From Asanoa ferruginea (GTDB lineage: Bacteria > Actinomycetota > Actinomycetes > Mycobacteriales > Micromonosporaceae): a stretch of DNA of 64,000 bases. Shown here piece by piece: positions 1 through 64,000 of the stretch. The DNA is taken from the NCBI RefSeq assembly GCF_003387075.1, contig NZ_QUMQ01000001.1, positions 2,232,001-2,296,000 on the forward strand, given 5' to 3'. Positions within the stretch are counted from its first letter, which is position 1; every line of letters begins with the position of its first letter. Below the pieces are notes generated by a model. That model made no database searches. It worked only from the letters and a program-made list of their open reading frames with translations, and was not told the DNA's origin. A program made the translations under genes and the position numbers.

Positions 1-1474
1 CGACGCTCATACCGTCGAGGACCAGCAGAAGCACGCGCTTGCCATTGTCGAGGACCGGGTGGACGACGCGGTCGAACACGTCCTCCACGCGGATCAACGC
101 GCCCGGTTCGGCATCGTGTTCAGTTGCCTCGGCCAAGAGCGTCGCGAACCGCTGGTCGTGCCGTGCGCGCCGGGCGTCAACCTCCCGGTGCAGCAGGTGG
201 TATGCCTCTGCGACGACCGGGTCGACGTCTCCGACGAACACGTCGAGGCGCGCCCGATCGACGAAGCCGTCGTCCCTCACCTGGCGCAGCAAAGCGTCGT
301 AGAGCGTGGCTGGCTGGGGACCGTCTCCGCTTTCGAGCCAGCGCAGCAGGCGTACCGCCATCCGTGCGGCTTCGAGCCGGAAGGCGTCGGCGCCCCGATG
401 GGCCTCGGCATATGCCAAGGCCCGCTCCGCCGACGTGACCGCGGCGGCGGGTCGTCCTCCGGCCGCGCCCAGCCGCACCGCGACGGCGACCGCCTGGAGC
501 CGTTGCAAGAAACCGGTCGGCAACACGTCGCTCCCGCCGAGGAGGTCGGTCGCGTCAATCTCCTGCGCGATCTTCTCGGCTCGGACCAAATAGCCGTTAG
601 CTTTGCGGCGACCCTCGTCGTCACTGGTGCCGACCCGGCCGAGGTAGGCCAGGGCCAACGTGTGCAGCGCCGCTGCCTCGTCGTTGCCAGGCCGCGTGCC
701 GCCGAAGTAGCGCTCGAGGCGGGTCTGAGCGACGGCCACCGCCGTGGCGCGTGGTCCGCCTGACGGCGCCGGCCACAGCGCACCCGCAAGCAATCCCAGA
801 GGTACGGCGTCCGCACCGTTACCGGAACGGACCGCTGCCATGATGGCTGCCGCGCCGGGCCCGCCCACCTCCGAGAGGTAGCCGCGGATTCCGTCCAAGA
901 CCGCCGCAGGCCGCTGTGTCGCCCGCAGGACTTTGGCCGCCTCGGTCGTCCAATCCATCAGGCCCGCACCGTCGAGCTGATCGCTGTCGATGCCGAGCGC
1001 CTCCGCCACCAAGCTCGCCAGCGCGAGGTCGCGGCTCAACACAGTGCCCAGAGCAGGCGGCCAACCATCGGTGGGAACGAGGTCGATGAGCGCGTCGGCG
1101 ACCCACCGGCCCTCACGGATCAGCATCGGATCGTTCTGCGACGCGCCGAACAGGCCGGCAGCGATCTCCCACGCGTCGACGCGACGCACCGTGTTCAGGC
1201 TGACGTACGCGAGCAGACCGTCTCCGAGCTGACCGTCGGTCAGTTCGGTCAGCAAAACCAGCCGTTCACCGTCCCGGCGGTCTCCGAGCGCGGCCCACGC
1301 GGCAAGCGGCGTGGGGCACGGCACGACGCGTGCGATCGTCGCTCCGAAGGTGAGGACGGGATCGTTGGTCCAGTCCGGACGAGACCGAAGCGCGATCGCC
1401 GGCGCCTGGTCTTCGGACTTGCGAAGCCAATCCTCGACCTTGCGGCGGATCGCGGCCGGCTGCACCGCTGTCAC
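1..1474 (-). CDS. pglZ: BREX-2 phosphatase-like protein PglZ, N-terminal part (runs off the left edge)
   Basis: This is the fourth gene of the Pgl operon; only the first 491 codons are in the window. The start is a GTG at 1474 that overlaps the pglY stop as GTGA, the same coupling seen at the other junctions of the operon. The reading frame stays open to the edge. The last visible residues read VLLLVLDGMSV, the hydrophobic strand and DGMS motif that opens the alkaline-phosphatase-superfamily core of PglZ proteins. The preceding 470 residues are the helical N-terminal region. In the family, PglZ is required for phage resistance in BREX systems and is thought to act as a metal-dependent hydrolase. 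That role is taken from the family, since most of the catalytic domain lies outside the window. Identification rests on motif plus operon position. Confidence 0.9.
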   Translation of the reverse strand, partial: MTAVQPAAIRRKVEDWLRKSEDQAPAIALRSRPDWTNDPVLTFGATIARVVPCPTPLAAWAALGDRRDGERLVLLTELTDGQLGDGLLAYVSLNTVRRVDAWEIAAGLFGASQNDPMLIREGRWVADALIDLVPTDGWPPALGTVLSRDLALASLVAEALGIDSDQLDGAGLMDWTTEAAKVLRATQRPAAVLDGIRGYLSEVGGPGAAAIMAAVRSGNGADAVPLGLLAGALWPAPSGGPRATAVAVAQTRLERYFGGTRPGNDEAAALHTLALAYLGRVGTSDDEGRRKANGYLVRAEKIAQEIDATDLLGGSDVLPTGFLQRLQAVAVAVRLGAAGGRPAAAVTSAERALAYAEAHRGADAFRLEAARMAVRLLRWLESGDGPQPATLYDALLRQVRDDGFVDRARLDVFVGDVDPVVAEAYHLLHREVDARRARHDQRFATLLAEATEHDAEPGALIRVEDVFDRVVHPVLDNGKRVLLLVLDGMSV

Positions 1475-4400
1475 CGCACCTCCCACCAGACCGTCACCGT
1501 CTTCCCCGACTCAACTTCGCGGCTAAGTCGGTTTGTCAGTTCATCCAGGCCAGTACCGTCAAAGATCTCCATCCGCGCGTTCGCGCGCTCCCGATCGCGC
1601 CTTTCTCGCTCTTCCTTCTCCTTCAGCTCCCGATCACGCTTTTCTCGCTCTTCCTTCTCCTTTCGTCGCCTCTCTTCCTGCTCCGGATCGATCTGTGCGA
1701 TGTGGCGAGCGGCGGCATTACCCGCGTTTCGGAGAGCTTCGACGAGATCCTTGGCGTTCTGTTCATGGCGTGCGGCCATCTCGAGCCGCTCGACGATTTC
1801 CGCGGCCCCTGTGTCAGACGGAGTTAGCGTCCGGATCACATGGATCAGTGGCCATTGTGCGCCCGCGAGGGCGTCGATGACGGCACCGGCGGACTTGAAG
1901 GCCCTGCCCGCGACCGCGTCGTCGACATCGCCGACGTCGGCCCGAGCGACACGAGCGATCAGGTCGACGTCATCGGACTCGCCAGAAAGCTCCTTGAGCA
2001 GCCGTGCGACCCGCCGGGCGGTTGCAAGCCGACCGGTCGTCGCGTCGACGTCAAGGCCCAGCGCGTCGGCATTCCGCTCCAGCTCACGTGCGAGCACATC
2101 GGCGCTGGCTGCCTGGGCCCTGGCCTCCGCGCGGACCATGCTGGCGAACACGCCAAGGTTTCCCGCGCTACGCCATGCCGGGGGCTGTTTGCCGAAGAGA
2201 CCCTGTGTCCGCGTGCGAGCTTCGCTCCAGGTCTGCTCGTCGGGCAAGGGGATCTGGCGCAGTTCCATCGCATCGTCGACAGCTTGGACGCTGTCGACAG
2301 GGACCTTACTGCCGTGATGGAACCACGCGAGCTGTTGCTCCTCGGCAAAGACAGCGAGAATTGCGTTCTGCAGATCGCGCTCGAACCCTCGTGGTTTCTC
2401 CTGATCGAGGAGAGGCCGGAGCACGTGAATTGGGAAATGCTCCTTGTACCCCTGCTTCGACGCTTCCTGCAGAAGGTGACCACTCCACCAGCACGTAGAC
2501 ATCGTGAGCACGTACCGGTGCTCATGTAGCTCGCCCAGCCGGAGCTGGTTGCAGATCCGGCGAATCGTCCGCTGGTCGGCGGTGTCGACGGCGATGCCCT
2601 TGGTCGGCTCGGCGGCGGCCAACCGCGCGTACTTGAGTACCTTGGCCAACTCGGCCCGCGTAATCGACTTCTCGTCGTCGGGCAAGGCCGGGATGCCCGG
2701 ATAGGACCAGGCGAGGAGCGTCCCGGTCAGGTTCTGGAACGCGTCGCGCAACGTGCCGCCGCGCGGGTCACCGAGGCGAAGGCCGTGGGCGAGCGTATGC
2801 AGGATCGGCACGGCGTCGCTCTCGACGTTGGCCGGGTGAGGTGCCGCGGCCCCGTACGCCTGCTTGAACGCATCCGTGATCGCGACCCGCAACTGCTGCT
2901 GCCGCTGCTGGAGGTAGACCTTGCCCTGCTGCCGGTCGGCGACCGACCAGTCGGCCGCGAGCTGTGTGAGCCTGTCGCCGTTGCCACCACCCAGCAGATA
3001 GTTGATCTTCGCGAGCTGGGCGACCCGGCCCATGACGTCGTCGGTGAGGAACAGCGGCATCCACAGCACCGTGCGGTGCCCGCGTTCGAGGGTCTCGATG
3101 CGCGCGAAGTCCTCGTTGCGGCGGTGTCCCGGGTCGAACGGGTAGTCGACGACGATCCGCCAGGCGTCGCCGTGGCCGATGAGCGCGGAGTCTGGCATTG
3201 AGTCCTTGTCGCGGACGTTGCCGAACCGCACCTGGATGGGGTGTTTGCGGCCGCGCCACTCGCGCGCGTACGGAAGCTCGCCGAAGGTGCCGTCGCGAAG
3301 TTCGAGGCCGAGTTCGCCGCTGACCAGCTCGCGTACGAGCTGTTGCAGGACGCCGGAGGCGGTCTCGTTGTGCGGCACAAGGTCGAGAAGCCGGTCGTAG
3401 TCCACCGACGCCAGCGTCACCGAGATGACCGGGTCCGGGCCCTCGCCTATGTGGAGCTGGCCGGCGTCGGCCGCGAGTCGGCGCAGCCGATCGAGCACGA
3501 TCTGGTTCTCGTAGCCAGGAATTGGTGTAGCGATCGAGCCGAAATTCAACGCGTGCAACTTCGCCGCGGTCAGGTTGTGAAGCGCCGGCACCTCCGCGAC
3601 GAGCGCGCCGAGGATCAGCGTCTTGACCAGCCGATCGTCGAGGGCGAACAGCTCGTGGTGTGGTGCCTCGGCCTCCCCAATCCCGTGCGTGGCAAGCAGC
3701 AGCGGCCGGAACTTGTGCAGGTAGGTGTCGCGGCCAGCCTGGAACAGTTGCTTGAGCTCGGGCCGGTCGGGCAACTCGCCGCGCAGCACCAGCGGCTCGA
3801 ACAACGCCGCCACGCCGATCAGGTCGTTGACCGCGAGCGTGTTGCGCCGCTCGACGAGCAGCTCGGTCATTACCTTGAGGGCGGTCCGCTCGCGCTGAAG
3901 CGCCTGGGAGAGCGCGACTAGCGTGGCCACGAGTGCCGGCGAGAATGGATAGAGACGCCGGAACGAGGCCGCGTCGGAGCCGATCCCGGCGTCGCCGTAC
4001 TGGTCGCCCAGCAGGAGAACATCCCACACCTCGCGCCGGCCACGAACCGCCGAAAACGCCTGGTCGATGATCGCCTTCGCGTTGCCGTCGTTGGGTTTGA
4101 GCAGCCGCTTCTCGGTGATCTCCGGGAGGTTGGTGTCGGCGAGCACGATGTCTTGACCCAGCCGACCCTGGACACTGCGCATCACATCGGCGAGCGCGGC
4201 ACGCTCGGTGCCGCCGACCTGCGGGCCGAGGAAGTCTTCGAGGTTGCGCTGCCGTGCAATGAACGACGCGATCGGAAGGGGCCGCGCGGTGTCCGACGAC
4301 TCGACCAGCTTGTTGAGCTTCGCGCCCTCGGTCTGCACGAACGTGTGGTCGGCGATCTTCGTCGAGAGCCAGAGGATCAGCTCGTCGAGGAAGAACACCA

Positions 4401-5172
4401 TCGCGTCGTAGTTGAGATCTTTGGCGTGTCGGGTAATCACCGCAAGCCCGGTATCGAGATCGAGGTATTCGCCCCCGCGCACCGCACCCGTGAAGAACGT
4501 GCTCATCAGGGCGCTGACCAGCGCGTCGCGTTCCTTCGTGCCGGGCGCTGATGCGGCGGCACGCTCGTAGCTGTCCGCGGTCCAGCCCGCGGACTGCGCG
4601 CGCAAGACGGCCAGCCCCGACCCGCTGCCGCCGGGCGTCATCCCGGTGCCGCGAAGGCGGTCGAAGAACTTTTCGTCGCCGAGGTCCGCGCGCAGCTTCG
4701 CCGCGTCTCGCAGAAGCCCATCTGAGAGGTGTACGGCTGGCGGCGGCGCCTCAGGATGCAGAGCGGTGATCTGCCGCAGGTATCCCTCGAGGATCGCCTG
4801 CTCGGTCGAGCGCGCGTCGAGCATGTGGAAGGTCAGACTGAGGACGCGCTTGCCGTGTAACCACTCGTCGGCCTTGGCGACCGGCTCGCCGAGGCTGCGC
4901 ACCGACCGGGCCTCGGCGTTGTGCGCCAAGATCTCGCGGAGCACGGCCATGAAGTGCGACTTACCGGAACCGAACGAGCCGTGCAGGAACTTCGCCTGCG
5001 ACCGGCCGCTCGTCACCGCGTGCCCGACCATGCTGAGCGCCTCGTCGAAGTTACGCCGCAGGTCGTCGGTGACCACATAGCGGCGCAGGTCAGCGCCCTC
5101 CGACGCCCGCACCACGAAGTCGGCGTCGCCGACCGACGTCGGGATCTCGATGAGTTCGCGCAGCAATGTCAT
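1471..5172 (-). CDS. pglY: BREX-2 P-loop ATPase PglY
   Basis: A 1233-residue ATPase whose start (ATG at 5172) overlaps the pglX stop by 4 bases. A Walker A motif, GSFGSGKS, is at residues 65-72, and a Walker B-like hydrophobic strand (MVFFLDEL) lies near residue 260. The C-terminus (about residues 1170-1210) is a highly charged Glu/Lys/Arg coiled-coil stretch. Size, the early P-loop and the neighbours pglX and pglZ match the large ATPase of type 2 BREX/Pgl systems, which is essential for phage growth limitation in Streptomyces. It probably drives assembly or movement of the complex on DNA; the exact mechanism is not established. The frame is intact, so the protein is likely functional. Confidence 0.93.
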   Translation of the reverse strand: MTLLRELIEIPTSVGDADFVVRASEGADLRRYVVTDDLRRNFDEALSMVGHAVTSGRSQAKFLHGSFGSGKSHFMAVLREILAHNAEARSVRSLGEPVAKADEWLHGKRVLSLTFHMLDARSTEQAILEGYLRQITALHPEAPPPAVHLSDGLLRDAAKLRADLGDEKFFDRLRGTGMTPGGSGSGLAVLRAQSAGWTADSYERAAASAPGTKERDALVSALMSTFFTGAVRGGEYLDLDTGLAVITRHAKDLNYDAMVFFLDELILWLSTKIADHTFVQTEGAKLNKLVESSDTARPLPIASFIARQRNLEDFLGPQVGGTERAALADVMRSVQGRLGQDIVLADTNLPEITEKRLLKPNDGNAKAIIDQAFSAVRGRREVWDVLLLGDQYGDAGIGSDAASFRRLYPFSPALVATLVALSQALQRERTALKVMTELLVERRNTLAVNDLIGVAALFEPLVLRGELPDRPELKQLFQAGRDTYLHKFRPLLLATHGIGEAEAPHHELFALDDRLVKTLILGALVAEVPALHNLTAAKLHALNFGSIATPIPGYENQIVLDRLRRLAADAGQLHIGEGPDPVISVTLASVDYDRLLDLVPHNETASGVLQQLVRELVSGELGLELRDGTFGELPYAREWRGRKHPIQVRFGNVRDKDSMPDSALIGHGDAWRIVVDYPFDPGHRRNEDFARIETLERGHRTVLWMPLFLTDDVMGRVAQLAKINYLLGGGNGDRLTQLAADWSVADRQQGKVYLQQRQQQLRVAITDAFKQAYGAAAPHPANVESDAVPILHTLAHGLRLGDPRGGTLRDAFQNLTGTLLAWSYPGIPALPDDEKSITRAELAKVLKYARLAAAEPTKGIAVDTADQRTIRRICNQLRLGELHEHRYVLTMSTCWWSGHLLQEASKQGYKEHFPIHVLRPLLDQEKPRGFERDLQNAILAVFAEEQQLAWFHHGSKVPVDSVQAVDDAMELRQIPLPDEQTWSEARTRTQGLFGKQPPAWRSAGNLGVFASMVRAEARAQAASADVLARELERNADALGLDVDATTGRLATARRVARLLKELSGESDDVDLIARVARADVGDVDDAVAGRAFKSAGAVIDALAGAQWPLIHVIRTLTPSDTGAAEIVERLEMAARHEQNAKDLVEALRNAGNAAARHIAQIDPEQEERRRKEKEEREKRDRELKEKEERERRDRERANARMEIFDGTGLDELTNRLSREVESGKTVTVWWEVR

Positions 5173-8100
5173 GCGGGCACCTCCACGCCCCTGATGGTGG
5201 CAAGGTCGGCCCGGTCGGCGTCAAGCGCGGCCAACTCGGTGTCGATCAAACCGGTGAAGAACTGCGCCGGGGTGCCCGGGAAGCCCGGACGCGGCTCACC
5301 ATGCCACTGGTGCAACCACGGCTCCAACTCGGCGATCCCCGCGAGCAGCGGTAGCAGCCGGTCGGCCTTCCACCCGCCCTGCGTCTTACGGTCCAGGTAG
5401 ATCGTCGCTAGCGCCTGAGCCTGTGCCAGGTGGTCCCAGCCGGCCCAGCCGATCAGTTCGGTGCCGTCACCGTCGCGACCGGCCTTCGGGTACGAGATGA
5501 ACCGCTCCTTCGGCACGTCGAGCTTGCCGCGGTTACGCCAGAAGCTCGCCTTCAGGAAGTCAGCCGACGTGTACTTCGCCGGCACCGGAATGTCGGCCTT
5601 CTCGCCGGCGTCCTCGCGGCGCTGCAACGCCCAGGTCCGCTCCCACTCGGCACGCTTTCGTAGGCCGGCCGGCTTGTAGCGCTGGCTCGGCAGGTAGGGC
5701 ACATATTCGTCGGCTACCAGCTTGCTCAAGGACTTGACCAGGTCGTGCTGGTCGGTCTGCATGTACAGGTCAAGCACCGACCTGAAGTCGTCGTCGTGCC
5801 GAACGCGGTCCGCGAGCTGCCCGATCGACAGCGGGGTGGGTGCACCTCCCCACAGCTCGGACGCTTCGAGACGGTCTAGAAGCCAGTTGCGCAGCGCCTC
5901 GTGCCGCATCGCGTCCCAGCCCTCAGTCGCCCACCGGCGCTTGTACTCGGGCCGCTCGATGAGCGCGATATTGCGGTCAGACTCGATGACCGCGATCCGC
6001 TTCTCCACCAATGCTCGGTACTCCGGAGACCAGTGCGCCGGCAGCTCGGTAACCGGGCTATATCCGTGGTGGTCAAACCAACGGGTCTTTGACACTCCGG
6101 CTTGCATCCGGCGCGCCAACATTATCTCGAACGCGCGCTCACCAAACTCTAGATCCGGCGGTTCATTCGCGGTCAACGCGGTCTCTAGCAAGCCGTAACG
6201 GCGATAAACATCCCAGTCCAACTCCTCCTGCAAAGCAATCATCTGCAGGCGGATAGATTGCCATTCACGCTCCGCAACATCCAATCCGCGCCTAGTTGGT
6301 ACGTCGGAGGTCGTAACCGCGGTCGGACTTGCCGCCATCAGTCGCTGACCAAGCAGATCAATCTCGCGACTCAGGACGTCCGGAAACGAATCCGGAAGGG
6401 GAAAGTTCTGCAATTTCGTGCCAGTGAACTCATAAAAGGAGTACCAGGGTTCAGGACTCCATCGGTTTCCGCCACCGCTGGTGTTATCTGCCCCAGTTTT
6501 TGCCTGGCACACTTGTTTGAGCCAGAAGCAGGCCGTAGAGCTATTCAGCACACCGAGAAGCCGCAGGTGTTCGTCCTCCGTCGCTCCCGCCGGGAGCTTG
6601 ATCACCGGGGCAGAACGACTAAAGACTTTTCCGCCGCGATCGAGAACAAAATTGTTGTGCGTTGCGACAAACGCAAACGATATAGATAGCGGCGCCCGGA
6701 ATCGGCCCGCGAAAAACATCGAATACTCAAACCACTTCAAACCACGCTGAAGTTGGGTTGCGCCATACGCGACCCGTTCGGACAGTATCCGCCGAGCCGG
6801 CCAGAGAAGTTCGATCAAAGACGAGCCCGCCACAGGCTCGAGGGAGTCCGCATCATAGGGCCACAAGCCGATCAGAGGCTCAATGATCGACCAGTCGCGC
6901 ACGACCTCGCCCTCAATCATCGGCAATCGTTGACCTGCCGGCACGGCTCTTCTCCGAAGGAGCCCTGCGCCCAACATGTAGGCGTTGTCCTCGCGTGTTA
7001 CAGCACCTGAGCCAATATCGACATTCCATTCACGAAGAACCGAATTCCGTTCAGATTCGAGGATCTCCATCACTCCAGAAGCGCCGCCACCGCTAAGACT
7101 CCAGGGGTGGCTCGCTAGGCGTGAGCGGTCGAGATCGGCGGCGCTGATCCATTCGGACTCGGAGTCGGGCCGGTCGATCTGGTCGACGATGGCTGCCCAG
7201 ACCAGACCGTTGGCAGGGTCGGCAGGCTGCCCGGGTTCGCCGCGGACGCCCAGCACCGCGCGGATTGACTCTGAGCGGCGACGCTTGTTCGCCCGGCCGA
7301 TCAGGATGACGGTCGGCGTCCCGTGGCCGGGGATGTAGGCGCCTGAGGTGTCGATGACCTCGGTCAGTTCGACCTGGAGCGCGAAGTACTCGTTGATCAG
7401 CTTGACGCCGAACTCTCGTTTCATGAAGCCGTTCGACGTGATCTGGCCGACGTAGCCGGCGCCGTCGCCGTTACCGTCGGCCCGCTTGGCAAGGTCGAAG
7501 AACCGCTTCGCGAACGGCACTGTCAGTTGGTACTGGCGGTGGCAGACATCCGAGTACAGCTCCCGGTAGACCTCGTTGCGTGCCCGGTCCTTGACCGTGA
7601 TGTACGGCGGATTGCCGACCACGACCGTGTACTGGCCAGGATTCAGGTAGTCACCAAGCTGCTTCGCGTCTTCTGTCCAGAACGGATACTCGGGTCGGTT
7701 CTCGAACGGCGCGAGAAGATCGCCCTGATGACGAGACCTCTCTCGCCACTCAAGAAGCGAGTCGCCGGCCGCCACACGAACCGGAAACTCTGTCGCGAGA
7801 TCGCGGTGACCGGACGCTTTCAGGCCGGCGATCATCAACCGGAACCGGGCGATGGCGACCGCGGCCGGGTTGATGTCGACACCGGTCACCTGCCTGAGCG
7901 CACGGTCCACCAACACGTTGGCTGGCGTGGCAGGTTCGCGTTCCTTCCAGCGGGTGAACAAGCGATCGAAAGCGCCGAGCAGGAAGTGGCCTGAGCCGCA
8001 GGTCGGGTCGATCACGCTCATGTTCGCGAGGCCGAACTCGCGGTAGGCAGGCTCGAAGGTCCGGTCGAGGATGAACTCCTCGACGAACTCCGGCGTCTGC

Positions 8101-8681
8101 AGCAACGCATATGTCTCGCGGGCGTGGGCCGAAAGGTCTTGGTAGAGATCGCCCAGGAACCGCGTCTCCAGGTCGGCCGACCGCAACGACAGCCAACCCG
8201 CACCCCGACGGAAGAAGTCCGACAACACCTCCGCCGCACGACCCGAAATCGCGAACCGCCACACCGGGTTGTGTTCGTCGAAGATCTTTGCAGTCGCCCC
8301 AGCCCCCCGCAGGTGGGCGAACGCCTCGCGCAGCCAGTGCCTGTCGTTGTGGGTCGGCGCCGCGATCAAGTAAGCCTGGCGACTCTGCAGGGCCACCTCG
8401 ACGGACGCGTGTTCCTCAGGCCCGCCGATCCACACCTCCCTCATCAGCGCGTTGTCTTCGCAGAAACGCACGAACACGCAACCCAGCACCCACGCGACCG
8501 CCGCCTGGTCGAGCACGTCCTCCAGCCACGACTCGTACGTCGCCGCCGTGCGCCGCGCAGCCCGCGCGTCGGCGTACTCCTTGCGCAGTTGAGAACTCAG
8601 CCCCTCATCGGCCGCAACCTGCATGCGGAGGTCTTCGACCAACAGACCTACCTGCTTTTGCAGGGGTGCGAGCGCGATCAC
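5169..8681 (-). CDS. pglX: BREX-2 adenine-specific DNA methyltransferase PglX
   Basis: A class I N6-adenine DNA methyltransferase of about 1170 residues. The SAM-binding motif DPTCGSGHFL is at residues 225-234 and the catalytic NPPY motif at 357-360, in the order expected for gamma-type enzymes. The long C-terminal part probably holds target recognition. I place the start at the GTG at 8681, because it overlaps the pglW stop as GTGA and matches the coupling of the other genes. An ATG 36 bases upstream (8717) would add 12 Arg-rich residues inside pglW. In Pgl/BREX systems the methylase marks self DNA and, in Streptomyces Pgl, is proposed to modify phage DNA. No frameshift is visible. In several systems this gene is phase-variable, but I see no homopolymer tract of the usual kind here. 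Confidence 0.93.
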   Translation of the reverse strand: MIALAPLQKQVGLLVEDLRMQVAADEGLSSQLRKEYADARAARRTAATYESWLEDVLDQAAVAWVLGCVFVRFCEDNALMREVWIGGPEEHASVEVALQSRQAYLIAAPTHNDRHWLREAFAHLRGAGATAKIFDEHNPVWRFAISGRAAEVLSDFFRRGAGWLSLRSADLETRFLGDLYQDLSAHARETYALLQTPEFVEEFILDRTFEPAYREFGLANMSVIDPTCGSGHFLLGAFDRLFTRWKEREPATPANVLVDRALRQVTGVDINPAAVAIARFRLMIAGLKASGHRDLATEFPVRVAAGDSLLEWRERSRHQGDLLAPFENRPEYPFWTEDAKQLGDYLNPGQYTVVVGNPPYITVKDRARNEVYRELYSDVCHRQYQLTVPFAKRFFDLAKRADGNGDGAGYVGQITSNGFMKREFGVKLINEYFALQVELTEVIDTSGAYIPGHGTPTVILIGRANKRRRSESIRAVLGVRGEPGQPADPANGLVWAAIVDQIDRPDSESEWISAADLDRSRLASHPWSLSGGGASGVMEILESERNSVLREWNVDIGSGAVTREDNAYMLGAGLLRRRAVPAGQRLPMIEGEVVRDWSIIEPLIGLWPYDADSLEPVAGSSLIELLWPARRILSERVAYGATQLQRGLKWFEYSMFFAGRFRAPLSISFAFVATHNNFVLDRGGKVFSRSAPVIKLPAGATEDEHLRLLGVLNSSTACFWLKQVCQAKTGADNTSGGGNRWSPEPWYSFYEFTGTKLQNFPLPDSFPDVLSREIDLLGQRLMAASPTAVTTSDVPTRRGLDVAEREWQSIRLQMIALQEELDWDVYRRYGLLETALTANEPPDLEFGERAFEIMLARRMQAGVSKTRWFDHHGYSPVTELPAHWSPEYRALVEKRIAVIESDRNIALIERPEYKRRWATEGWDAMRHEALRNWLLDRLEASELWGGAPTPLSIGQLADRVRHDDDFRSVLDLYMQTDQHDLVKSLSKLVADEYVPYLPSQRYKPAGLRKRAEWERTWALQRREDAGEKADIPVPAKYTSADFLKASFWRNRGKLDVPKERFISYPKAGRDGDGTELIGWAGWDHLAQAQALATIYLDRKTQGGWKADRLLPLLAGIAELEPWLHQWHGEPRPGFPGTPAQFFTGLIDTELAALDADRADLATIRGVEVPA

Positions 8682-11600
8682 GAGGCGATCCCTTCGGCGG
8701 CGGTGCGGAGCGGCCACGTTCCGGGCAGCCAGAGGGACTGGCTGGCCGGTGACGTGAGCGGCAGCTGGACGGCGTCGAGCATGGCAGGTTCGGGCCGGCG
8801 GGCGGGCACGAGTAGCAGTCGGGCACCGGCGCGCGGGCGGCTGGGATCGGCGAGTTCCTGGAGGATGCGCAGCTGGCCGTAGCGGGCGAGCGGCGCGAGA
8901 TCCGTCAACAGCAGTGGCGCGTCGATCGAGATCGCCTTAACAAGGCCCGGCATGACCTCGTGCGCCACGATCTCGGCGAGGCTACGGAAGTCGGGATCAT
9001 CCGCGCGTCCGCTATCGGCAGCGACGATCGCGTCCCACGGGAAGTCAAGTTCGCGGAGCCGACGCAGGATGTGCGCGGTGACGTTCAGCTCGGTGAGGCC
9101 GAGCCGATCGACGAGCGTCCTGCGAGCGCTGACAAAGCGGGCCATCGGCGCGAGGATCGCGAGGAACGCTCGTCGCTCGATCGCCGCTTGCAGCTTCGTC
9201 TCGGCCTCGACCGCATCGGCATGGTCGGCGAGCGGGCCGGTGCTCACCATGCGGGTGCTACTCGGGACGAGACTGGCCGACTTCGCCACGTACGCCTGAC
9301 GCCCGTCGTCCCAGAGCAGCGGCACCTCGCAGTTCACAAGCAACTGGTCGAGCTCGTAGCGCTGGCTGGGCAACGGCTGCGCCCGGGGAAAGCGGACGCG
9401 GACCCGGGAACGGAGCTGGTCGGCGCCCATCGTCTGGCCAAGAAGGCCGTTGCGGGCCAGACGCAGCGCACGCTCGGCGTCCATACCGACCGGATAGATC
9501 TGGCCCTGCGCGTTAACGTCGGCGACGTTGTTGCTCGCCGCCGCAGCGATCTGGAGCAATCGGACGTCGCTGACCGGAAGAGCGCCGCCGGGAGGAACGA
9601 TCCGCCGCAGCTCCTCTACCGCCCGCGTCCGCGTGTTCAGCGGATCGTCACCGGCAAGTTCGGCGGCTCGCCTGCCGAGCGAGACCGCGTACGCGAGCAA
9701 ATCGGCGGCGGTCGTCTCCGCGGTGGGATCTTCCGGCTCCCTGCCAACCAGGACCACGTCGGACGCGCGGAACCGCTGGATGGCCACCCGGGAATCGCCG
9801 CCGCGCGTGAGTTCGGTCTCGACGGCGGCCCGGACCAGGCCGATGGCTTGGGGGGTTCGTTTCGGCTCGTCGGAATACGAACCACGGGCTGCGATCAGGG
9901 CTTCGGCCAGTTCGCCGGCCGACATCACCCCGCCACGTGCCTCCAGGAGAGCCACCACCTCGTCCCGAACGGATTTGAGGTCGTCATTGCCCAGCCACCC
10001 CTTCGCCTGCTTGCGCAGCATCGTCGAGACCTGAGGCTGGGTGAGCCCGATCGCCGCGGCGGCGTCGGTCTGGGAGAGCCAGCCGAGATACCGGCCGTTC
10101 TCAACCGGCGACTGGCCGAGCACCGCCGCCAGCGACTCGTAGTCCTTGGCGCGCTGTCCGGGCAGCAGCCTCACCGAGATGGCCTCGATACCCTGGGCCC
10201 GGTGGAGACGCTCTTCCCGTACCTCCTCTTGAATCTCTTCCGGCAGGCGGGCCCGCAGCGCCCTGACCTGGGAAAGGATCTCCTTGCGTGTCGCGTCCGG
10301 CACGCCCTGGGCGCGGGTCAGCGCCGACGGCTCGTAGTCGAGCAGCTCGCCGATCGTGTGCACGCCGAGGCGTTCGAGCGCCGACCTGGCGCGGGCGGTC
10401 AGCCCGACCGCGTCGAGCAAGCTTTCCCGGGTGAGGCCACCGGCCGGCTCGGCCGGGATCGTCGGGATGTCCTTGAACATCGTGCGCCAGGCGTCGGCCA
10501 TCTCCTCGGCGGTGTCGAACCGTTGGCCGGAGTCACGGCGCAGCGCCCGGGCGAAGAACGCGGCGAGCCTGTCGGCGATCGCGGTGTCGAAGACCCCGGG
10601 GTCGATCGTCACCTCGTCGCTGATCGCGGCCGGGTTGGCGTTGTCTCCCCAGCGGGGCAGGCTGCCGGTCGCCATCTCGTAGAGGGTGACAGCGGCGGCG
10701 AACCGGTCGGCGGCCGCGTCGTAACGCATCCGCCGCGGCGGACCGAGGAACGGGTCGAGGTAGGGGTGCGTGCCGGCCGCGATCTGGTCGGCGGGCGCGG
10801 CGGCGAGCGAGAAATCGAAGACGCAGAGGTGAAGCTGCCGGTCTTTCGGGCGCGGCCGGGCCGCGAGGTTCGCGGGCTTCAGGTCGCGATGCCAGACGCC
10901 CTCACCCTCCAGGAAGTTCACGATGTCCATGAGGTCGCGCCCGTAGCGTTCGAGCAGGTCGAGCGCGAGCCTGCGGCCGCCGGAGAGCTCGTCGGCGAGG
11001 GTACGTTCGCCGGCGCTCTCCAGGACCAGGGCCGTTCGGCCGCCAATTACGACCGGACCTGTCACGAGCTCGGCCACCTGCCAGTGGTGGCGCATCGCTT
11101 TTAGCACGCCAGCCTCGGCGTCGAGGCGGTCTGCGTATTGCTCGTCGCGGGCGACCTTCAGCACCCGCGTCTTGGCGCCGTCCGGGGTCTCCTCGCTGAC
11201 CAGCAGTGCGGTGGCGGTGGCTCCCGTGCCCAGGCGGCGCAGCACGGTGAAGCCGCCCTCGAGCACGGTGCCCTTCTGCGCGTCGAGGGGATCGACCACC
11301 GGCTCCGGATCGGGCCTGGTCAGCTCCTCCCAGACATCATCGAGCCCGGCGTGGAACGCCGACGCGCTTTTCACCCGCTTGCTGGGGTTGCCGTGCGTGG
11401 CGTCGTAGACGAGCGTGAGCAGCGAGTTCGGAATGCCGTCCGCGACCGCGGCGAGATTTAGACCACCATCGTGTACGGCGGCGACAAGCTCCTCCGGGGT
11501 CGCTGCCGGCGGTTCGCCGCTGAAGATCCGATAGGCGAGCGCACCGAGCGAGAACACGTCCAGCTGCGTGCCGGGGACGTCGCCGTGATTAACCGCCTCG

Positions 11601-12799
11601 GGTGCCTGGTAGGCGCGGACCTCGTCGTCGAAGAAGAGCTCGAGCCCCGCGCCATCGGTCGACGTGCTCAGCTTCGTGACCTGGGTCGAGCCGGCCAACC
11701 GCCCGCCGGCCTGCCAGTCGGTCACAACGAGGGACGGCCGGGCAGAAGTCGGATTCGCCACGTAGATCGCGCGCGGGTTCAGCGCCCGGTGCGACAGGCG
11801 GCGCAGGTGGGCGTACCCGATGATCTCCGCGAGGTCCTGCACGATCTGGAGCCGCTGGGCAATGCTCAGTTTCGGACCGTACTCGACCAGCCAATGGTCG
11901 AGTCGTATCCAACTCGGGTCATGCTCGAAAACGACCGCAGGACCCCAGCCGTGCTCGTGCATGTCCAGGACACGCGCGATACCCGGGTGGTTGATGCCCT
12001 GAAGCAGACGAAACTCGCGCTCCGCCGCACGCCGGATAACAGGCACATCTTCGGCCGGCGCCCGGCTCGTCAGGTAGAACCGCACCCGGCGGACAAGGTT
12101 CTTGTGCATGACGTGCCCACCGAGGAAGTCCTGCCAGCCCAGGCCCTCGGCGAAAGGCTCGGGCAGAAGCAGCACCTGACCGACGGTCCGGTTGGCGACC
12201 GACGGCCGGATCCCGGCGCCCTTGACGAGCTCGACGATGCGCTTCCCGCGCGTGGCGTCGACGGCGTGACCCGGAGCGCGCGGGACGGCGAGCAGGAAAC
12301 CCCTCAGGCTCGGTAACCCGGAATCGTGGTTGTCCAGGCCATAGACGTGCTGACTGCCGATCTCGTCGAGGCGCGACCGCATGGAGCGGGCATGCAGGAA
12401 CACGGCGGCACCGACGTAAAGGCCGTCGTCGCCGCGGCCCTGCTGACGGGCGTAGTGGCGGATCAGGCCGGCGAGCCGCTTGGCCTTCCGGTTGGCTAGC
12501 ACGAGCGGGTTGGCCGCTGGCATGAGCCTTCCCCGGGGCATGCGCCGCACCCATTCGCCCTGGTTGCCCGAAATCTCGCCCAGCCAGTGTTTGAGCTCTA
12601 CGACGTAAAGGCCCGACCGGGTCAGCACTAGCGCGTCGACCTCATTGATGGAACCGTCGGTAGCGACGAACTCGACGTTGGCCCAGACATGGAAAGGGTC
12701 TGCGTCAGGAAGATAGGACGCCAACTCGCGGAGGCCGTCCTTCTCGTGGCCATACTCGCTCGGATTGACCTCTTCCCAACGTGGCGAGTCGTCACGCAC
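8678..12799 (-). CDS. pglW: BREX-2 serine/threonine kinase PglW with NERD domain
   Basis: First gene of the operon, 1373 residues, GTG start. It has an N-terminal NERD (nuclease-related) domain at about residues 35-135, with N52/E53/D55 and the E68-x-K70 pair. A first kinase-like domain (about 235-490) has a degenerate catalytic loop (HRALNP at 337-342) and DWQ in place of DFG, so it is probably a pseudokinase. A second kinase domain (about 515-775) carries K548, HRDLKPAN (637-644) and DFS (662-664) and is probably active. After it come a helix-hairpin-helix segment (about 795-860) and a sigma-region-4-like HTH (about 905-960, TDAAAAIGLTQPQV). PglW of Streptomyces autophosphorylates and is needed for phage growth limitation. 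It heads a W-X-Y-Z transcription unit whose promoter must lie in the gap to the integrase. Confidence 0.92.
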   Translation of the reverse strand: MRDDSPRWEEVNPSEYGHEKDGLRELASYLPDADPFHVWANVEFVATDGSINEVDALVLTRSGLYVVELKHWLGEISGNQGEWVRRMPRGRLMPAANPLVLANRKAKRLAGLIRHYARQQGRGDDGLYVGAAVFLHARSMRSRLDEIGSQHVYGLDNHDSGLPSLRGFLLAVPRAPGHAVDATRGKRIVELVKGAGIRPSVANRTVGQVLLLPEPFAEGLGWQDFLGGHVMHKNLVRRVRFYLTSRAPAEDVPVIRRAAEREFRLLQGINHPGIARVLDMHEHGWGPAVVFEHDPSWIRLDHWLVEYGPKLSIAQRLQIVQDLAEIIGYAHLRRLSHRALNPRAIYVANPTSARPSLVVTDWQAGGRLAGSTQVTKLSTSTDGAGLELFFDDEVRAYQAPEAVNHGDVPGTQLDVFSLGALAYRIFSGEPPAATPEELVAAVHDGGLNLAAVADGIPNSLLTLVYDATHGNPSKRVKSASAFHAGLDDVWEELTRPDPEPVVDPLDAQKGTVLEGGFTVLRRLGTGATATALLVSEETPDGAKTRVLKVARDEQYADRLDAEAGVLKAMRHHWQVAELVTGPVVIGGRTALVLESAGERTLADELSGGRRLALDLLERYGRDLMDIVNFLEGEGVWHRDLKPANLAARPRPKDRQLHLCVFDFSLAAAPADQIAAGTHPYLDPFLGPPRRMRYDAAADRFAAAVTLYEMATGSLPRWGDNANPAAISDEVTIDPGVFDTAIADRLAAFFARALRRDSGQRFDTAEEMADAWRTMFKDIPTIPAEPAGGLTRESLLDAVGLTARARSALERLGVHTIGELLDYEPSALTRAQGVPDATRKEILSQVRALRARLPEEIQEEVREERLHRAQGIEAISVRLLPGQRAKDYESLAAVLGQSPVENGRYLGWLSQTDAAAAIGLTQPQVSTMLRKQAKGWLGNDDLKSVRDEVVALLEARGGVMSAGELAEALIAARGSYSDEPKRTPQAIGLVRAAVETELTRGGDSRVAIQRFRASDVVLVGREPEDPTAETTAADLLAYAVSLGRRAAELAGDDPLNTRTRAVEELRRIVPPGGALPVSDVRLLQIAAAASNNVADVNAQGQIYPVGMDAERALRLARNGLLGQTMGADQLRSRVRVRFPRAQPLPSQRYELDQLLVNCEVPLLWDDGRQAYVAKSASLVPSSTRMVSTGPLADHADAVEAETKLQAAIERRAFLAILAPMARFVSARRTLVDRLGLTELNVTAHILRRLRELDFPWDAIVAADSGRADDPDFRSLAEIVAHEVMPGLVKAISIDAPLLLTDLAPLARYGQLRILQELADPSRPRAGARLLLVPARRPEPAMLDAVQLPLTSPASQSLWLPGTWPLRTAAEGIAS

Positions 12800-13314
12800 G
12801 CGTTGTCACCACCTCTTGGCCGACCGTCATGATCCACTTAAGCCGGTCCCTCAGCTTATCGGCACCGCCCGAATGGTCACTTTCTGGGACGGTCGGGCCA
12901 TACGCTCGACCCGCTTGGCGCGGGTACACGAATCAATCTCGGGCCTGGGCACTCGGCTCCCGCCGTTGTTCATGAAGCTGATGACGGTCTTGCTCGCATT
13001 CTTTTGCCACCTGCCTCCTGAAGAGGGTCGTAGAGCATGCCGGACCTCAAGGGCCCGAGACAGCAGGACCCCTTGCCTACAACGCCGGTCGACCGCATCG
13101 GGCAAGAACCGCAGCGCGGCTCGTCCGCGTACATCATTAGGACGGTTATGGGTGGCTGCCGCGCGGTGCCTCTACCGTGCCCTGACACCTATGCCGACGG
13201 TGATCGCGCCCGGCCCAGCGAAGAATGTTGGCGGCCAGACTTCACGGTCGGGCGGTCGCTGGCCCGCAAGGACGTGATCCTCTGGCTGCAACGTACGAAC
13301 AGCGAATCGCCGGA
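12800..13314. other. Gap between pglW and the integrase gene; probable BREX promoter region
   Basis: About 515 bases without a convincing gene on either strand. The pglW promoter must lie in the left part, reading leftwards; a GGTGGTGA stretch just before the GTG start could serve as ribosome binding site. I could not recognise clear -35/-10 boxes, a tRNA copy or an attP-like repeat. Confidence 0.4.
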
Positions 13315-14841
13315 TCATCTGCTAGATGAGTTGCGTGGGCATGCGGTAGTCGGTGCCGCGCTAGTCGGCACGGAGGCCGACGTCGAGTTGAACTTGCCCC
13401 GTGGGATGAGATCGGCGGCGGCGGTGGCGCCGAAAATATGGCGCTCGGGCAGCACCGACACGTACGAGTCGGCGGTGAACTCCATCGCGGCGTGGCCCAA
13501 GGTTTCCTGGACCTCCTTTAGATCTCCGCCGGCGTGCCGAAGGTAGGTGGCCGCGCAGTGGCGCAGGTCGTGGAGGCGAACGGGCGGCATGCCACTGGAG
13601 CGCACGAGTTGGTCGAACCGGTCGGTCAGCTGCTTGGGATGCCACGCGGCCCCCGTGGGTTGGACGAAGAACAAGCCGTGGTCCGGCCAGGCCCTGGCCC
13701 GTCTTGCCCATTGGGCCCGCTCGGCGACGTATTCGCGCAGGACCGCGGCGGTGAGCCCGGCTAGTGGAAGTGTCCGGCGTGCGGCTGGGGTCTTCACCGG
13801 TTTGACGATCGTCTGGTAGCCAACGGTGGTGATGGTTTGGGTGATAACGATCTGGAGGTGGCCGAGGTCAACATCGCGGTCGAGTAGCCCGCAGGCCTCG
13901 CCCCGGCGCAGGCCACGGTGCAACATCAGGAGGAACATCGGATAGAGAGTCGGGCACGCCGTTTCGATGTGATCGAGGAACGCACCTGCCAGCGGCGGTG
14001 TCCACACCATCACCGGGCTCGGCCGCCGTCCGGTGCGCTTCCACTCTGCGACGTCCCGGTCTCGCCACACCCGCGCGCGGGGGCGTCGGGTGTCGGGGAG
14101 CTCGACGGCGGCGGCGGGGTTGTGTGGGATCAGATGATGTTTGCGGACAGCGTCGCTGAGGGCCTTGTGCAGGGTGGAATGAAGCTTGTGGAGGGTGGCG
14201 GCGGACAGTGGCCGCCGGCCGCGAACGCTCTGACGGATGTCCGGGTCGTCGCTGTTCCGCGCGGCCGCGATCTCGTTGCTCTGCGCGCCGATTGCGGCGT
14301 ACATGGCCTGGATGTGGGCGCAGGTGAGTTCCCGCAGCAAGAGGTGGCCGAGGTGTGGTCCGAGGTAGAGCCGAATGTGCTGGGCGTAGGAGTGGCGGGT
14401 AGTCGCGGCGACCTGGCGCCCGTCGAGCCACTCGATCAAGTAACGGCCGACCGTGAGCCCAGCGGTCGGTGCGACGATCGCCTGCAGATCTTGGGTCAGT
14501 ACGTCCCTGTCGGGGAACGGCGTGCCCGGGCGGTGCCGAACCAGCAGAGCGGCCACAGCCCGTTCCATCGTGGGATCGCCCCCGGCGACAGCGAGCAGGC
14601 TCTTCGCCTGGTCACGTTCGGCCTCGGCAGCCCGTCGGGTGGGAAAGCCGCTGTGCCGCAGCTGGCGGCGGGGCTCGCCATCGTCGACGGGTAGCTCGAG
14701 TTGGAAACCCCATACGCCATGGCGGCTGTTCCACCCACCGTCCGGGCCACGCAGCTTAGGACAGCGCGCACCCAACCGACGCCCGCTGTCTCCCTTGCAG
14801 GCGCACCGCTTGTAGACCGACCCGGACGAGGTTCCCCGCAT
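13315..14841 (-). CDS. Tyrosine site-specific integrase (phage/ICE type)
   Basis: A site-specific recombinase of about 508 residues. The C-terminal catalytic domain shows the tyrosine recombinase signature: Arg in HRGLRRGEACGL, the HxxR box in HDLRHCAATYLRHAGG, a downstream LGH, and the nucleophile Tyr in FTADSYV. An SAM-like N-terminal core-binding domain precedes it (TVGRYLIEWLDGRQVAATT...). I take the start at ATG 14841 (MRGTSSGSVYKR), typical of actinobacterial integrases. A longer frame reaches to 15030 but reads as non-protein-like sequence. The neighbouring excisionase-like gene upstream overlaps its start. It probably inserted part or all of the island. Whether it recognises the tRNA-Arg site at 33.8 kb is inference. 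Confidence 0.9.
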   Translation of the reverse strand: MRGTSSGSVYKRCACKGDSGRRLGARCPKLRGPDGGWNSRHGVWGFQLELPVDDGEPRRQLRHSGFPTRRAAEAERDQAKSLLAVAGGDPTMERAVAALLVRHRPGTPFPDRDVLTQDLQAIVAPTAGLTVGRYLIEWLDGRQVAATTRHSYAQHIRLYLGPHLGHLLLRELTCAHIQAMYAAIGAQSNEIAAARNSDDPDIRQSVRGRRPLSAATLHKLHSTLHKALSDAVRKHHLIPHNPAAAVELPDTRRPRARVWRDRDVAEWKRTGRRPSPVMVWTPPLAGAFLDHIETACPTLYPMFLLMLHRGLRRGEACGLLDRDVDLGHLQIVITQTITTVGYQTIVKPVKTPAARRTLPLAGLTAAVLREYVAERAQWARRARAWPDHGLFFVQPTGAAWHPKQLTDRFDQLVRSSGMPPVRLHDLRHCAATYLRHAGGDLKEVQETLGHAAMEFTADSYVSVLPERHIFGATAAADLIPRGKFNSTSASVPTSAAPTTACPRNSSSR

Positions 14842-15199
14842 CTGTGGCGCCCGCAGCGCTTCCGGCTTTTCCGGTGGTAACCATCGGGGAGCAGCCGACC
14901 GCGCCGACCAGGTCCACTCGCCGCTTCTCATCCGAGACGTTGCGGTTTTCGTCCGGCCCAGGCGATGCACCGTCGCGGTCGAGGCCGAGCAACGCAAGTA
15001 TTGGCGCGGTGGGAACGCGGTAGCGGTCACCGACCCGAATCAGCGGGACCGGGAAACAGCCCCGGCGCACCAAGTCATACCCGACACTGCGCGAAATCTG
15101 GAAGATCGCTGACGCCGTCGGAACATCGGTCACCACGCCGAGCTGGTGCACCCGCTCGGCTGTCCACACCCGGACGCCCACATCCGCTGTCCCAACCAC
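14756..15199 (-). CDS. Excisionase-like helix-turn-helix DNA-binding protein
   Basis: A 147-residue protein with an N-terminal AlpA/excisionase-type winged HTH (about residues 15-70: VTDVPTASAIFQISRSVGYDLVRRGCFPVPLIRVGDRYRVPT). The C-terminal half is low-complexity. It sits directly upstream of the integrase and its 3' end overlaps the integrase start by 86 bases, the usual xis-int layout of actinomycete integrative elements. In the family such proteins steer integrase toward excision and may repress the operon. The true C-terminus is uncertain because the overlap with the integrase is longer than usual. Confidence 0.72.
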   Translation of the reverse strand: MVGTADVGVRVWTAERVHQLGVVTDVPTASAIFQISRSVGYDLVRRGCFPVPLIRVGDRYRVPTAPILALLGLDRDGASPGPDENRNVSDEKRRVDLVGAVGCSPMVTTGKAGSAAGATDAGNLVRVGLQAVRLQGRQRASVGCALS

Positions 15200-15320
15200 C
15201 GCGGCAGCCTAAGGATGTCGATCTGTGCCCGGTGTGCCGGGCTGGCCCGGTGGGCGGTTGCAGGATCGGCGTTCAACATAAGACCGATTATGTGCGTGTC
15301 CCTCGCCTTCGTGCACGCCG

Positions 15321-16777
15321 TCAGCCAACGACGAACTCGGCTTGGTGGATCACCGCCGCCTCGGGCGCGGCGCCGGCCGCCGGCGGGATCACGACGCGCA
15401 GGACCACCGTGTCTCGGTCCCAGTGGTAGGTCAGGCGCAGTCCGCGGCGAGCGTAGGCCTCAGCCTGGCGGGCCGCCGCAGCGCGCGGCCTCCCCCCGTC
15501 CCCGGGATCCCTCTCGTTCGACGTGCGGTTGACAGCCGCGTCGACCGCGTACCCGGCTTGGCCGAGGAACGCGGTCACGGCGGGGGTGAGGGCGTCCTGC
15601 CGCAGGTAGACCGTGGGTGGGTGATCCGCCAGCGGGTCGGCGAGGCCGGCGGCGACGCAGCGGTAATAGATGCGGCCGTGGTGGACCCCGGCGTTCATCC
15701 GGCGTCCGCAAAGCCCGCAGGTGAGCAGCCCGCGAAACAGGTAGGGCCGATTGCTGCGTCGTGGGGCCTTGCCTGTGTCCCCAACGGCCCCGCGGGTGCA
15801 CAGAGTCTCCTGGGCGCGGGCGAAAGTGTTCGGATCGACAAGGGGCTCGTGGGCTTGGCCGGTGGACCAGACCCAGTCGTCGGGATGGTTCCAGCGATGG
15901 ACGGTGGTGTAGCCAGCGGCGACGTCGTCGATGTCGAGCAGGACCTCGTCGCCGCGCTGCCGGTTCCAGACCTGCCGGCCGGTGTAGCGCGGGTTGGTGA
16001 GAATGGACCGCACCGCAGTGATCTGCCAGGCCGTGCCGTCTCGGTGCGGGTTGCGGGTCCGGTCGTGCGCGGACGGGCAGGCGATGCCGTCGAGTGTCAG
16101 ACTTCGGGCGATTGAGGTCAGGCCGCGGCCGGCAAGGTACTCAACGAAGATCCGCACGACGGTCGGGGCGGTGTCAGGGTCAGGCTCGAGGCGGTGCAAT
16201 CGGCGGCCGTCGGCGGCCCGAGTCGGCTTGGGGTGGGGTCCGGCATCGGCGATTCGGTAGCCGTAGGGCGGGCGGCCGCCGAGGAAGCGGCCCTCGGTTC
16301 GGGTCTGGGCTGTCATCGCGGAGTGGACTCGTGCCCGGATGCGGTTGCGTTCGCCTTTGCTCATGCCGCCGTAGAGGGCCATGACCAAGTCGTGGGCGTC
16401 GCTGCCCGGGTCGACCGGCCGCCGATCTCGGGCACCCACAGCTGGACGCCGTAGTGAGCCAAGATCGGAAAGGTCATGCTGAACTGGTCACCGTAGAAGG
16501 CACGCTGAGGCTCACCGATGACCACGGCAGCGAACGGTCGCGAGGGACTCTTGATGGCCTGAAGGAGCTCGTTGGCCCGCGGACGACGTTTCCAGGGGAG
16601 AGACCGAGAGATCCCGACGTCGAAGTATTCGCTCACGATGTGGCCCCGCGTAGGGACGATCAGCTCCCGGGCTCGTCCGAGCTGCCAGGCAAGGGACGCT
16701 TGGGGGTCCTGATGGTCCTCGGTCGAAACCCGGCCGTAGAAGGCGAAGGTGAGACCGGCCTGGTCGCCGCGCTGCAT
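15321..16777 (-). pseudogene. Large serine recombinase, apparently split by a frameshift
   Basis: Two overlapping frames together make one large serine recombinase. The first piece (16777 to about 16420) holds the resolvase catalytic domain with the RVST nucleophile motif (FAFYGRVSTEDHQDP). The second (about 16425 to 15321) continues with DLVMALYGGMSKGERNRIRARVHSAM, the recombinase domain (PPYGYR, LTSIARSL) and the zinc ribbon (LLTCGLCGRRMNAG with RIYYRC). The break falls near 16,420, right after WVPEIGG, where one extra base in a run of G/C shifts the frame. Each half alone lacks an essential part, so the gene is probably inactive unless this is a sequencing error. The zinc ribbon and following coiled coil are otherwise well preserved, which points to a recent event. 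Confidence 0.82.
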
Positions 16778-16976
16778 AGTTCAACGATCGGCCGTCGAGG
16801 GCGAGGTTGTCTGTGGGCGGAGGTGACATACCCACTGATCAGGGGTTGATCTCACCCGCTGAGGTGAATGGGGGAGCTGCGATACGAACAGTCTTATCCA
16901 ACGGTTTCGTGGTGTAGACCCAGATTCGCCGCGATGGGTAATTCCGTAGCTCGGATCTCCCCACCAGGATGATTGG

Positions 16977-18524
16977 ATGACCACCGCCTCCACCGATCCA
17001 ACGTCCAGTCCGGTCCCTGCTCGGTCCAGCGTGGCGGGTCCGAGCTGGTGTGAGCCTGGATTGGTCGCCCGCGCTGGCAGATATCCACTCGCAGTCGAAG
17101 CGCCGGTAATGGCGGCAGTCGACATGCTCGTCCCGGGCGTGTCGACGGTGACACCGTATGCCCGTTACTACGGACTCTATTGGGCTCTGTCAGCACACGC
17201 AGAGGCCCTCGGCCTGGACCGCGAGCGTTGCCAGCGATTGATCCGCCGGGCAGAAGTCGGCATGGCGCGGATCTCCCAGGCATACGACACGCCTGACCAC
17301 CCAGCCGGAATCAGCCACGGCGTGAACGCGCTTGCTCGGCTCGCTCCCGCCGAAGGCAGCGAGTTCGCGGTGGCAGACAGCACCGGTGCGGGTTCATACT
17401 CACCGCGCTCCTGGGGCTTTTGGTCGCAGTACAACGGTCCAAGTGTCGCGATGGGCACCGTCGCCCTTGACGGCGGCGCTCTGCGGGCCGGCCGTCACCG
17501 GTGTCCGGCGGAGGTTCTGGCAATGTACGCGCCCCTTTTCGCCGTCGCAGAGAAAGGAGCGGGACTCATCTTGCCCGCATCGGCGTTCGAACGGCTGAGT
17601 CTCCAGTACAAGGAGGAAACTCCCGACCTTGCACCGTTGCGTGACGTCTTCACCGCAACCGTCGACGGTCGGCACGACCCAGCGGCGTGGACTGCCGAGG
17701 ACCGGACGCGAAGGGCCACCCTTCGTTTGCTTGCCCGTTCGTGGCAACTACACCCGCAGGCGAAGACCTGGTTGGACGCGCTTGCGGACGGAGTCGTATT
17801 CGGATCGAAGGCACGGGAAGACCCGGTGTTCGCCACGGAGGACCGGGCTGCCGCATGGCGCGGCGTCGTGCTGCGGCACCAATCAGTAGGTGCGTGGCGC
17901 CGTCTGTGGGCGGATCTCGTGCGAGTGGTTCTCGACACGGATCGCGCGTCGCGTCACCATCTCCACGAGTGGATCAGCGACGTCCTGCCCGACAGCACCG
18001 TGACCAACTTCGAATCAGGCCTACCGCCGACGATCGATGCACAAGGCGATCCATACCCGGCTGAACGTGCCATCACCAGCGAGAGGGCCAGTGCGGCAAC
18101 AAACGTAGCCGTACTCCTCCTCGGGGCATGCAGGCTGAAAACTTTGAGCGGCATCAGCCTGCGCAGCTTCGCCGGGCGGCGACCCACCTATTTGGATCCC
18201 ACCTGGATCGCCCAGCTACGGAAGGATTTTAGAAACCGACCACTTGCCGAGCTCGGACGCAGGCTCGTCGACGACATGCTGGCACAGTCCCGGCGAGTCG
18301 CGTTACGCAAAGTGACGGTCAAATCCGACGGCACGATCAACTTATTCAGCCGCCTCCACGAGCGTAACGGCGCCTATTTCGCCGACTCGCCCGAAGGTCG
18401 CGACAACATTGGTCTTCGCATCCCCCAGCTGGCTGAAATCGCAACGCAGATCCGGCTGTTCACCCACGATCGGACGCAGCCGCTAACGGCGCGCGGGCGG
18501 GAGTTACTGGAGCTGCCAGCATGA
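16977..18524 (+). CDS. Unrecognised 515-residue protein, first gene of a coupled two-gene operon
   Basis: I do not recognise this family. It is a soluble protein with no signal peptide and no membrane segment. The N-terminal 30 residues are Ser/Pro/Thr-rich and probably disordered. The folded part begins near residue 40 (LAVEAPVMAAVDMLVPGVSTVTPYARYYGLYWAL) and is rich in Trp, Tyr and Arg, like mixed helical domains. There is no P-loop, helicase, kinase, nuclease or methylase motif that I can see. Its stop overlaps the start of the next gene as ATGA (18521-18524), so the two products are probably made in fixed ratio and act together. It begins 200 bases from a divergent serine recombinase remnant and lies in a defence-rich island. 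Its job is unknown; it may be a partner or sensor for the PLD-like protein. Confidence 0.8.
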   Translation: MTTASTDPTSSPVPARSSVAGPSWCEPGLVARAGRYPLAVEAPVMAAVDMLVPGVSTVTPYARYYGLYWALSAHAEALGLDRERCQRLIRRAEVGMARISQAYDTPDHPAGISHGVNALARLAPAEGSEFAVADSTGAGSYSPRSWGFWSQYNGPSVAMGTVALDGGALRAGRHRCPAEVLAMYAPLFAVAEKGAGLILPASAFERLSLQYKEETPDLAPLRDVFTATVDGRHDPAAWTAEDRTRRATLRLLARSWQLHPQAKTWLDALADGVVFGSKAREDPVFATEDRAAAWRGVVLRHQSVGAWRRLWADLVRVVLDTDRASRHHLHEWISDVLPDSTVTNFESGLPPTIDAQGDPYPAERAITSERASAATNVAVLLLGACRLKTLSGISLRSFAGRRPTYLDPTWIAQLRKDFRNRPLAELGRRLVDDMLAQSRRVALRKVTVKSDGTINLFSRLHERNGAYFADSPEGRDNIGLRIPQLAEIATQIRLFTHDRTQPLTARGRELLELPA

Positions 18525-21154
18525 GCGGAGTGGCGCACACCATCCGCTCGCCGCTGACCCTGTTGGAGCAGTGGCGGGACCGGGCCGACCGAGCTCCGCT
18601 GCGCGAGATGATCATCATGGGGTACACGGTCGACCTCAGCTTTCTCGAGAAGTTCGTAGTTCCGACGGCACGAGGTCTTGGTGCTCGCATCACGGTCCTC
18701 GGAGACCCCGCGCAGGCCGTACACGACGACGTGGACGTGCGGCGGGCAGGCACGGCGTACCAGCATGGACATGCGGCGTGTAGGCGTGCGTTCCATCCAA
18801 AGCTCGTTGTTCTCGCCGGCGACGAGGACAACGCCCTTGCAGTGGGATCGGGCAACCCGACTCTGTCAGGCTGGGGCTACAACCGTGAGCTGTGGGTTAT
18901 CGCCCACGGTTCCCGCGAAGTGGGCCCACAGCTCATCGCCGATGTTGCGGACTGGCTTCAAGAGCTGCCGACCGTGGTGACGATCGCGAGCTGGATCGCG
19001 GGGACACTACAAGCCGTGGCCGACCAGATACGGCCGACATCGATTGACACCCGCTGGGCTTCAACCAGGGCTTACGGGAACCTGCTACGACCGCTCCTGG
19101 AGCGGATACCTGACCAATCGGTGGAGGAGCTGCGCCTTGCCGCTCCCTTCTTCGACCCGCCCGCGGAGGCGGTAAAAGCCTTGGTCATGAGGACCCGGCC
19201 GCGCGTCGCACGGATCGCGGTGCAACCCTCTGCCGCCCGATTCGACGGCGCGGCGATCGCCCAAGCCACCTCGTCTGCCGGCAACGTGGAATTCAGGCTT
19301 GTCCAACCCGGGGCACTCCGGCACGGCAAGCTCATCGAATGGGAGGCCGGCGGCAGCGTCGCTGGCATGACCGGCAGCGCGAATATCACCTCGTCCGCAC
19401 TGCTGATGACCACCTCAGGGGGCGGCAACTGCGAGCTGACAGTCGTCGCACCCCACTTCTCACCTCTGCTACCTGATGGCGACCTTACGGCTGACATCGT
19501 CTTCCGGACCATGGCAGCGGATCCGCTCCCGCCAACCGCATCGGAAGGCTCAGCACCAGCGTTGCTTGGCTGCGCAATCACCGATGGCATCCTCGTTGTC
19601 GAGCTAGCTTCACCCGCAATCGACCCGATCCTCATCGAATTCTCGCCATCGGCGGTCCCGGGCAGCTGGGAGACCGCGGGGACGATCGCTGCTGGGCTGA
19701 GCAAGGCCCGGTTTCTGGTCCCCGAGGTGTCTGGCGGCGCGATCCGCGCGGTCATCGACGTCAACGGGACGCGACACGAGTCGACCGTCGTTTTCATCAC
19801 CGACCCAATCCGCTGCCGACCGCGCAGCGATATCCCAGACGAGCCACGGCTATCACGGGCCTACGAGACCGACGATCTCTTTACCGACCCGCTTATCGCC
19901 CAACGATTCACTGTCGATCTTGAGCGCCTGGTGGAACTAGTCAGCGCCACGAACACGCCCGCCCCAGCCTCCAGCAACAAGCGACTGGATGTCAGAGAGG
20001 CTTCGGCCGATCGATGGGCCGACTACCTGGACGCATGCGACCGCCGGCTCGGGCCAGCCCTGTCCCAACTCATCTTCCCCCGCAGGCTGAGCGCCACGGT
20101 CACCACCAGCTCCGCAGATTGGGCCATCGACGATACCGACGACAACGAGGTCACAGATGACGAGGATGAAACAGTCCTCGATGACATCGCCCAGGACCAC
20201 GCGACTTTCTCGGCCCGATCTGACGCAGCCATCCGCCCCGACCAACGCCGCCGGTACCGCCGCTTCGGAGCCCAATGGGCTGCGTTCGCCACCGGACCGC
20301 GCGCTCAGCATGCCAACCGGTCGTCGCTGCCACCCATCTACATACGCATGACGATTGCGGCGCTGTACCTGACGCTGCTCGCCGAAGGCGTGTGGCGGGA
20401 AGACGAGGACTGGAGACGCGACCTGCGTTGGCTGGTGTGGGCCCTCATACCTGATGACGAGGTCCTCGATGAACTTCCGGCCGAAGCCTTCGATCACCTC
20501 TTCGCACTCCTAGCCGTTGCCATGGCGACGTTACGCCAGGGCACGACGCTGTACGGCGGCCGGCAAGGGGACCTGTACGCCACAGACGCCTGGCGCGATG
20601 CCAGCGAATGGGTCGCAGAAGCAAACGCTGAGCTGGCCGAGGAACGACTCCTTCCCTCGACGCGCCCCTACGCGATCGTCAGCAGCCCCGTTGAGGTTTG
20701 GGACACCATCCTCCTAGCTGGACAAACCAAGCTAGACCCGTACGCCGAGGCAAGAGAAAATCTCGCAGAAGCCGGTCTGAACGCCCGCAGGGAAGCAGAC
20801 ATCTGGTGGGTGGACGGGCCAGGCAATGCTTACCACACGGCAGCTCGGGCAGTCACTGCGCTCAGTAGGGTCTCGGGCCACGCAGTCGTGGTAGCGAGGA
20901 GTGCGCGGCAAACCGTGCTGATCGCCCTAGCCAACAACGTTATGGCTCTGGCCGACCAGGCGCGCGTCTGGCGGATCTATCCACTCTCTAGCACCAGGAC
21001 GCCTGTATCCCTCACCTCAGGAAGTCCGGGCCCGCCACCAGGCGCGCAGGTGATCCCTTTCGCACGACAAACTCCCGCAGAGGTGCGGAATCTCAGCGAC
21101 CTCGTAGGCGTCGACTTGACCGCTGTCGCCGAGCGCATCCGGTCGACCCTGTAA
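18521..21154 (+). CDS. Phospholipase D-superfamily (putative nuclease) protein, 877 residues
   Basis: The N-terminal 300 residues hold two PLD-like half-sites: H92-x-K94 followed by GSGN at 109-112, and H268-x-K270 followed by GSAN at 285-288. Two HxK...GSxN halves in one chain is the layout of PLD-superfamily nucleases and phosphodiesterases. The Asp of the classical HKD motif is present only loosely in the first half (GDED) and is not obvious in the second. The remaining 570 residues match no domain I know; residues 535-565 are very acidic (DDTDDNEVTDDEDET). It is translationally coupled to the 515-residue gene. DrmC of DISARM is also PLD-like, but no DISARM helicase or DUF1998 gene is present. 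DNA cleavage or processing is the likely activity; a defence role is inference from context. Confidence 0.82.
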   Translation: MSGVAHTIRSPLTLLEQWRDRADRAPLREMIIMGYTVDLSFLEKFVVPTARGLGARITVLGDPAQAVHDDVDVRRAGTAYQHGHAACRRAFHPKLVVLAGDEDNALAVGSGNPTLSGWGYNRELWVIAHGSREVGPQLIADVADWLQELPTVVTIASWIAGTLQAVADQIRPTSIDTRWASTRAYGNLLRPLLERIPDQSVEELRLAAPFFDPPAEAVKALVMRTRPRVARIAVQPSAARFDGAAIAQATSSAGNVEFRLVQPGALRHGKLIEWEAGGSVAGMTGSANITSSALLMTTSGGGNCELTVVAPHFSPLLPDGDLTADIVFRTMAADPLPPTASEGSAPALLGCAITDGILVVELASPAIDPILIEFSPSAVPGSWETAGTIAAGLSKARFLVPEVSGGAIRAVIDVNGTRHESTVVFITDPIRCRPRSDIPDEPRLSRAYETDDLFTDPLIAQRFTVDLERLVELVSATNTPAPASSNKRLDVREASADRWADYLDACDRRLGPALSQLIFPRRLSATVTTSSADWAIDDTDDNEVTDDEDETVLDDIAQDHATFSARSDAAIRPDQRRRYRRFGAQWAAFATGPRAQHANRSSLPPIYIRMTIAALYLTLLAEGVWREDEDWRRDLRWLVWALIPDDEVLDELPAEAFDHLFALLAVAMATLRQGTTLYGGRQGDLYATDAWRDASEWVAEANAELAEERLLPSTRPYAIVSSPVEVWDTILLAGQTKLDPYAEARENLAEAGLNARREADIWWVDGPGNAYHTAARAVTALSRVSGHAVVVARSARQTVLIALANNVMALADQARVWRIYPLSSTRTPVSLTSGSPGPPPGAQVIPFARQTPAEVRNLSDLVGVDLTAVAERIRSTL

Positions 21155-21635
21155 GCACGACGAGTGCGCGAACTCCGCAGATGGCGCGACGAGCTCTGAG
21201 CCAGATCACTCGCCCACCCGGCTGCAGTGATCACTGGTATCGGGAGCCGAAGACATACCGTACGCCCGCCGTCGTATGGATCTTGCTCGTCGAGTGATCC
21301 GCATAGGAATCGGCGATCGACCACATGAGAGAGTCACCCGGGGTTGGGCGGCTCCGAGACCCGCGCTCGCGAAGAACGCACTTCATCAGGGGATCCGGGA
21401 AAGGTGCCCACTGCCAACACAGTCGTGTCCAAGATCTGTCACCAAAGCGCCCGGTGACCGGGCCAGGTTTACGCGTAGAGTGCTGTCCTCGTTCGCAAAG
21501 ATTCCGATCCGGTCGACACTGGTGCATTCAGAGGTACACCTTGGGTAGCTCGAAGAAGAAGCGGCGGCCAACATCAACCGGCGCCGTAGCGCCCCAAAAA
21601 CGGGATGGATCTTCGGTCCGCGGACGCTTGCTGCC
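21155..21635. other. Gap after the PLD-like gene
   Basis: About 480 bases with no supported gene. The right part, toward the membrane protein gene, has lower G+C than the surroundings. No strong terminator hairpin is visible directly after the PLD-like gene. Confidence 0.35.
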
Positions 21636-22316
21636 GTGGGAGCCGTACTGCTGCTGGTTGTGGGGGCATTCGTTACGCCGGTGGGGACCAAACTGATTGA
21701 TCGGCTTTTTCCGTCGGAAGGAACCTTGGAGATCGTCGACCTTGCCGTCGAGGACGTGGGCAGTGCAGCAGTTCTAGATATTTCGGTGCAGAACAGGGGA
21801 ACCGCACGCGTGGTCTCGAGGCGTGCTTCAATCAGAGTCGAGCGGTTTACGCAGATTCGCGTGTGCAACACTCAAGGCGAGCTCGAAGTCACTGGAGAGT
21901 ACGATCTTTCTCTTCCGTCGCCCGCCGACGTCGGCTACACAGCGTCCAAGAAACTGAATCAGCAGGTCGGTGCTGATGAGGCTGACCGCTTCCAAGTCAG
22001 ACTCCAAAACAAAGATCAAAAGAAACCGCATACCGTCTCTTTCTATGGCTTGGACGTTACCATCGAAACTAACGGCAGTCCCCCCTCTATTCATGCAGGA
22101 AAAGCAATGGTCGCATTGCCTTTAGTTCCGAGCAACACTGACGCCGGCTGGTATTGGAGCTCTCGGTTCGTGCGAGAACCGCTGGACTGGCTCGGGCCAC
22201 AGCAGGCAGCGGTTGAAGCCTGCATGCACGGCAATAGCCGCGCAATGCAAGAATTTTTGACGGGCCCAGGCGTTTTATCTGAGGCGCTGTTAAACCTCCG
22301 GTCCGACCTTCTGTAG
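21636..22316 (+). CDS. Small membrane-anchored protein of unknown function
   Basis: A 226-residue protein, start at GTG 21636, the only plausible start in frame (the frame is open upstream to a TAG at 21546 but lacks a start codon there). The N-terminus is one hydrophobic segment (GAVLLLVVGAFVTPVG, residues 2-17) acting as anchor. The remainder (residues 25-190) looks like a beta-rich extracytoplasmic or cytoplasmic domain (LEIVDLAVEDVGSAAVLDISVQNRG) similar in feel to immunoglobulin-like folds. G+C is clearly lower than in neighbours, a sign of recent acquisition. I cannot name a family. It stands alone in its transcription unit. Confidence 0.6.
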   Translation: MGAVLLLVVGAFVTPVGTKLIDRLFPSEGTLEIVDLAVEDVGSAAVLDISVQNRGTARVVSRRASIRVERFTQIRVCNTQGELEVTGEYDLSLPSPADVGYTASKKLNQQVGADEADRFQVRLQNKDQKKPHTVSFYGLDVTIETNGSPPSIHAGKAMVALPLVPSNTDAGWYWSSRFVREPLDWLGPQQAAVEACMHGNSRAMQEFLTGPGVLSEALLNLRSDLL

Positions 22317-22463
22317 GCGCCGGTTGACTACCATTCCGTCGCGCGAACAGTGCGAGCACCTTGCGGCGCGAACACCATAATGCCGCTTACGTGTGCACCT
22401 TTCGCGTCGATCGACACTTGGCACGCGCGCGTCCGAAGGTCACACCCCATGGATCTCCGGCAG

Positions 22464-23138
22464 CTACGTGGGCCGGTGATGTAGCTGATCGGCCGCTCGC
22501 CGCTGCTGTCGAGCCCACGCGTCGAACCTTTCGGCGTGCTCTCTCGAGTGGTCTGGGCAGTGATCGAGCGCGTACCGGAGGCTATTCTCCAGCGCATCGC
22601 TGTGCCCTCGGTCTATGAGCAGCAAGGCCTCCGCGCGTGCGAAGAAGGCGTCGAAGTACTTCCGCTTCATGAATCCCAGGTCGCCGCGCCGGACCTGGTC
22701 GAGCATGCCGCCTGGGGTCAACATCCGCTCAAGGACGGGCCACCCGGCAGCCTCCAACTGGACGACCATGTCCTGGGCCGCCGTGGCGGCAGATTCAGGA
22801 CCGGTCACCTTCCACCAGCCCTCTGGACCGACGGGCGTGCCGCTCGGGTGCAAACTCTGGCGGTAAAGCCCCAGAGACTCGGATACCGCCTTCGGCATCC
22901 CCTTGCCGAGATGCTCGCGCTCCCAACGAAGCCACGGTTCCGGCGCGACTGCGAGATTGATGACGCACTCAAGGCTCTGGGATGTGTTCCACTTCGAGGA
23001 TTGGACATTCACGATTGCCCAGTCGCCGGATGCGTTCGACTTCCGCCACGTCGGACCGCTCCCCTTAAAGCCGTGAGTGCGCGCGACGGGCCCGACCACA
23101 TCCCGCAACGCCCATTTCAGAGACTCCTGCACAGTCAC
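22464..23138 (-). CDS. DUF4304 domain-containing protein
   Basis: A 224-residue cytoplasmic protein. The N-terminus matches the DUF4304 pattern: a helix, then GFKGSGPTWRKSNASGDWAIVNVQ, with later INLAVAPEPWLRW and a C-terminal helical part. The molecular function of this family is unknown; members are common in mobile and accessory regions of actinobacteria. No catalytic motif is visible. The gene is monocistronic on the minus strand and flanked by spacers that hold no other supported gene. The family call is from pattern memory, not a search. Confidence 0.65.
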   Translation of the reverse strand: MTVQESLKWALRDVVGPVARTHGFKGSGPTWRKSNASGDWAIVNVQSSKWNTSQSLECVINLAVAPEPWLRWEREHLGKGMPKAVSESLGLYRQSLHPSGTPVGPEGWWKVTGPESAATAAQDMVVQLEAAGWPVLERMLTPGGMLDQVRRGDLGFMKRKYFDAFFARAEALLLIDRGHSDALENSLRYALDHCPDHSREHAERFDAWARQQRRAADQLHHRPT

Positions 23139-23363
23139 GCGGCGAGCATCTCACGCCGGCCCGATACCGCCGTTCCGCGGCGTCAACGCGACTCCGCAAC
23201 CCAGCAGGGCAAGCCGGGCCTGTGGTTACCGGCAGCTCGGTGCTCGCCGAGGACATGTTGACGCGGGTTGCCCGGTCGGCGGCGGCAGGTGCGGGCTACG
23301 CGTTGGCGCCCACCGCCCGGTTTAACGCAGCATTGCTTAGGCGAGGCGAGCCGAACACGCACC

Positions 23364-23396
23364 GGGTTACTGGTCCTCGACCAGTAACCCTCTTTT
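23364..23396 (+). terminator. Rho-independent terminator
   Basis: A perfect 12-base-pair stem (arms GGGTTACTGGTC and GACCAGTAACCC, loop CTC) is followed at once by TCTTTT on the plus strand. This is a textbook terminator, yet no intact plus-strand gene lies upstream of it within the preceding 200 bases, so it may have been left by a deleted gene. It lies beyond the 3' end of the minus-strand MerR-like gene at 23,479. Confidence 0.75.
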
Positions 23397-23478
23397 GCGA
23401 CAAAGAACAACTCCCACCGGCGCGGGCGCGGCGAGGTTCGACGCTGACGGCCCGGTTGGACACCCTGAACCGAAGAGG

Positions 23479-23793
23479 TCAGGCGGCGTCTGTTTGGCGC
23501 TGATGATGTTCGTTGTGGTGGAGGGCTTCTTCGAGTTGGTCCTCGAGGATGATGATCCGGCAGGCGGCTTCCAGAGCGGTCCCCTGGTCAACCATCTCCC
23601 TCGCTCGGGCGGCGAGGCGCAACTGATAGCGGGAGTAGCGGCGGTGGCCGCCGGCCGAACGGAACGGGGTGAACAGCTTCGCCTCGTCGAGGCGGCGGAG
23701 AAAATCCTGCGAGGCCCCGACGATGTCCGCGGCGCGGCCCATCGTGTAGGCGGGGTAATCATCGTCTCCGAACATGTCATCGGGTTTGGCCAT
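23479..23793 (-). CDS. MerR-family helix-turn-helix regulator
   Basis: A 104-residue DNA-binding protein. The start is the ATG at 23793, preceded by a good ribosome binding site (GGAGGTGTGTGT). Residues 16-70 form a MerR-type winged helix (YTMGRAADIVGASQDFLRRLDEAKLFTPFRSAGGHRRYSRYQLR), followed by a short coiled-coil helix (AACRIIILEDQLEEALHH). There is no effector domain and no cysteine cluster, so it resembles the short HspR-like and stress-related MerR proteins of actinomycetes. Targets are unknown. A strong hairpin sits 20 bases upstream of its start. Confidence 0.8.
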   Translation of the reverse strand: MAKPDDMFGDDDYPAYTMGRAADIVGASQDFLRRLDEAKLFTPFRSAGGHRRYSRYQLRLAARAREMVDQGTALEAACRIIILEDQLEEALHHNEHHQRQTDAA

Positions 23794-23812
23794 ACACACA
23801 CCTCCATGACGA

Positions 23813-23841
23813 GGGCCCCGGCGCGGGAAGCGCCGGGGCCC
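23813..23841 (-). terminator. GC-rich hairpin just upstream of the MerR-like gene
   Basis: A perfect 12-bp stem (GGGCCCCGGCGC, 5-base loop, complementary arm) ends about 20 bases before the ATG of the MerR-like gene. On the minus strand it would terminate transcription arriving from upstream or act in the leader of the regulator mRNA. Both readings are possible. Confidence 0.6.
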
Positions 23842-24406
23842 AGGGCTACGGGTCAAAAACACCATCTACCGACACGTCGGTCGGGTTCTCGTATCCACAC
23901 CCACCGTCACTGACGGTTTCGGGTGCGAGGATCGCATAAGCGTGACCGGAGACCACCTCTCGTTCGATGGGAACTGCGGTGTCCACCCCCAGCGACGTTG
24001 GTGCTGGCGGTAGGCGATCCAACGGTGTTCGGCCCTCCCTTTCCTCTGCTTCCACATCTGCTACTCACGTGCTCCGCCGGTGTCGAAGCCCCACGCGACT
24101 TCATGGCCTCACACACGTACGGCGGTCCTTCCTCCAAGCAGAGCCCCGAACCAACCTTGGCCCCACCTGATGTGCCCTGACCTGGACTTACGTCAGGGTC
24201 TTGCCTTCCACTTGCCTTACTCACTGCGGCGGTGACATGTCTTCACCGCCATGGCCGAGCGAGCCACGAACACATCCGGGCCCTGCTTAACGCTCGGCCT
24301 GATCGTCTGCGTCTCTCAGCGATCTCTGTTGTCAACGACGGAAACGTTAGCCAAGCCCGCCCAGGATGTCTAGTCCTTCGGACATAGATTTTTTGGGCGT
24401 CGAGGG
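23842..24406. other. Spacer with a small inverted repeat at 24228-24250
   Basis: About 565 bases without a clearly supported gene. An 8-bp inverted repeat (GGCGGTGA, 7-base loop, TCACCGCC) lies at 24228-24250. A short minus-strand frame (23846-24055, 69 codons) ends immediately before the hairpin upstream of the MerR-like gene; it may be a small gene but has no recognisable feature. Confidence 0.35.
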
Positions 24407-24973
24407 TCAGCTGTCGCCGGTGCGTTGCTGCTGGGTGAACCGGCGGATCTCGTCGGCGTGTGCGGTGACGCCGGCGATGCGGTGGGCCAGGGCATGGTCG
24501 ACGGGCAGGTGCCGGCCGGCCGCGGCGAGCAGCGGGACCAGGACGGCGGCGTCCGCAGCGCCGATCGCGTGGTGGAGCTTGTCGAGGCTGTCCCGCGCGG
24601 CCGCGTCGAGGTCGTCGAGGGCCGTCACGAGCCCGGCGAGCTGGCGTAGGTCGGCGCCCTCGGCGCGGGCCCAGTCATCGACGGCCCGATCGGCGGCCCG
24701 TTGGTCGCGGACCGCCCGTACCCGTTCGTCGCGGGTGGTGGGATTGTCGACGCTGTCCGGCGCGAGGCGCAGGTAGCGGCGCTCGGCCGCTTGGCGGCTG
24801 GCGACCCCGAGGGCGGGAGCGAGTTGCGCCCAGCTCGCGCCGGCCTTGCGTGCGCCGGTGATGAGCTGCCGCTCCCACCCGTCGAGCTGGGACCGGATGC
24901 GCCGCAAGGCCGACAGAGCGGCTAGGAGCTCGACGACAGGGACGCCCTCGGTCTGCTCGACGGCGTCGGCCAT
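24407..24973 (-). CDS. HSP18-type transcriptional regulator-like protein
   Basis: A 188-residue protein; start taken at ATG 24973 (MADAVEQTEGVPVV). The frame extends further upstream, but those residues look non-coding. The central part (about residues 15-75: ELLAALSALRRIRSQLDGWERQLITGARKAGASWAQLAPALGVASRQAAERRYLRL) is an HTH with flanking helix, found in actinobacterial proteins annotated as HSP18 transcriptional regulators, usually beside small heat-shock genes. The C-terminal half is helical. No Hsp20 gene is visible next to it here, so its target is unknown. Confidence in the family is moderate. Confidence 0.7.
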   Translation of the reverse strand: MADAVEQTEGVPVVELLAALSALRRIRSQLDGWERQLITGARKAGASWAQLAPALGVASRQAAERRYLRLAPDSVDNPTTRDERVRAVRDQRAADRAVDDWARAEGADLRQLAGLVTALDDLDAAARDSLDKLHHAIGAADAAVLVPLLAAAGRHLPVDHALAHRIAGVTAHADEIRRFTQQQRTGDS

Positions 24974-24997
24974 CGCGCGCTCGCCCGTACCGGCCGG

Positions 24998-25249
24998 TTG
25001 CCGGCCACGATCGCGATCGACCCACTCCCGGACCATCCCACACTCGCTCAGTACGACATTTTCTACGCCCTCGCCGAAGCGTCCGTGACGTGCCTGGCCG
25101 ACCTCTACGGCGAGGACCGCATGCTCGCCTACGTCCGCGACCAGGTCCACACCGCTGCCGGCGGCGACGCCGCCCGCGACCACTTCGGCGCCGGCTGGCC
25201 GACGGTCGATGGCCGCTGCCGCGCGTGGATGACCGCACAGGCGACCTGA
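24998..25249 (+). pseudogene. Probable C-terminal fragment of a larger actinobacterial protein
   Basis: An 83-codon frame opening with TTG and reading YDIFYALAEASVTCLADLYGEDRMLAYVRDQVH..., with good codon use and a protein-like helical pattern. It resembles the C-terminal end of secreted peptidase-MA-like proteins of actinomycetes, but the expected N-terminal part is absent, replaced by the divergent HSP18-type regulator gene 24 bases away. It is therefore probably a truncated relic. A genuine small gene cannot be excluded. Confidence 0.4.
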
Positions 25250-25298
25250 TCAGCCAGAAGACGGTTGGCGCGGGGGGGGCAGTGAATGCCGTGTCGCG

Positions 25299-25706
25299 GT
25301 GCGGCGCCGCTTCCCCCATGCGCGCTACGCCTGCGGGCAATGCCGCATACTTCGGGCCATGCAGGGCAGGTCGGGCCGGTGGCAGTGGAAAGGCGCCACG
25401 AACGCCGTACACCGTCGACCCGACGGGACCCCCTCCTCGTGCACTGGACGGATCTACCACTACAGGTACCGGCTCTATGCGCCCGACGACAGCAGGTATG
25501 AGCGGTGTGTGGGCATGTCCTGGTGTTCGGTCTGCCGCGAGGTCTCGCAGAACCTGGTATTCGTCAATCGTGACACCGTTCTCTGGGATGCGCTGGCGGA
25601 CCTGCCAGGGCGCGAGCGCGAACGGGTTGGCCTGAACTCCGCCAAGATCCGCGAGCGCCTGGATCGCCTCGTCCGCCGTGGGCTTTGGCCGCAGGATTTC
25701 CCGTAG
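25299..25706 (+). CDS. Small conserved-looking protein with CxxC motifs
   Basis: A frame of 135 codons. Its C-terminal 65 residues (from MSWCSVCREVSQNLVF to the end) have the character of a small actinobacterial protein family with a CSVC zinc-type motif followed by a helical pair (WDALADLPGRERERV, IRERLDRLVRRGLWP). A second CGQC pair lies near residue 12 and would fit a four-cysteine metal site if the long start is right. Function unknown. The true start may be the first codon or the internal ATG at about 25,515. Confidence 0.5.
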   Translation: MRRRFPHARYACGQCRILRAMQGRSGRWQWKGATNAVHRRPDGTPSSCTGRIYHYRYRLYAPDDSRYERCVGMSWCSVCREVSQNLVFVNRDTVLWDALADLPGRERERVGLNSAKIRERLDRLVRRGLWPQDFP

Positions 25707-26404
25707 CGCGCCACTTGACCCATGCGATCGCAACCGCCATGCGGGCACCCAGACGCTGGCGGCTTTGAGCGCGAGTGGTGCGCATATAAATGGGGTTATA
25801 GTGTGGCTGTTAAGTACGGCTAGACACCGGCGCGATGAACCGATGGCCATTGTCATCCCCGGGTACCGTCGCCTAGGTCGACGCCCTAAGGCCGTCAGGC
25901 CCATGCGCCATATGGCTCGAATGGCGCTACATCCATCGGGAAGCTTGCAGGAAATACCGAGTACCGCCTGGATGCAGAAAGAGCACCCGCCAGAAAACTA
26001 GTAATCCCACCCCCAAACTCATTCCACTCGTTACCAACCGGAGCGGGTGCTACCCGCACCAAGTTTTCAATCATCGTATTGACCTGCCGGGTTGACGATA
26101 CAGACTTCGAACCAGAAGCCGCGGCTTCCCTATGCATTCATTTGCATGCCCCACTGGGTTCAAGTTGTCGCCATTATAAATCGGCTTCGATGTCGACTGA
26201 ACCACATGGCCCTCAGCGCCAGGGCCACCCTCGACGGCAGACCGGAACTGATTTTCATATCCGCGCATGACCGGGGTAATCCGGAATCCCTCCACCACCC
26301 TGACGGCCAGATACCGCTGCTCGACAATGGACAGCCGCATCAGTCCCGAGACTGCGCTACGGACGTTGGGTAGCAGCATCCGCGGGCGCACGTCACGCTC
26401 GCAT
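25707..26404. other. Spacer containing an IS481-type remnant
   Basis: About 700 bases of lower G+C with no intact gene. The only recognisable content is the transposase fragment at 26260-26340, listed separately. Confidence 0.4.
26260..26340 (-). mobile_element. N-terminal remnant of an IS481-family transposase
   Basis: On the minus strand from the ATG at 26340 the sequence reads MRLSIVEQRYLAVRVVEGF, then RITPVMRG. This closely matches the usual first 25-30 residues of actinobacterial IS481 transposases (MRLSVVEQRYxAVxEVLxGxPVTEVARRYG). Similarity stops after this and no DDE domain follows, so only a scar remains. Confidence 0.55.
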
Positions 26405-27841
26405 TCAGAGGGTGATGTAGAACTTTTCCCAGGGTCCGATCGCGGTCCTGTTGGCGATCAGAGGCTTCTTGCCCGCCGATTCGGCGGTGACGTAGCGGTT
26501 GTTGGCCTTGGCCTGCAGGCTGATGGTGCCGTCGATGTTGCGGACGACCTTGAACGTCTCCCAGGGGCCGACGGCCGTGCGGTTGGCCACCAGCGAGAGG
26601 CGGCCGGCGCTCTCCGCGCACACGTACTTGCCGTTGACAACCGACTTGACGGCGATGTTGCCGTTGCCCAGGTTGATGATCTGGAAGTTTTCCCAGAGGC
26701 CGTCGAGTTGCCGGTTGGCGATCAGCGGTTTGGCACCGGCCGACTCGGCAGTCACGAAGCGGTCGTTCACGCCCGCGAGGATGGGGTTCGGGCCGACGCC
26801 GGGGGCGTACCTGGTGAACTTCTCCCACGGGCCGATCGTGTCGCGGTTCGCGGTCAGCGTCCTGTCTTCCGAGTCGGCGCTGACGTATTTGCCGTTGAGC
26901 TTGGAGCGCAGGCTGATCGAGCCGTCGGCGTTGGTGACGATCTGGAACTTGTCGGCGTCGCCGGCGACCCGGACAGCGCCGAGTTCCAGCGCGCTGGTGT
27001 TGTCCGAGACGGTCATGAACCGGTCCGCGTCGAGCGAGAGCAGCGCGATGTCGCCCCCACCAACGTCGTGGAGTTCGAAGCTGGTCGCCGCGCTCGCGCC
27101 GTGGGCATCGGCATGTGCTTGCCCGTGGTAGGCAGTGACGAACCGGCCGTTGGCCCGGCTGAAGAACTGCGCGACGCCGGTTGATGGGGGCATGCAGGCG
27201 GGCGGGTACTGCCACGCCGCGGTCCCGATGGTTCCGATGCTGTCGATGTTGACGGTTACCCGCCCGGCCTGGTTCCACGGCACTGCCAGGGTCTGTGTGG
27301 GGCCGCCCGGCTCGACGCGCAGGCTGGCCGGGGCCAACGCAGAGCTCCAGACCTCGATGGGCACGGTGTAGCCGCCCGCCGCCATGGTGACGCTGACCAG
27401 CAGGTCGTCGCAGCGGGACTGGAACGTGGCGGTGGGCATGACCGGGTCGCCGCAGACCGGCAGGTCGACCACGCCGCGGGTGGTCTGCACCGGCGTGTCG
27501 ACCAGGCCGATGGCCAGGAAGTCGGTGGTCTTGAAGTAGCTGTGCACGGTGGCGGTGCCGGTGAGCGACCCAGCCGACTTCGCAGGGAGCGTGTCGCCGG
27601 CCGCGATCCCGGTGAACGTGCCGATCGGTTCACGGCGGTCGGGCGACACCTGGCGAATCTCGATCGCGTCCTCGGTGGGGTTCGTGACCGTCCAGGTGAT
27701 GGTCCACGTGCTGGTGTCGGCATCGCACGCGGTGGTGCCGGTGATGACCGGACGCACCGCGGCGGATGCCGGCGGCGCGACGACGACGAACCCGACGGCC
27801 GCGACGAGGGCAGCGGCAACGAAAGCGATCTTGCGATTCAC
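26405..27841 (-). CDS. Secreted protein with fascin-like beta-trefoil repeats
   Basis: A 478-residue exported protein. A Sec signal peptide covers residues 1-27 (basic start, hydrophobic core, cleavage after PPASA). Residues 30-110 form an Ig-like/CARDB-like beta domain, and 110-215 a second beta region. From about 220 to the end are repeated blocks of the type G-R-F/Y-V-x-A-E-S-A-G-x-x-P/L-I/V-A-N-R, with G-P-W-E-x-F between them, the pattern of fascin-like/actin-crosslinking beta-trefoil domains. Six or more such blocks make roughly two trefoils. Such domains bind carbohydrates or proteins outside the cell. There is no catalytic domain. The partner is unknown; it may act in surface or substrate binding. 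Confidence 0.8.
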   Translation of the reverse strand: MNRKIAFVAAALVAAVGFVVVAPPASAAVRPVITGTTACDADTSTWTITWTVTNPTEDAIEIRQVSPDRREPIGTFTGIAAGDTLPAKSAGSLTGTATVHSYFKTTDFLAIGLVDTPVQTTRGVVDLPVCGDPVMPTATFQSRCDDLLVSVTMAAGGYTVPIEVWSSALAPASLRVEPGGPTQTLAVPWNQAGRVTVNIDSIGTIGTAAWQYPPACMPPSTGVAQFFSRANGRFVTAYHGQAHADAHGASAATSFELHDVGGGDIALLSLDADRFMTVSDNTSALELGAVRVAGDADKFQIVTNADGSISLRSKLNGKYVSADSEDRTLTANRDTIGPWEKFTRYAPGVGPNPILAGVNDRFVTAESAGAKPLIANRQLDGLWENFQIINLGNGNIAVKSVVNGKYVCAESAGRLSLVANRTAVGPWETFKVVRNIDGTISLQAKANNRYVTAESAGKKPLIANRTAIGPWEKFYITL

Positions 27842-28217
27842 CGCCGCAGCGTAGGCAACCGACGCGCCACCGCGCTGTCCCGGTGCCTCATCCGTCTAGC
27901 CGGTTCCGGTGACCGGTCGGCCCCAGGGAACAGCACCTGCTTGCGCTCTGGCTGCGTGCGGCGCGGGTTGGTTCGGGCTGCACCGTATGCGCTCCGACGA
28001 CAAAGGCGCGAGGGGCGGACAAAGACGCTTGGCGTCGCGTCTGCTGCGCCCGCGGACGCCTTTGGGAGCACTTACGGGCCAACGCGACGGACATCGCCGT
28101 TGGTCCGCTGCATCTTTGATTGGGCCACCCTGTTGCCGGTTGATTGTCCGCGTACTCCGACCACCTGCATCGAGGACAGGGCCGGACGACCCTTGCCCGT
28201 CGGGGTCGGTGTTGCCT
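27842..28217. other. Spacer between the secreted trefoil gene and the DUF2637 gene
   Basis: About 375 bases. I see no supported gene, RNA or repeat here. The promoter of the trefoil gene must lie at its left end. Confidence 0.35.
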
Positions 28218-28898
28218 TCACCCCACGTTGTCGGTTGGCGCGGCCGTTAAGAGTCTGCGGACATGTCGCTCGGTTACTCCGAGCTGGTTGGCGATGTCCG
28301 TCACTGTTGCTTCCGGACGTTCCGCCCGAATGTTTGCGATGGCCTCGGACGTGCGTCCTCGTCGTGGTGCCCTGTGTCCCGGCGCTTTGGGGTGCGATGG
28401 TTCCGTTGGCGTTCGGGCTGTCGGTGTCTTCTTGGTCGGCGGACCGGTGGCCGGCGTCGTGTCCAAATGTCCAGCTCTGCTGGGGCGATTGGCGTCGATT
28501 GAGTACTTGCTGTTGTTAGTAGATGCGGTCGGTATGCGTCGGGTGCGGGAGAGCATTTCGACGACGAGGAGCAGGGCGACGGCGGGCCATGCGGCGACGA
28601 TGCGGGCGCCGAGGGTGGGTTGTGCGGCGGCGATGTTTGCGGCGATGCTGGCTCCGACTCCAGTGAGGAGAGCGGTTCGGGCTGACCAGCGCACTGGCCG
28701 GTGAGCGCGCCTGTCGTTCACGATTGCTGTTGATGCGACGAGGAGCATTCCGTCGACGGAGATTGGTAGGACGTAGGCGACCTCTGGTCGTTCGCCGAAC
28801 TTCAAGGCGACGTGGACCATGTGGGTCCAGGACGACCAGGCCGCGATGCACGCGACGGCTCCGGTGCTGACGTTGCTCACGATCCGGGTCGGGTCCAT
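28218..28898 (-). CDS. DUF2637 membrane protein with C-terminal HTH (mobile-element type)
   Basis: A 226-residue protein with the start at ATG 28898, preceded by AAGGAGG. The N-terminal 120 residues hold about four membrane segments with the DUF2637 pattern (SWTHMVHVALKFGER..., LPISVDGMLLVASTAIV). A Pro/Thr-rich linker follows, then a C-terminal HTH (about 180-215: ATVTDIANQLGVTERHVRRLL). DUF2637 proteins are typical of actinomycete integrative conjugative elements and plasmids, where they accompany transfer and replication genes. It sits near a replication-relaxation gene, so both probably come from one decayed element. The precise role of DUF2637 is not known. Confidence 0.85.
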   Translation of the reverse strand: MDPTRIVSNVSTGAVACIAAWSSWTHMVHVALKFGERPEVAYVLPISVDGMLLVASTAIVNDRRAHRPVRWSARTALLTGVGASIAANIAAAQPTLGARIVAAWPAVALLLVVEMLSRTRRIPTASTNNSKYSIDANRPSRAGHLDTTPATGPPTKKTPTARTPTEPSHPKAPGHRAPRRGRTSEAIANIRAERPEATVTDIANQLGVTERHVRRLLTAAPTDNVG

Positions 28899-29398
28899 AG
28901 TCCGCCTCCTTCATGGCGGCGAGAGGTGTAGAGAGCTCTCCGGACTACGCGCGGACGTCCGCGGATGGCCGCCCGGACATTTAATCCGCACCGCGCGGTG
29001 TGCGAGAGGACCGCGGGAAGGCAACGACCGCGAGGTCCGCGGACAGCCACGCGGGTTGATTCATCGCCTTGTCGTGGTGGTGCAGATTGGGCTTCGGCCC
29101 TTTGATGTCCGGGCTCGAGGCTTGGACGCGCCGCCTGTTGGGACGGTCCGCATCTGGGTGGCTAGTTCCGTCGGACGGGGTCTGTCCGACCTGTTGTGTG
29201 CGGGCCAGGCGTGTGTTGGGTTCGGAACACAGCGGCCCAGCGCGAGCGAACGGCTGTTGGGTCCTGTTGGGTCCGTCTGTTCGCGCGTGCCTGTCGGCAG
29301 CGGTTCCAGAATTGCCGAGTACGGCGGTGTCGTCCCGAGCCACCGCTGGCAACGTGGGAGCGGGGACTGACCGATCGTTGTTGTTGGGTTCAGCTCGG
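28899..29398. other. Spacer between two mobile-element genes
   Basis: About 500 bases without a supported gene. Frames here on both strands are open only because of high G+C. Element genes normally found between these two (for example an FtsK-like transfer ATPase) are absent. Confidence 0.35.
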
Positions 29399-30301
29399 TC
29401 ATGGGATGGGCTCGAGGTGGAAGACACTGGGAGCGGCGTTGTGCGGAAGTTCGATGAGGCGGACGCGCCCGCTGTCGGTGCCGTAGACCCACCAGACCTG
29501 CTCCGCGGGGTCCAGTCCTGTGGCAGCAAGGAAGTCGGCTGCAGTGGTGGCAACGACGGCGAAGCGGGGTGGGCCGGTTGTGGCGATGTGACGGTGGAGG
29601 TTGAGTTCGCGGCGGGTGGATGGGAGTAAAAACAACACCGGCCATCGCCAGTTGGGTTCGGCGGCGAGGCTGTCGTAGCGGGTGATCTTGTCGGTCAGGA
29701 CGGTGAGGTTCTCGGTGCCGGTGTCGTACTCGAGGAAGAACGGAACCGACCGTCCGCCTTCGGCCCACACGCCGTGTCCATCCGGCCGTGGTGTGGCCCG
29801 AGTGATGATCGACGGGCTCCCGCCGGCGGTGAGGAAGGCACTCGGTTGGTGGAACGCCGAGGACGGCAACCATCGGTCCAGGCTGGTCCCGGGATGCTGC
29901 CGTTGGTGGGAGGCCAGCTCGACAAACACCTGGTTGGTGCCCAGTAGGTGAGGCAGGTTTGCACGTGAGGTGAGGTGGTGCCGGCGTTGGCGGGCGATGC
30001 TGCGGCGGGGCAGGTCGTGGCCGCGTTGGGCGGCCACCACGTCTGTGCCGAGCTGGTCGAGGAGGTAGTGGTATGGGTAGGAGCCTCCGCCCCACCGCTG
30101 CGGCCGGAACCGGCCGATCACTTCAAGGCGGGTCAGGCGCAGAAGGCGACGCTGTCCGAAGTCCTTCGACGGGAACAGGGCGATACAGATCTGGTCGCTG
30201 GTCAGGACACCGTGGTCGTAGAGCCAGCCGAGCAGACGCAGATCTCTATGGGTGAGGGTGGATTGGATCTGCAGTAGGCGTAGATCGTCACGTCGGGCCA
30301 T
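29399..30301 (-). CDS. Replication-relaxation family protein
   Basis: A 300-residue protein with start at ATG 30301 (MARRDDLRLLQIQSTL). The first 90 residues are a winged helix (LTHRDLRLLGWLYDHGVLTSDQICIALFPSKDFGQRRLLRLTRLEVIGRF), followed by a nuclease-like fold region (PFFLEYDTGTENLTVLTDKITRYDSL), the standard pattern of replication-relaxation proteins from actinomycete plasmids and integrative elements. Such proteins take part in plasmid or element replication or mobilisation. A longer frame upstream exists but reads as non-coding. It is the second conjugative-element gene in this part of the island. Confidence 0.85.
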   Translation of the reverse strand: MARRDDLRLLQIQSTLTHRDLRLLGWLYDHGVLTSDQICIALFPSKDFGQRRLLRLTRLEVIGRFRPQRWGGGSYPYHYLLDQLGTDVVAAQRGHDLPRRSIARQRRHHLTSRANLPHLLGTNQVFVELASHQRQHPGTSLDRWLPSSAFHQPSAFLTAGGSPSIITRATPRPDGHGVWAEGGRSVPFFLEYDTGTENLTVLTDKITRYDSLAAEPNWRWPVLFLLPSTRRELNLHRHIATTGPPRFAVVATTAADFLAATGLDPAEQVWWVYGTDSGRVRLIELPHNAAPSVFHLEPIP

Positions 30302-31224
30302 TGGACCACCCACACTCGCGTTTTCCCCCACTGCGTGACTCCCTGGACGGAGAGTCAGTCTGAGCTGCGACACGGAAGCTGTTAACCGTTCTGACCTCGG
30401 CCAACAGCCCGGCCCCAGGGTCCGGATGGGTGTCCGGTTCAAGCCGGATCCCCGCTCGGCGGTCCACACCGACACCCGACTGGCCGCCGGGTCCGTTCGC
30501 GCCGCAGTTATCGGCGATGTTCCGCGGCTGGTCAGCGAGCCCGGGCGACGACCAGCGTTTGTGGGAGAGAAGCCAACAGAAGCCCATCACGGAACTCCGA
30601 TCATGAGATGTTGCGGGATGCCGGTGGAATGGCGGCGGTACTTGCGGCAGTCCCGGAGGCCGAGGCGCCCACCCGGCCGTGTCGACGCCGATTGATTGAG
30701 CCGTGTTGTCGACGAACAAGCCGGCCGGTCCACCAGCACCGTCCCGCCGGCCTGCCGCCGATCGCAAGCCGACAATTGCCGGTAGCTGAGACCGTCGTCT
30801 TGTGCGCGCGACGAGTTACGGCTTTGTCTCTGATTACTCATCCACTAATGGCTTCTCGGAGAGCGCTCTCTCCAAGATCACATCAAAAGTGCTCGCCATC
30901 TGAGAACACCAGGAAGTGTCGGTTGCCGTCTGGGCGATGTCGTACAACGACAGCTAAGGCTTAGCTCACCAGCTATTAGCACCTTCGACAACCTGGTCAA
31001 AGTCGTAACCAGCCCGGCAGGTACGAGTTGCTGCCGACGACGACCGGTGCGGCAACGGCACCCGGTCGCCTACGGCACCGAACGTCGAGTCCCCGACCGG
31101 CCGGGAGCGATCTCAGCCGACCGGCCGGGGTGCTTGGGGACCGGGGCGCGCTCACAACGCAAGCGCCAACTCGGAAGGTGCGCGCCCCGGTCCGGGGAAG
31201 CGTTGTGCCCAGCCTCGGGGCCAA
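30302..31224. other. Long spacer with an orphan LacI-type palindrome
   Basis: About 920 bases without a supported gene. A 12-bp perfect palindrome GAGAGCGCTCTC is at 30859-30870, like operators of LacI-family regulators controlling sugar genes in actinomycetes, but no sugar gene follows on either side. It may be a relic of a deleted gene. Confidence 0.35.
30859..30870. promoter_or_regulatory. Palindrome resembling a LacI-family operator
   Basis: The 12-base perfect palindrome GAGAGCGCTCTC has the central CG and flanks usual for LacI-family operators in actinomycetes. No intact target gene or LacI gene is adjacent, so its function is doubtful. Confidence 0.3.
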
Positions 31225-31309
31225 CCATGGAAGGACGACAACGCCAGCAAAAGACTACTACCCAAGGCTAGCGTTGGGTAGTCGTCGCTGGCGTTTGGTG
31301 CTTCCATGG
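31225..31309. repeat. Large imperfect inverted repeat upstream of the GntR gene
   Basis: Two arms of about 40 bases face each other around an 8-base centre (arms 31225-31265 and 31274-31309). Both outer ends are CCATGG, and both arms share the inner blocks CGCCAGC and CTACCCAA. Only small gaps break the pairing. It ends 23 bases before the GntR start, so it would form a long hairpin in the leader, or act as DNA binding site for the regulator itself. Confidence 0.65.
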
Positions 31310-31332
31310 ACAGGCCAACCGTGGAAGGTCCT

Positions 31333-31551
31333 ATGCCCAGATACCGTTACGAAGAGATCGCCGACGACCTGGAGGACAAGATCCGTTCAGGCGTATACCC
31401 ACCTGGCTCTCGGCTGCCCTCCCGAAGGGACCTTGTCGACGCGTACTCCGTCACGGAACCAGTGATCGACAAGTCGATGATGATCCTCCGGGTGAAAGGC
31501 CTCACCGAGACGCTCCCCGGTGTCGGTGTATTCGTTCGCGAACCGGCCTGA
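31333..31551 (+). CDS. Short GntR-family winged-helix regulator
   Basis: A 72-residue protein, start taken at ATG 31333 (MPRYRYEEIADDLEDKI). It consists almost only of the GntR winged helix (IRSGVYPPGSRLPSRRDLVDAYSVTEPVIDKSMMILRVKGLTETLPGVGVFVRE) with no effector domain. Such one-domain GntR proteins are common in actinomycete integrative elements and accessory regions. It lies just upstream of a restriction endonuclease remnant on the same strand and just downstream of a large inverted repeat, a plausible operator. Regulation of the neighbouring restriction gene is possible but not shown. Confidence 0.82.
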   Translation: MPRYRYEEIADDLEDKIRSGVYPPGSRLPSRRDLVDAYSVTEPVIDKSMMILRVKGLTETLPGVGVFVREPA

Positions 31552-31618
31552 GCTCGGTGTAGCTCACACCGCAGACCTCAGCCGATGTGACTACTTTTGG
31601 TGAGACGGCAGACCCGGC

Positions 31619-32953
31619 ATGATTCATCAGGTGGAGCCGCGGTCGTTGCCAATGCTGGAAGTGCTGCGGTACGCCCGGCACGGCGATGCCACCGACCTCG
31701 AGATCGACGGCTACCTGAACTACCACTTCATGACGGCAGCGCCGGGGCACGACTGGCCAAAGATGATGCTCGAGCGCGGCATTAATCCGTCGGCCATGGT
31801 CGCCGGACCGGACAGTCCGCGCCGTCCGGTAATCGCAATCCGCTCCAGCCCCTGGAAGGCCGGCCAAACCTCCAATCCATGGCACGACGAGTTCGACCTC
31901 GACCACGGACATGTGCGCTACTTCGGCGACCACAAACCGTCCACCGTGGGCCCGCCTGGGGCGACCGCAGGAAACAAGGCTCTACTCGACGCCTGGCAGT
32001 TCCACGCAGGGTCGACCGCGGCCGAGCGGGCGCTGGCACCGCCACTCCTGCTGTTCCGTTCCGCCACCGTCCACCGCGACGGTCGCCGCTTGGTCAAGGG
32101 GCACATCGAATTCTGCGGGGTCGCGATCATCGAACGCCTCGAGCACGTTGTGCAACGCGATCCGGACAGCCCTCGCAGCTTTCCTAACCTGCAACTCGAC
32201 CTTGCCGTCGTCCAGCTCGCCCCAACCGGCGACACCCTCGACATGCGGTGGATCGACGACCGCCGCGACCCCGAACTTGACGTCGTTACCTCGGCTCGGC
32301 ACGCCCCGGCCGCTTGGCAACGCTGGGTGAGTGGTGGCCGCAGCGCGATCCCTCGGGTTCGCCGTCGAGTCATGTCCTCCCGCGTTCAAGCACCAGCCGA
32401 CCAGCTGCCCGAGCCCGGGACCACTGACGCCGCCACCCTCGACCGTCTGCATCGGTTCTTCGACGGTCGCAAACACGCCTTCGAGCTGCTAGCTTCCCGC
32501 GTCGCCGCACAGGTCCTCGGCGGCTCAGGCGCGGTTTACCAGGAAGGCTGGCTTACCCGGGCCGGCGGCGACGGTGGCATGGACTTCGTGGGCCGCCTCG
32601 ACGTCGGTACCCCCACTAGCAACACCCCCTTGGTCGTGCTCGGCCAAGCCAAGTGCGTCGCACCGTCCACATCGATCAGCCCTGACCAGGTCGCCCGCGT
32701 CGTCGCCAGACTACGTCGCGGATGGATCGGCGTGTTCGTCACCACCGGCACTTCTCCCGACAGGCACAAGTCGAAGTAATCGACGATCAGTACCCACTCG
32801 TCCTAATTAACGGCCGTACCCTCGTTGACCACGTTCTCCGCATCGCTGCCACCGACCACGGGCGGCGACCTCGACGCCCTCTTACTCGATGTCGGCGCGG
32901 CCTACGAGGCCGCGATCACCTACAGACGCCCCGAAGAAATCCTCGCCCAATAG
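31619..32953 (+). pseudogene. Type IV (AspBHI/Mrr-like) modification-dependent restriction endonuclease, frameshifted
   Basis: The first 380 codons read as one frame. The N-terminal part resembles the AspBHI modified-base-recognition domain (HGHVRYFGDHKPSTVG, GNKALLDAW). The C-terminal part is an Mrr-like PD-(D/E)xK nuclease domain: FELLASRVAAQVLGGSG, then GGDGGMDFVGRLD with the metal-binding Asp, and VVLGQAKC with the Q-x-K motif. Near 32,745 the frame slips; the continuation (FSRQAQVEVIDDQYPLVLING, then TLVDHVL) is in another frame. Near 32,850 it slips again to end with GGDLDALLLDV...EEILAQ at 32953. Enzymes of this type cut DNA bearing modified cytosines. The catalytic core survives in the first frame, but the lost end probably makes it inactive, unless both shifts are sequencing errors. 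Confidence 0.75.
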
Positions 32954-33161
32954 CGCTGGCCAAAGGTAAATGCGTGGGTCGAATGGCTGAAGCCTCGATA
33001 CGCGTTCGCTCCCGCGAGTCCTAGACGGGCCGGCGAGCGACGAACCATGCTGCTGGGTTTGCCCACAGCCCGCGCAGCCAACCCCGTACCTCTGCCGGCA
33101 GAACTTGCTGGGCTAGCACGTCCGACGCTCGGACATCAGAGACTTTGTCTCCAGCCGCTAG

Positions 33162-33352
33162 GAACGCGCCTCCGTGATCGTCACCTCCACAAACCCTTCG
33201 GCGGCTGGGGCGAGGTCTTCGGCGACGACGTCGTCGCCGAAGCCATGATCGACCGCCTCGCCCACCACGCCGAGGTCATCTCTCTCAAGGGCGACAGCTA
33301 CCCACTCAAAGAACGCGACCTCGGCCGCGTCCCAGCGCAAACCAACGACAAA
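33162..33352 (+). mobile_element. istB: C-terminal fragment of an IS21-family istB ATPase gene
   Basis: The sequence reads ERASVIVTSTN, then after a one-base shift FGGWGEVFGDDVV, AEAMIDRLAHHAEVISLKGD and SYPLKERDLGR, the standard end of IstB helper proteins of IS21 transposons. The N-terminal AAA+ core with its P-loop is missing and istA is absent, so this is a decayed piece. Confidence 0.8.
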
Positions 33353-33593
33353 CAAGATCCACCCACGGCGAGGGGGTCAGCATTCACCCGTCGCCAGGGT
33401 CAAATTCGCGCGTCGTTGACAGCGTCCGGCTCCGAGCTGTCGTGCGACTCGATCCGCCGGCTGACGCTGCTGCCCAACCGAATAGAACGGACTATTCGAG
33501 CTAGCACCAACGGCGCACTGGAGATCCAAAGTAGAGCAGACGCGAAAGGCGCTTGACCGGGTAATCCCAGTTGAAGCGGCTTCGCAGTAGCTT

Positions 33594-33615
33594 GCGCGCC
33601 CGAAGGGACGCGAAC
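33594..33615. repeat. Degenerate copy of the tRNA-Arg 3' end (att-like scar)
   Basis: Twenty of 22 bases match the block GCGCGCCCGAAGGG plus TTCGAAC that starts the minus-strand tRNA-Arg 3' end at 33791. It is probably the oldest of three stacked att-like sites. Confidence 0.6.
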
Positions 33616-33676
33616 AGCGCTCGACTCAGATCGGCAGAAAGGTGTCGCAGAGGTGTGGCATCCCGCGAGTGAACGA

Positions 33677-33708
33677 AAAGCCCCCCGAGCCGCAGCTCAG
33701 GGGGCTTG
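33677..33708. terminator. Hairpin terminator between att-like copies
   Basis: AGCCCCC and GGGGGCT arms with inner GAGC/GCTC pairs and loop CGCA, ending in TTGTT on the plus strand. It lies just left of the second tRNA-Arg 3' end copy. Confidence 0.65.
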
Positions 33709-33710
33709 TT

Positions 33711-33732
33711 GCGCGCCCGAAGGGATTCGAAC
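33711..33732. repeat. Exact second copy of the tRNA-Arg 3' end (att-like)
   Basis: A 22-base exact direct repeat of 33791-33812, which includes the acceptor stem and T-loop part of the tRNA-Arg gene. A tRNA 3' end duplicated 80 bases away is the usual trace of integrase-mediated insertion (attL/attR). Confidence 0.75.
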
Positions 33733-33750
33733 TGCTGTACGGCCAGTGAA

Positions 33751-33782
33751 AGAGGCCATCTCGAATGGCTGAGATGGCCTCT
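33751..33782 (-). terminator. Terminator hairpin of the tRNA-Arg gene
   Basis: Perfect 12-bp stem (AGAGGCCATCTC / GAGATGGCCTCT, 8-base loop) lying 11 bases beyond the tRNA-Arg 3' end in its direction of transcription. Confidence 0.65.
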
Positions 33783-33792
33783 GACCTGCTGC

Positions 33793-33864
33793 GCGCCCGA
33801 AGGGATTCGAACCCCTAACCTTCTGATCCGTAGTCAGATGCTCTATCCGTTGAGCTACGGGCGC
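33793..33864 (-). tRNA. tRNA-Arg (anticodon ACG)
   Basis: Minus strand. A complete cloverleaf: acceptor GCGCCCG pairs with CGGGCGC, D arm AGCTCAACGGATAGAGC, anticodon stem TCTGA/TCAGA with loop CTACGGA (anticodon ACG), T arm with GGTTCGAATCC. Its 3' end is duplicated to the left, so this gene is the likely integration site of the island. Confidence 0.95.
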
Positions 33865-33899
33865 AGGTGCCTGGCCAGTCTACACACCGACCTCGGCGC

Positions 33900-33988
33900 G
33901 GAGACTCCGGGATTCGAACCCGGGAGGGGCGGTTAACCCCAACCGCATTAGCAGTGCGGCGCCATAGACCAGACTAGGCGAAGTCTCC
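33900..33988 (-). tRNA. tRNA-Ser (anticodon GCT)
   Basis: Minus strand. Acceptor GGAGACT pairs with AGTCTCC, anticodon stem CCGCA/TGCGG with loop CTGCTAA (anticodon GCT), a long variable arm typical of tRNA-Ser, and T arm with GGTTCGAATCC. Confidence 0.93.
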
Positions 33989-34126
33989 TCGGTGGCCGCT
34001 AGACCACCGCCGATCGAGGATACAGGTCGGTCTTCGGGGTGGGCAAAGCGACCTCCGCACGTCGATCCAGGGACTTGCGGCTCTGCGACCTGTGCCAGGC
34101 GGGTTGCGGGGCTACGCTGCCAAACC

Positions 34127-35884
34127 ATGGGAACCGGGGCCAGCGAGCCGGCGGAGCCGGCCGAACAGCGGCGTCCGCGGCCTGCCAAGGCCGCGTTTAC
34201 CGCGCCGCCTGAGCGAGAAGAGCGGCGGGCGCCGCAGCCGCGGGCGGGTGACGCGTCCAGCCGGGCGGGCAAGGTGCCGCCGCCGATGCTCTTCCAGGCT
34301 CCGCCGGAAGAGCCGGTCGAGACCCCGCGGCCTCGAACAGCTAAGGCTGCCGGCGACGGCTCGGCCCGACGGGATGGCGGCGAGCAGCTCTTCACGCCAC
34401 CGGCCGACAACGCGCCCACGGACACTGGCCCGGCCAAGGCGGCCCCCCGGCCGCGGAAGAAGACAGCCGCCGAACCAGCAACCGCCAGCGCCGAGCCCCC
34501 GGCCAAGGCCGAGCCCTCGGCCAACGTCGAGCCCCCGGCCAACGTCGAGCCCGCGGCCAAGCCCGAACCGCAGGCCAAGAAGGCGGCTCCGAAGAAGGCC
34601 GCGGCGGCCAAGCGCACGCCTGCGGCGCGCACCGCCGACCAGCCGGTCGACGCGGTCAAGGACCCGGCTCCGACCGAGACCACTCCCAAGATCCCCGCCG
34701 GCCGAAAGGCTGTCGCGGCAGCACCGGCCGACGAGAGCTCAGCGAAGGCCGCGAAGAAGGCCACGCCCAGGAAGATCGCCGCCAGGAAATCGGCGACGCA
34801 GAAGGCGGCGGGTGACCTCACTTCAGCGACCACGCCCGATCACGGCCTGACGGAGGAATCGGTGACGCTCAACAACGAGGCCGCCGACTCGCCGTCGATC
34901 GCCCAGCCGACCGAGCCGGTTGCCGAGACTCCGGTACCTGCGACGGACGGGATCGAGCAGTCGACCACCGAGCCGGTCGCCGAGACCCCGGCACCGCTCC
35001 CCGCGCGGACCGAGCCGACAACCACCGAGCCGGTCGCCAAGACCCCGACACCGCCCCCCGCGCGGACCGAGCCGACAACCACCGAGCCGGTCGCCAAGAC
35101 CCCGACACCGCCCCCCGCGCGGACCGAGCCGACAACCACCGAGCCGGTCGCCAAGACCCCGACACCGCCCCCCGCGCGGACCGAGCCGACAACCACCGAG
35201 CCGGTCGCCAAGACCCCGACGCCGAGTGGGACCGATCAGACAGTCGTCGAAACTGCGACCGAGACCAGCGACCTGGCGCCCGTCGACGGCTACGGCCGCG
35301 CGGAGCCGGTGATCCCGACGGGCGCCGCGCCGCCCAAGCCCGGCCCCGGCTCGCTCTGGCGAGTACCCGAGGCTGCCGCGGCCGCGGCTGTGAAGCGCTT
35401 CACACCTCAGGCCGACGCCTGGGCGCGGGAGATTCGGGCGACCTACCCGACCGCGACCAACGACGGCCTGGCCCGCCTGGCGCAGCAGAGGTTCATCAGA
35501 AAGACCACTGCGGCCGGCGCCGCGGCCAGCCTCGCCAACGGTTGGTCATCGGCCGCCGACCTGGTAGCCACCAGCTGGGTCAACGCCGAACTGATCGCCC
35601 ACATCGCGGCGGCCTACGGAAAGCAGGCGACGGCGGCGGATCTGCTGGTGCTGACGGGCGTACATCAGGATCATGAGTCGGCGCAGGCCGCCATTGATGG
35701 GATCCCAGGGCACAGCGCCAGCCGGGCCCCCATCACCGCGGCCGGCAAGACCGCCACCTGGGCCGCGCTCAAGATCCTTGGTCGCTGGTGGCCGGGGCTC
35801 GCCGCAGCCGGCGGCGCCGCGACCGCGACCCTCAACACCGAGCGCGTCGCGGCCAGGGCGATCCAGCGGTTCAGAGCCAGCTGA
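34127..35884 (+). CDS. Ala/Pro/Lys-rich repeat protein with a conserved C-terminal helical domain
   Basis: A 585-residue protein, start at ATG 34127 (MGTGASEPAEPAEQ). Residues 1-400 are low-complexity, rich in Ala, Pro, Glu and Lys, and surely disordered. Basic AAPKKAAAAKR-type stretches around 140-170 and 205-230 resemble histone-like or DNA-binding tails. Four 19-residue tandem repeats (EPTTTEPVAKTPTPPP plus ART) cover about 293-366. The C-terminal 160 residues fold differently: a globular helical domain (FTPQADAWAREIRATYP, LARLAQQRFIRKTTAAGAA, ELIAHIAAAYG) reminiscent of EcsC-like domains. There is no signal peptide. The function is unknown; the layout suggests a membrane-near or nucleoid-bound accessory protein. 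The last 14 bases overlap the convergent CPBP gene. Confidence 0.7.
   Translation: MGTGASEPAEPAEQRRPRPAKAAFTAPPEREERRAPQPRAGDASSRAGKVPPPMLFQAPPEEPVETPRPRTAKAAGDGSARRDGGEQLFTPPADNAPTDTGPAKAAPRPRKKTAAEPATASAEPPAKAEPSANVEPPANVEPAAKPEPQAKKAAPKKAAAAKRTPAARTADQPVDAVKDPAPTETTPKIPAGRKAVAAAPADESSAKAAKKATPRKIAARKSATQKAAGDLTSATTPDHGLTEESVTLNNEAADSPSIAQPTEPVAETPVPATDGIEQSTTEPVAETPAPLPARTEPTTTEPVAKTPTPPPARTEPTTTEPVAKTPTPPPARTEPTTTEPVAKTPTPPPARTEPTTTEPVAKTPTPSGTDQTVVETATETSDLAPVDGYGRAEPVIPTGAAPPKPGPGSLWRVPEAAAAAAVKRFTPQADAWAREIRATYPTATNDGLARLAQQRFIRKTTAAGAAASLANGWSSAADLVATSWVNAELIAHIAAAYGKQATAADLLVLTGVHQDHESAQAAIDGIPGHSASRAPITAAGKTATWAALKILGRWWPGLAAAGGAATATLNTERVAARAIQRFRAS
35003..35224 (+). repeat. 57-bp in-frame tandem repeat, about four copies
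   Basis: Near-identical 57-base units begin at 35003, 35060, 35117 and 35174, each coding ART-EPTTTEPVAKTPTPPP; the last unit diverges after about 50 bases. The near-perfect DNA identity suggests recent expansion and possible length variation between strains. Confidence 0.9.
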
Positions 35885-36650
35885 ACCACGAGTGGGGCAG
35901 TAGCGAATACCCAACGAATGCCACCACATCCAGGAGCGTGTGTGCCACCACCAGTGGCAACACGCGGCGAGTGCGGATGAAGAACAGGGCGAACACCACG
36001 CCCATCACCGCGTTGCCTAGGAAGGCGCCGAAGCCTTGGTAAAGGTGGTAGGAGCCGCGCAATACCGCCGACGCGGCCACGACCCAGACCAGCTTCCAAC
36101 CAAGATCCCGCAGCTTCGTGACCAGGTAGCCGACTACGACGATCTCTTCCAGGATCGCGTTCTGCGCCGCGGAGAGGATCAGCACCGGGACCGCCCACCA
36201 CAGGTGTGGCAACGCGGCCGGGACCAGGTTGGCGTTGATGCCTAGCTGCGCCGCGACGAACACCAGCCCCAGGCCGGGCAGCCCGATCGCCGCCGCCAGG
36301 GCGACGCCCCAGCCAAGATCGAACCAGGGTCGCCGGGCGTCGAGGCCGAGCAGCGACCGCGGCGAGCGCAGCAGGTACAGCGCCAACGCCACAGGGACAA
36401 GAGCGAAGAAGATCCCCAGCAGTTGGTACGTCAGATCCAGATAGGGCCGCGCCGACTGTGAGGGATTCAGTGTGGCCGTCTGCTGTGACAGCGGAGCCGC
36501 AGCCGTGAGCCGCGCCACGATCGTCACCAGCGAGTAGATCGCCGACTGGCCAAGAGACAGCCCCAGCACGATCAGAATCTCGGCACGCAGGCGCGTCCGG
36601 CTCTCCACGCGCACCGGCGACTGCTCGAGATCGACTGTCACCCGACCCAC
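35871..36650 (-). CDS. CPBP-family (type II CAAX-like) intramembrane metalloprotease
   Basis: About 259 residues with seven or eight hydrophobic segments. The family motifs are present in order: EE in NAILEEIVVVGYL, then SYHLYQGFGAF (the H of motif 2), and AHTLLDVVAF (the H of motif 3). These residues bind the catalytic metal of this Abi/CPBP membrane protease family. Starts at GTG 36650 or 36641; the frame extends further upstream but without a membrane-protein character. It follows the PPOX-like gene on the same strand by about 46 bases and may be cotranscribed. The substrate is unknown. Confidence 0.85.
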   Translation of the reverse strand: MGRVTVDLEQSPVRVESRTRLRAEILIVLGLSLGQSAIYSLVTIVARLTAAAPLSQQTATLNPSQSARPYLDLTYQLLGIFFALVPVALALYLLRSPRSLLGLDARRPWFDLGWGVALAAAIGLPGLGLVFVAAQLGINANLVPAALPHLWWAVPVLILSAAQNAILEEIVVVGYLVTKLRDLGWKLVWVVAASAVLRGSYHLYQGFGAFLGNAVMGVVFALFFIRTRRVLPLVVAHTLLDVVAFVGYSLLPHSWFSWL

Positions 36651-36696
36651 AATGCCGGATAAAGCTGGGCCGCGGGTGTCAGGGGCGCCAACCCAG

Positions 36697-37290
36697 CTAA
36701 GCCAGCGGTCCCTGGTCGGCGAACCACGCCTGGTCGACCCGAACCCGGACCCAAAACTCAGGCCGCGGCCCCGGAGACGAGACCGAAGAAGAGCCACACA
36801 ACTGCAGCGGCCCATACGGCACGACCGACGCCCGCCCCGTCACATGCAGCCCGGTCCGCTCGGCAAAAAGATCAAGGAACAGCAACCGCACCTGGCCAGC
36901 CACGGACGGGCGCGAATGCCCGAACTCAGGCCACGAGAGAAGGCGCCGCGACGGCACCCGCAGGAACCCCGAAGGCCCCGATCGGGACGTCCGCGGACCT
37001 CCGGCCACCGACACGAACACCATCTCCTGCCGGCGGATGAAACCGACCATCCGGTCATCGAGCCGGGGCGGGTCCACCGTTACGGGCCGCCCGACCGGCG
37101 CGGTCGATCGCCGTCCGGAGGAGGGCCGGCGGCGCGCGAACGAACCCATTGGGGCAGGGATAACGGTGTGCTCCATGCGAACTCCAGAACTGAAAAAGAC
37201 CAGCCGGAACGCACAGCGCCTTACCACACGCGGTTCAGCGTTCCACAGCCGTAGATCCATAGACAGGGCCGGATCGCACTCGTCGCACAT
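36697..37290 (-). CDS. PPOX-class pyridoxamine-phosphate-oxidase-like flavoprotein
   Basis: About 197 residues; start taken at ATG 37290 (MCDECDPALSMDLR). The core pattern matches the split-barrel flavin-binding family: PRLDDRMVGFIRRQEMVFVSVAGG, GPSGFLRVPSRRLLSWPEF, then VRLLFLDLFAERTGLHVTGRASV, and a late EFWVRVRVDQAWF strand. Family members bind FMN or F420 and reduce or oxidise varied substrates; the specific reaction here is unknown. An N-terminal extension with CDEC cysteines precedes the barrel. An alternative start at the internal ATG (MEHTVIPAPMG) would give a shorter protein. It probably shares a transcript with the CPBP gene. Confidence 0.65.
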   Translation of the reverse strand: MCDECDPALSMDLRLWNAEPRVVRRCAFRLVFFSSGVRMEHTVIPAPMGSFARRRPSSGRRSTAPVGRPVTVDPPRLDDRMVGFIRRQEMVFVSVAGGPRTSRSGPSGFLRVPSRRLLSWPEFGHSRPSVAGQVRLLFLDLFAERTGLHVTGRASVVPYGPLQLCGSSSVSSPGPRPEFWVRVRVDQAWFADQGPLA

Positions 37291-37426
37291 TCTGTGCGAT
37301 GCACCTCGACGCTGAGTGCTCACGCTGGTCAGACGTGCACAGTGCGACCACACACACCCTGATCAACCAGAAGTGCGGCGGGCCGGGTGGAGGCCAAGGC
37401 GCGTCAGACAAACGAAAAGGGCGTCA

Positions 37427-38542
37427 ATGGGGAACCTTTCACGGCTGCTGAAGGAAAGCTGGACCCTCGTCGAGGAACAGCAGGACAAGGTCGCCGGATA
37501 TTTCTACGCGCGCATTTTCTTGTCCAACCCGCATGTGCGGCACCTGTTTCCAGTGACCATGGACGTCCAGCGGGCGCGGCTGCTCGGCGCCATCGTGTCG
37601 GCGGTGCAGACGCTCGACGACCCGGACCGTTTTGACGAGTTCCTCCGCCAGCTGGGCCGCGACCACCGCAAGTTCCACGTGGAACCAGAGCACTACGACG
37701 TGGTCGGCGGCGCCCTGCTGGAGGCCCTGCGCACCTTCGCCGGCGAGGCCTGGAGCATCGAATACGACCAGGCCTGGGGCGACGCCTACGCGGTGATCGC
37801 GAAGAAGATGATCGCCGGGGCGGAGGCCGACACCAACCCGGCGTTCTGGCACGCCGAGGTGCTCAGCCACGAGCGCCGGGCCCGCGACATCGCGGTGATG
37901 ACCTGCCGGCCGCTGCAATATCCACTGGAATACCGCGCGGGCCAATACGTCAGTGTCGAGGCGCCGCGCTACCAGCCGCGGCTCTGGCGTACTTATTCGA
38001 TCGCCAACGCCCCCAACAAGGAGGGCACGATCGAGTTCCACGTCCGCGCGCTCGGTGCCGGCTGGGTGTCGAGCGCACTGGTCCGCCGCGCCCAGGTCGG
38101 CGACCTGCTGCGGATCGCGGCGCCGATGGGCACGATGACGCTCGACCGCAAGTCGACCCGCGACATCGTCTGCGTGGCCGGCGGCACCGGGCTGGCCCCG
38201 ATCAAGGCCCTGATCGAGGAGCTGACCCGCTACAACCGCACCCGCTGGGTGCACGTGTTCTTCGGCGCCAAGGACCGCGAAGATCTCTACGACCTGCCCG
38301 AGCTCAACAAGCTCGCCGCCCGCTACCCGTGGCTGTCGGTCGTCCCCGCGTGCAGCGACGACAGCAGCTTCGTCGGGGAGCAGGGCAACATCGGCGAGGT
38401 GGTCTCCCGCTACGGCCCCTGGGGCGACCACGACTTCTTCGTCTCGGGCTCGGCGTCAATGGTCAAGAGCACGATGCGCACCCTGGCCGAGCTCAAGATC
38501 CCCGCGGTCCGCATCAAATACGACACGTTCGGCGACATCTAG
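37427..38542 (+). CDS. Flavohemoglobin-like globin/FAD-NAD(P)H reductase
   Basis: A 371-residue two-domain protein; start at ATG 37427 with AAAAGGG just upstream. Residues 1-135 form a globin (conserved Phe CD1 at about 41 in HLFP, proximal His at 84 in RKFHV). Residues 145-250 form a ferredoxin-reductase-type FAD domain with RTYS at 188-191. Residues 245-371 hold the NAD(P)H-binding domain with AGGTGLAP (251-258) and the closing TFGD end. It is shorter than classical Hmp (about 400 residues). Family enzymes oxidise nitric oxide to nitrate with O2 and NAD(P)H. The distal pocket differs from Hmp, so its substrate may differ too. It is monocistronic and convergent with the deformylase fusion gene. 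Confidence 0.88.
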   Translation: MGNLSRLLKESWTLVEEQQDKVAGYFYARIFLSNPHVRHLFPVTMDVQRARLLGAIVSAVQTLDDPDRFDEFLRQLGRDHRKFHVEPEHYDVVGGALLEALRTFAGEAWSIEYDQAWGDAYAVIAKKMIAGAEADTNPAFWHAEVLSHERRARDIAVMTCRPLQYPLEYRAGQYVSVEAPRYQPRLWRTYSIANAPNKEGTIEFHVRALGAGWVSSALVRRAQVGDLLRIAAPMGTMTLDRKSTRDIVCVAGGTGLAPIKALIEELTRYNRTRWVHVFFGAKDREDLYDLPELNKLAARYPWLSVVPACSDDSSFVGEQGNIGEVVSRYGPWGDHDFFVSGSASMVKSTMRTLAELKIPAVRIKYDTFGDI

Positions 38543-38555
38543 AAACAGGAGCGGC

Positions 38556-40262
38556 CTAATAGTTCCAGGGCCGCCCAGTCTCCCGATACTCCGTGATCGG
38601 CACCAACGCCGCACCGGGCGGCATCCGCTCGTCATAGAGCCGGCCCTCGAGATGGTCGATCTCGTGTGCCACCAGCCGGGCGAGCCCACGCTCAAACGTG
38701 GTCACCCGCCGCGCCCCACTCCAGTCGGCATGCTCGACCTGGACCCGCAGCGACCGAGGCACCAGCCCCCGCACATCGAAGAACGACAGGCACCCCTCGT
38801 AGCGCTCGTCGACCCGCGGTGACGCGTCGACGATGCGGGGATTGACCAGCACCAACGGCTCAGCGGCGGGATCCGGCGGACGCACCACAGCGACCGCCAC
38901 CGCCAGCCCGATCTGCGGCGCCGCGAGCCCGACACCCTTGCTGAAGATGTGCATCTCCTCGATGCGCTCCAGCGCCTCGAACAGCCGATCGACCACATCC
39001 CGCCCGGCCTCGGCGTCCACCGGCAGCCGCAGCGGCACCGCCGCATGCGCCAACAGCGCACTACCCCGCTGCACAACCCCGACCGACCGCATCCGCTCGC
39101 TCGGCGTGCGCGGCGCATGCCGCTGCGCCGGCACGACCACCGCCGCGGGTTGCCCCGCGCGGCCCAGATCAGGCGCCGCCGGACCTTCCGAATGCAGCAG
39201 GGATACGGGCACCGACGCCCGCCGCCCATTGGAGACCAACGAGTCCGGGGCGGCATCGCCAAGCATCGGCGAGGCGGAGGCAGGCGCAGGGGCAGGCGAA
39301 GGCCGAACCGCCCGGAACCGCCACTCCAACCGGTAACGCGCATTGAGCGTCGGCGAGTCAGTGCTCCACTCGAACCAGGTGCGATCGCCCTCGGCCCGCC
39401 GGGTCACCGGCGTGCGCAACGGCGCCTCCTCCGACGACAGCGACGTCGCGACCCCCCACACCTGCGCGTCAAGATCGGTAGGGAAGTCGAGCCGCACCGT
39501 CAGCCGCCGGGTCGGCAGCCGCACCGCACGCTGGAACCAACGCCCCCACTTCTCCTGCCCGACGGTGTAGGCGTATTCGATCGTCACCCGCTCCCCCGGA
39601 TAGAGCGGGAACCGCCCGTTGGCGTTCTCGAACAGCAGCCAGACCTCTTTGAACGCGTCCCGGTCGTGCTTCTTGCGCCACTCCATCGGCTCACGCGCCG
39701 GCGGATCGTCACAGTAGGCCTGTAGGTCGAGCTCGGCGAACGTCAGCGGATGGTCGCGGTGGTGCCGGTTGGACCGCTCCGGGTCCTCCGGATAGCGGTC
39801 GACCGCGACCCGCACCAGATAGCGGGTGACCGGCTCGGTGCCGGCGTTGTAGAGGGACCGCCGGATCACGCAGCGATAGTCGTCGCCGACGAAGGCCAGC
39901 GTGGCGACCTCCTGCTCGACGATCAGCCCGGTGCCGGGCGGCATCCACTGCTCGGGCACCGGCGGGTCGCGCTGCGGCTGGGCGCCGGCGCGGGCGTGCC
40001 GCAGGTCGTCGTATTCCTGGAAGCGCAGCCAGATCGCCCCGCTCGCGCTCAGCACGGCCTCGGCACGCCGGGCGAAATCCTCGGTGGGGCGGTGCCGGCG
40101 GCCTTCGACGTGGCTGACGTAGGACGGGTCGAAGCCCATCTGGGTGGCGAGTTGTTTCTTCGTCAGGCCGCGTTCGACCCGCCAGCGAGACAGCTCCGCC
40201 GCGAACGAGTCGGCGGCGCGTTCGATCGGCGAGATTGGTGAAGTCGGCGGTGGGCTCGGCAT
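38556..40262 (-). CDS. XRE helix-turn-helix / peptide deformylase fusion protein
   Basis: A 568-residue fusion; start taken at ATG 40262 (MPSPPPTSPIS). An XRE-type HTH is at about residues 15-70 (RGLTKKQLATQMGFDPSYVSHVEGRRHRP). A middle region (about 95-320) resembles beta-rich domains seen in XRE-fused actinobacterial proteins. The C-terminal 165 residues are a peptide deformylase with all three motifs: GVGLAAPQIG (443-452), EGCLS (489-493) and HEIDHLEG (533-540), supplying the metal ligands and catalytic Glu. Deformylase removes the formyl group from nascent proteins; joined to a DNA-binding domain it may do something other than bulk deformylation. A housekeeping def gene is expected elsewhere in the genome. 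It is divergent from the iron-controlled gene. Confidence 0.88.
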   Translation of the reverse strand: MPSPPPTSPISPIERAADSFAAELSRWRVERGLTKKQLATQMGFDPSYVSHVEGRRHRPTEDFARRAEAVLSASGAIWLRFQEYDDLRHARAGAQPQRDPPVPEQWMPPGTGLIVEQEVATLAFVGDDYRCVIRRSLYNAGTEPVTRYLVRVAVDRYPEDPERSNRHHRDHPLTFAELDLQAYCDDPPAREPMEWRKKHDRDAFKEVWLLFENANGRFPLYPGERVTIEYAYTVGQEKWGRWFQRAVRLPTRRLTVRLDFPTDLDAQVWGVATSLSSEEAPLRTPVTRRAEGDRTWFEWSTDSPTLNARYRLEWRFRAVRPSPAPAPASASPMLGDAAPDSLVSNGRRASVPVSLLHSEGPAAPDLGRAGQPAAVVVPAQRHAPRTPSERMRSVGVVQRGSALLAHAAVPLRLPVDAEAGRDVVDRLFEALERIEEMHIFSKGVGLAAPQIGLAVAVAVVRPPDPAAEPLVLVNPRIVDASPRVDERYEGCLSFFDVRGLVPRSLRVQVEHADWSGARRVTTFERGLARLVAHEIDHLEGRLYDERMPPGAALVPITEYRETGRPWNY

Positions 40263-40463
40263 CACGCGTCCCTTTTGGGGCCGGGACTCCCCTAGAAGCC
40301 CGGAAATCCAGTCTGCTGCGCCGGTAAGGAACTGGACCATAAGTGGCGCGTTACCGACAAATGCCTTGACAACCGTCGCAGAGCGCGACTAAGTCAACAC
40401 GGCGCGAAAGTGCGGCGATGAACCCAGACGAGTCGTCCACCACTCCGTCTCGCGAATCTCTGG

Positions 40464-40478
40464 TTAGGCTAGCCTTAG
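40464..40478. promoter_or_regulatory. Iron box (IdeR/DmdR1-type operator)
   Basis: TTAGGCTAGCCTTAG with the perfect core AGGCTAGCCT matches the IdeR/DmdR1 consensus (TTAGGTTAGGCTAACCTAA) in its palindromic layout. It lies about 95 bases before the preferred GTG start of the FhuF-like gene, which fits iron repression of that gene. Confidence 0.75.
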
Positions 40479-40573
40479 CACGCTATGTTGTTTCGGCTGG
40501 CGAGCCTGAGGTAATAGCGCAAGATGGGTGGAGATTCGGTGACCGCACGGATGCGTTTGGTGGCGGGGTCGAG

Positions 40574-41368
40574 GTGACAGCGACCATCGACTTCCGCGCG
40601 ATGGCCGGCGCACCCTTCGACCCGATCACCGCGACGCTGCGGTCGATGTTCGGCACCGACGACCTCCCGGGCCTGACCCGCGGCCTGCTCGTGCACGACC
40701 CGGCCGGCTGGCTTCCCGCGACGTCGTTGTCCGACGGCAGTCACCTCCCCGACCTGCTCGACGCCGCCGCCCGCCGCTGGCGCGGCTCACCACACGCCGC
40801 CGCCGCGCTGGCCTGGAAGTCCTACAGCTACTGGCTGGTCCTGCCGGCGGTGCTCGGTTGGGCCTCCGCCCGGCGCGTGCCACTGCTGCGCGCCAACGAC
40901 GTGCTCGTGCACTTCGAAGACCACCGCCCGCTGCTGACCCTGGGCTACCGCCGCACCATCGACGTCGCCGTGCTGCCGAACGACCCGCTGGCCCTTTCCG
41001 GCCTGCCCGAGGTCGTGGTCGTCCCCGACGAGGCCGCACTGCTGTCGACGTTTCGCACCTCACTGATCGACGAGCACATCAACCCGCTGCTCGACGCGAT
41101 CCACACCGAGGTCCGCGTCGGCGCCCGCACCCTGATGGGCTCGGTCGCATCCGGCGTCGCCTACAGCCTGCTCCGCGCCGCCGACTGGCTGCCCGGCTCG
41201 ACCGCCACCAACATCGACACGCTCCTGGAAGCCCTCCAACTCGACGACCTGGTCGAGATGGTCGACGGCCCCGGCGGGCAACTCAACGTGCAGCGCAAGA
41301 CCTGCTGCCTGGCCTTCACCCTGCCCCAGCCCAAGCTCTGCGCGGGCTGCGTCATCAAGCCTTCCTGA
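40574..41368 (+). CDS. FhuF-like [2Fe-2S] siderophore-iron reductase
   Basis: About 264 residues from GTG 40574. The frame is open further upstream (to 40418), but that part would run through the iron box, so I prefer the downstream start. The C-terminus has the FhuF signature CC at 244-245 and C-x2-C at 256-259 (KTCCLAFTLPQPKLCAGC), which ligates a [2Fe-2S] cluster. The central part carries SYSYWLVLPAVLGW, usual for FhuF/IucA-related ferric reductases. Such enzymes reduce ferric siderophores in the cytoplasm to release iron. The iron box upstream fits this role. No siderophore transporter is adjacent. Confidence 0.82.
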   Translation: MTATIDFRAMAGAPFDPITATLRSMFGTDDLPGLTRGLLVHDPAGWLPATSLSDGSHLPDLLDAAARRWRGSPHAAAALAWKSYSYWLVLPAVLGWASARRVPLLRANDVLVHFEDHRPLLTLGYRRTIDVAVLPNDPLALSGLPEVVVVPDEAALLSTFRTSLIDEHINPLLDAIHTEVRVGARTLMGSVASGVAYSLLRAADWLPGSTATNIDTLLEALQLDDLVEMVDGPGGQLNVQRKTCCLAFTLPQPKLCAGCVIKPS

Positions 41369-41689
41369 GCAACGCGGGCCTTTCCAAACGAGTCCATCCA
41401 CTGTTGACTCCTCCCAGCACCATCCTGTGCAGGGGGCTAACAGCTGCTGGTGTGTGTCGGTCGCTGTTAGTGCTTACTAGTCGGCTGGAGTGCGGGTGAC
41501 AGCGGACACGAGAACTCCCGCGTGGATGGACAGGAAGCCGGGTCCTGATGGCAGTCACCGACCGTGATGAGGTTGGACCCGGAATCGTAGGCCGGCCTTG
41601 TCGTACCTTCTGGCTAGGTTGCGACTATGAGTCGTGACGAGTTGCATTGGTGCCAGTCCGCAGGATCCGCCGGGGGCCGAGGTCTGGAT
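41369..41689. other. Spacer between the FhuF-like gene and the IS607-type element
   Basis: About 320 bases without a supported gene. The left end of the IS607-type element probably lies within it, but no border can be fixed by eye. Confidence 0.35.
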
Positions 41690-42028
41690 GTTCGACGTGG
41701 ACCTGTCCCGGGTTCTGCTGGTGCTTCATCGGTGGCGGAGTTGGGTTCACCCGGCGGGCTGGTCGAAACCGCGATCCGGCCTTGGCGACCATTGTGGTCG
41801 AGCGCCGAAACCGGTTCGGCCGTTTCGGCTGCGGGTGCCTCGAGGCCGCGATTGTCCGCGCAGGGCCGCCGTCTCCTGGCTGTCGACCCGGCGAACGTCG
41901 ACGAGGACCTGGCGCGTGACGTGACCGAGATCCTGACGTTGCTGTGCGCACGCCGGTACGGCCGCCGCGGTGCGGCCGTCCAGGCCCGACGCGCCGTCGA
42001 AGCCGCGACCGGGGACGTTCCGGGGTGA
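41690..42028 (+). pseudogene. tnpA: Decayed IS607-type serine recombinase tnpA
   Basis: Pieces in different frames match the C-terminal half of IS607 TnpA resolvases: SVAELGS (near the glycine-rich stretch), then DPALATIVVERRNRF...LEAA in a second frame (about 41773-41865), then GRRLLAVDPANVDEDLARDV and TEILTLLCARRYGRRGAA in a third, ending at 42028. The catalytic Ser region and the N-terminal HTH are not recognisable. The stop overlaps the tnpB start, as in intact IS607 elements. The element can no longer mobilise itself. Confidence 0.7.
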
Positions 42029-43404
42029 AAACGATTCAGGCGTTCCGGTTCGCCCTGGACATGACGCCGCGTCAGGAACGTGACGTGTTGGCGCATGCCG
42101 GGGCCGGGCGGGTTGCGCATAACTGGGCGCTGGCGCAGGTCAAGGCGGTGATGGACCAGCGGGCCGCGGAGCGCAGCTACGGTGTGCAGGCAGAGCTTCT
42201 GACTCCGTCGCTGTCGTGGTCGCTTGCGGGGCTGCGCAAGGTATGGAACGTGGCCAAGCCCGAGGTGGCGCCGTGGTGGGGTGAGGTATCAAAGGAGGCG
42301 TTCAATACCGGCCTGGACGCACTTGCCCGCGGGTTGAAGAACTGGGCCGAGTCCCGGAACGGAAAACGGGCCGGACGCCCGGCCGGCTTCCCGCGGTTCA
42401 AGTCCCGGCGCCGAACCACGCCGTCGGTGCGGTTCACGACCGGCGCGATCCGGGTCGACCCGGACCGCATGCACGTGGTGCTGCCCCGGCTGGGCCGCCT
42501 GAAGCTACACGAGTCCGCCCGCAAACTCGCCCGTCGCCTGGACAACGGCACGGCCCGGATCATGTCCGCCACGGTCCGCCGCGACGGCGGTCGGTGGCAC
42601 GTCGCCTTCTGCGTTGAGGTTGAACGCGCCGATCGGACCCCGGCCCTGCCCGGCTCGGTGGTTGGTGTCGACGTCGGGATCAAACATCTCGTGGTGCTGT
42701 CCACCGGCGAGCTGGTCGATAACCCGCGCCACCTGAGCGTCGCGCAGACCCGGCTGCGGGCGCTGGGCCAGGCACTGTCGCGCAAGAGCGGCCCGGACCG
42801 GCGGACCGGACGACGGCCGTCGAAGCGGTGGGAACGTGCCGCTGCCCGGGTCGGCCGCGCTCACGCCCGTGTCGCGAACCTGCGCCGTGACGGCCTGCAC
42901 AAGCTCACCACTGAGCTCGGCGCTACGTACGGGACGGTCGTGGTGGAAGACCTCAACGTCATCGGCATGCTGGCCAACCGGCGCCTGGCCCGGTATATCG
43001 CCGACGCCGGCTTCGCCGAGATCCGCCGGCAACTGGCGTACAAGACTGCATGGAACGGTGGTCGGCTGCTGGTCGCTGACCGCTGGTATCCGTCCTCGAA
43101 AACCTGCTCTGGTTGCGGCGCGGTGAAAGCCAAGCTGGCCCTATCCGAGCGTGACTACCACTGCCAGGCGTGCGGCCTGGTCATCGACCGCGACCGCAAC
43201 GCCGCGCTTAACCTGGCCGCCCTCGCGGCTAAATTCGACACCGCCGGGAGTGGCCCGGTGGCAGCACGTGGAGCCGACCGGAAGACCCGCGCGCGCGGGC
43301 AGGTGGCCGTGAAGCGTGAACCCGGCACGGCATCCGCCGGTCAGGCCGGGACCGTCCCACCGCAAGGTAGGACAGCCGATCGCGTGCTCACTAGAGCGCT
43401 TTGA
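42025..43404 (+). CDS. tnpB: TnpB RNA-guided nuclease (IS607/IS605 type)
   Basis: A 459-residue TnpB; start at GTG 42025 overlapping the tnpA remnant stop. The split RuvC domain is complete: D216 (VVGVDVGIKH), E309 (VVVEDLNVIG) and the last Asp in IDRDRNAALN (388-390). The zinc ribbon between the last two uses C361, C364, C380 and C383. An N-terminal wedge/REC-like part (1-200) precedes. TnpB nucleases cut DNA guided by an omega RNA from the 3' end of the element; here that RNA would overlap the last 150 bases of the gene and the sequence up to about 43,420. The nuclease frame is intact although the recombinase partner is decayed, so it may be retained for another use or may be in early decay. 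Confidence 0.92.
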   Translation: MKTIQAFRFALDMTPRQERDVLAHAGAGRVAHNWALAQVKAVMDQRAAERSYGVQAELLTPSLSWSLAGLRKVWNVAKPEVAPWWGEVSKEAFNTGLDALARGLKNWAESRNGKRAGRPAGFPRFKSRRRTTPSVRFTTGAIRVDPDRMHVVLPRLGRLKLHESARKLARRLDNGTARIMSATVRRDGGRWHVAFCVEVERADRTPALPGSVVGVDVGIKHLVVLSTGELVDNPRHLSVAQTRLRALGQALSRKSGPDRRTGRRPSKRWERAAARVGRAHARVANLRRDGLHKLTTELGATYGTVVVEDLNVIGMLANRRLARYIADAGFAEIRRQLAYKTAWNGGRLLVADRWYPSSKTCSGCGAVKAKLALSERDYHCQACGLVIDRDRNAALNLAALAAKFDTAGSGPVAARGADRKTRARGQVAVKREPGTASAGQAGTVPPQGRTADRVLTRAL

Positions 43405-43424
43405 AAGGTAACGGAGGCAGGACC

Positions 43425-45143
43425 GTGGACCCGTTGGCACTGCTGGCCGCGCCCGGTGAGCGACTCGGCTGGACCTTCGACGACCGCAACCTCCGCCGGC
43501 AGCCGTTCGCCGAGCCCGAACCGGTCCGGGGCACGGTGCCGCCGCACCTGCGGGCCCGCGCGGCACGGTGGCAGCAGGGGATGCTCCGGCGGATCCTGAT
43601 CTCCGTCGGCGTCGGCGGAGCGATCGCCGCGGTGCTCTTCCTGTGTGGCGGGACCGTTCTCAACCTGACTACCGCTGGCTGGATCGCCTTCAGCGTCATC
43701 GGGCTGCTCCTGTTGCTCGCCGGCGCGGTCGTCGGCGGCCTGGTCGCGCTGCCGGCCATCATCGCCGCCCGGATGGCCACCGCGGCCGAGCGCACCGTCG
43801 AGCGCGACTATGCCCGGGCCCGCGCCGGCTGGGACGAGCGCCGCCGGGCGCACGACCGCGAGCAGCAGGAGACCGTCGACCGGCTGCCCGAGTGGCGCGC
43901 CGCCGCGCCGGTCGCCGGCAACCGGCGGATCGACATCGTTGGCGGCACCGCGTACGGCTGGGAAGCGGTTCTGACGGTCTTCGGCGGTTCGCTGCTCGCC
44001 ACCCGCGGCCCGATGCTGCTCGTCGACTTCACCGGCGACGCCCTCTGCGGCGAACTGATGCGGCTGGCCGCGAGCACCGGCCGCACCGTCGGAGTGCGGC
44101 GCTTCCCGGCCGAGTTGGCCCGCCTCGACCTGGTCACCGGACTCAGCGCCGGCGAACTGGTCGACTGCCTGGTCGAGGCGATCCACGGCGACGCGCGGCA
44201 GGCCGACCGCGCCGAGCGTTCCGAAGACGCCCTGCTGCTGCACGAGATCTGCGACGTGCTCGCACCCGACTTCAGCATGCCGCGCCTGCTCGGCGCGCTG
44301 CACGCCTTCACCGACCGACCGGCGCCGGCGCTCAGCGACGACGAACGCACCCGCCTGCGAAACACGCGATCCGACGACCGGCGAAGGCTCCGCCGGATCG
44401 AGGCGTTCCTGCATCCACTGGGGACGATGGGCACCGAGCCGTCCGAGCCGACCACTGCCGACCTGTTCTGCCTGATCGCCGACGAGGACACCGGCGGCGT
44501 ACAACAGGAGTTGTTGAAGGAACTGCTGGTGCAGTGGCTGGCCCGGCAGCTCCGGGTCGACGCACCACCGATGGGCTCGCTCGTTCTGGTCGGCGCGGAT
44601 GGCATCCACCATCGCTCGATCGAGCGCCTCAGCACGCTCTGCGAGCGCCGCGGCGTCCGTCTCGTGCTGCTCTTCGCCCACCTGCGCGAAGAGTCGCTGC
44701 GCACGATCGGCGGCGGCGAGGTCGCGTTGATGCGCCTGGGCAACCACCGCGAAGCCACGGAAGCGGCCGATTTCGTCGGCAAGGGCCATCGGTTCGTGGT
44801 CAGCCAGCTCACCCGCACGCTCGGCGGCAACGAGGCGCACACCGTCGCCGAATCCCACGGTGCAGCCGACATGCTGGGCGTCTCCGAGGGCCACCTCCGC
44901 TTCACCCAGCACCACGGCGTGGTCCGCGACTGGAGCCGGACGGTCGCCCACGCCGACGGCACCAACTGGAGCGACGCCGAGGCCACCCAGCGGGTCTACG
45001 AATACGCCGTGGAACCGCGTGTGCTCCAGGACCTGCCCGACCATGCCCTGCTCTTGGTCCGCGGCGACGGGCAGGGCGAGATCGTGCAGGCGGTCGAGGT
45101 CGACCCCGCCATCGTCACGCTGCCCCGGGTGGCGATGGACTAG
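43425..45143 (+). CDS. Membrane protein of unknown function with a TraG/VirD4-like feel
   Basis: A 572-residue protein from GTG 43425, with GGAGG ten bases upstream. Two membrane segments lie near residues 57-80 and 85-115 (ISVGVGGAIAAVLFLCGG, FSVIGLLLLLAGAVVGGLVALPAI). A charged coiled-coil helix (120-160) follows, then a large cytoplasmic domain of about 400 residues. The arrangement recalls VirD4/TraG-type coupling ATPases, but the expected P-loop is absent (FGGSLLATRGPMLLVDFTGD at the position). So it is probably a non-hydrolysing relative or a distinct family. A TnpB element is inserted just 20 bases upstream and may have replaced its promoter. It is convergent with the SDR gene (4-base overlap). 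Confidence 0.65.
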   Translation: MDPLALLAAPGERLGWTFDDRNLRRQPFAEPEPVRGTVPPHLRARAARWQQGMLRRILISVGVGGAIAAVLFLCGGTVLNLTTAGWIAFSVIGLLLLLAGAVVGGLVALPAIIAARMATAAERTVERDYARARAGWDERRRAHDREQQETVDRLPEWRAAAPVAGNRRIDIVGGTAYGWEAVLTVFGGSLLATRGPMLLVDFTGDALCGELMRLAASTGRTVGVRRFPAELARLDLVTGLSAGELVDCLVEAIHGDARQADRAERSEDALLLHEICDVLAPDFSMPRLLGALHAFTDRPAPALSDDERTRLRNTRSDDRRRLRRIEAFLHPLGTMGTEPSEPTTADLFCLIADEDTGGVQQELLKELLVQWLARQLRVDAPPMGSLVLVGADGIHHRSIERLSTLCERRGVRLVLLFAHLREESLRTIGGGEVALMRLGNHREATEAADFVGKGHRFVVSQLTRTLGGNEAHTVAESHGAADMLGVSEGHLRFTQHHGVVRDWSRTVAHADGTNWSDAEATQRVYEYAVEPRVLQDLPDHALLLVRGDGQGEIVQAVEVDPAIVTLPRVAMD

Positions 45144-45826
45144 ACGGCGAGCACGCCGCCCTCGACGAGTAGTTCCTGGCCGTTGATGCCGCCGTTGCGC
45201 AGCAGGAAGTCGGTCGCGTCGACGATCTCGGCGACCGTGACCAGCCGGCCGATCGGGGTGCGGGCCACGTGCGGGTGGTCGGGCATGTCACGCCACTTGG
45301 GACTGTCGCCGACGATGCCCGGGTGGATCACGTTGACCCGGTGCGGTGCGATCTGGGTGGCCAGCGTCTTCGCCAGGCCGGCCAGCCCGGCGTTGTGGGT
45401 GGTGACCACGGTCGAGCCCGGGTAGGGGCGGTCCTTGGCCACGCCGCCGAACAGCACCACTGAGGCGCCGGGGCGGAACCGGTCGCGGAGCACCCGCACT
45501 ACTTCGGCGTAGCCGACCAGCTTGATCGTGTGCGCCGTCACCGCGGCGTTCAGGTCGAAGTCGGCCAGGGTGTTCGGCACCTGACTGGTGGCGGTGATCA
45601 CCAGGTGGTCGACCTCGCCGACGGAGGCCAACGCGTCGGCGATCGTCGCCGGCTGGGCCAGGTCGACGGCCAGTCCGCTGGCGCCGGGACCGAGCGCGGC
45701 GGCCGCGGCTTCAGCAACCGCCTTGTCCCGGCTGGTGACCACCATGGTGTCGCCCCGGGCGGCGAGATGCGCCGCCACGGCCTGACCCAGTCCGCCGGTT
45801 CCACCGACAACGATCGACGTACCCAT
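45140..45826 (-). CDS. SDR-family oxidoreductase lacking the usual catalytic Tyr/Lys
   Basis: A 228-residue Rossmann-fold protein with a clear NAD(P)-binding motif (GGTGGLGQ at residues 8-15) and the downstream VDLAQ and LVITATS strands. At the place of the YxxxK pair (usually YSASKAAL) it reads VTTHNAGL, so both the catalytic Tyr and Lys are missing. The usual Ser before it is also replaced (VVLFGG). It can probably still bind NAD(P) but may be non-catalytic or use another chemistry. A TetR-type regulator gene is divergent, with a palindrome between them. Confidence 0.85.
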   Translation of the reverse strand: MGTSIVVGGTGGLGQAVAAHLAARGDTMVVTSRDKAVAEAAAAALGPGASGLAVDLAQPATIADALASVGEVDHLVITATSQVPNTLADFDLNAAVTAHTIKLVGYAEVVRVLRDRFRPGASVVLFGGVAKDRPYPGSTVVTTHNAGLAGLAKTLATQIAPHRVNVIHPGIVGDSPKWRDMPDHPHVARTPIGRLVTVAEIVDATDFLLRNGGINGQELLVEGGVLAV

Positions 45827-45919
45827 CGCAAAAGTTCCTTAAAGTTTGAAGAACATCGCCGTTGCGAACTGTGCCACGCCGCAACAGCAACCGCCGCTGA
45901 TCGTGACCATGGTCATCAC

Positions 45920-45936
45920 CGGAACTCGGAGTTCCG
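45920..45936. promoter_or_regulatory. Perfect 17-bp palindrome, candidate TetR operator
   Basis: Arms CGGAACTC and GAGTTCCG around one G, ending 14 bases before the TetR start codon at 45951 and about 95 bases from the divergent SDR start. Position and symmetry fit an autoregulatory operator of the adjacent TetR protein. Confidence 0.6.
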
Positions 45937-45950
45937 TTTAGGCTGGCCGC

Positions 45951-46586
45951 ATGCTCCGCAAGGACGCCGAGCGCAACCGCCAACGGATCATCGAAGCCGC
46001 CCGGCAGGTGTTCGCCGACCAGGGCGTGCACGCGCCGGTCGAGGAGATCGCGCGCCAGGCGGGCGTCGGCGTCGGCACCGTCTACCGGCGCTTCCCCGAC
46101 CGCACCGAGCTGGTCGAGGCCGTGTTCCTCGAACGCGCCCAGCGCTATCTGGTCGCCGCGCAGGAATCCCTGGGCCACCCGGACCCCTGGGACGGCTTCC
46201 GGAGCTATCTCGAACGGCTGCGCGCCATGCAGGCCGAGGACCAGACCGTGACCGACGTGCTGACCCTCGATCTGCCGGCGTCCACCGCCTTTCAACAGCT
46301 CCGCAAACGGTTGTACGCGACCCAGAACCGGCTGATCCGCGCCGCTCAGGAGCAGGGGACGCTGCGCGCGGACTTCGTACCCGAAGACGTGGTCCTGTTG
46401 TTGATCGCCAACGCCGCGATCGTCGACCGGGTCGGCGAGGTGCCGCAGAGCTCGCCCCGGTTCTTCGCCCTCGCCCTCGACGCGTTGCGCACCGACCGAC
46501 CCAGCCCGCTGCCCGACCCGCCGCCGGCGGAGCCGCTGCTCGCCGCGATGCAACGGCCGCCGGTGCACCGCCGGTCAACCGGGTAG
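45951..46586 (+). CDS. TetR-family transcriptional regulator
   Basis: A 211-residue regulator. The N-terminal HTH (residues 5-55: RNRQRIIEAARQVFADQG, then EEIARQAGVGVGTVYRRFPDRTEL) is canonical. The C-terminal ligand domain is helical and ends with a Pro-rich tail. It is divergent from the SDR gene with a palindrome in between, so it most probably controls itself and the SDR gene; the ligand is unknown. Its 3' end overlaps the convergent membrane protein gene by 12 bases. Confidence 0.92.
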   Translation: MLRKDAERNRQRIIEAARQVFADQGVHAPVEEIARQAGVGVGTVYRRFPDRTELVEAVFLERAQRYLVAAQESLGHPDPWDGFRSYLERLRAMQAEDQTVTDVLTLDLPASTAFQQLRKRLYATQNRLIRAAQEQGTLRADFVPEDVVLLLIANAAIVDRVGEVPQSSPRFFALALDALRTDRPSPLPDPPPAEPLLAAMQRPPVHRRSTG

Positions 46587-48380
46587 CTTCGCCACGTCCC
46601 AGAGCCAGACGTCGCCGACCCGCTCGGGCGGTGCTCCGTACAACGAGGTCAGGGCTTTTTTCCACAGCTCGGTGTCGCGGCGTTGCGGGATCACGACGGC
46701 GCCGGCGTTCCAGTAGGCCAGGTCGCCGCGGGCGTTGGCACGGCTCTCCGGTGACAACGCCGGCACCTTCTTGCTGCGGGCCACGTAACGCAGGAAGTAG
46801 TTGGTGGGCCGGAACTCCGAGGTGAAGCTCGCGATCCGGTCGGGGCCGACCGGCGCGAGGAAGTAGCCGCCGGCCAGCGGCATCCGGGTCAGCGTGGCGC
46901 CGGACCAGCGGATCGGGTCGTTGATGCCGGAGTTCGGCATGGGCACGAACACGATGCTGCGCCCGCCCGCGGTGTAGCGGGCCCAGGTGCCGTCGGTGAC
47001 GAAGTCCGGCGTGTTGGTCAGTTTCGTGGCCGGCAGCGCGGTCGGCGCGATCGGCACCAGCGCCACGAGCAACGCGGCCGCGGCGACGGCCCGGAACGCG
47101 TTGGCCCGGGCCGGTGCGGTGATCGTCTCGGCGTGCCGCTGCGCCGCCGCAACGCCCATCGCCAGCAGCAAGCCGACCACCGGCGTCACCGCGAGCGCCC
47201 AGCGGGTCGGCACCGCGGAACTGAGCACCGGCACCTCGTGCAGCGACGCCCACATCGACGGGATGCCGGTCGGTTCGCCGTGCAGCCGGACCACCGGGCC
47301 GAGCGAGAGGTAGGCGAACACGACCCCGACGACGAACAGCCCGATCGCGGCCGCGCTGCGCCGCAGGGCCACCACGACGACGAGCGTGAGGGCGAGCAGC
47401 GGCCAGCCGAAGAACGAGTTCTCCTCGGCGGCGTTCTGCGCCAGGTCGCGGGCGGTGGCCATGCTGCCGAGCAGCGACTCGCGGGACAGGGCGACATAGG
47501 CCGCCAGGTCGGCGCCGTAGTCGCGTACCTCCAGCGGCAGGCCGCTGTAGGACTGGGGTCCGTTGAGCAGGATCGCGATCGGATACCAGAGGGCCGCGAG
47601 CGCGACCCCACCCGCGACGAGGCCGCCGAACAGGAACGGTCGCCAGGTGGCCCGGGTCTCCCGCCAGCGGACGGCACCGGCGACGATCAGGAAGATCACC
47701 AGGCCGACGGCCGTCATGAACAGGATCTCCAGGTTGATGAACGCCTGCCAGATGATCACCAGGCCGAGCAGCACGCCGTTGACGACGAAGCGCGCCTTGC
47801 GCAGCTCGAGCGTGCGCCAGATCAGCACCGGCACCAGGAACTGGGACACCAGGTTGGGGTGTCCGTTGGCCTGAGAGATCATCCCGGGCGCGAAGGCGCA
47901 GAAGCCGGCGCCGATCCAGGCCGCCAGGCGGCGGTGCAGCAGATAGCGGGAGAGCACCAGATACCAGCTCACCGCGGTCAGGATCAGGCCGCCGGTGAGG
48001 AAGACGTTGAAGGCCGCGTGCGGTCCGAAGAGCAGCGTCACCGGGGTCAGCGGGATCGAGATGCCGAGCACTGAGGTGTTGGCCATCAGGTTGATGCCCA
48101 GCGGCGCGTTCATCTGGCCGGAGACGAACGGCGATGCCTGCCCGGTCGCCACCAGCGCGCCGTGCCCGAGCATCCATTCGAAGAACGCCTGGTCGGCCCG
48201 GTTGGCGGCCAGCCCCCAGGTCGGGTGCAGCCAGATCCGGTAGGTCACCCAGAACGCCGCCAGCACGTAACTCGCGACCGCCGCCAGGTCGCGGGCGCGG
48301 GCGCGCTTCCAGAGCGGTTGCCGGTGCGCCACGAGCGGCGCACTGGTCTCTCTGATCACCCGTGACCCACCTACCGGCAT
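46575..48380 (-). CDS. GT-C-like polytopic membrane glycosyltransferase (putative)
   Basis: About 601 residues, start at ATG 48380 with GGAGGAG upstream; a TTG four codons earlier is less likely. It has around twelve membrane segments. The first extracytoplasmic loop holds acidic residues after the first segment (NRADQAFFEWMLGH), the usual place of the catalytic Asp/Glu in GT-C enzymes that use polyprenyl-phosphate sugars. A C-terminal soluble domain of about 110 residues follows. In this neighbourhood, a family 2 glycosyltransferase of the dolichyl-phosphate mannose synthase type (50782-51468) could make its sugar donor. The acceptor is unknown. Confidence 0.65.
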   Translation of the reverse strand: MPVGGSRVIRETSAPLVAHRQPLWKRARARDLAAVASYVLAAFWVTYRIWLHPTWGLAANRADQAFFEWMLGHGALVATGQASPFVSGQMNAPLGINLMANTSVLGISIPLTPVTLLFGPHAAFNVFLTGGLILTAVSWYLVLSRYLLHRRLAAWIGAGFCAFAPGMISQANGHPNLVSQFLVPVLIWRTLELRKARFVVNGVLLGLVIIWQAFINLEILFMTAVGLVIFLIVAGAVRWRETRATWRPFLFGGLVAGGVALAALWYPIAILLNGPQSYSGLPLEVRDYGADLAAYVALSRESLLGSMATARDLAQNAAEENSFFGWPLLALTLVVVVALRRSAAAIGLFVVGVVFAYLSLGPVVRLHGEPTGIPSMWASLHEVPVLSSAVPTRWALAVTPVVGLLLAMGVAAAQRHAETITAPARANAFRAVAAAALLVALVPIAPTALPATKLTNTPDFVTDGTWARYTAGGRSIVFVPMPNSGINDPIRWSGATLTRMPLAGGYFLAPVGPDRIASFTSEFRPTNYFLRYVARSKKVPALSPESRANARGDLAYWNAGAVVIPQRRDTELWKKALTSLYGAPPERVGDVWLWDVAKLPG

Positions 48381-48532
48381 CGGCTCCTCCAAAGCCCGTC
48401 AAGGGGTTCTACAGAAGACCGGCAAATCACCGGGTTCCTGGCACATCCGACCTAGGTTTTCATACCGTAACTAATAGGGAAGGTCTCTCACGTTCCATCG
48501 AGGTAACTGTCCCTACCGGGGGGAGGCGGCAG

Positions 48533-49243
48533 ATGGCCGAGATCACCGGGAACCAGCACGTGCAGTCCGAGGTACTCGAAGGCTTGGCGACCGCGGTCAA
48601 CCATCGACATTGGTTCGCCGAACTGGCCCTGCCCTATCTGGGCAGCAACCCGATCGAGATCGGCAGTGGGCTCGGCGACTACGCGCTCGAGTGGGCGCCA
48701 CACACCCAGCGCTTCACGGCCACCGAGGCCGACCCGGACCGGCTGATCGCGCTCAAGGAGCGGCTGGCCGGCCATACCGACATCGAGGTACGCCAGATGC
48801 TGCTACCCAGCCAGGAGGAGGGCGCGTACTCCGCGGTCGTCTCCTACAACGTGCTGGAGCACATCGAAGACGACCGCCGCGCGCTGCAGAGCATGGGCCG
48901 GATGGTCCGCCCGGGCGGCGCCGTGATCATCATCGTGCCGGCGTTCCCGTTCGCGATGAGCCCGGTCGACATCGCGACCGGCCACGTGCGCCGCTACACG
49001 ATCCGGTCGCTGGCCCGGGTGATGAACCGGGCCGACCTGCGGGTCGAGCGGATCAACTACACCAACGCGCTCGGACTGATCGGCTACTACATGGCCACCA
49101 GCGTCTTCCGCCTGACACCGAAGGAAGGCGCGATGGTCAAGTTCTACGACAAACTCGTGCTTCCCGCGACGCGGGCGGTCGAGCAACGGGTGCGCCCGCC
49201 GTTCGGGCAGTCGGTCTTCGCGGTGGCCCGCCGGCCACGCTGA
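48533..49243 (+). CDS. Class I SAM-dependent methyltransferase
   Basis: A 236-residue methyltransferase from ATG 48533, preceded by a strong GGGGGGAGG site. Motif I is IEIGSGLGDYALEW, motif II includes TATEADPDR, and SYNVLEHIEDDRRAL with MVRPGG is the usual post-motif pair. The later part (GHVRRYTIRSLARVMNRADLRV, GYYMATSVF) is found in methyltransferases associated with surface glycan and lipid-linked sugar clusters. It is divergent from the GT-C-like gene, 150 bases apart, and the family 2 glycosyltransferase lies nearby, so all three may act on the same glycolipid. The substrate is unknown. Confidence 0.88.
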   Translation: MAEITGNQHVQSEVLEGLATAVNHRHWFAELALPYLGSNPIEIGSGLGDYALEWAPHTQRFTATEADPDRLIALKERLAGHTDIEVRQMLLPSQEEGAYSAVVSYNVLEHIEDDRRALQSMGRMVRPGGAVIIIVPAFPFAMSPVDIATGHVRRYTIRSLARVMNRADLRVERINYTNALGLIGYYMATSVFRLTPKEGAMVKFYDKLVLPATRAVEQRVRPPFGQSVFAVARRPR

Positions 49244-49259
49244 GACACGCACTGAAAGC

Positions 49260-49345
49260 GGAGGGTGTGGGATTCGAACCCACGAAGAGGTTGCCCTCTT
49301 ACCGGTTTTCAAGACCAGCGCCATCGGCCACTAGGCGAACCCTCC
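49260..49345 (-). tRNA. tRNA-Ser (anticodon TGA)
   Basis: Minus strand. Acceptor GGAGGGT pairs with ACCCTCC (one G-U type pair), anticodon loop CTTGAAA (anticodon TGA), a long variable arm, and T arm with GGTTCGAATCC. It is the second tRNA-Ser of the window. Confidence 0.93.
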
Positions 49346-49395
49346 TGGACGCGGGTCAAGTCTGCCATGCGTCCGGGCACGGGGTAAGAAAGGGC

Positions 49396-50334
49396 ATGCG
49401 CGCGATAACGATCCCCGAGTTCGGCGGCCCCGATGTGCTCACCTGGGCGGAGGTCCCCGATCCGGTAGCGGGCCCGGGCGAGGTGCTGATCGACGTGGTT
49501 GCCTCCGCGGTCAACCGGGCTGACCTGATGCAACGGCAGGGGCACTACGCACCGCCCGCCGGCGCCTCGCCCTACCCGGGGCTGGAGTGCGCGGGCCTGG
49601 TGGGCGGCGAGCCGGTCTGCGCGCTGCTCTCCGGCGGCGGCTACGCCGAGCGGGTGGCCGTGCCGGCCGAGCATGTCTTGCCGGTGCCGGCCGGTCTGGC
49701 GCTCGACGAAGCGGCCGGACTCCCCGAGGTCGCCTGCACGGTCTGGTCCAATGTGGTCCGTGGTGCCCGGCTGGCATCGGGAGAGACGCTCCTGGTCCAT
49801 GGTGGATCGAGCGGCATCGGCACGTTTGCCATCCAGCTCGGCAAGGCACTCGGCGCCCGGGTGATCACCACCGCACGGAAAGTGAAGCACGAGGCGTTGC
49901 TAGCGCTCGGCGCCGACCACGTCATTGACTATTCCACTGAGGACTTCGCGGCCGTGGCACAGGGGCTCGGCGGCGCCGACGTCATCCTCGACATCATCGG
50001 TGCGTCCTATCTGGACCGCAACATGGCGGCGCTGGCGCCCAACGGCCGGTTGGCCATCATCGGCACCCAGGGCGGTCGCCGCGCCGAGCTCGACCTCGGC
50101 AAGCTGATGGCCAAGCGGGGGTCGGTCTCCGCGACGACCCTGCGGGCCCGTCCGGCGGCGGAGAAGACCGAAATCATCAAGGGTGTACGCGCGACCGTGT
50201 GGCCGCTGGTCGAAGAAGGGAAGATCCGGCCGGTGATCGACCGGCGCATCCCGATGCCGCGGGCCGCTGAGGCGCACCGGGTGGTCGAAGACAACCTGCA
50301 CACCGGAAAGGTGCTGCTGGTCAATCCCGCGTGA
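49396..50334 (+). CDS. NAD(P)H-quinone oxidoreductase (MDR family)
   Basis: A 312-residue medium-chain dehydrogenase/reductase of the zeta-crystallin type. It begins MRAITIPEFGGPDVL, has the NADPH motif in LLVHGGSSGIGTFAIQLGKALGARVI, and lacks the zinc ligands of alcohol dehydrogenases. Such enzymes reduce quinones with NADPH. Its 3' end overlaps the convergent soxR gene by 14 bases; a link to redox-stress control by SoxR is plausible, as SoxR regulons in actinomycetes include quinone reductases. Confidence 0.9.
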   Translation: MRAITIPEFGGPDVLTWAEVPDPVAGPGEVLIDVVASAVNRADLMQRQGHYAPPAGASPYPGLECAGLVGGEPVCALLSGGGYAERVAVPAEHVLPVPAGLALDEAAGLPEVACTVWSNVVRGARLASGETLLVHGGSSGIGTFAIQLGKALGARVITTARKVKHEALLALGADHVIDYSTEDFAAVAQGLGGADVILDIIGASYLDRNMAALAPNGRLAIIGTQGGRRAELDLGKLMAKRGSVSATTLRARPAAEKTEIIKGVRATVWPLVEEGKIRPVIDRRIPMPRAAEAHRVVEDNLHTGKVLLVNPA

Positions 50335-50818
50335 CGCGCCGGCCGGCTCTGCGCATCAGCAGTCGCGGGCCGCTGCCCTCCGCAGCCAGCCGATCGCCGG
50401 CGTTGTAGAGCTGGCAGCGCTGCATCGACAGGCAACCACAGCCGATGCACTCGGACAGATCGTCGCGCAGCTCTTCGAGCAGCGCGATGCGCTCCTCCAG
50501 GCGGGTGCGCCAGAGCGCCGACAGGCGCCCCCAGTCGGCCCGGGTCGGCGTGCGGTTGTCAGGCAGCGAGGCCAACGCGTCGGCGATCTCGTCGAGCGCG
50601 ACGCCGACCTGCTGCGCGATCCGGATGAACGCGACCCGGCGCAGCTCGGCGCGGTCGTAGCGGCGCTGGTTGCCACTGGTGCGACCGGCCCGGATCAGCC
50701 CGAGCCGTTCGTAGTAACGCAAGGCGGACGGCGCGACGCCCGACCGCGCGGACAGCTCACCGATGGTGAGCGATTCGTTGCTCAGCGCTTGCGGCCGCGC
50801 TCGCGGGTGAGGATCCAC
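50321..50818 (-). CDS. soxR: Redox-sensitive MerR-family regulator SoxR
   Basis: A 165-residue regulator. The MerR winged helix is at about 16-85 (LTIGELSARSGVAPSALRYYERLGLI), then a dimerisation helix, then the [2Fe-2S] cysteine cluster C124-x2-C127-x-C129-x5-C135 (CIGCGCLSMQRC), diagnostic for SoxR. SoxR responds to redox-cycling compounds and in actinomycetes turns on oxidoreductases and transporters. The start at ATG 50818 overlaps the end of the upstream glycosyltransferase gene by 37 bases; no better start is visible. The convergent quinone oxidoreductase may be a target. Confidence 0.92.
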   Translation of the reverse strand: MDPHPRARPQALSNESLTIGELSARSGVAPSALRYYERLGLIRAGRTSGNQRRYDRAELRRVAFIRIAQQVGVALDEIADALASLPDNRTPTRADWGRLSALWRTRLEERIALLEELRDDLSECIGCGCLSMQRCQLYNAGDRLAAEGSGPRLLMRRAGRRVTRD

Positions 50819-51468
50819 AGTGCTTCGACGCCGTCTTTCCAGGTGATCTTCTTGCCCTCTTCACGACCACGGGCCCGGTAGCTGATCGGCACCTCGTAGG
50901 GCCGGATCTTGCGACGCAGCAGCTTGCCGGTCACCTCGGCCTCCATGCCGAAGCCCTTGGACTTGATTTCCAACGACCGGTAGAGCGAGACCGGGAGCAG
51001 CTTGAAGCAGGTCTCCAGGTCGCCGATGTAGGAGTTGAAGAGCACGTTGGCGGCGGTGGTGACGGCCTTGTTGCCCATCACATACCAGAAGCTGTAGGCG
51101 CTGTGGCTGCCGAACGTGCGGTTGCCGTAGACCACCTTGGCGCGACCGTCGAGCACCGGGTCGAGCAGCTTCGGGATGTCCATCGGGTCGTATTCGAGGT
51201 CGGCGTCGAGGATGACCATGTAGTCGCCCTCGGCGCTGTCGACCGCGGTCTTGATGGCCGCACCCTTGCCGGCGTTGCGGGGGTGGGTGATGACCCGCAG
51301 CCGCGCGTCGTCAGCCGCGTCGAGGATCGCACCGGTGCCGTCGCGGCTGCCGTCGTTGACCACGACAAGCTCGATCTCGCACGGATACTCCACCGCGAGC
51401 GCCTGCTTGAGCGCCTCCGCGATGCGTTCTTCCTCGTTGTAGACCGGCATGAGGATCGAGAGCTTCAC
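50782..51468 (-). CDS. Family 2 glycosyltransferase (dolichyl-phosphate mannose synthase-like)
   Basis: A 228-residue cytoplasmic GT-A enzyme, GTG start at 51468. It shows ILMPVYNEE at the start, VVVNDGSRDGT, the metal-binding DAD at 88-90 (VILDADLEYDP) and the later ETCFK and GFGMEAEVTGKLLRR motifs, all usual for polyprenyl-phosphate mannosyl/glucosyl synthases. There are no C-terminal membrane segments. Its product would be a lipid-linked sugar for GT-C enzymes such as the putative one at 46575-48380. Its 3' end overlaps soxR. Confidence 0.88.
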   Translation of the reverse strand: MKLSILMPVYNEEERIAEALKQALAVEYPCEIELVVVNDGSRDGTGAILDAADDARLRVITHPRNAGKGAAIKTAVDSAEGDYMVILDADLEYDPMDIPKLLDPVLDGRAKVVYGNRTFGSHSAYSFWYVMGNKAVTTAANVLFNSYIGDLETCFKLLPVSLYRSLEIKSKGFGMEAEVTGKLLRRKIRPYEVPISYRARGREEGKKITWKDGVEALWILTRERGRKR

Positions 51469-51661
51469 GGGAACTTCTCCTGGGCAGGCGACAAATCCGC
51501 ACCAGCGTACCGGCTAGCGATGAAGATCGTGTTCCGCCGTTCGGCGGGGTCACCCGCAGGAGCCCATCCAGCCATCCGAAGACTATTCACATATGCGCGT
51601 TCATCAGGCTACTCTCCAGTAACTCAATCGACGTCCCCCGATTGATTTAAGGAGTGGGTCG

Positions 51662-53224
51662 ATGCGCATCCTCGCCGCAGCGGCACTCGCCGCAGGCCTC
51701 GTCCTCCCGTCCCTCGCCGCCACCGGTGCTCCCGCCGCCGCGGCCGACCGCCCCACCGTCACGCCGCTGCCGGCCAACCTCGAGGCGATCCGCGCCACCG
51801 AGGCCACCGCCCTCTACGGCAGCCCCGGCATCCGCCCCCTCGAAGAGCGCAGGACCGCGCTGGTCACCATGGGTGACAGCGAGATCTCCGGCGAGGGCGT
51901 CGGCAACTACGTCCCCGGCACGCACCAGGACGGCAACTGGTGCGACCGGTCCTTCGACCAGGCCGTGTTCCGCACCGGCATCGCGTCCGACACCCAGTTC
52001 AACCTCGCCTGCTCCGGCGCCACACCGTGGAACCTGATCGCCGGCGGCCCGACCCAGTGGAACGAGCTCAACCAGGGCGACAACCTGGCCATCAAGGCCC
52101 GCAACACCCGGATCAAGCTGATCTGGGTGGTCGTCGGCGCCAACGGCGACGGCACGATCCAGTTCGGCCCGGTGGCCACCGACTGCGCCATCAAGCGGGT
52201 GTTCTTCCAGGGCGCCTGCTACCCGACCTACACCGACGTGTGGACCACCAAGGTCGACGGCTCGCGCGCGGCCGTCGAAGACGCGCTCCGCGCCATCCGG
52301 GCGACGATGACCGGGGCCGGCTATCTCGCCGCCGACTACGACCTCGTGCTCCAGTCCTACCCGAGCCCCGCGAGCCCGGACGTCGAGGACAATCCGGACT
52401 TCCCTGGTTGGTATTCCGGCGGCTGCCTGCTCTACCTCGCCGACCAGGCGTTCGCCCGCAACAAGGCCGTGCCGCTCTTCGAACGCGGCCTGCGCCAGGC
52501 GGCGGCCAACACCGGCACCCGCTATCTCGACGCCAGCCGGCTCTTCCACGGCCACGAGGTGTGCACCGACAACACCAGCGTCCGCGGCCTGTTCATCGAG
52601 GTCGGCATCTGGAACGAGAACGCCGCACGCCAGTCGTTCCACCCCAACGCCCGCGGCCACGGCATGTTCGCCGAGTGCATGACCGCGTTCGTCAACTCCG
52701 GCCTGCCCCAGGCGACCTGCGTCGACCCGGCCAGCACCGGCCACGGCACGCTGGTCGGCGGCCTGCTCGAGTTCAAGCAGTTGCGCAACGCCGGCACCGG
52801 CAAGTGCGTCGACGGCAAGGGCTACGACTCGCGCAACGGCACGGCCCAGCAGTCCTACACCTGCCACGGCGGGCGAAACCAGGGCTTCTGGTATGACCCC
52901 GCACGCCAATCCCTACACAGCGAACTGTCGCACGACCGTTGCCTCGACGTGACCGGCGGCTCGCTGACCGCCAACACGACGGTCAACATCTTCAACTGCA
53001 CCGGCGGCGCCAACCAGAAGTGGGTCTTCGCCGGCAGCCAGCTCAAGCCGGCCGGCAACACCGCGCTCTGCCTGGCGTTCGACAGCCCGCTGCTCGCTAC
53101 GCCACGGCTGCGCCTGGCCACCTGCGGTTCGAGCACCCGACAGCAGTGGTCCTTCGAGTCCCGCAACTTCCCGAACCCGGTCGGCTACGGCCACGACGAC
53201 TTCATCGGCGACCGGGTCTACTAG
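51662..53224 (+). CDS. Secreted SGNH-hydrolase-like protein with ricin-type lectin domain
   Basis: A 520-residue secreted protein; start at ATG 51662 with AAGGAG upstream. Signal peptide 1-28 (cleavage after APAAA). The SGNH part (about 60-360) has GDS with the Ser at 73 (VTMGDSEISGEG), SGAT as the second block, GANG in place of GxND, and the Asp/His end block as SFHPN near 333. The C-terminal 130 residues are a ricin B-type beta-trefoil with three QxW-like repeats (NQGFWY, NQKWVF, RQQWSF). It is probably an extracellular esterase or deacetylase targeted to polysaccharide. The altered third block makes activity less certain. Confidence 0.85.
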   Translation: MRILAAAALAAGLVLPSLAATGAPAAAADRPTVTPLPANLEAIRATEATALYGSPGIRPLEERRTALVTMGDSEISGEGVGNYVPGTHQDGNWCDRSFDQAVFRTGIASDTQFNLACSGATPWNLIAGGPTQWNELNQGDNLAIKARNTRIKLIWVVVGANGDGTIQFGPVATDCAIKRVFFQGACYPTYTDVWTTKVDGSRAAVEDALRAIRATMTGAGYLAADYDLVLQSYPSPASPDVEDNPDFPGWYSGGCLLYLADQAFARNKAVPLFERGLRQAAANTGTRYLDASRLFHGHEVCTDNTSVRGLFIEVGIWNENAARQSFHPNARGHGMFAECMTAFVNSGLPQATCVDPASTGHGTLVGGLLEFKQLRNAGTGKCVDGKGYDSRNGTAQQSYTCHGGRNQGFWYDPARQSLHSELSHDRCLDVTGGSLTANTTVNIFNCTGGANQKWVFAGSQLKPAGNTALCLAFDSPLLATPRLRLATCGSSTRQQWSFESRNFPNPVGYGHDDFIGDRVY

Positions 53225-53229
53225 GCCTT

Positions 53230-53254
53230 GGGCCCCGGCGGTCCGCCGGGGCCC
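53230..53254. terminator. Bidirectional hairpin terminator
   Basis: An 11-bp stem (GGGCCCCGGCG / CGCCGGGGCCC, loop GTC) lies between the convergent SGNH/ricin gene and the lipoprotein gene and can serve both. Confidence 0.75.
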
Positions 53255-53261
53255 CTCGGGC

Positions 53262-53852
53262 TTACTTGTCCCGCGGAATCACGATCAGCCGGGCGCTGCC
53301 GCCGTCGCCGCTCTTGGTGCCGGCCACCCCGACCTGAGCACCGACCGCGAGCTGCTTGGCCTCGATCGAGTTGCGCCGCTCGACGACCCGCAGGTCATCG
53401 GCGAAACTCCAGGTGAGGCTGAACCCGTCGGTGCTCTTGACGGTGATCGAGTCGCTGTCGACGGCCGTCACCTGACCACGCTGCACCAGCACGGTCTGCG
53501 TGGTGCCGTCCTTGGTCTGCACGACCGCCTCGCCGTGCAAGGTGTTCTTGCGCAGCAGGACCCGCGCCTTGAGCCGCTTGCCCCGGTCACCGTTGTGCCC
53601 CTTGCCCTTCGGCCCCACGGTCGCGGACGGGCTCGGCGAGGGCGCGTTGAGCTTCAGCTCCGCCAACTCCGCCGGCGTGATGTCATCGGGGTCGAACCCC
53701 ATCGCGGCCAGCGCCTCACCCTCGGCACCCATCCCGGCCACCACGTCGTAAGCCTGGTCGGCCACCTGGCCACCGCTGCTGGCCAGCCCACACCCGGTCA
53801 AGCCGAGCCCGACAACCGCGACCAGCCCAATTCCCGCAAGCCAACGCCTCAT
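53262..53852 (-). CDS. DUF5666-type lipoprotein
   Basis: A 196-residue exported lipoprotein: signal peptide with lipobox LTGC (Cys at 21), a Ser/Pro-rich linker near 72, and a C-terminal beta domain (about 95-190: VLVQRGQVTAVDSDSITVKSTDGFSLTW) of the DUF5666 type. It lies 57 bases downstream of the histidine kinase gene on the same strand, so it is probably the end of the RR-HK operon. It may feed a signal to the kinase or be its target; neither is shown. Confidence 0.82.
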   Translation of the reverse strand: MRRWLAGIGLVAVVGLGLTGCGLASSGGQVADQAYDVVAGMGAEGEALAAMGFDPDDITPAELAELKLNAPSPSPSATVGPKGKGHNGDRGKRLKARVLLRKNTLHGEAVVQTKDGTTQTVLVQRGQVTAVDSDSITVKSTDGFSLTWSFADDLRVVERRNSIEAKQLAVGAQVGVAGTKSGDGGSARLIVIPRDK

Positions 53853-53909
53853 GGTCTCCCTCTCCTCGCCAACTGGAGACCACGATCGGCTACGACCACG
53901 TGGGCCGGG

Positions 53910-55325
53910 TCAGGCCGGTGTAAGAGGTTGGTAAGGCTGCTGCGGCAGCCAGATCGTGAAGCGGGCGCCGCCTTCCGGTGCGTGGCCGGCCTCGATTCGC
54001 CCGCCCAGCCGGCGGACCAGGCCGTGCACCAGCGACAGCCCGAGCCCGCTGCCACCCTTGCGGATGCCCTCGTAACGCTGCCGCAGGGCGCCGCGTTCGA
54101 AGACCACCCGCAGGTCGTCGTCGGTGAAGCCAGGCCCACCGTCGCGGACCTCCAGGACCGCACCGCCGGCCGGATCCGGGCGGGCGGACAGCACGATCGG
54201 TGCGCCCGACGGCACGATCCGCAACGCGTTCTCCAGCAGGCCGTCGAGGATCTGCCGGGTGCGGCCCGGATCGGTGAACGCCGCCACCGGATGACCCGGC
54301 AACTCCACGCCCAGCGAGACACCCGCAGCAGCACAGCGCGGGCGCCACGTCTGCGCCGTCTCGGTCACGATCGCCGCCAAGTCCACCGGCAACGGGGTCA
54401 AGGGAAAGTCCACCGCGTCCAGGCGGGCCAGCGCGAGCAAATCGGTCACCAGCCGGTCCAGGCGCGACGCCTCGTCAAGCACTGTGCGGCCCGCAATCGC
54501 CGCGCCGCTGCCGTCGATCACGCCGTCGGCCAGCGCTTCCGCGTACCCCCGGATGGTCGTCAAAGGGGTTCGCAGCTCGTGTGACACCGACAGCAGGAAG
54601 TCGCGCTGCCGGCCCTCGCTGGTCGACAGCGCCTGGGCCAGGCCGTTGAGGGCGTGTGCCAGGTCGGCCGCCTCCTGTGGCTGCTCGATCGGCAGGCGCA
54701 CCTGGCGGTCGCCGCCGCGCAGTCGCACCGCGGCCGTGGCGGCGTTGCGGATCGGGCGGGCCAGCCGGCGGCCGAGAAGGGCACCGGCCAGCACGCCCGC
54801 GGCCAGCCCGGCCAGCAGTGCCAGCCACAGGTTCTGTCCCACGTCGCGCCACACGCCGGTGGCCCGCGGGTGGGTCAGCACCACCGCGTTGCCGTTGTTG
54901 TTGAGGGCTCGGGCCTCCACAAGGGACGGTACGCCGGCGACGACACCGCGGCCCGAGAACGCCTCGCCCGCCGCGGCCTGGCGCAGCACCTGTGGCGGCA
55001 GGCCGGGCTGGTCGGGCACGCCGCGGCGGAGCACGAACAGGGAGATGTCGCGTTTGCGCAACGCGTCCAGGAGTTTCTGGTCGCCGGCCGGGCGCGGTGT
55101 CGCGCGCAATGCGGCCGCCACCACCGTGGCCTCGGTGGCCAACGACTCGCGGGTGCGCTCCTCGACCGCGCGGGCCGCGAGCGGGATGGCCACCAGCGCG
55201 GTCACCAGCACCGAGACCAGGGCCACCACGCAGCCGACGAGGACGGCGCGGGACGTCAGCGTGCGGGCCACCCGGCGGCCGGTGCGCTCGCGGATCACCT
55301 GCAACGGAACGGTCAGATCAGCCAT
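53910..55325 (-). CDS. Membrane sensor histidine kinase
   Basis: A 471-residue kinase, start at ATG 55325 inside the last codons of the response regulator. Membrane segments at about 26-50 and 166-186 enclose a 115-residue extracytoplasmic sensor. HAMP at about 187-239, H-box with H249 (SVSHELRTPLTTIRGY), then N and G boxes (LLENALR, DGGPGF, GSGLGLSLV) of the HATPase domain. The 8-base overlap with the regulator gene shows coupled translation. The stimulus is unknown; the downstream lipoprotein may belong to the same envelope signal. Confidence 0.92.
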   Translation of the reverse strand: MADLTVPLQVIRERTGRRVARTLTSRAVLVGCVVALVSVLVTALVAIPLAARAVEERTRESLATEATVVAAALRATPRPAGDQKLLDALRKRDISLFVLRRGVPDQPGLPPQVLRQAAAGEAFSGRGVVAGVPSLVEARALNNNGNAVVLTHPRATGVWRDVGQNLWLALLAGLAAGVLAGALLGRRLARPIRNAATAAVRLRGGDRQVRLPIEQPQEAADLAHALNGLAQALSTSEGRQRDFLLSVSHELRTPLTTIRGYAEALADGVIDGSGAAIAGRTVLDEASRLDRLVTDLLALARLDAVDFPLTPLPVDLAAIVTETAQTWRPRCAAAGVSLGVELPGHPVAAFTDPGRTRQILDGLLENALRIVPSGAPIVLSARPDPAGGAVLEVRDGGPGFTDDDLRVVFERGALRQRYEGIRKGGSGLGLSLVHGLVRRLGGRIEAGHAPEGGARFTIWLPQQPYQPLTPA

Positions 55326-56010
55326 CGATCGCATACCCGACGCCGCGGTGTGTGCGGATCAGCGCGCCGGCCGCGCCGAGTTTCCCGCGCACCTGGGCGA
55401 TGTGCACGTCGACCGTGCGGGTGCCCGAATGCGACGCGTAGCCCCATACCGCCGCGAGCAGTTCCTCGCGGGTGAACACCCTTCCGGGCCGACCGACCAG
55501 GTGTGCCAGCAGGTCGAACTCGGTCGAGGTGAGCAGCACCGGGGTGCCGGCGACGGTTACGCCGCGGCGGGCCGGGTCCAGGGTCAGCGGGCCGACCGTG
55601 CGCGGGCGGTCGGCGGCCGCGGCGACGCCGCCGTCGGCCCGGCGGAGCACCGCGCGCAGCCGGGCGACCAGCTCGCGCGGCGAGAACGGCTTGGTGATGT
55701 AGTCGTCGGCGCCGAGTTCCAGGCCGACGATCCGGTCGACCTCGTCGTCGCGTGCGGTCAGGAAGATGACCGGGGTCCAGTCGCCGGCCTCGCGGAGCCG
55801 GCGGCAGATCTCGGTGCCCGACATGCCGGGCAGCGCGATGTCGAGCACGCAGGCGACCGGCCGGACCCGGCGGGCAGCGGCCAGGCCGGCGTCGCCGTCG
55901 TGTTCGACGTGCACGCCGAACCCGTCGCGGCTCAAATAGAGCCGGACCAGATCCGCGATCGCCCGCTCGTCTTCGACGACGAGCACGAGCCCTGATGGCC
56001 GGTCACTCAC
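55318..56010 (-). CDS. OmpR-family response regulator
   Basis: A 230-residue regulator. Receiver domain with the acidic pair E13/D14, phospho-acceptor D57 (CVLDIALPG) and K107 (DDYITKPFS). The C-terminal winged helix (about 135-230) includes TSTEFDLLAHLVGRPGRVFTREELL and TVDVHIAQVRGKL, the OmpR/PhoB pattern. First gene of the RR-HK-lipoprotein operon. Its targets are unknown. Confidence 0.94.
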   Translation of the reverse strand: MSDRPSGLVLVVEDERAIADLVRLYLSRDGFGVHVEHDGDAGLAAARRVRPVACVLDIALPGMSGTEICRRLREAGDWTPVIFLTARDDEVDRIVGLELGADDYITKPFSPRELVARLRAVLRRADGGVAAAADRPRTVGPLTLDPARRGVTVAGTPVLLTSTEFDLLAHLVGRPGRVFTREELLAAVWGYASHSGTRTVDVHIAQVRGKLGAAGALIRTHRGVGYAIDG

Positions 56011-56056
56011 GGCCCCATCATGGCCGACCGGCGTACGCCGTTATGTAAGGGCTTTG

Positions 56057-56611
56057 TTAGAAAGCCACCGCGAGGTCGCGGCGCGACCGTCCCAGCGACT
56101 CCCAGGCACCCGTCTCGCGCCGCAGCGCGTCGCGGGTGGCGGCGGCCGGGGACAGAGCCCCGGCCGCCGTCCCGGCTCCCACGCGGACGGTGCGCGGGCG
56201 GAAGACGTGGCTGAGCAGCGCGTCCAGGTGCCACACCTGCTTCGCGTGGCCGACCCGGATCCAGAATCGCTCCCGCACCCCATCGACGGCGGTCGCCGCC
56301 AACTCAACCGCGGACAGCCGCGGATCGGGGTTCCACGTCACGTTGCCCAGGTGGCCCAACTCGGTGTTCAGATGCAGCCGGAGGCGGTGCAGCATCCGCG
56401 ACTCGTGGGTCACAACCAGGCGGCGATAGGTCAAGAGCAGCAGGTATTCGCCCTGCGCGGGGCGGTCGGCGCGGGTGCACCGGGCCACCAGCGCGGCGGT
56501 GTCGTCGGCTGCGACACAGCGCCGGAACACCGGCATGTGCCTGCTGACGGTGGGGATGGCCACACCGGCTTCCGCAGCGGCGGGCAGGAACGTACGGGAG
56601 AAGACGTCCAT
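56057..56611 (-). CDS. Conserved-looking hypothetical protein
   Basis: About 184 residues (start ATG 56611; a GTG at 56620 is possible). No motif known to me. The middle part (GEYLLLLTYRRLVVTHESRMLHRLRLHLNTELGHLGNVTWNP, then RFWIRV) looks like a beta-sheet domain of the PH/GRAM kind. No signal peptide or membrane segment is seen. It stands upstream of, and on the same strand as, the response regulator gene, 47 bases away, so cotranscription is possible. Confidence 0.6.
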   Translation of the reverse strand: MDVFSRTFLPAAAEAGVAIPTVSRHMPVFRRCVAADDTAALVARCTRADRPAQGEYLLLLTYRRLVVTHESRMLHRLRLHLNTELGHLGNVTWNPDPRLSAVELAATAVDGVRERFWIRVGHAKQVWHLDALLSHVFRPRTVRVGAGTAAGALSPAAATRDALRRETGAWESLGRSRRDLAVAF

Positions 56612-56704
56612 GTCACACACAACGACGCGCCTCGCTGGAGAGTCGCGGCCTGCCCGGTGGCTACTTCCTTAAACCTCCATTAGGATCTTTACCCTCAAGG
56701 GGTA

Positions 56705-57877
56705 CTAAAGCGCCTCAATGATGGTCGCGTTGGCCATGCCGCCGCCCTCGCACATCGTCTGCAACCCGTAGCGGATCCCGTTGTCACGCATGTGATGCAG
56801 CATCGTCGTCATGATCCGCGCACCGGAGCCGCCGAGCGGGTGACCGAGCGCGATCGCGCCGCCACGCGGGTTGAGCCGGGACGGGTCGGCCTCGGTCTCC
56901 GCCAGCCAGGCCAGCGGCACGGGCGCGAACGCCTCGTTGACCTCGTACACGCCGATCTCCTCGATGCCCAGGCCCGCGCGCCGCAAGGCTTTCGCGGTGG
57001 CCGGGATCGGCGCGGTCAGCATGATGACCGGATCGTCGGCCGCGACGACCGCGGTGTGGATGCGGGCCAGCGGGCGCAGGCCGTGGCTGGCCGCCCACTC
57101 ACTGGTGGTCACCGCAAGGGCCGCGGCGCCATCGGAGATCTGCGACGCGGAACCGGCGGTCACCACCCCGTCGGCCCGGAACGGCGTCTTGAGCTCACCC
57201 AGCTTCTCCAGCGTGGTGTCGCGGCGGATGCCCTCATCCCGGGTGACCTTGCCGCCGTCGGCCGTCGCCACCGGCGCGATCTCGGCGTCGAACAGGCCGG
57301 TGTCCTGCGCGGCGGCCGCTTTCTGGTGGCTGGCCAGCGCGTACTCGTCGAGCCGCCGCCGATCGAAGCCCCACCGCTGCGCCATCATCTCGGCGCCGAC
57401 GCCCTGGCTGAACGGCACCGGGTCGTCGGCCGCGAAACCCTCGTGGTCGCGGTAGCGGGCCCGCACCTGGTCACCGAACGCGTTGCCGTCGCCGATGCTC
57501 GAGCCCATCGGCACCCGGCTCATCGACTCGACGCCACCGGCGACCATCAGGTCGGCCTGGCCGGCGATGACGGCCGCGGCCGCGAAGTGCACGGCCTGCT
57601 GGCTGGAGCCGCACTGCCGGTCGAGCGTGCTGCCGGGCACCGACTCGGGCCAGCCGGCGGCGAGCACCGCCGCCCGCGCGATGTTCCAGGACTGGTCACC
57701 GACCTGCGAGACGCAACCCCAGACCACGTCGTCGACCTCGGCCGGATCAAGCGCGAGCCCTTCGGCAAGGGCACGCAGAGCATGACCAGAAAGATCAACA
57801 GGGTGTACGCCGGAAAGGCCGCCATTTCGACGCCCAACCGGAGTCCTGACCGCACCGACGATGACCGCGTCCCGCAT
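56705..57877 (-). CDS. Thiolase / acetyl-CoA C-acyltransferase
   Basis: A 390-residue thiolase, start at ATG 57877 (MRDAVIVGAVRTPVGRR). Catalytic Cys at 89 (DRQCGSSQQA), the GGVESMS block, EVNEAFAP, the His in GHPLGGSGAR and the second Cys in CEGGGMANA are all present. It condenses or cleaves acyl-CoA with CoA, in beta-oxidation or in degradation of steroids or similar acids. Single gene. Its promoter region ends with the unusual AT-rich hairpin at 58096. Confidence 0.93.
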   Translation of the reverse strand: MRDAVIVGAVRTPVGRRNGGLSGVHPVDLSGHALRALAEGLALDPAEVDDVVWGCVSQVGDQSWNIARAAVLAAGWPESVPGSTLDRQCGSSQQAVHFAAAAVIAGQADLMVAGGVESMSRVPMGSSIGDGNAFGDQVRARYRDHEGFAADDPVPFSQGVGAEMMAQRWGFDRRRLDEYALASHQKAAAAQDTGLFDAEIAPVATADGGKVTRDEGIRRDTTLEKLGELKTPFRADGVVTAGSASQISDGAAALAVTTSEWAASHGLRPLARIHTAVVAADDPVIMLTAPIPATAKALRRAGLGIEEIGVYEVNEAFAPVPLAWLAETEADPSRLNPRGGAIALGHPLGGSGARIMTTMLHHMRDNGIRYGLQTMCEGGGMANATIIEAL

Positions 57878-58095
57878 GATTACTCCCCGGTAACGTGAGC
57901 CCTGGTCGAATCCTACGTCGTGGCCGGCCGCGCCCCGCCCTTGATCGTTCGCAGAGCCGGGATCGCCCCGCCGGTCCACGCTGACCCCAAACGCCACCAG
58001 GCACGATTCCGGACGATGATCAATCGGGCAGCCCGATCTTCACCGATAAGCCCGATCTGTGCAAGATCACGCTGCGCGTTTGGGGCGATCCTCCG

Positions 58096-58145
58096 AGATC
58101 TAGGTAAATAGATGTAGCCATAGCTACATCTATTTACCTAGATCT
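58096..58145. repeat. AT-rich perfect 23-bp inverted repeat (50-bp hairpin)
   Basis: Two perfect 23-base arms (58096-58118 and 58123-58145) around the loop CATA. The arms start AGATCTAGGTAAATAG and are far more AT-rich than the neighbourhood. The centre ATGTAGC-CATA-GCTACAT resembles ATGT...ACAT operators of PadR-type regulators. It could be an operator, a terminator or a remnant of a small mobile element; it lies between the thiolase promoter region and the minisatellite. Confidence 0.85.
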
Positions 58146-58214
58146 GCCGGCGAACGACCCGCGCGGCGTGTCGCGCGATCCCCGGCGGCGCGTCGGGAGG
58201 CTGGGCGGGCAGCC

Positions 58215-58990
58215 CGGCCGCAGGCGGCCGGCCTCGCCCTGCGGGCCGGGGGCGGCCAGCCTCTCCCTGCGGGCCGCCAGGCGGGCAGCCTCTCCCCGCG
58301 GGCCGCCAGGCGGACGGCCCCTCCCTGCAGGCCGGGGGCGGCCACCCCCTCCCCTCGGGCCGAGGGCGGCCAGCCTCTCCCCGCGGGCCGCCAGGCGGAC
58401 GGCCCCTCCCTGCAGGCCGGGGGCGGCCAGCCCCTCCCCGCGGGCCGAGGGCGGCCAGCCTCTCCCCGCGGGCCGCCAGGCGGACGGCCCCTCCCTGCGG
58501 GCCGGGGGCGGCCAGCCTCCCCGCGGGCCGGGGGCGGCCAGCCTCCCCGCGGGCCGGGGGCGGCCAGCCTCCCCGCGGGCCGGGGGCGGCCAGCCTCCCC
58601 CCGCAGGCCGCCGGGCAACCGGCCCCTCCCCGCAGGCCGCCGGGCAACCGGCCCCTCCCCGCAGGCCGCCGGGCAACCGGCCCCTCCCCGCAGGCCGCCG
58701 GGCAACCGGCCCCTCCCCGCAGGCCGCCGGGCAACCGGCCCCTCCCCGCAGGCCGCCAGGCGGACGGCCCCTCCCCGCAGGCCGCCGGGCAACCGGCCCC
58801 TCCCCGCAGGCCGCCAGGCGGACGGCCCCTCCCCGCAGGCCGCCGGGCAACCGGCCCCTCCCCGCAGGCCGCCAGGCGGACGGCCCCTCCCCGCAGGCCG
58901 CCGGGCAACCGGCCCCTCCCCGCAGGCCGCCAGGCGGACGGCCCCTCCCTGCAGGCCGGGGGCGGCCAGCCTCTCCCTCGGGCCGCCGGG
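58215..58990. repeat. GC-rich minisatellite with a 29-bp unit
   Basis: Some 27 tandem units of 25 to 29 bases. The right part consists of exact 29-bp units of two types: type A has GCAGGCCGCCGGGCAACCGG and type B GCAGGCCGCCAGGCGGACGG, each followed by CCCCTCCCC. Six A units in a row are followed by alternating B and A. The left part has more divergent units, including four 26-bp units. As 29 is not a multiple of 3, long frames are open on both strands, but they are products of the repeat. Confidence 0.9.
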
Positions 58991-59263
58991 CGGCCGGGCC
59001 TCCCCGCGGGGCCCGCTGGTCGCCGAACTCTCGCCGCAGCACCGCCGATCGCCGAACTCTGCCCGCGGTCGCGGGAGGCCGAATCCTCCCCCGCGATCGT
59101 TGGCCGCAAGCGACAGGCCTGGCATCACGCAGTTCCGCGAAGTCCACCCGCGCTGTCTCGGCCTGCACGGCAACGGCCGTTGGCTGGGGTGGATCCGAGT
59201 GCGGACTGACGTGTTCGGTGGCGGAGCCGCGGCCACGGCGGATCTGAGCCAGGTGGGGCTGGG
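58991..59263. other. Spacer right of the minisatellite
   Basis: About 270 bases. The first 100 bases look like decayed repeat units; the rest probably carries the promoter of the PH-domain gene. No gene is seen. Confidence 0.35.
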
Positions 59264-59680
59264 ATGCTTGTCCCCGTGACCTCTCACTGGCGGGTGCCGG
59301 GCTTCGTTCCGGTCCTCAAGCTCACCGGCGCCGTGCTGCTCGTTCTGGTCGGCGTGTTGTTCGCCACCGACGCGGTCACGCTGGCCGTGGCCGTGGTGGC
59401 GGCGGCCGGGCTGGCCCTCTGGGGTGCCCGTGACCTGCTGGCCCGGGAGCGGCTCGCGGCCGACGAGACCGGGCTCACGGTCGTCACCGGGTTCGCCCGG
59501 CGGCGGCACATCCCCTGGGCGGCGGTCGAGAAGATCGCGGTGGAGCGCCGCCCGCACGCCGGCGTCCGCTCCGAGACGCTGGAGATCGACACCGGTGACG
59601 CGGTGCATCTGTTCAGCAAGCACGACCTCGGCGCGCCGCCGGACGAGGTCGCGGCGGCGCTCGAGGCCGTGCGGGTCTAG
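59264..59680 (+). CDS. Small PH-domain membrane protein
   Basis: A 138-residue protein with two hydrophobic segments (about 15-35 and 37-55) and a C-terminal bacterial PH domain (65-135: ETGLTVVTGFARRRHIPWAAVEKIAVERR). Such proteins are common in actinomycetes; their function is unknown. A GTG four codons later is an alternative start. It is convergent with the rhomboid gene and overlaps it by 4 bases. Confidence 0.82.
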   Translation: MLVPVTSHWRVPGFVPVLKLTGAVLLVLVGVLFATDAVTLAVAVVAAAGLALWGARDLLARERLAADETGLTVVTGFARRRHIPWAAVEKIAVERRPHAGVRSETLEIDTGDAVHLFSKHDLGAPPDEVAAALEAVRV

Positions 59681-60582
59681 AGCGAGCCCGCGCTCAGCGT
59701 CAGACCGACCAGCGCCGCGAGGATGACGACGCAACCGACCACCTGGATCAGCGTGCGGTTGGCGCGTGGGGCGTAGGCCAGGACGACCGCGACGACCGCG
59801 CCGGCGACGCCGCCGCCGAGGTGCCCGGCCCAGGAGATGCCGGGCAGGGTGAACGTGATGACCAGGTTGATCACCAATAGGCCGACGATCGACGACGTGC
59901 TGCGTCCGAGGCGCCGCAGGATGACGAAGAACGCCACGAACAAACCCCACAGGGCGCCCGAGGCGCCGGCGGTGAGCGAGTTGGGGTCGGCCAGCAGCGC
60001 GGCGACGCTTCCACCGATTCCGGCGAGGAGATAGAGGCTCAGGTAGCGGACCGGCCCGAGAGCGGCCTCCAACGAGCGGCCGACCGCCCACAGCGCCCAC
60101 ATGTTGAACAGCAGGTGGATGATGCCGTAGTGCAGGAACATCGCCGTGATCAGGCGGTAGTAGCTGCCGTCGTAGACGCCGGTGTAGTTGATCCAGCCTT
60201 GGTCCGTGGGGAACTGGAACGACGGGCCGATCACCCCGCCGGCCGCTTGTAGCTGGGTCGTGTTGGTGAACAACCCACCCCGGGGGATCAGGGTGTCGAC
60301 GCCGTAGAGCGCGAGGCCGATCAGCGCGGCCAACACGTTGATCCCGATGAGGGCCTTGGTCACATAGCCGTGGCGGCCGGCCGCGCTGCCGCCAAAGGCG
60401 GTGCGCGCCGGCCGCTGGGTACGGCGCCCTTCCGAGACGCACTCCGGGCACTGGTGCCCGACCGAGGCTTCTCGCATGCAGTCCGGGCATATCGGGCGCT
60501 CGCAACGTGTGCAGCGCACCCACGTCTCCCGCGACGGGTGGCGATAGCAGACCGGCGCCGCCGTCGGGGGCGATTCACTCAT
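59677..60582 (-). CDS. Rhomboid-family intramembrane serine protease
   Basis: A 301-residue protein. Residues 12-50 form a B-box-like zinc finger (CYRHPSRETWVRCTRCERPICPDC...CPEC), followed by six or seven membrane segments. The catalytic dyad is Ser208 (GASGA) and His254 (WAGHLGGG), and the HLLFNMWAL motif is present. Rhomboids cut transmembrane segments of other proteins. The zinc finger in front is typical for actinobacterial members. Next to a cyclophilin gene on the same strand, 27 bases upstream, so possibly cotranscribed. Confidence 0.93.
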   Translation of the reverse strand: MSESPPTAAPVCYRHPSRETWVRCTRCERPICPDCMREASVGHQCPECVSEGRRTQRPARTAFGGSAAGRHGYVTKALIGINVLAALIGLALYGVDTLIPRGGLFTNTTQLQAAGGVIGPSFQFPTDQGWINYTGVYDGSYYRLITAMFLHYGIIHLLFNMWALWAVGRSLEAALGPVRYLSLYLLAGIGGSVAALLADPNSLTAGASGALWGLFVAFFVILRRLGRSTSSIVGLLVINLVITFTLPGISWAGHLGGGVAGAVVAVVLAYAPRANRTLIQVVGCVVILAALVGLTLSAGSL

Positions 60583-60609
60583 GCCAAGAAAGGTACCTGG
60601 CTCCGTCGA

Positions 60610-61140
<531 letters not shown>

Positions 61141-61261
61141 GGGTACTCCTCCATCGTCGGTGAGTTTCAGTTCGATCCTCCCATGTGCCCGTTCCGGCAA
61201 TGCGGACACGTCCAAAGGTGGAGGATGCAGGAGGAACTACGCCCAGGAAGGTGGGGGTCTG

Positions 61262-61978
61262 GTGTTTGGTATCCGGCGGAGAACTCATGCCGAGTTGGTC
61301 CGATCCGAGCTCGGCGACAGCCTCGAGCACTTGAAGGCAGCAGCGGGCCACGCGGCGGGCGGGGTGACCACCGCGGTCCGGCCACGCGTCGACGCCGCGC
61401 GCGACTTCGTCGCTCCGCCGGCCACCCGGGTCCGCGACGTCGCGGGCAGCGGCTGGGAATCGACCCGGTCTTCGGTCCGGCCGCTGGCGGCAGCCGCGAG
61501 CGAGAACGCGCGGAAGGCCGCACGCAGGTCGAAGAGTGACAACAGCAGCCGGGCACAGCGACTGCTGGACAAGCGCGCCCTGAAAGCACTCGAACGCTCG
61601 TCTTCGTCATCGTCGTCATCGTCGGGCCGCCGCTGGCCGATCATCGCCGCGGTCCTGGTCGCGGGTGCGGCGTTCGGCGCCGCCGCGGTCATGCGCCGGC
61701 GTCGCCAGCAGCAGTGGGACGAATACGACCCGAGCCGTTCGTTGGACTCGGCCCGTTCCGGCGGGTCGGGCGGTGGCCGTGGCCACAGCCACGGCCGGAT
61801 CGGCGATGCCACCGACGCGGCCCGCACCTCGGTGCGCACCGCGGCATCGACCGCCAAGAACGCCGCCAACTCGGCCAAGGAGCGGCTGACCTCGTCGTCG
61901 ACCCAGACGACCCGGCCGACCACGACCGACCCGACGGCCAGCAGCGACCACATGGGCTCGCCCAACGGCCACGCCTGA
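61262..61978 (+). CDS. DUF5324-like membrane protein
   Basis: About 238 residues from GTG 61262. An N-terminal helical region of 90 residues with alternating Ala and charged residues (RTHAELVRSELGDSLEHLKAAAGHAA) precedes a Ser-rich spacer (SSSSSSSSS near 120). One membrane segment follows (RWPIIAAVLVAGAAFGAAAVM), then a basic patch and a disordered tail with Thr/Ser. The layout matches DUF5324 proteins found near cyclophilin and rhomboid genes in actinomycetes. Its function is unknown. The start could also be further upstream (61160), but there the ribosome binding site is poor. Confidence 0.72.
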   Translation: MFGIRRRTHAELVRSELGDSLEHLKAAAGHAAGGVTTAVRPRVDAARDFVAPPATRVRDVAGSGWESTRSSVRPLAAAASENARKAARRSKSDNSSRAQRLLDKRALKALERSSSSSSSSSGRRWPIIAAVLVAGAAFGAAAVMRRRRQQQWDEYDPSRSLDSARSGGSGGGRGHSHGRIGDATDAARTSVRTAASTAKNAANSAKERLTSSSTQTTRPTTTDPTASSDHMGSPNGHA

Positions 61979-61995
61979 GCAGCACGAACAAAGGA

Positions 61996-62024
61996 AAGGG
62001 GCTCCCCGTCGCGGGGAGCCCCTT
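61996..62024. terminator. Bidirectional hairpin terminator
   Basis: A 13-bp stem (AAGGGGCTCCCCG and complement, loop TCG) followed by TT on both sides, placed between the convergent DUF5324-like and corA genes. Confidence 0.85.
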
Positions 62025-62032
62025 CTTGCTGT

Positions 62033-63166
62033 TTAGAGCCAGCCTGAGCGGCGGAACCACCGGTAGAGCACGATCGCGGCGGCCAGCATCGCGGCGAGCG
62101 CGGCCGGGTAGCCGTAGCGCCACTGGAGTTCGGGCATGTTGTGGAAGTTCATGCCGTAGATGCCGGCGATGAACGTCTCCACCGCGAAGATCGCGGCCCA
62201 GGACGCGATCTTGCGCATGTCGTTGTTCTGCTCGACAGAGACCTGGGCCAGCCGGGCCTGAAGGATCGAGTTGAGCAGGTCGTCGTAGCCGTTGACCTGC
62301 TCGGCGACCCGGATCAGGTGGTCCTGCACGTCGCGGAAGAAGCGCCGGATCTCCTTGGGCACGTGCCGGTTGGTCGACTCGGTGAGCTGCATGATCGGCC
62401 GCAGCAGCGGGACCACCGCCCGCTTGAACTCGACCAGCTCGCGCTTCATCTGGTAGATCCGCTGGATCCGGCCGTGCACCTGGCGGGCGAAGACCTGGTT
62501 CTCCAGGTCGTCGAGGTCGGTCTCCACCTGGTCGCTGACGTCGAGGTAGAGGTCGACCACGTGGTCGGCGATCGCGTAGGCGACCGACCACGGACCCTGC
62601 GACAGCAGCTCCTTGCGCTGCTCGAGCCCGGCCCGCACCGGCGAGAGCTTGCAAGCGTCGCCGTGTCGCACGGAGATCACGAACTCCGGCCCGATGAACA
62701 GCATCACCTGACCGGTCTCGACGACCTCGGTGGTCTCGGTCAGCTCGCCGCTGTGCCGCACGTAGCGCGCGGTGCGCAGCACCAACGAGTTGATCTCGCC
62801 GAACTGCTCCAGCTTGGGGCGCTGCTCGACGCTGACCGCGTCTTCGACGGCGAGTTCGTGCAGCTCGAACGTCTCGGCGATGCCGGCCATCGTGGTCAGG
62901 CTCGGCTCGTGCAGGCCGATCCAGACGAAGGCGTTGGTCTCCTCGCGGGCGGCGTGCAGCGCGTCTTCGGGGGTCCATTCGCCCGGCTGGCGCACGCCGT
63001 CGACGTAGAGGGCGCAGTCGACGATCTTGTCGCGGCCGGTGAAACCGGGCGGGGGCGCCGGTTTGGGCTCGGCGGGGGCGAGGATGCGGGTCATCGCCCG
63101 CACCGGATCGCTCCAGGACCTTGTTCGCGAACGAACTTGACTGGTCTTGTCGGCGTCATTTGACAT
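62033..63166 (-). CDS. corA: CorA-family magnesium/cobalt transporter
   Basis: A 377-residue channel protein. Start at ATG 63166, preceded by GGAGGTGTG. The long cytoplasmic funnel domain (1-315) is followed by two C-terminal membrane helices with the signature GMN at 338-340 (GIYGMNF). CorA takes up Mg2+ (and Co2+). The gene is monocistronic and ends at a shared terminator. Confidence 0.94.
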   Translation of the reverse strand: MSNDADKTSQVRSRTRSWSDPVRAMTRILAPAEPKPAPPPGFTGRDKIVDCALYVDGVRQPGEWTPEDALHAAREETNAFVWIGLHEPSLTTMAGIAETFELHELAVEDAVSVEQRPKLEQFGEINSLVLRTARYVRHSGELTETTEVVETGQVMLFIGPEFVISVRHGDACKLSPVRAGLEQRKELLSQGPWSVAYAIADHVVDLYLDVSDQVETDLDDLENQVFARQVHGRIQRIYQMKRELVEFKRAVVPLLRPIMQLTESTNRHVPKEIRRFFRDVQDHLIRVAEQVNGYDDLLNSILQARLAQVSVEQNNDMRKIASWAAIFAVETFIAGIYGMNFHNMPELQWRYGYPAALAAMLAAAIVLYRWFRRSGWL

Positions 63167-63491
63167 CGACACACCTCCCTCCGCAAACCACAACCCGGAT
63201 CGGGGCCGAGTGCAGGTTACGCCTGGAAGATGGCCGGGAGCCGTCAGGATGTCGTCATGATCGCAACCCCGCCCGGGGGGCGCCGGGTGGACCGGCCGCG
63301 TCGGGGGGTGGGGTGCGAACGGCCCACCCGGCGCCATCGGGGGCGGGGTAGTGCTGAGGGGGTCGGTTTGGGCGCCGGCACCGACCGGTGGATCGCATTG
63401 TTCACCGTCATCCGGCGCCCGGTCAGCCCCCTCATCACACGGATGGGGCACTCTGTCGGGAATCCGACAGAGTGCCCTTGGCGGACCCTAA
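63167..63491. other. Spacer between corA and the aminotransferase gene
   Basis: About 325 bases with the corA promoter on the left and a terminator hairpin on the right (63446-63477). No gene is seen. Confidence 0.45.
63446..63477 (-). terminator. Hairpin terminator of the aminotransferase gene
   Basis: A perfect 14-bp stem (GGGCACTCTGTCGG and complement, loop GAAT) lies 14 bases beyond the aminotransferase stop. No T-run follows, as is usual for I-shaped terminators of actinomycetes. Confidence 0.75.
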
Positions 63492-64000
63492 TCAGCCGCG
63501 GATATCCTCGATGGCCGCCGCCAGCCGGCGTACCCCTTCATCGATCTGATCGACCGTCACCGCCGAATAGGCCAGCCGCAGCGCGTGCTTGCCGCCGTCG
63601 AGCAGGAAGTCGCTGCCCTTGACCACCGCGACACCGCGCTGCGCCGCCGCCGGCAGGAGCTGGTCGACGTCGACGTCGTCGGGCAGCTCGACCCAGAGGA
63701 AATAGCCGCCGTCGGGCTCGGTGAACGAGACGCCCGGGATGTGCTGGCGCAGTGACTCGGCCAGCACCCGCACCCGCTCGGAAAGCGCCTCGCGGACGGT
63801 CGCGATCGAGCGGTCGATGTCACCGGACACGCAGAACTGGTAGACGATCGCCTGGGACACCATTCCCGGCGAGATGTAGAGGTTCGTGGCCTTCTTGGCG
63901 ATCTCCGCGATCAGCGGCGCCGGCCCAACCAGGTAGCCGACCCGCACGCCCGGGCAGACCGTCTTGGTGAAGCTCGACGCGTGAACGACCACGCCCCGCT
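63492..64000 (-). CDS. PLP-dependent class I/II aminotransferase, C-terminal part (runs off the right edge)
   Basis: Only the last 169 codons are in the window. The PLP-binding Lys lies in SSFTKTVCPGVRVGYLVGP, followed by the fold-type-I small domain (GGYFLWVELPDDVDVDQLL and LRLAYSAV with the Arg that binds the substrate carboxylate). The sequence is of the MocR/KAT II-like aminotransferase type. The N-terminal part, and therefore whether a GntR domain is fused, lies outside. The substrate is unknown. Confidence 0.88.
   Translation of the reverse strand, partial: RGVVVHASSFTKTVCPGVRVGYLVGPAPLIAEIAKKATNLYISPGMVSQAIVYQFCVSGDIDRSIATVREALSERVRVLAESLRQHIPGVSFTEPDGGYFLWVELPDDVDVDQLLPAAAQRGVAVVKGSDFLLDGGKHALRLAYSAVTVDQIDEGVRRLAAAIEDIRG

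Follow-up and report, generated by a model that had tools for sequence, protein, structure and literature searches.

What do two overlapping genes in a defence island of Asanoa ferruginea encode, and do they form a defence system of their own? The genes, here called A and B, lie in a stretch of 64,000 nucleotides (the window; contig NZ_QUMQ01000001.1, positions 2,232,001 to 2,296,000). The first-pass annotation had described them as a fixed pair of ATGA-overlapping ORFs beside BREX and recombinase genes, and as a candidate for an undescribed anti-phage or anti-plasmid system. Both ORFs were present in the ORF list and share the ATGA, and an AGGA is located 11 nt 5' of the ATG of gene A. The features of the pair are as follows.

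16977..18524, + strand: gene A, ATG start, 515 aa; proposed recognition/gating subunit
18521..21154, + strand: gene B, ATG start, 877 aa; proposed nuclease effector
18794..18856, + strand: first PLD half-site of B, HPK (residues 92-94) to GSGN (109-112)
19322..19384, + strand: second PLD half-site of B, HGK (residues 268-270) to GSAN (285-288)
20108..20197, + strand: acidic stretch of B, residues 530-559

Protein B scored above the Pfam PLDc_2 cut-off (29.8 bits against 27) over two stretches. It carries the two HxK...GSxN half-sites per chain that mark the PLD superfamily, as had been read from the sequence, and both H92 with K94 and H268 with K270 were kept in 78/78 readable sequences (79 aligned). 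The very acidic patch was also found, with 14 D/E in 30 residues from residue 530. B shares the PLD/HKD family with DISARM DrmC and other defence PLD nucleases, and two relatives of B gave weak local PADLOC matches to DrmC. In contrast to DrmC-type nucleases, however, B is a long protein with both half-sites in one chain, and neither DrmA nor DrmB, which adjoin the PLD gene in DISARM, was found among the direct neighbours of the window's B. These neighbours are A and an ORF of 226 aa that matches no Pfam family.

Protein A had been noted as lacking a recognisable motif. This was borne out: at the thresholds used, A matched nothing in Pfam, PADLOC or PHROGs, and its single NCBIfam match was at chance level (E 0.37). 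The predicted structure of A was confident and mostly helical, and had no fold match in the PDB: Foldseek returned 60 matches at E<=10 and 0 at E<=0.001, the top match having an E of 1.5 and a TM of 0.10. Comparing the sequences of A and B with those of solved structures produced no convincing match.

The claim of a fixed pair, and the expectation that homologues would co-occur as neighbours, were both upheld. B comes directly after A in 62/64 genome loci found from A, the two exceptions being one locus at a contig end and one A remnant, and A adjoins B in 5/5 further records picked from a search with B. The pair is thus nearly inseparable. Relatives were found in Actinomycetota, Pseudomonadota and Bacteroidota, and dN/dS in 12 chosen pairs of relatives was 0.14-0.26 for A and 0.15-0.34 for B; given three phyla and these low ratios, the pair is conserved beyond chance. 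The distances of A and B were correlated across 74 loci (r 0.98). No conserved third gene was seen: across 72 loci, in which neighbour genes were predicted with a simple position-specific GC method that may miss small genes and gives rough starts, A and B were present in 70-72 and the next neighbour cluster in 16. A proteobacterial A gave zero matches at E<=1e-3 against 50,697 phage records, PHROGs gave no match for 8 proteins scanned, and 26 viral stretches fitted the A3 patterns, none of which was confirmed.

Tight linkage of two genes, with A first in most loci, could also indicate a toxin-antitoxin or abortive module, in which A restrains a toxic nuclease B that is released on infection or on loss of the locus. 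Carriage of the pair on plasmids in some cases and the presence of A remnants without a detected B (L090, L026 and L114) would fit such a module. However, typical toxins and antitoxins are far smaller than A and B, the gene order is reversed in three of the five records from the B search, and A is conserved at least as well as B. We regard this explanation as decidedly unlikely.

Comparison with known systems pointed to Azaca. Profile comparisons showed A to be a remote homologue of ZacA (DUF6361), and B one of ZacB. With hhalign, B matched ZacB with a probability of 97.5 (E 8e-12) in the PLD region, and A matched ZacA with a probability of 66 (E 5.5e-5), against a top probability of 0.9 for A in a control with 24 neighbour clusters. 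In a set of 1066 targets, A proteins ranked first with a ZacA model (27 before the first other protein) and B proteins ranked first with a ZacB model (19). The single E-values for A were weak (best 2.4e-4; window's A 0.015), and the kinship of A and ZacA spans about 65 N-terminal residues. PADLOC ZacB matched the window's B (E 9.9e-11). PADLOC ZacA matched 2/5 A proteins scanned, the window's A not being among them, and the latter had no Pfam DUF6361 or PADLOC ZacA match at E<=1.

As in Azaca, a ZacA-like gene is followed directly by a PLD gene with overlapping ORFs, and B, like ZacB, is a PLDc_2 protein, as remote rather than close kin. On the other hand, the window's A lacks the recognisable DUF6361 of a ZacA protein and is about 100 aa longer than ZacA, and the homology of B to ZacB spans about residues 13-320, with some 550 residues beyond that did not align. 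Azaca also has a ZacC helicase directly after ZacB. None was found in the flanks read at any of 80 pair loci (0/80; three ZacC queries, E<=1e-10, at least 30% query cover), and the pair is therefore not an ordinary Azaca. Helicases of families other than ZacC lie near some pairs. One genome, G268, contains both Azaca and an A-B pair at separate loci (L024 and L102).

Azaca is said to protect against phages, in work attributed to Millman et al. 2022. PMC10482375 counts it among the systems whose mechanism is not known. The literature searched, from which most subscription journals were absent, contained no mention of DUF6361 or PF19888, and none of its titles or abstracts described the A-B pair. 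The proposal of an undescribed system thus stood with regard to the pair itself, but as A and B are distant relatives of zacA-zacB in the same order, it was corrected to that of a relative of a described system.

The genomic context of the pair was in line with the first-pass annotation. In the window, the neighbours upstream are as follows.

1471..5172, - strand: pglY of BREX type 2
5169..8717, - strand: pglX of BREX type 2
8678..12799, - strand: pglW of BREX type 2
13315..15030, - strand: tyrosine recombinase, between the BREX-2 genes and the pair

PglZ, BrxD and BrxHI lie past the left edge of the window (locus L010) and complete the type-2 BREX locus beside the pair. Elsewhere the two are interleaved. 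In L019, L040 and L045 the order is A-B-pglY-pglZ on one strand, and in L019 and L040 pglX and pglW are further upstream, placing the pair between pglX and pglY. In L019 a protein of 818 aa, encoded between pglX and A, matched neither Pfam nor PADLOC. BREX-2 genes were nevertheless near only 4/80 pair loci, from which we conclude that the pair is independent of BREX-2. Extra nucleases attached to BREX loci are also known as BREX auxiliary effectors. The passages of PMC12839542 on them, however, locate HKD nucleases in BrxL (type 1) and at the N-terminal end of the type-2 BR helicase, and the words Azaca and DUF6361 are absent from its main text.

Other copies lie within or beside further defences. 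A Myroides plasmid carries a type I RM gene set in the order hsdM-hsdS-A-B-hsdR, in which the pair separates hsdS from hsdR. One copy lies 3' of Zorya, following its SNF2 gene, one follows another SNF2 gene with one gene between, one comes after Qat-like genes, and in L034 a DrmD-like helicase directly follows B. Defence genes were neighbours of the pair at a frequency above that suggested by base rates. HsdR homologues were near 17/80 pair loci, against presence in 26/148 whole genomes, with 8 RM rows belonging to one Streptomyces/Actinacidiphila clade and some associations being inherited copies, and the 4/80 for BREX-2 compares with PglY in 15/148 whole genomes. Counted separately, A occurs in 9/394 genomes of the class. 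Other defence families were scanned in some neighbours only.

These positions, together with the lack of a ZacC near pairs where Azaca loci have one, could suggest that A-B docks on the translocase or sensor of a neighbour (HsdR, BREX-2, ZorD or a DrmD-like protein) and supplies the cutting, with no defence alone. This is compatible with our preferred reading, not exclusive of it, but 59/80 loci have neither an HsdR homologue nor BREX-2 in their flanks, and the window's BREX-2 is on the opposite strand to the pair. As the host systems are of different kinds, a single docking surface is also implausible, and we consider this unlikely. A broader version, held to be rather unlikely, would make A-B a portable cassette that brings an effector to several unrelated defences that track DNA (type I RM, BREX-2, Zorya), in which A, with a new fold, would sense the engaged translocase or the DNA product, B would destroy DNA, and Azaca would be the cassette with a captured helicase of its own.

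PLD-fold enzymes act on many substrates, lipids or other phosphodiesters among them, and at many loci none of the defence families looked for was recognised nearby. The pair could accordingly serve DNA repair, plasmid maintenance or lipid processing and simply ride in islands. Its placement among RM and BREX genes, its kinship to Azaca proteins and its patchy occurrence argue against this, and we regard it as very unlikely.

Overall, A-B is probably a mobile defence module of prokaryotes that consists of two genes and is related to Azaca but lacks ZacC. B would be a PLD-family phosphodiesterase with one active site, formed by the two HxK...GSxN...E half-sites of its single chain, and would most likely cut invader nucleic acid. 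Its partner A may be a structured protein that recognises either the target or the state of infection, and that holds B or activates it. We infer complex formation, the nuclease activity of B, recognition by A and a defence phenotype. The module would be a unit of its own, sometimes inside or beside type I RM, BREX-2, Zorya or Qat-like operons, and where carried with other defences it would probably act as a second line.

With these findings, two protein families that mostly carry the label 'hypothetical' in the opened records of Actinomycetota, Pseudomonadota and Bacteroidota gain a likely identity, and Azaca is placed in a wider family, the minimal core of which may be a ZacA-like protein and a PLD protein. 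Natural loci in which this core stands among the genes of BREX-2 or of type I RM allow direct tests of cooperation between defences.

The genes encoding A and B were found in the window as the two open reading frames of the first-pass annotation, sharing an ATGA overlap, in the following arrangement:

Window 1-12799, continued in L010 (the locus extending the window past its left edge) at 7322-13487: BREX type 2 locus with pglW, pglX, pglY, pglZ, brxD and brxHI
Upstream of A-B, opposite strand: pglY, pglX and pglW (family scans)
Beyond the left edge, continuing pglY-pglX-pglW: pglZ, brxD and brxHI (L010)
Between the BREX type 2 genes and A-B: tyrosine recombinase (Pfam scan)
15321-16777 (-): presumably a serine-recombinase-like protein, judged by eye; the coding region is apparently divided between two ORFs, 15321-16439 and 16361-16777, that overlap but are not in the same frame, and looks broken
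16977-18524 (+): A, 515 aa
18521-21154 (+): B, 877 aa, PLD family
21636-22316 (+): 226-aa ORF 3' of B, of lower G+C (55.9%), with no Pfam or NCBIfam match

With the genes past the left edge, the BREX type 2 locus is complete. The G+C of the pair was 64.7-64.8% versus 69.1% in the window beyond position 23000, which is consistent with an acquired island.

The description of B as PLD-like with two half-sites was borne out by a Pfam PLDc_2 score above cut-off. Residues H92, K94, S110, E123, H268, K270, G285, S286 and E305 were invariant in all 78 readable sequences (79 aligned, including the window; L052 is a fragment). A had been noted to lack a recognisable motif; there were no matches in Pfam, PADLOC or PHROGs at the thresholds used, and the sole NCBIfam match had an E-value of 0.37. 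An AlphaFold2 model of A built from 35 sequences (mean pLDDT 89.6, pTM 0.87) was predominantly helical; it showed disorder over residues 1-27 and a cluster of strands around 454-469. No PDB structure matched this model in Foldseek at E ≤ 0.001 (the top match had E 1.5 and TM 0.10), and A is a candidate new fold as judged against PDB structures. For 12 chosen pairs, dN/dS ranged from 0.14 to 0.26 in A and from 0.15 to 0.34 in B. The A and B distances correlated at 0.98 over 74 loci, as is possible for linked genes.

The proposal that A and B form a fixed pair was supported across genomes and plasmids. Patterns from an alignment of A proteins identified 64 loci in the genome collection, all found through A, and a B homologue directly followed A in 62, being incomplete in two (L027, at a contig end, and L052, broken). 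In 41 of these 62 the two genes overlapped by a calculated 4 or 8 bases; in the rest, either the B frame extended more to the 5' side or the genes overlapped or were spaced differently. In a class-wide draw A was present in 9/394 genomes, with an intact B in seven, including the window; B was spread over two frames in L025, and L026 held a 120-residue A fragment without B. Of the 64 loci, the two exceptions were L078, where the contig stopped 42 bases past A, and L090, which held A fragments without B. The window A matched 7 of 72,556 plasmid records; B adjoined A in all six inspected, and the seventh had a B match at adjacent coordinates. A proteobacterial A (P0009) matched 15 records, and seven of the eight inspected besides its own had a second gene, similar in size to B and overlapping the first, the other (L114) being an A fragment. 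The B query matched 26 records, and A adjoined B in all five new records picked among the 20 matches listed; in L113, from the same list, both genes were present with A in two pieces. B preceded A in three of the five (L121, L123, L124), which come from a Sphingomonas plasmid and two Rhizobium plasmids. That the genes stay paired even when their order is changed points to a functional unit.

The suggested association with defence genes was supported when set against rough base rates. Among the 80 pair loci, four had BREX type 2 genes in their neighbourhood and 17 an HsdR homologue; the flanks of 59 held neither (about 10 kb scanned; 14 kb in six plasmid loci, shorter at contig ends). In class genomes, PglY was counted in 15/148 and HsdR of the same type in 26/148, counts that may be low because at most four or five candidates were scored per genome; as a rough expectation, about one in a thousand random 20-kb stretches would contain either. 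In a phylogeny of 77 A proteins (L084 left out), the BREX type 2 label required 4 changes and the restriction-modification label 10; loci with these neighbours are not independent of each other. A, B, pglY and pglZ were co-directional in L019, L040 and L045, where B was separated from pglY by 114 to 141 bases. In L019 and L040, pglX and a pglW-type gene lay upstream. The interval from pglX to A held an 818-aa gene in L019 (6307-8763, unmatched in Pfam and PADLOC); in L040 it held three small predicted genes, one on the opposite strand. A Myroides plasmid had the order hsdM-hsdS-A-B-hsdR. Single further pairs followed Zorya genes, Qat-like genes (the name being our reading of the annotation), an SNF2 gene plus one more gene, and hsdMSR plus two genes, and one lay near GajA. 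On a Sphingobium plasmid (L109, 3994-8867), an SNF2 gene and the gene for a 587-aa protein without a PADLOC match preceded the pair; these two may be a separate two-gene unit. In a Prevotella plasmid (L111, 5618-8359), a protein of about 913 aa without a PADLOC match lay between hsdR and A. Six loci of a Streptomyces clade (L005, L069, L070, L072, L075, L085) carried a homologue of a CHAT-domain gene (labelled from the L005 annotation) about 150 bases past B, on the opposite strand. Over 72 loci, A and B occurred in 70-72 and any other neighbour cluster in at most 16; no gene besides these two is a general member.

No description of the pair was found in the literature searched, although the first-pass reading of an undescribed system is qualified by remote homology to Azaca. 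PADLOC ZacB was matched by all five B proteins scanned (E 6e-14 to 7e-8) and ZacA by two of five A proteins (E about 1e-3), the window A not among them. Azaca loci were present in 7/296 genomes; zacA, zacB and zacC were consecutive in L099, L100 and L102, and in L099 encoded DUF6361, PLDc_2 and DEAD/Helicase_C proteins, respectively. The available text of PMC10952713 lists a PLD-like domain for Azaca, and that of PMC12278908 counts ZacC among defence helicases. Profile comparison gave a probability of 97.5 for B and ZacB (E 8e-12) and 66 for A and ZacA (E 5.5e-5, 65 columns), versus 0.1 for each cross comparison, 0.3 for reversed ZacA and at best 0.9 for A over 24 neighbour clusters. Among 1066 targets, the ZacA model ranked 27 A rows before the first other protein (counted from ranked output, L007 entered twice); single E-values were weak (best 2.4e-4, window 0.015), with other proteins mixed in below. 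The top 19 rows of the ZacB model were all B (best E 1.7e-9). A and B thus look homologous to ZacA and ZacB. Assignment to Azaca proper was rejected: the ZacC helicase is part of Azaca loci, whereas ZacC queries (E ≤ 1e-10, matches covering under 30% of the query discarded) found none near the pair in 80 loci. A DrmD-like helicase gene lay directly 3' of B in L034, and an upstream helicase in L059 had a local ZacC match, yet matched DrmD best. By these profiles, the pair appears to be a ZacC-less, remote Azaca variant.

In PLD-family nucleases two half-sites build one active site, and those of B most likely form a single phosphodiesterase site in the same way. Across 35 A sequences, arginine, leucine, glycine and tryptophan are prominent in the invariant columns, which include H114, E93, E363 and E473; this pattern is compatible with a binding or gating protein; A may alternatively be catalytic. 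As the pair has no methyltransferase or helicase of its own, it would have to discriminate self from non-self by a cue other than a mark it makes itself, or else target infected cells. A-B is a real, conserved, mobile two-gene module that sometimes sits in or beside other defence operons, and its most likely role would be defence via nucleic-acid cleavage.
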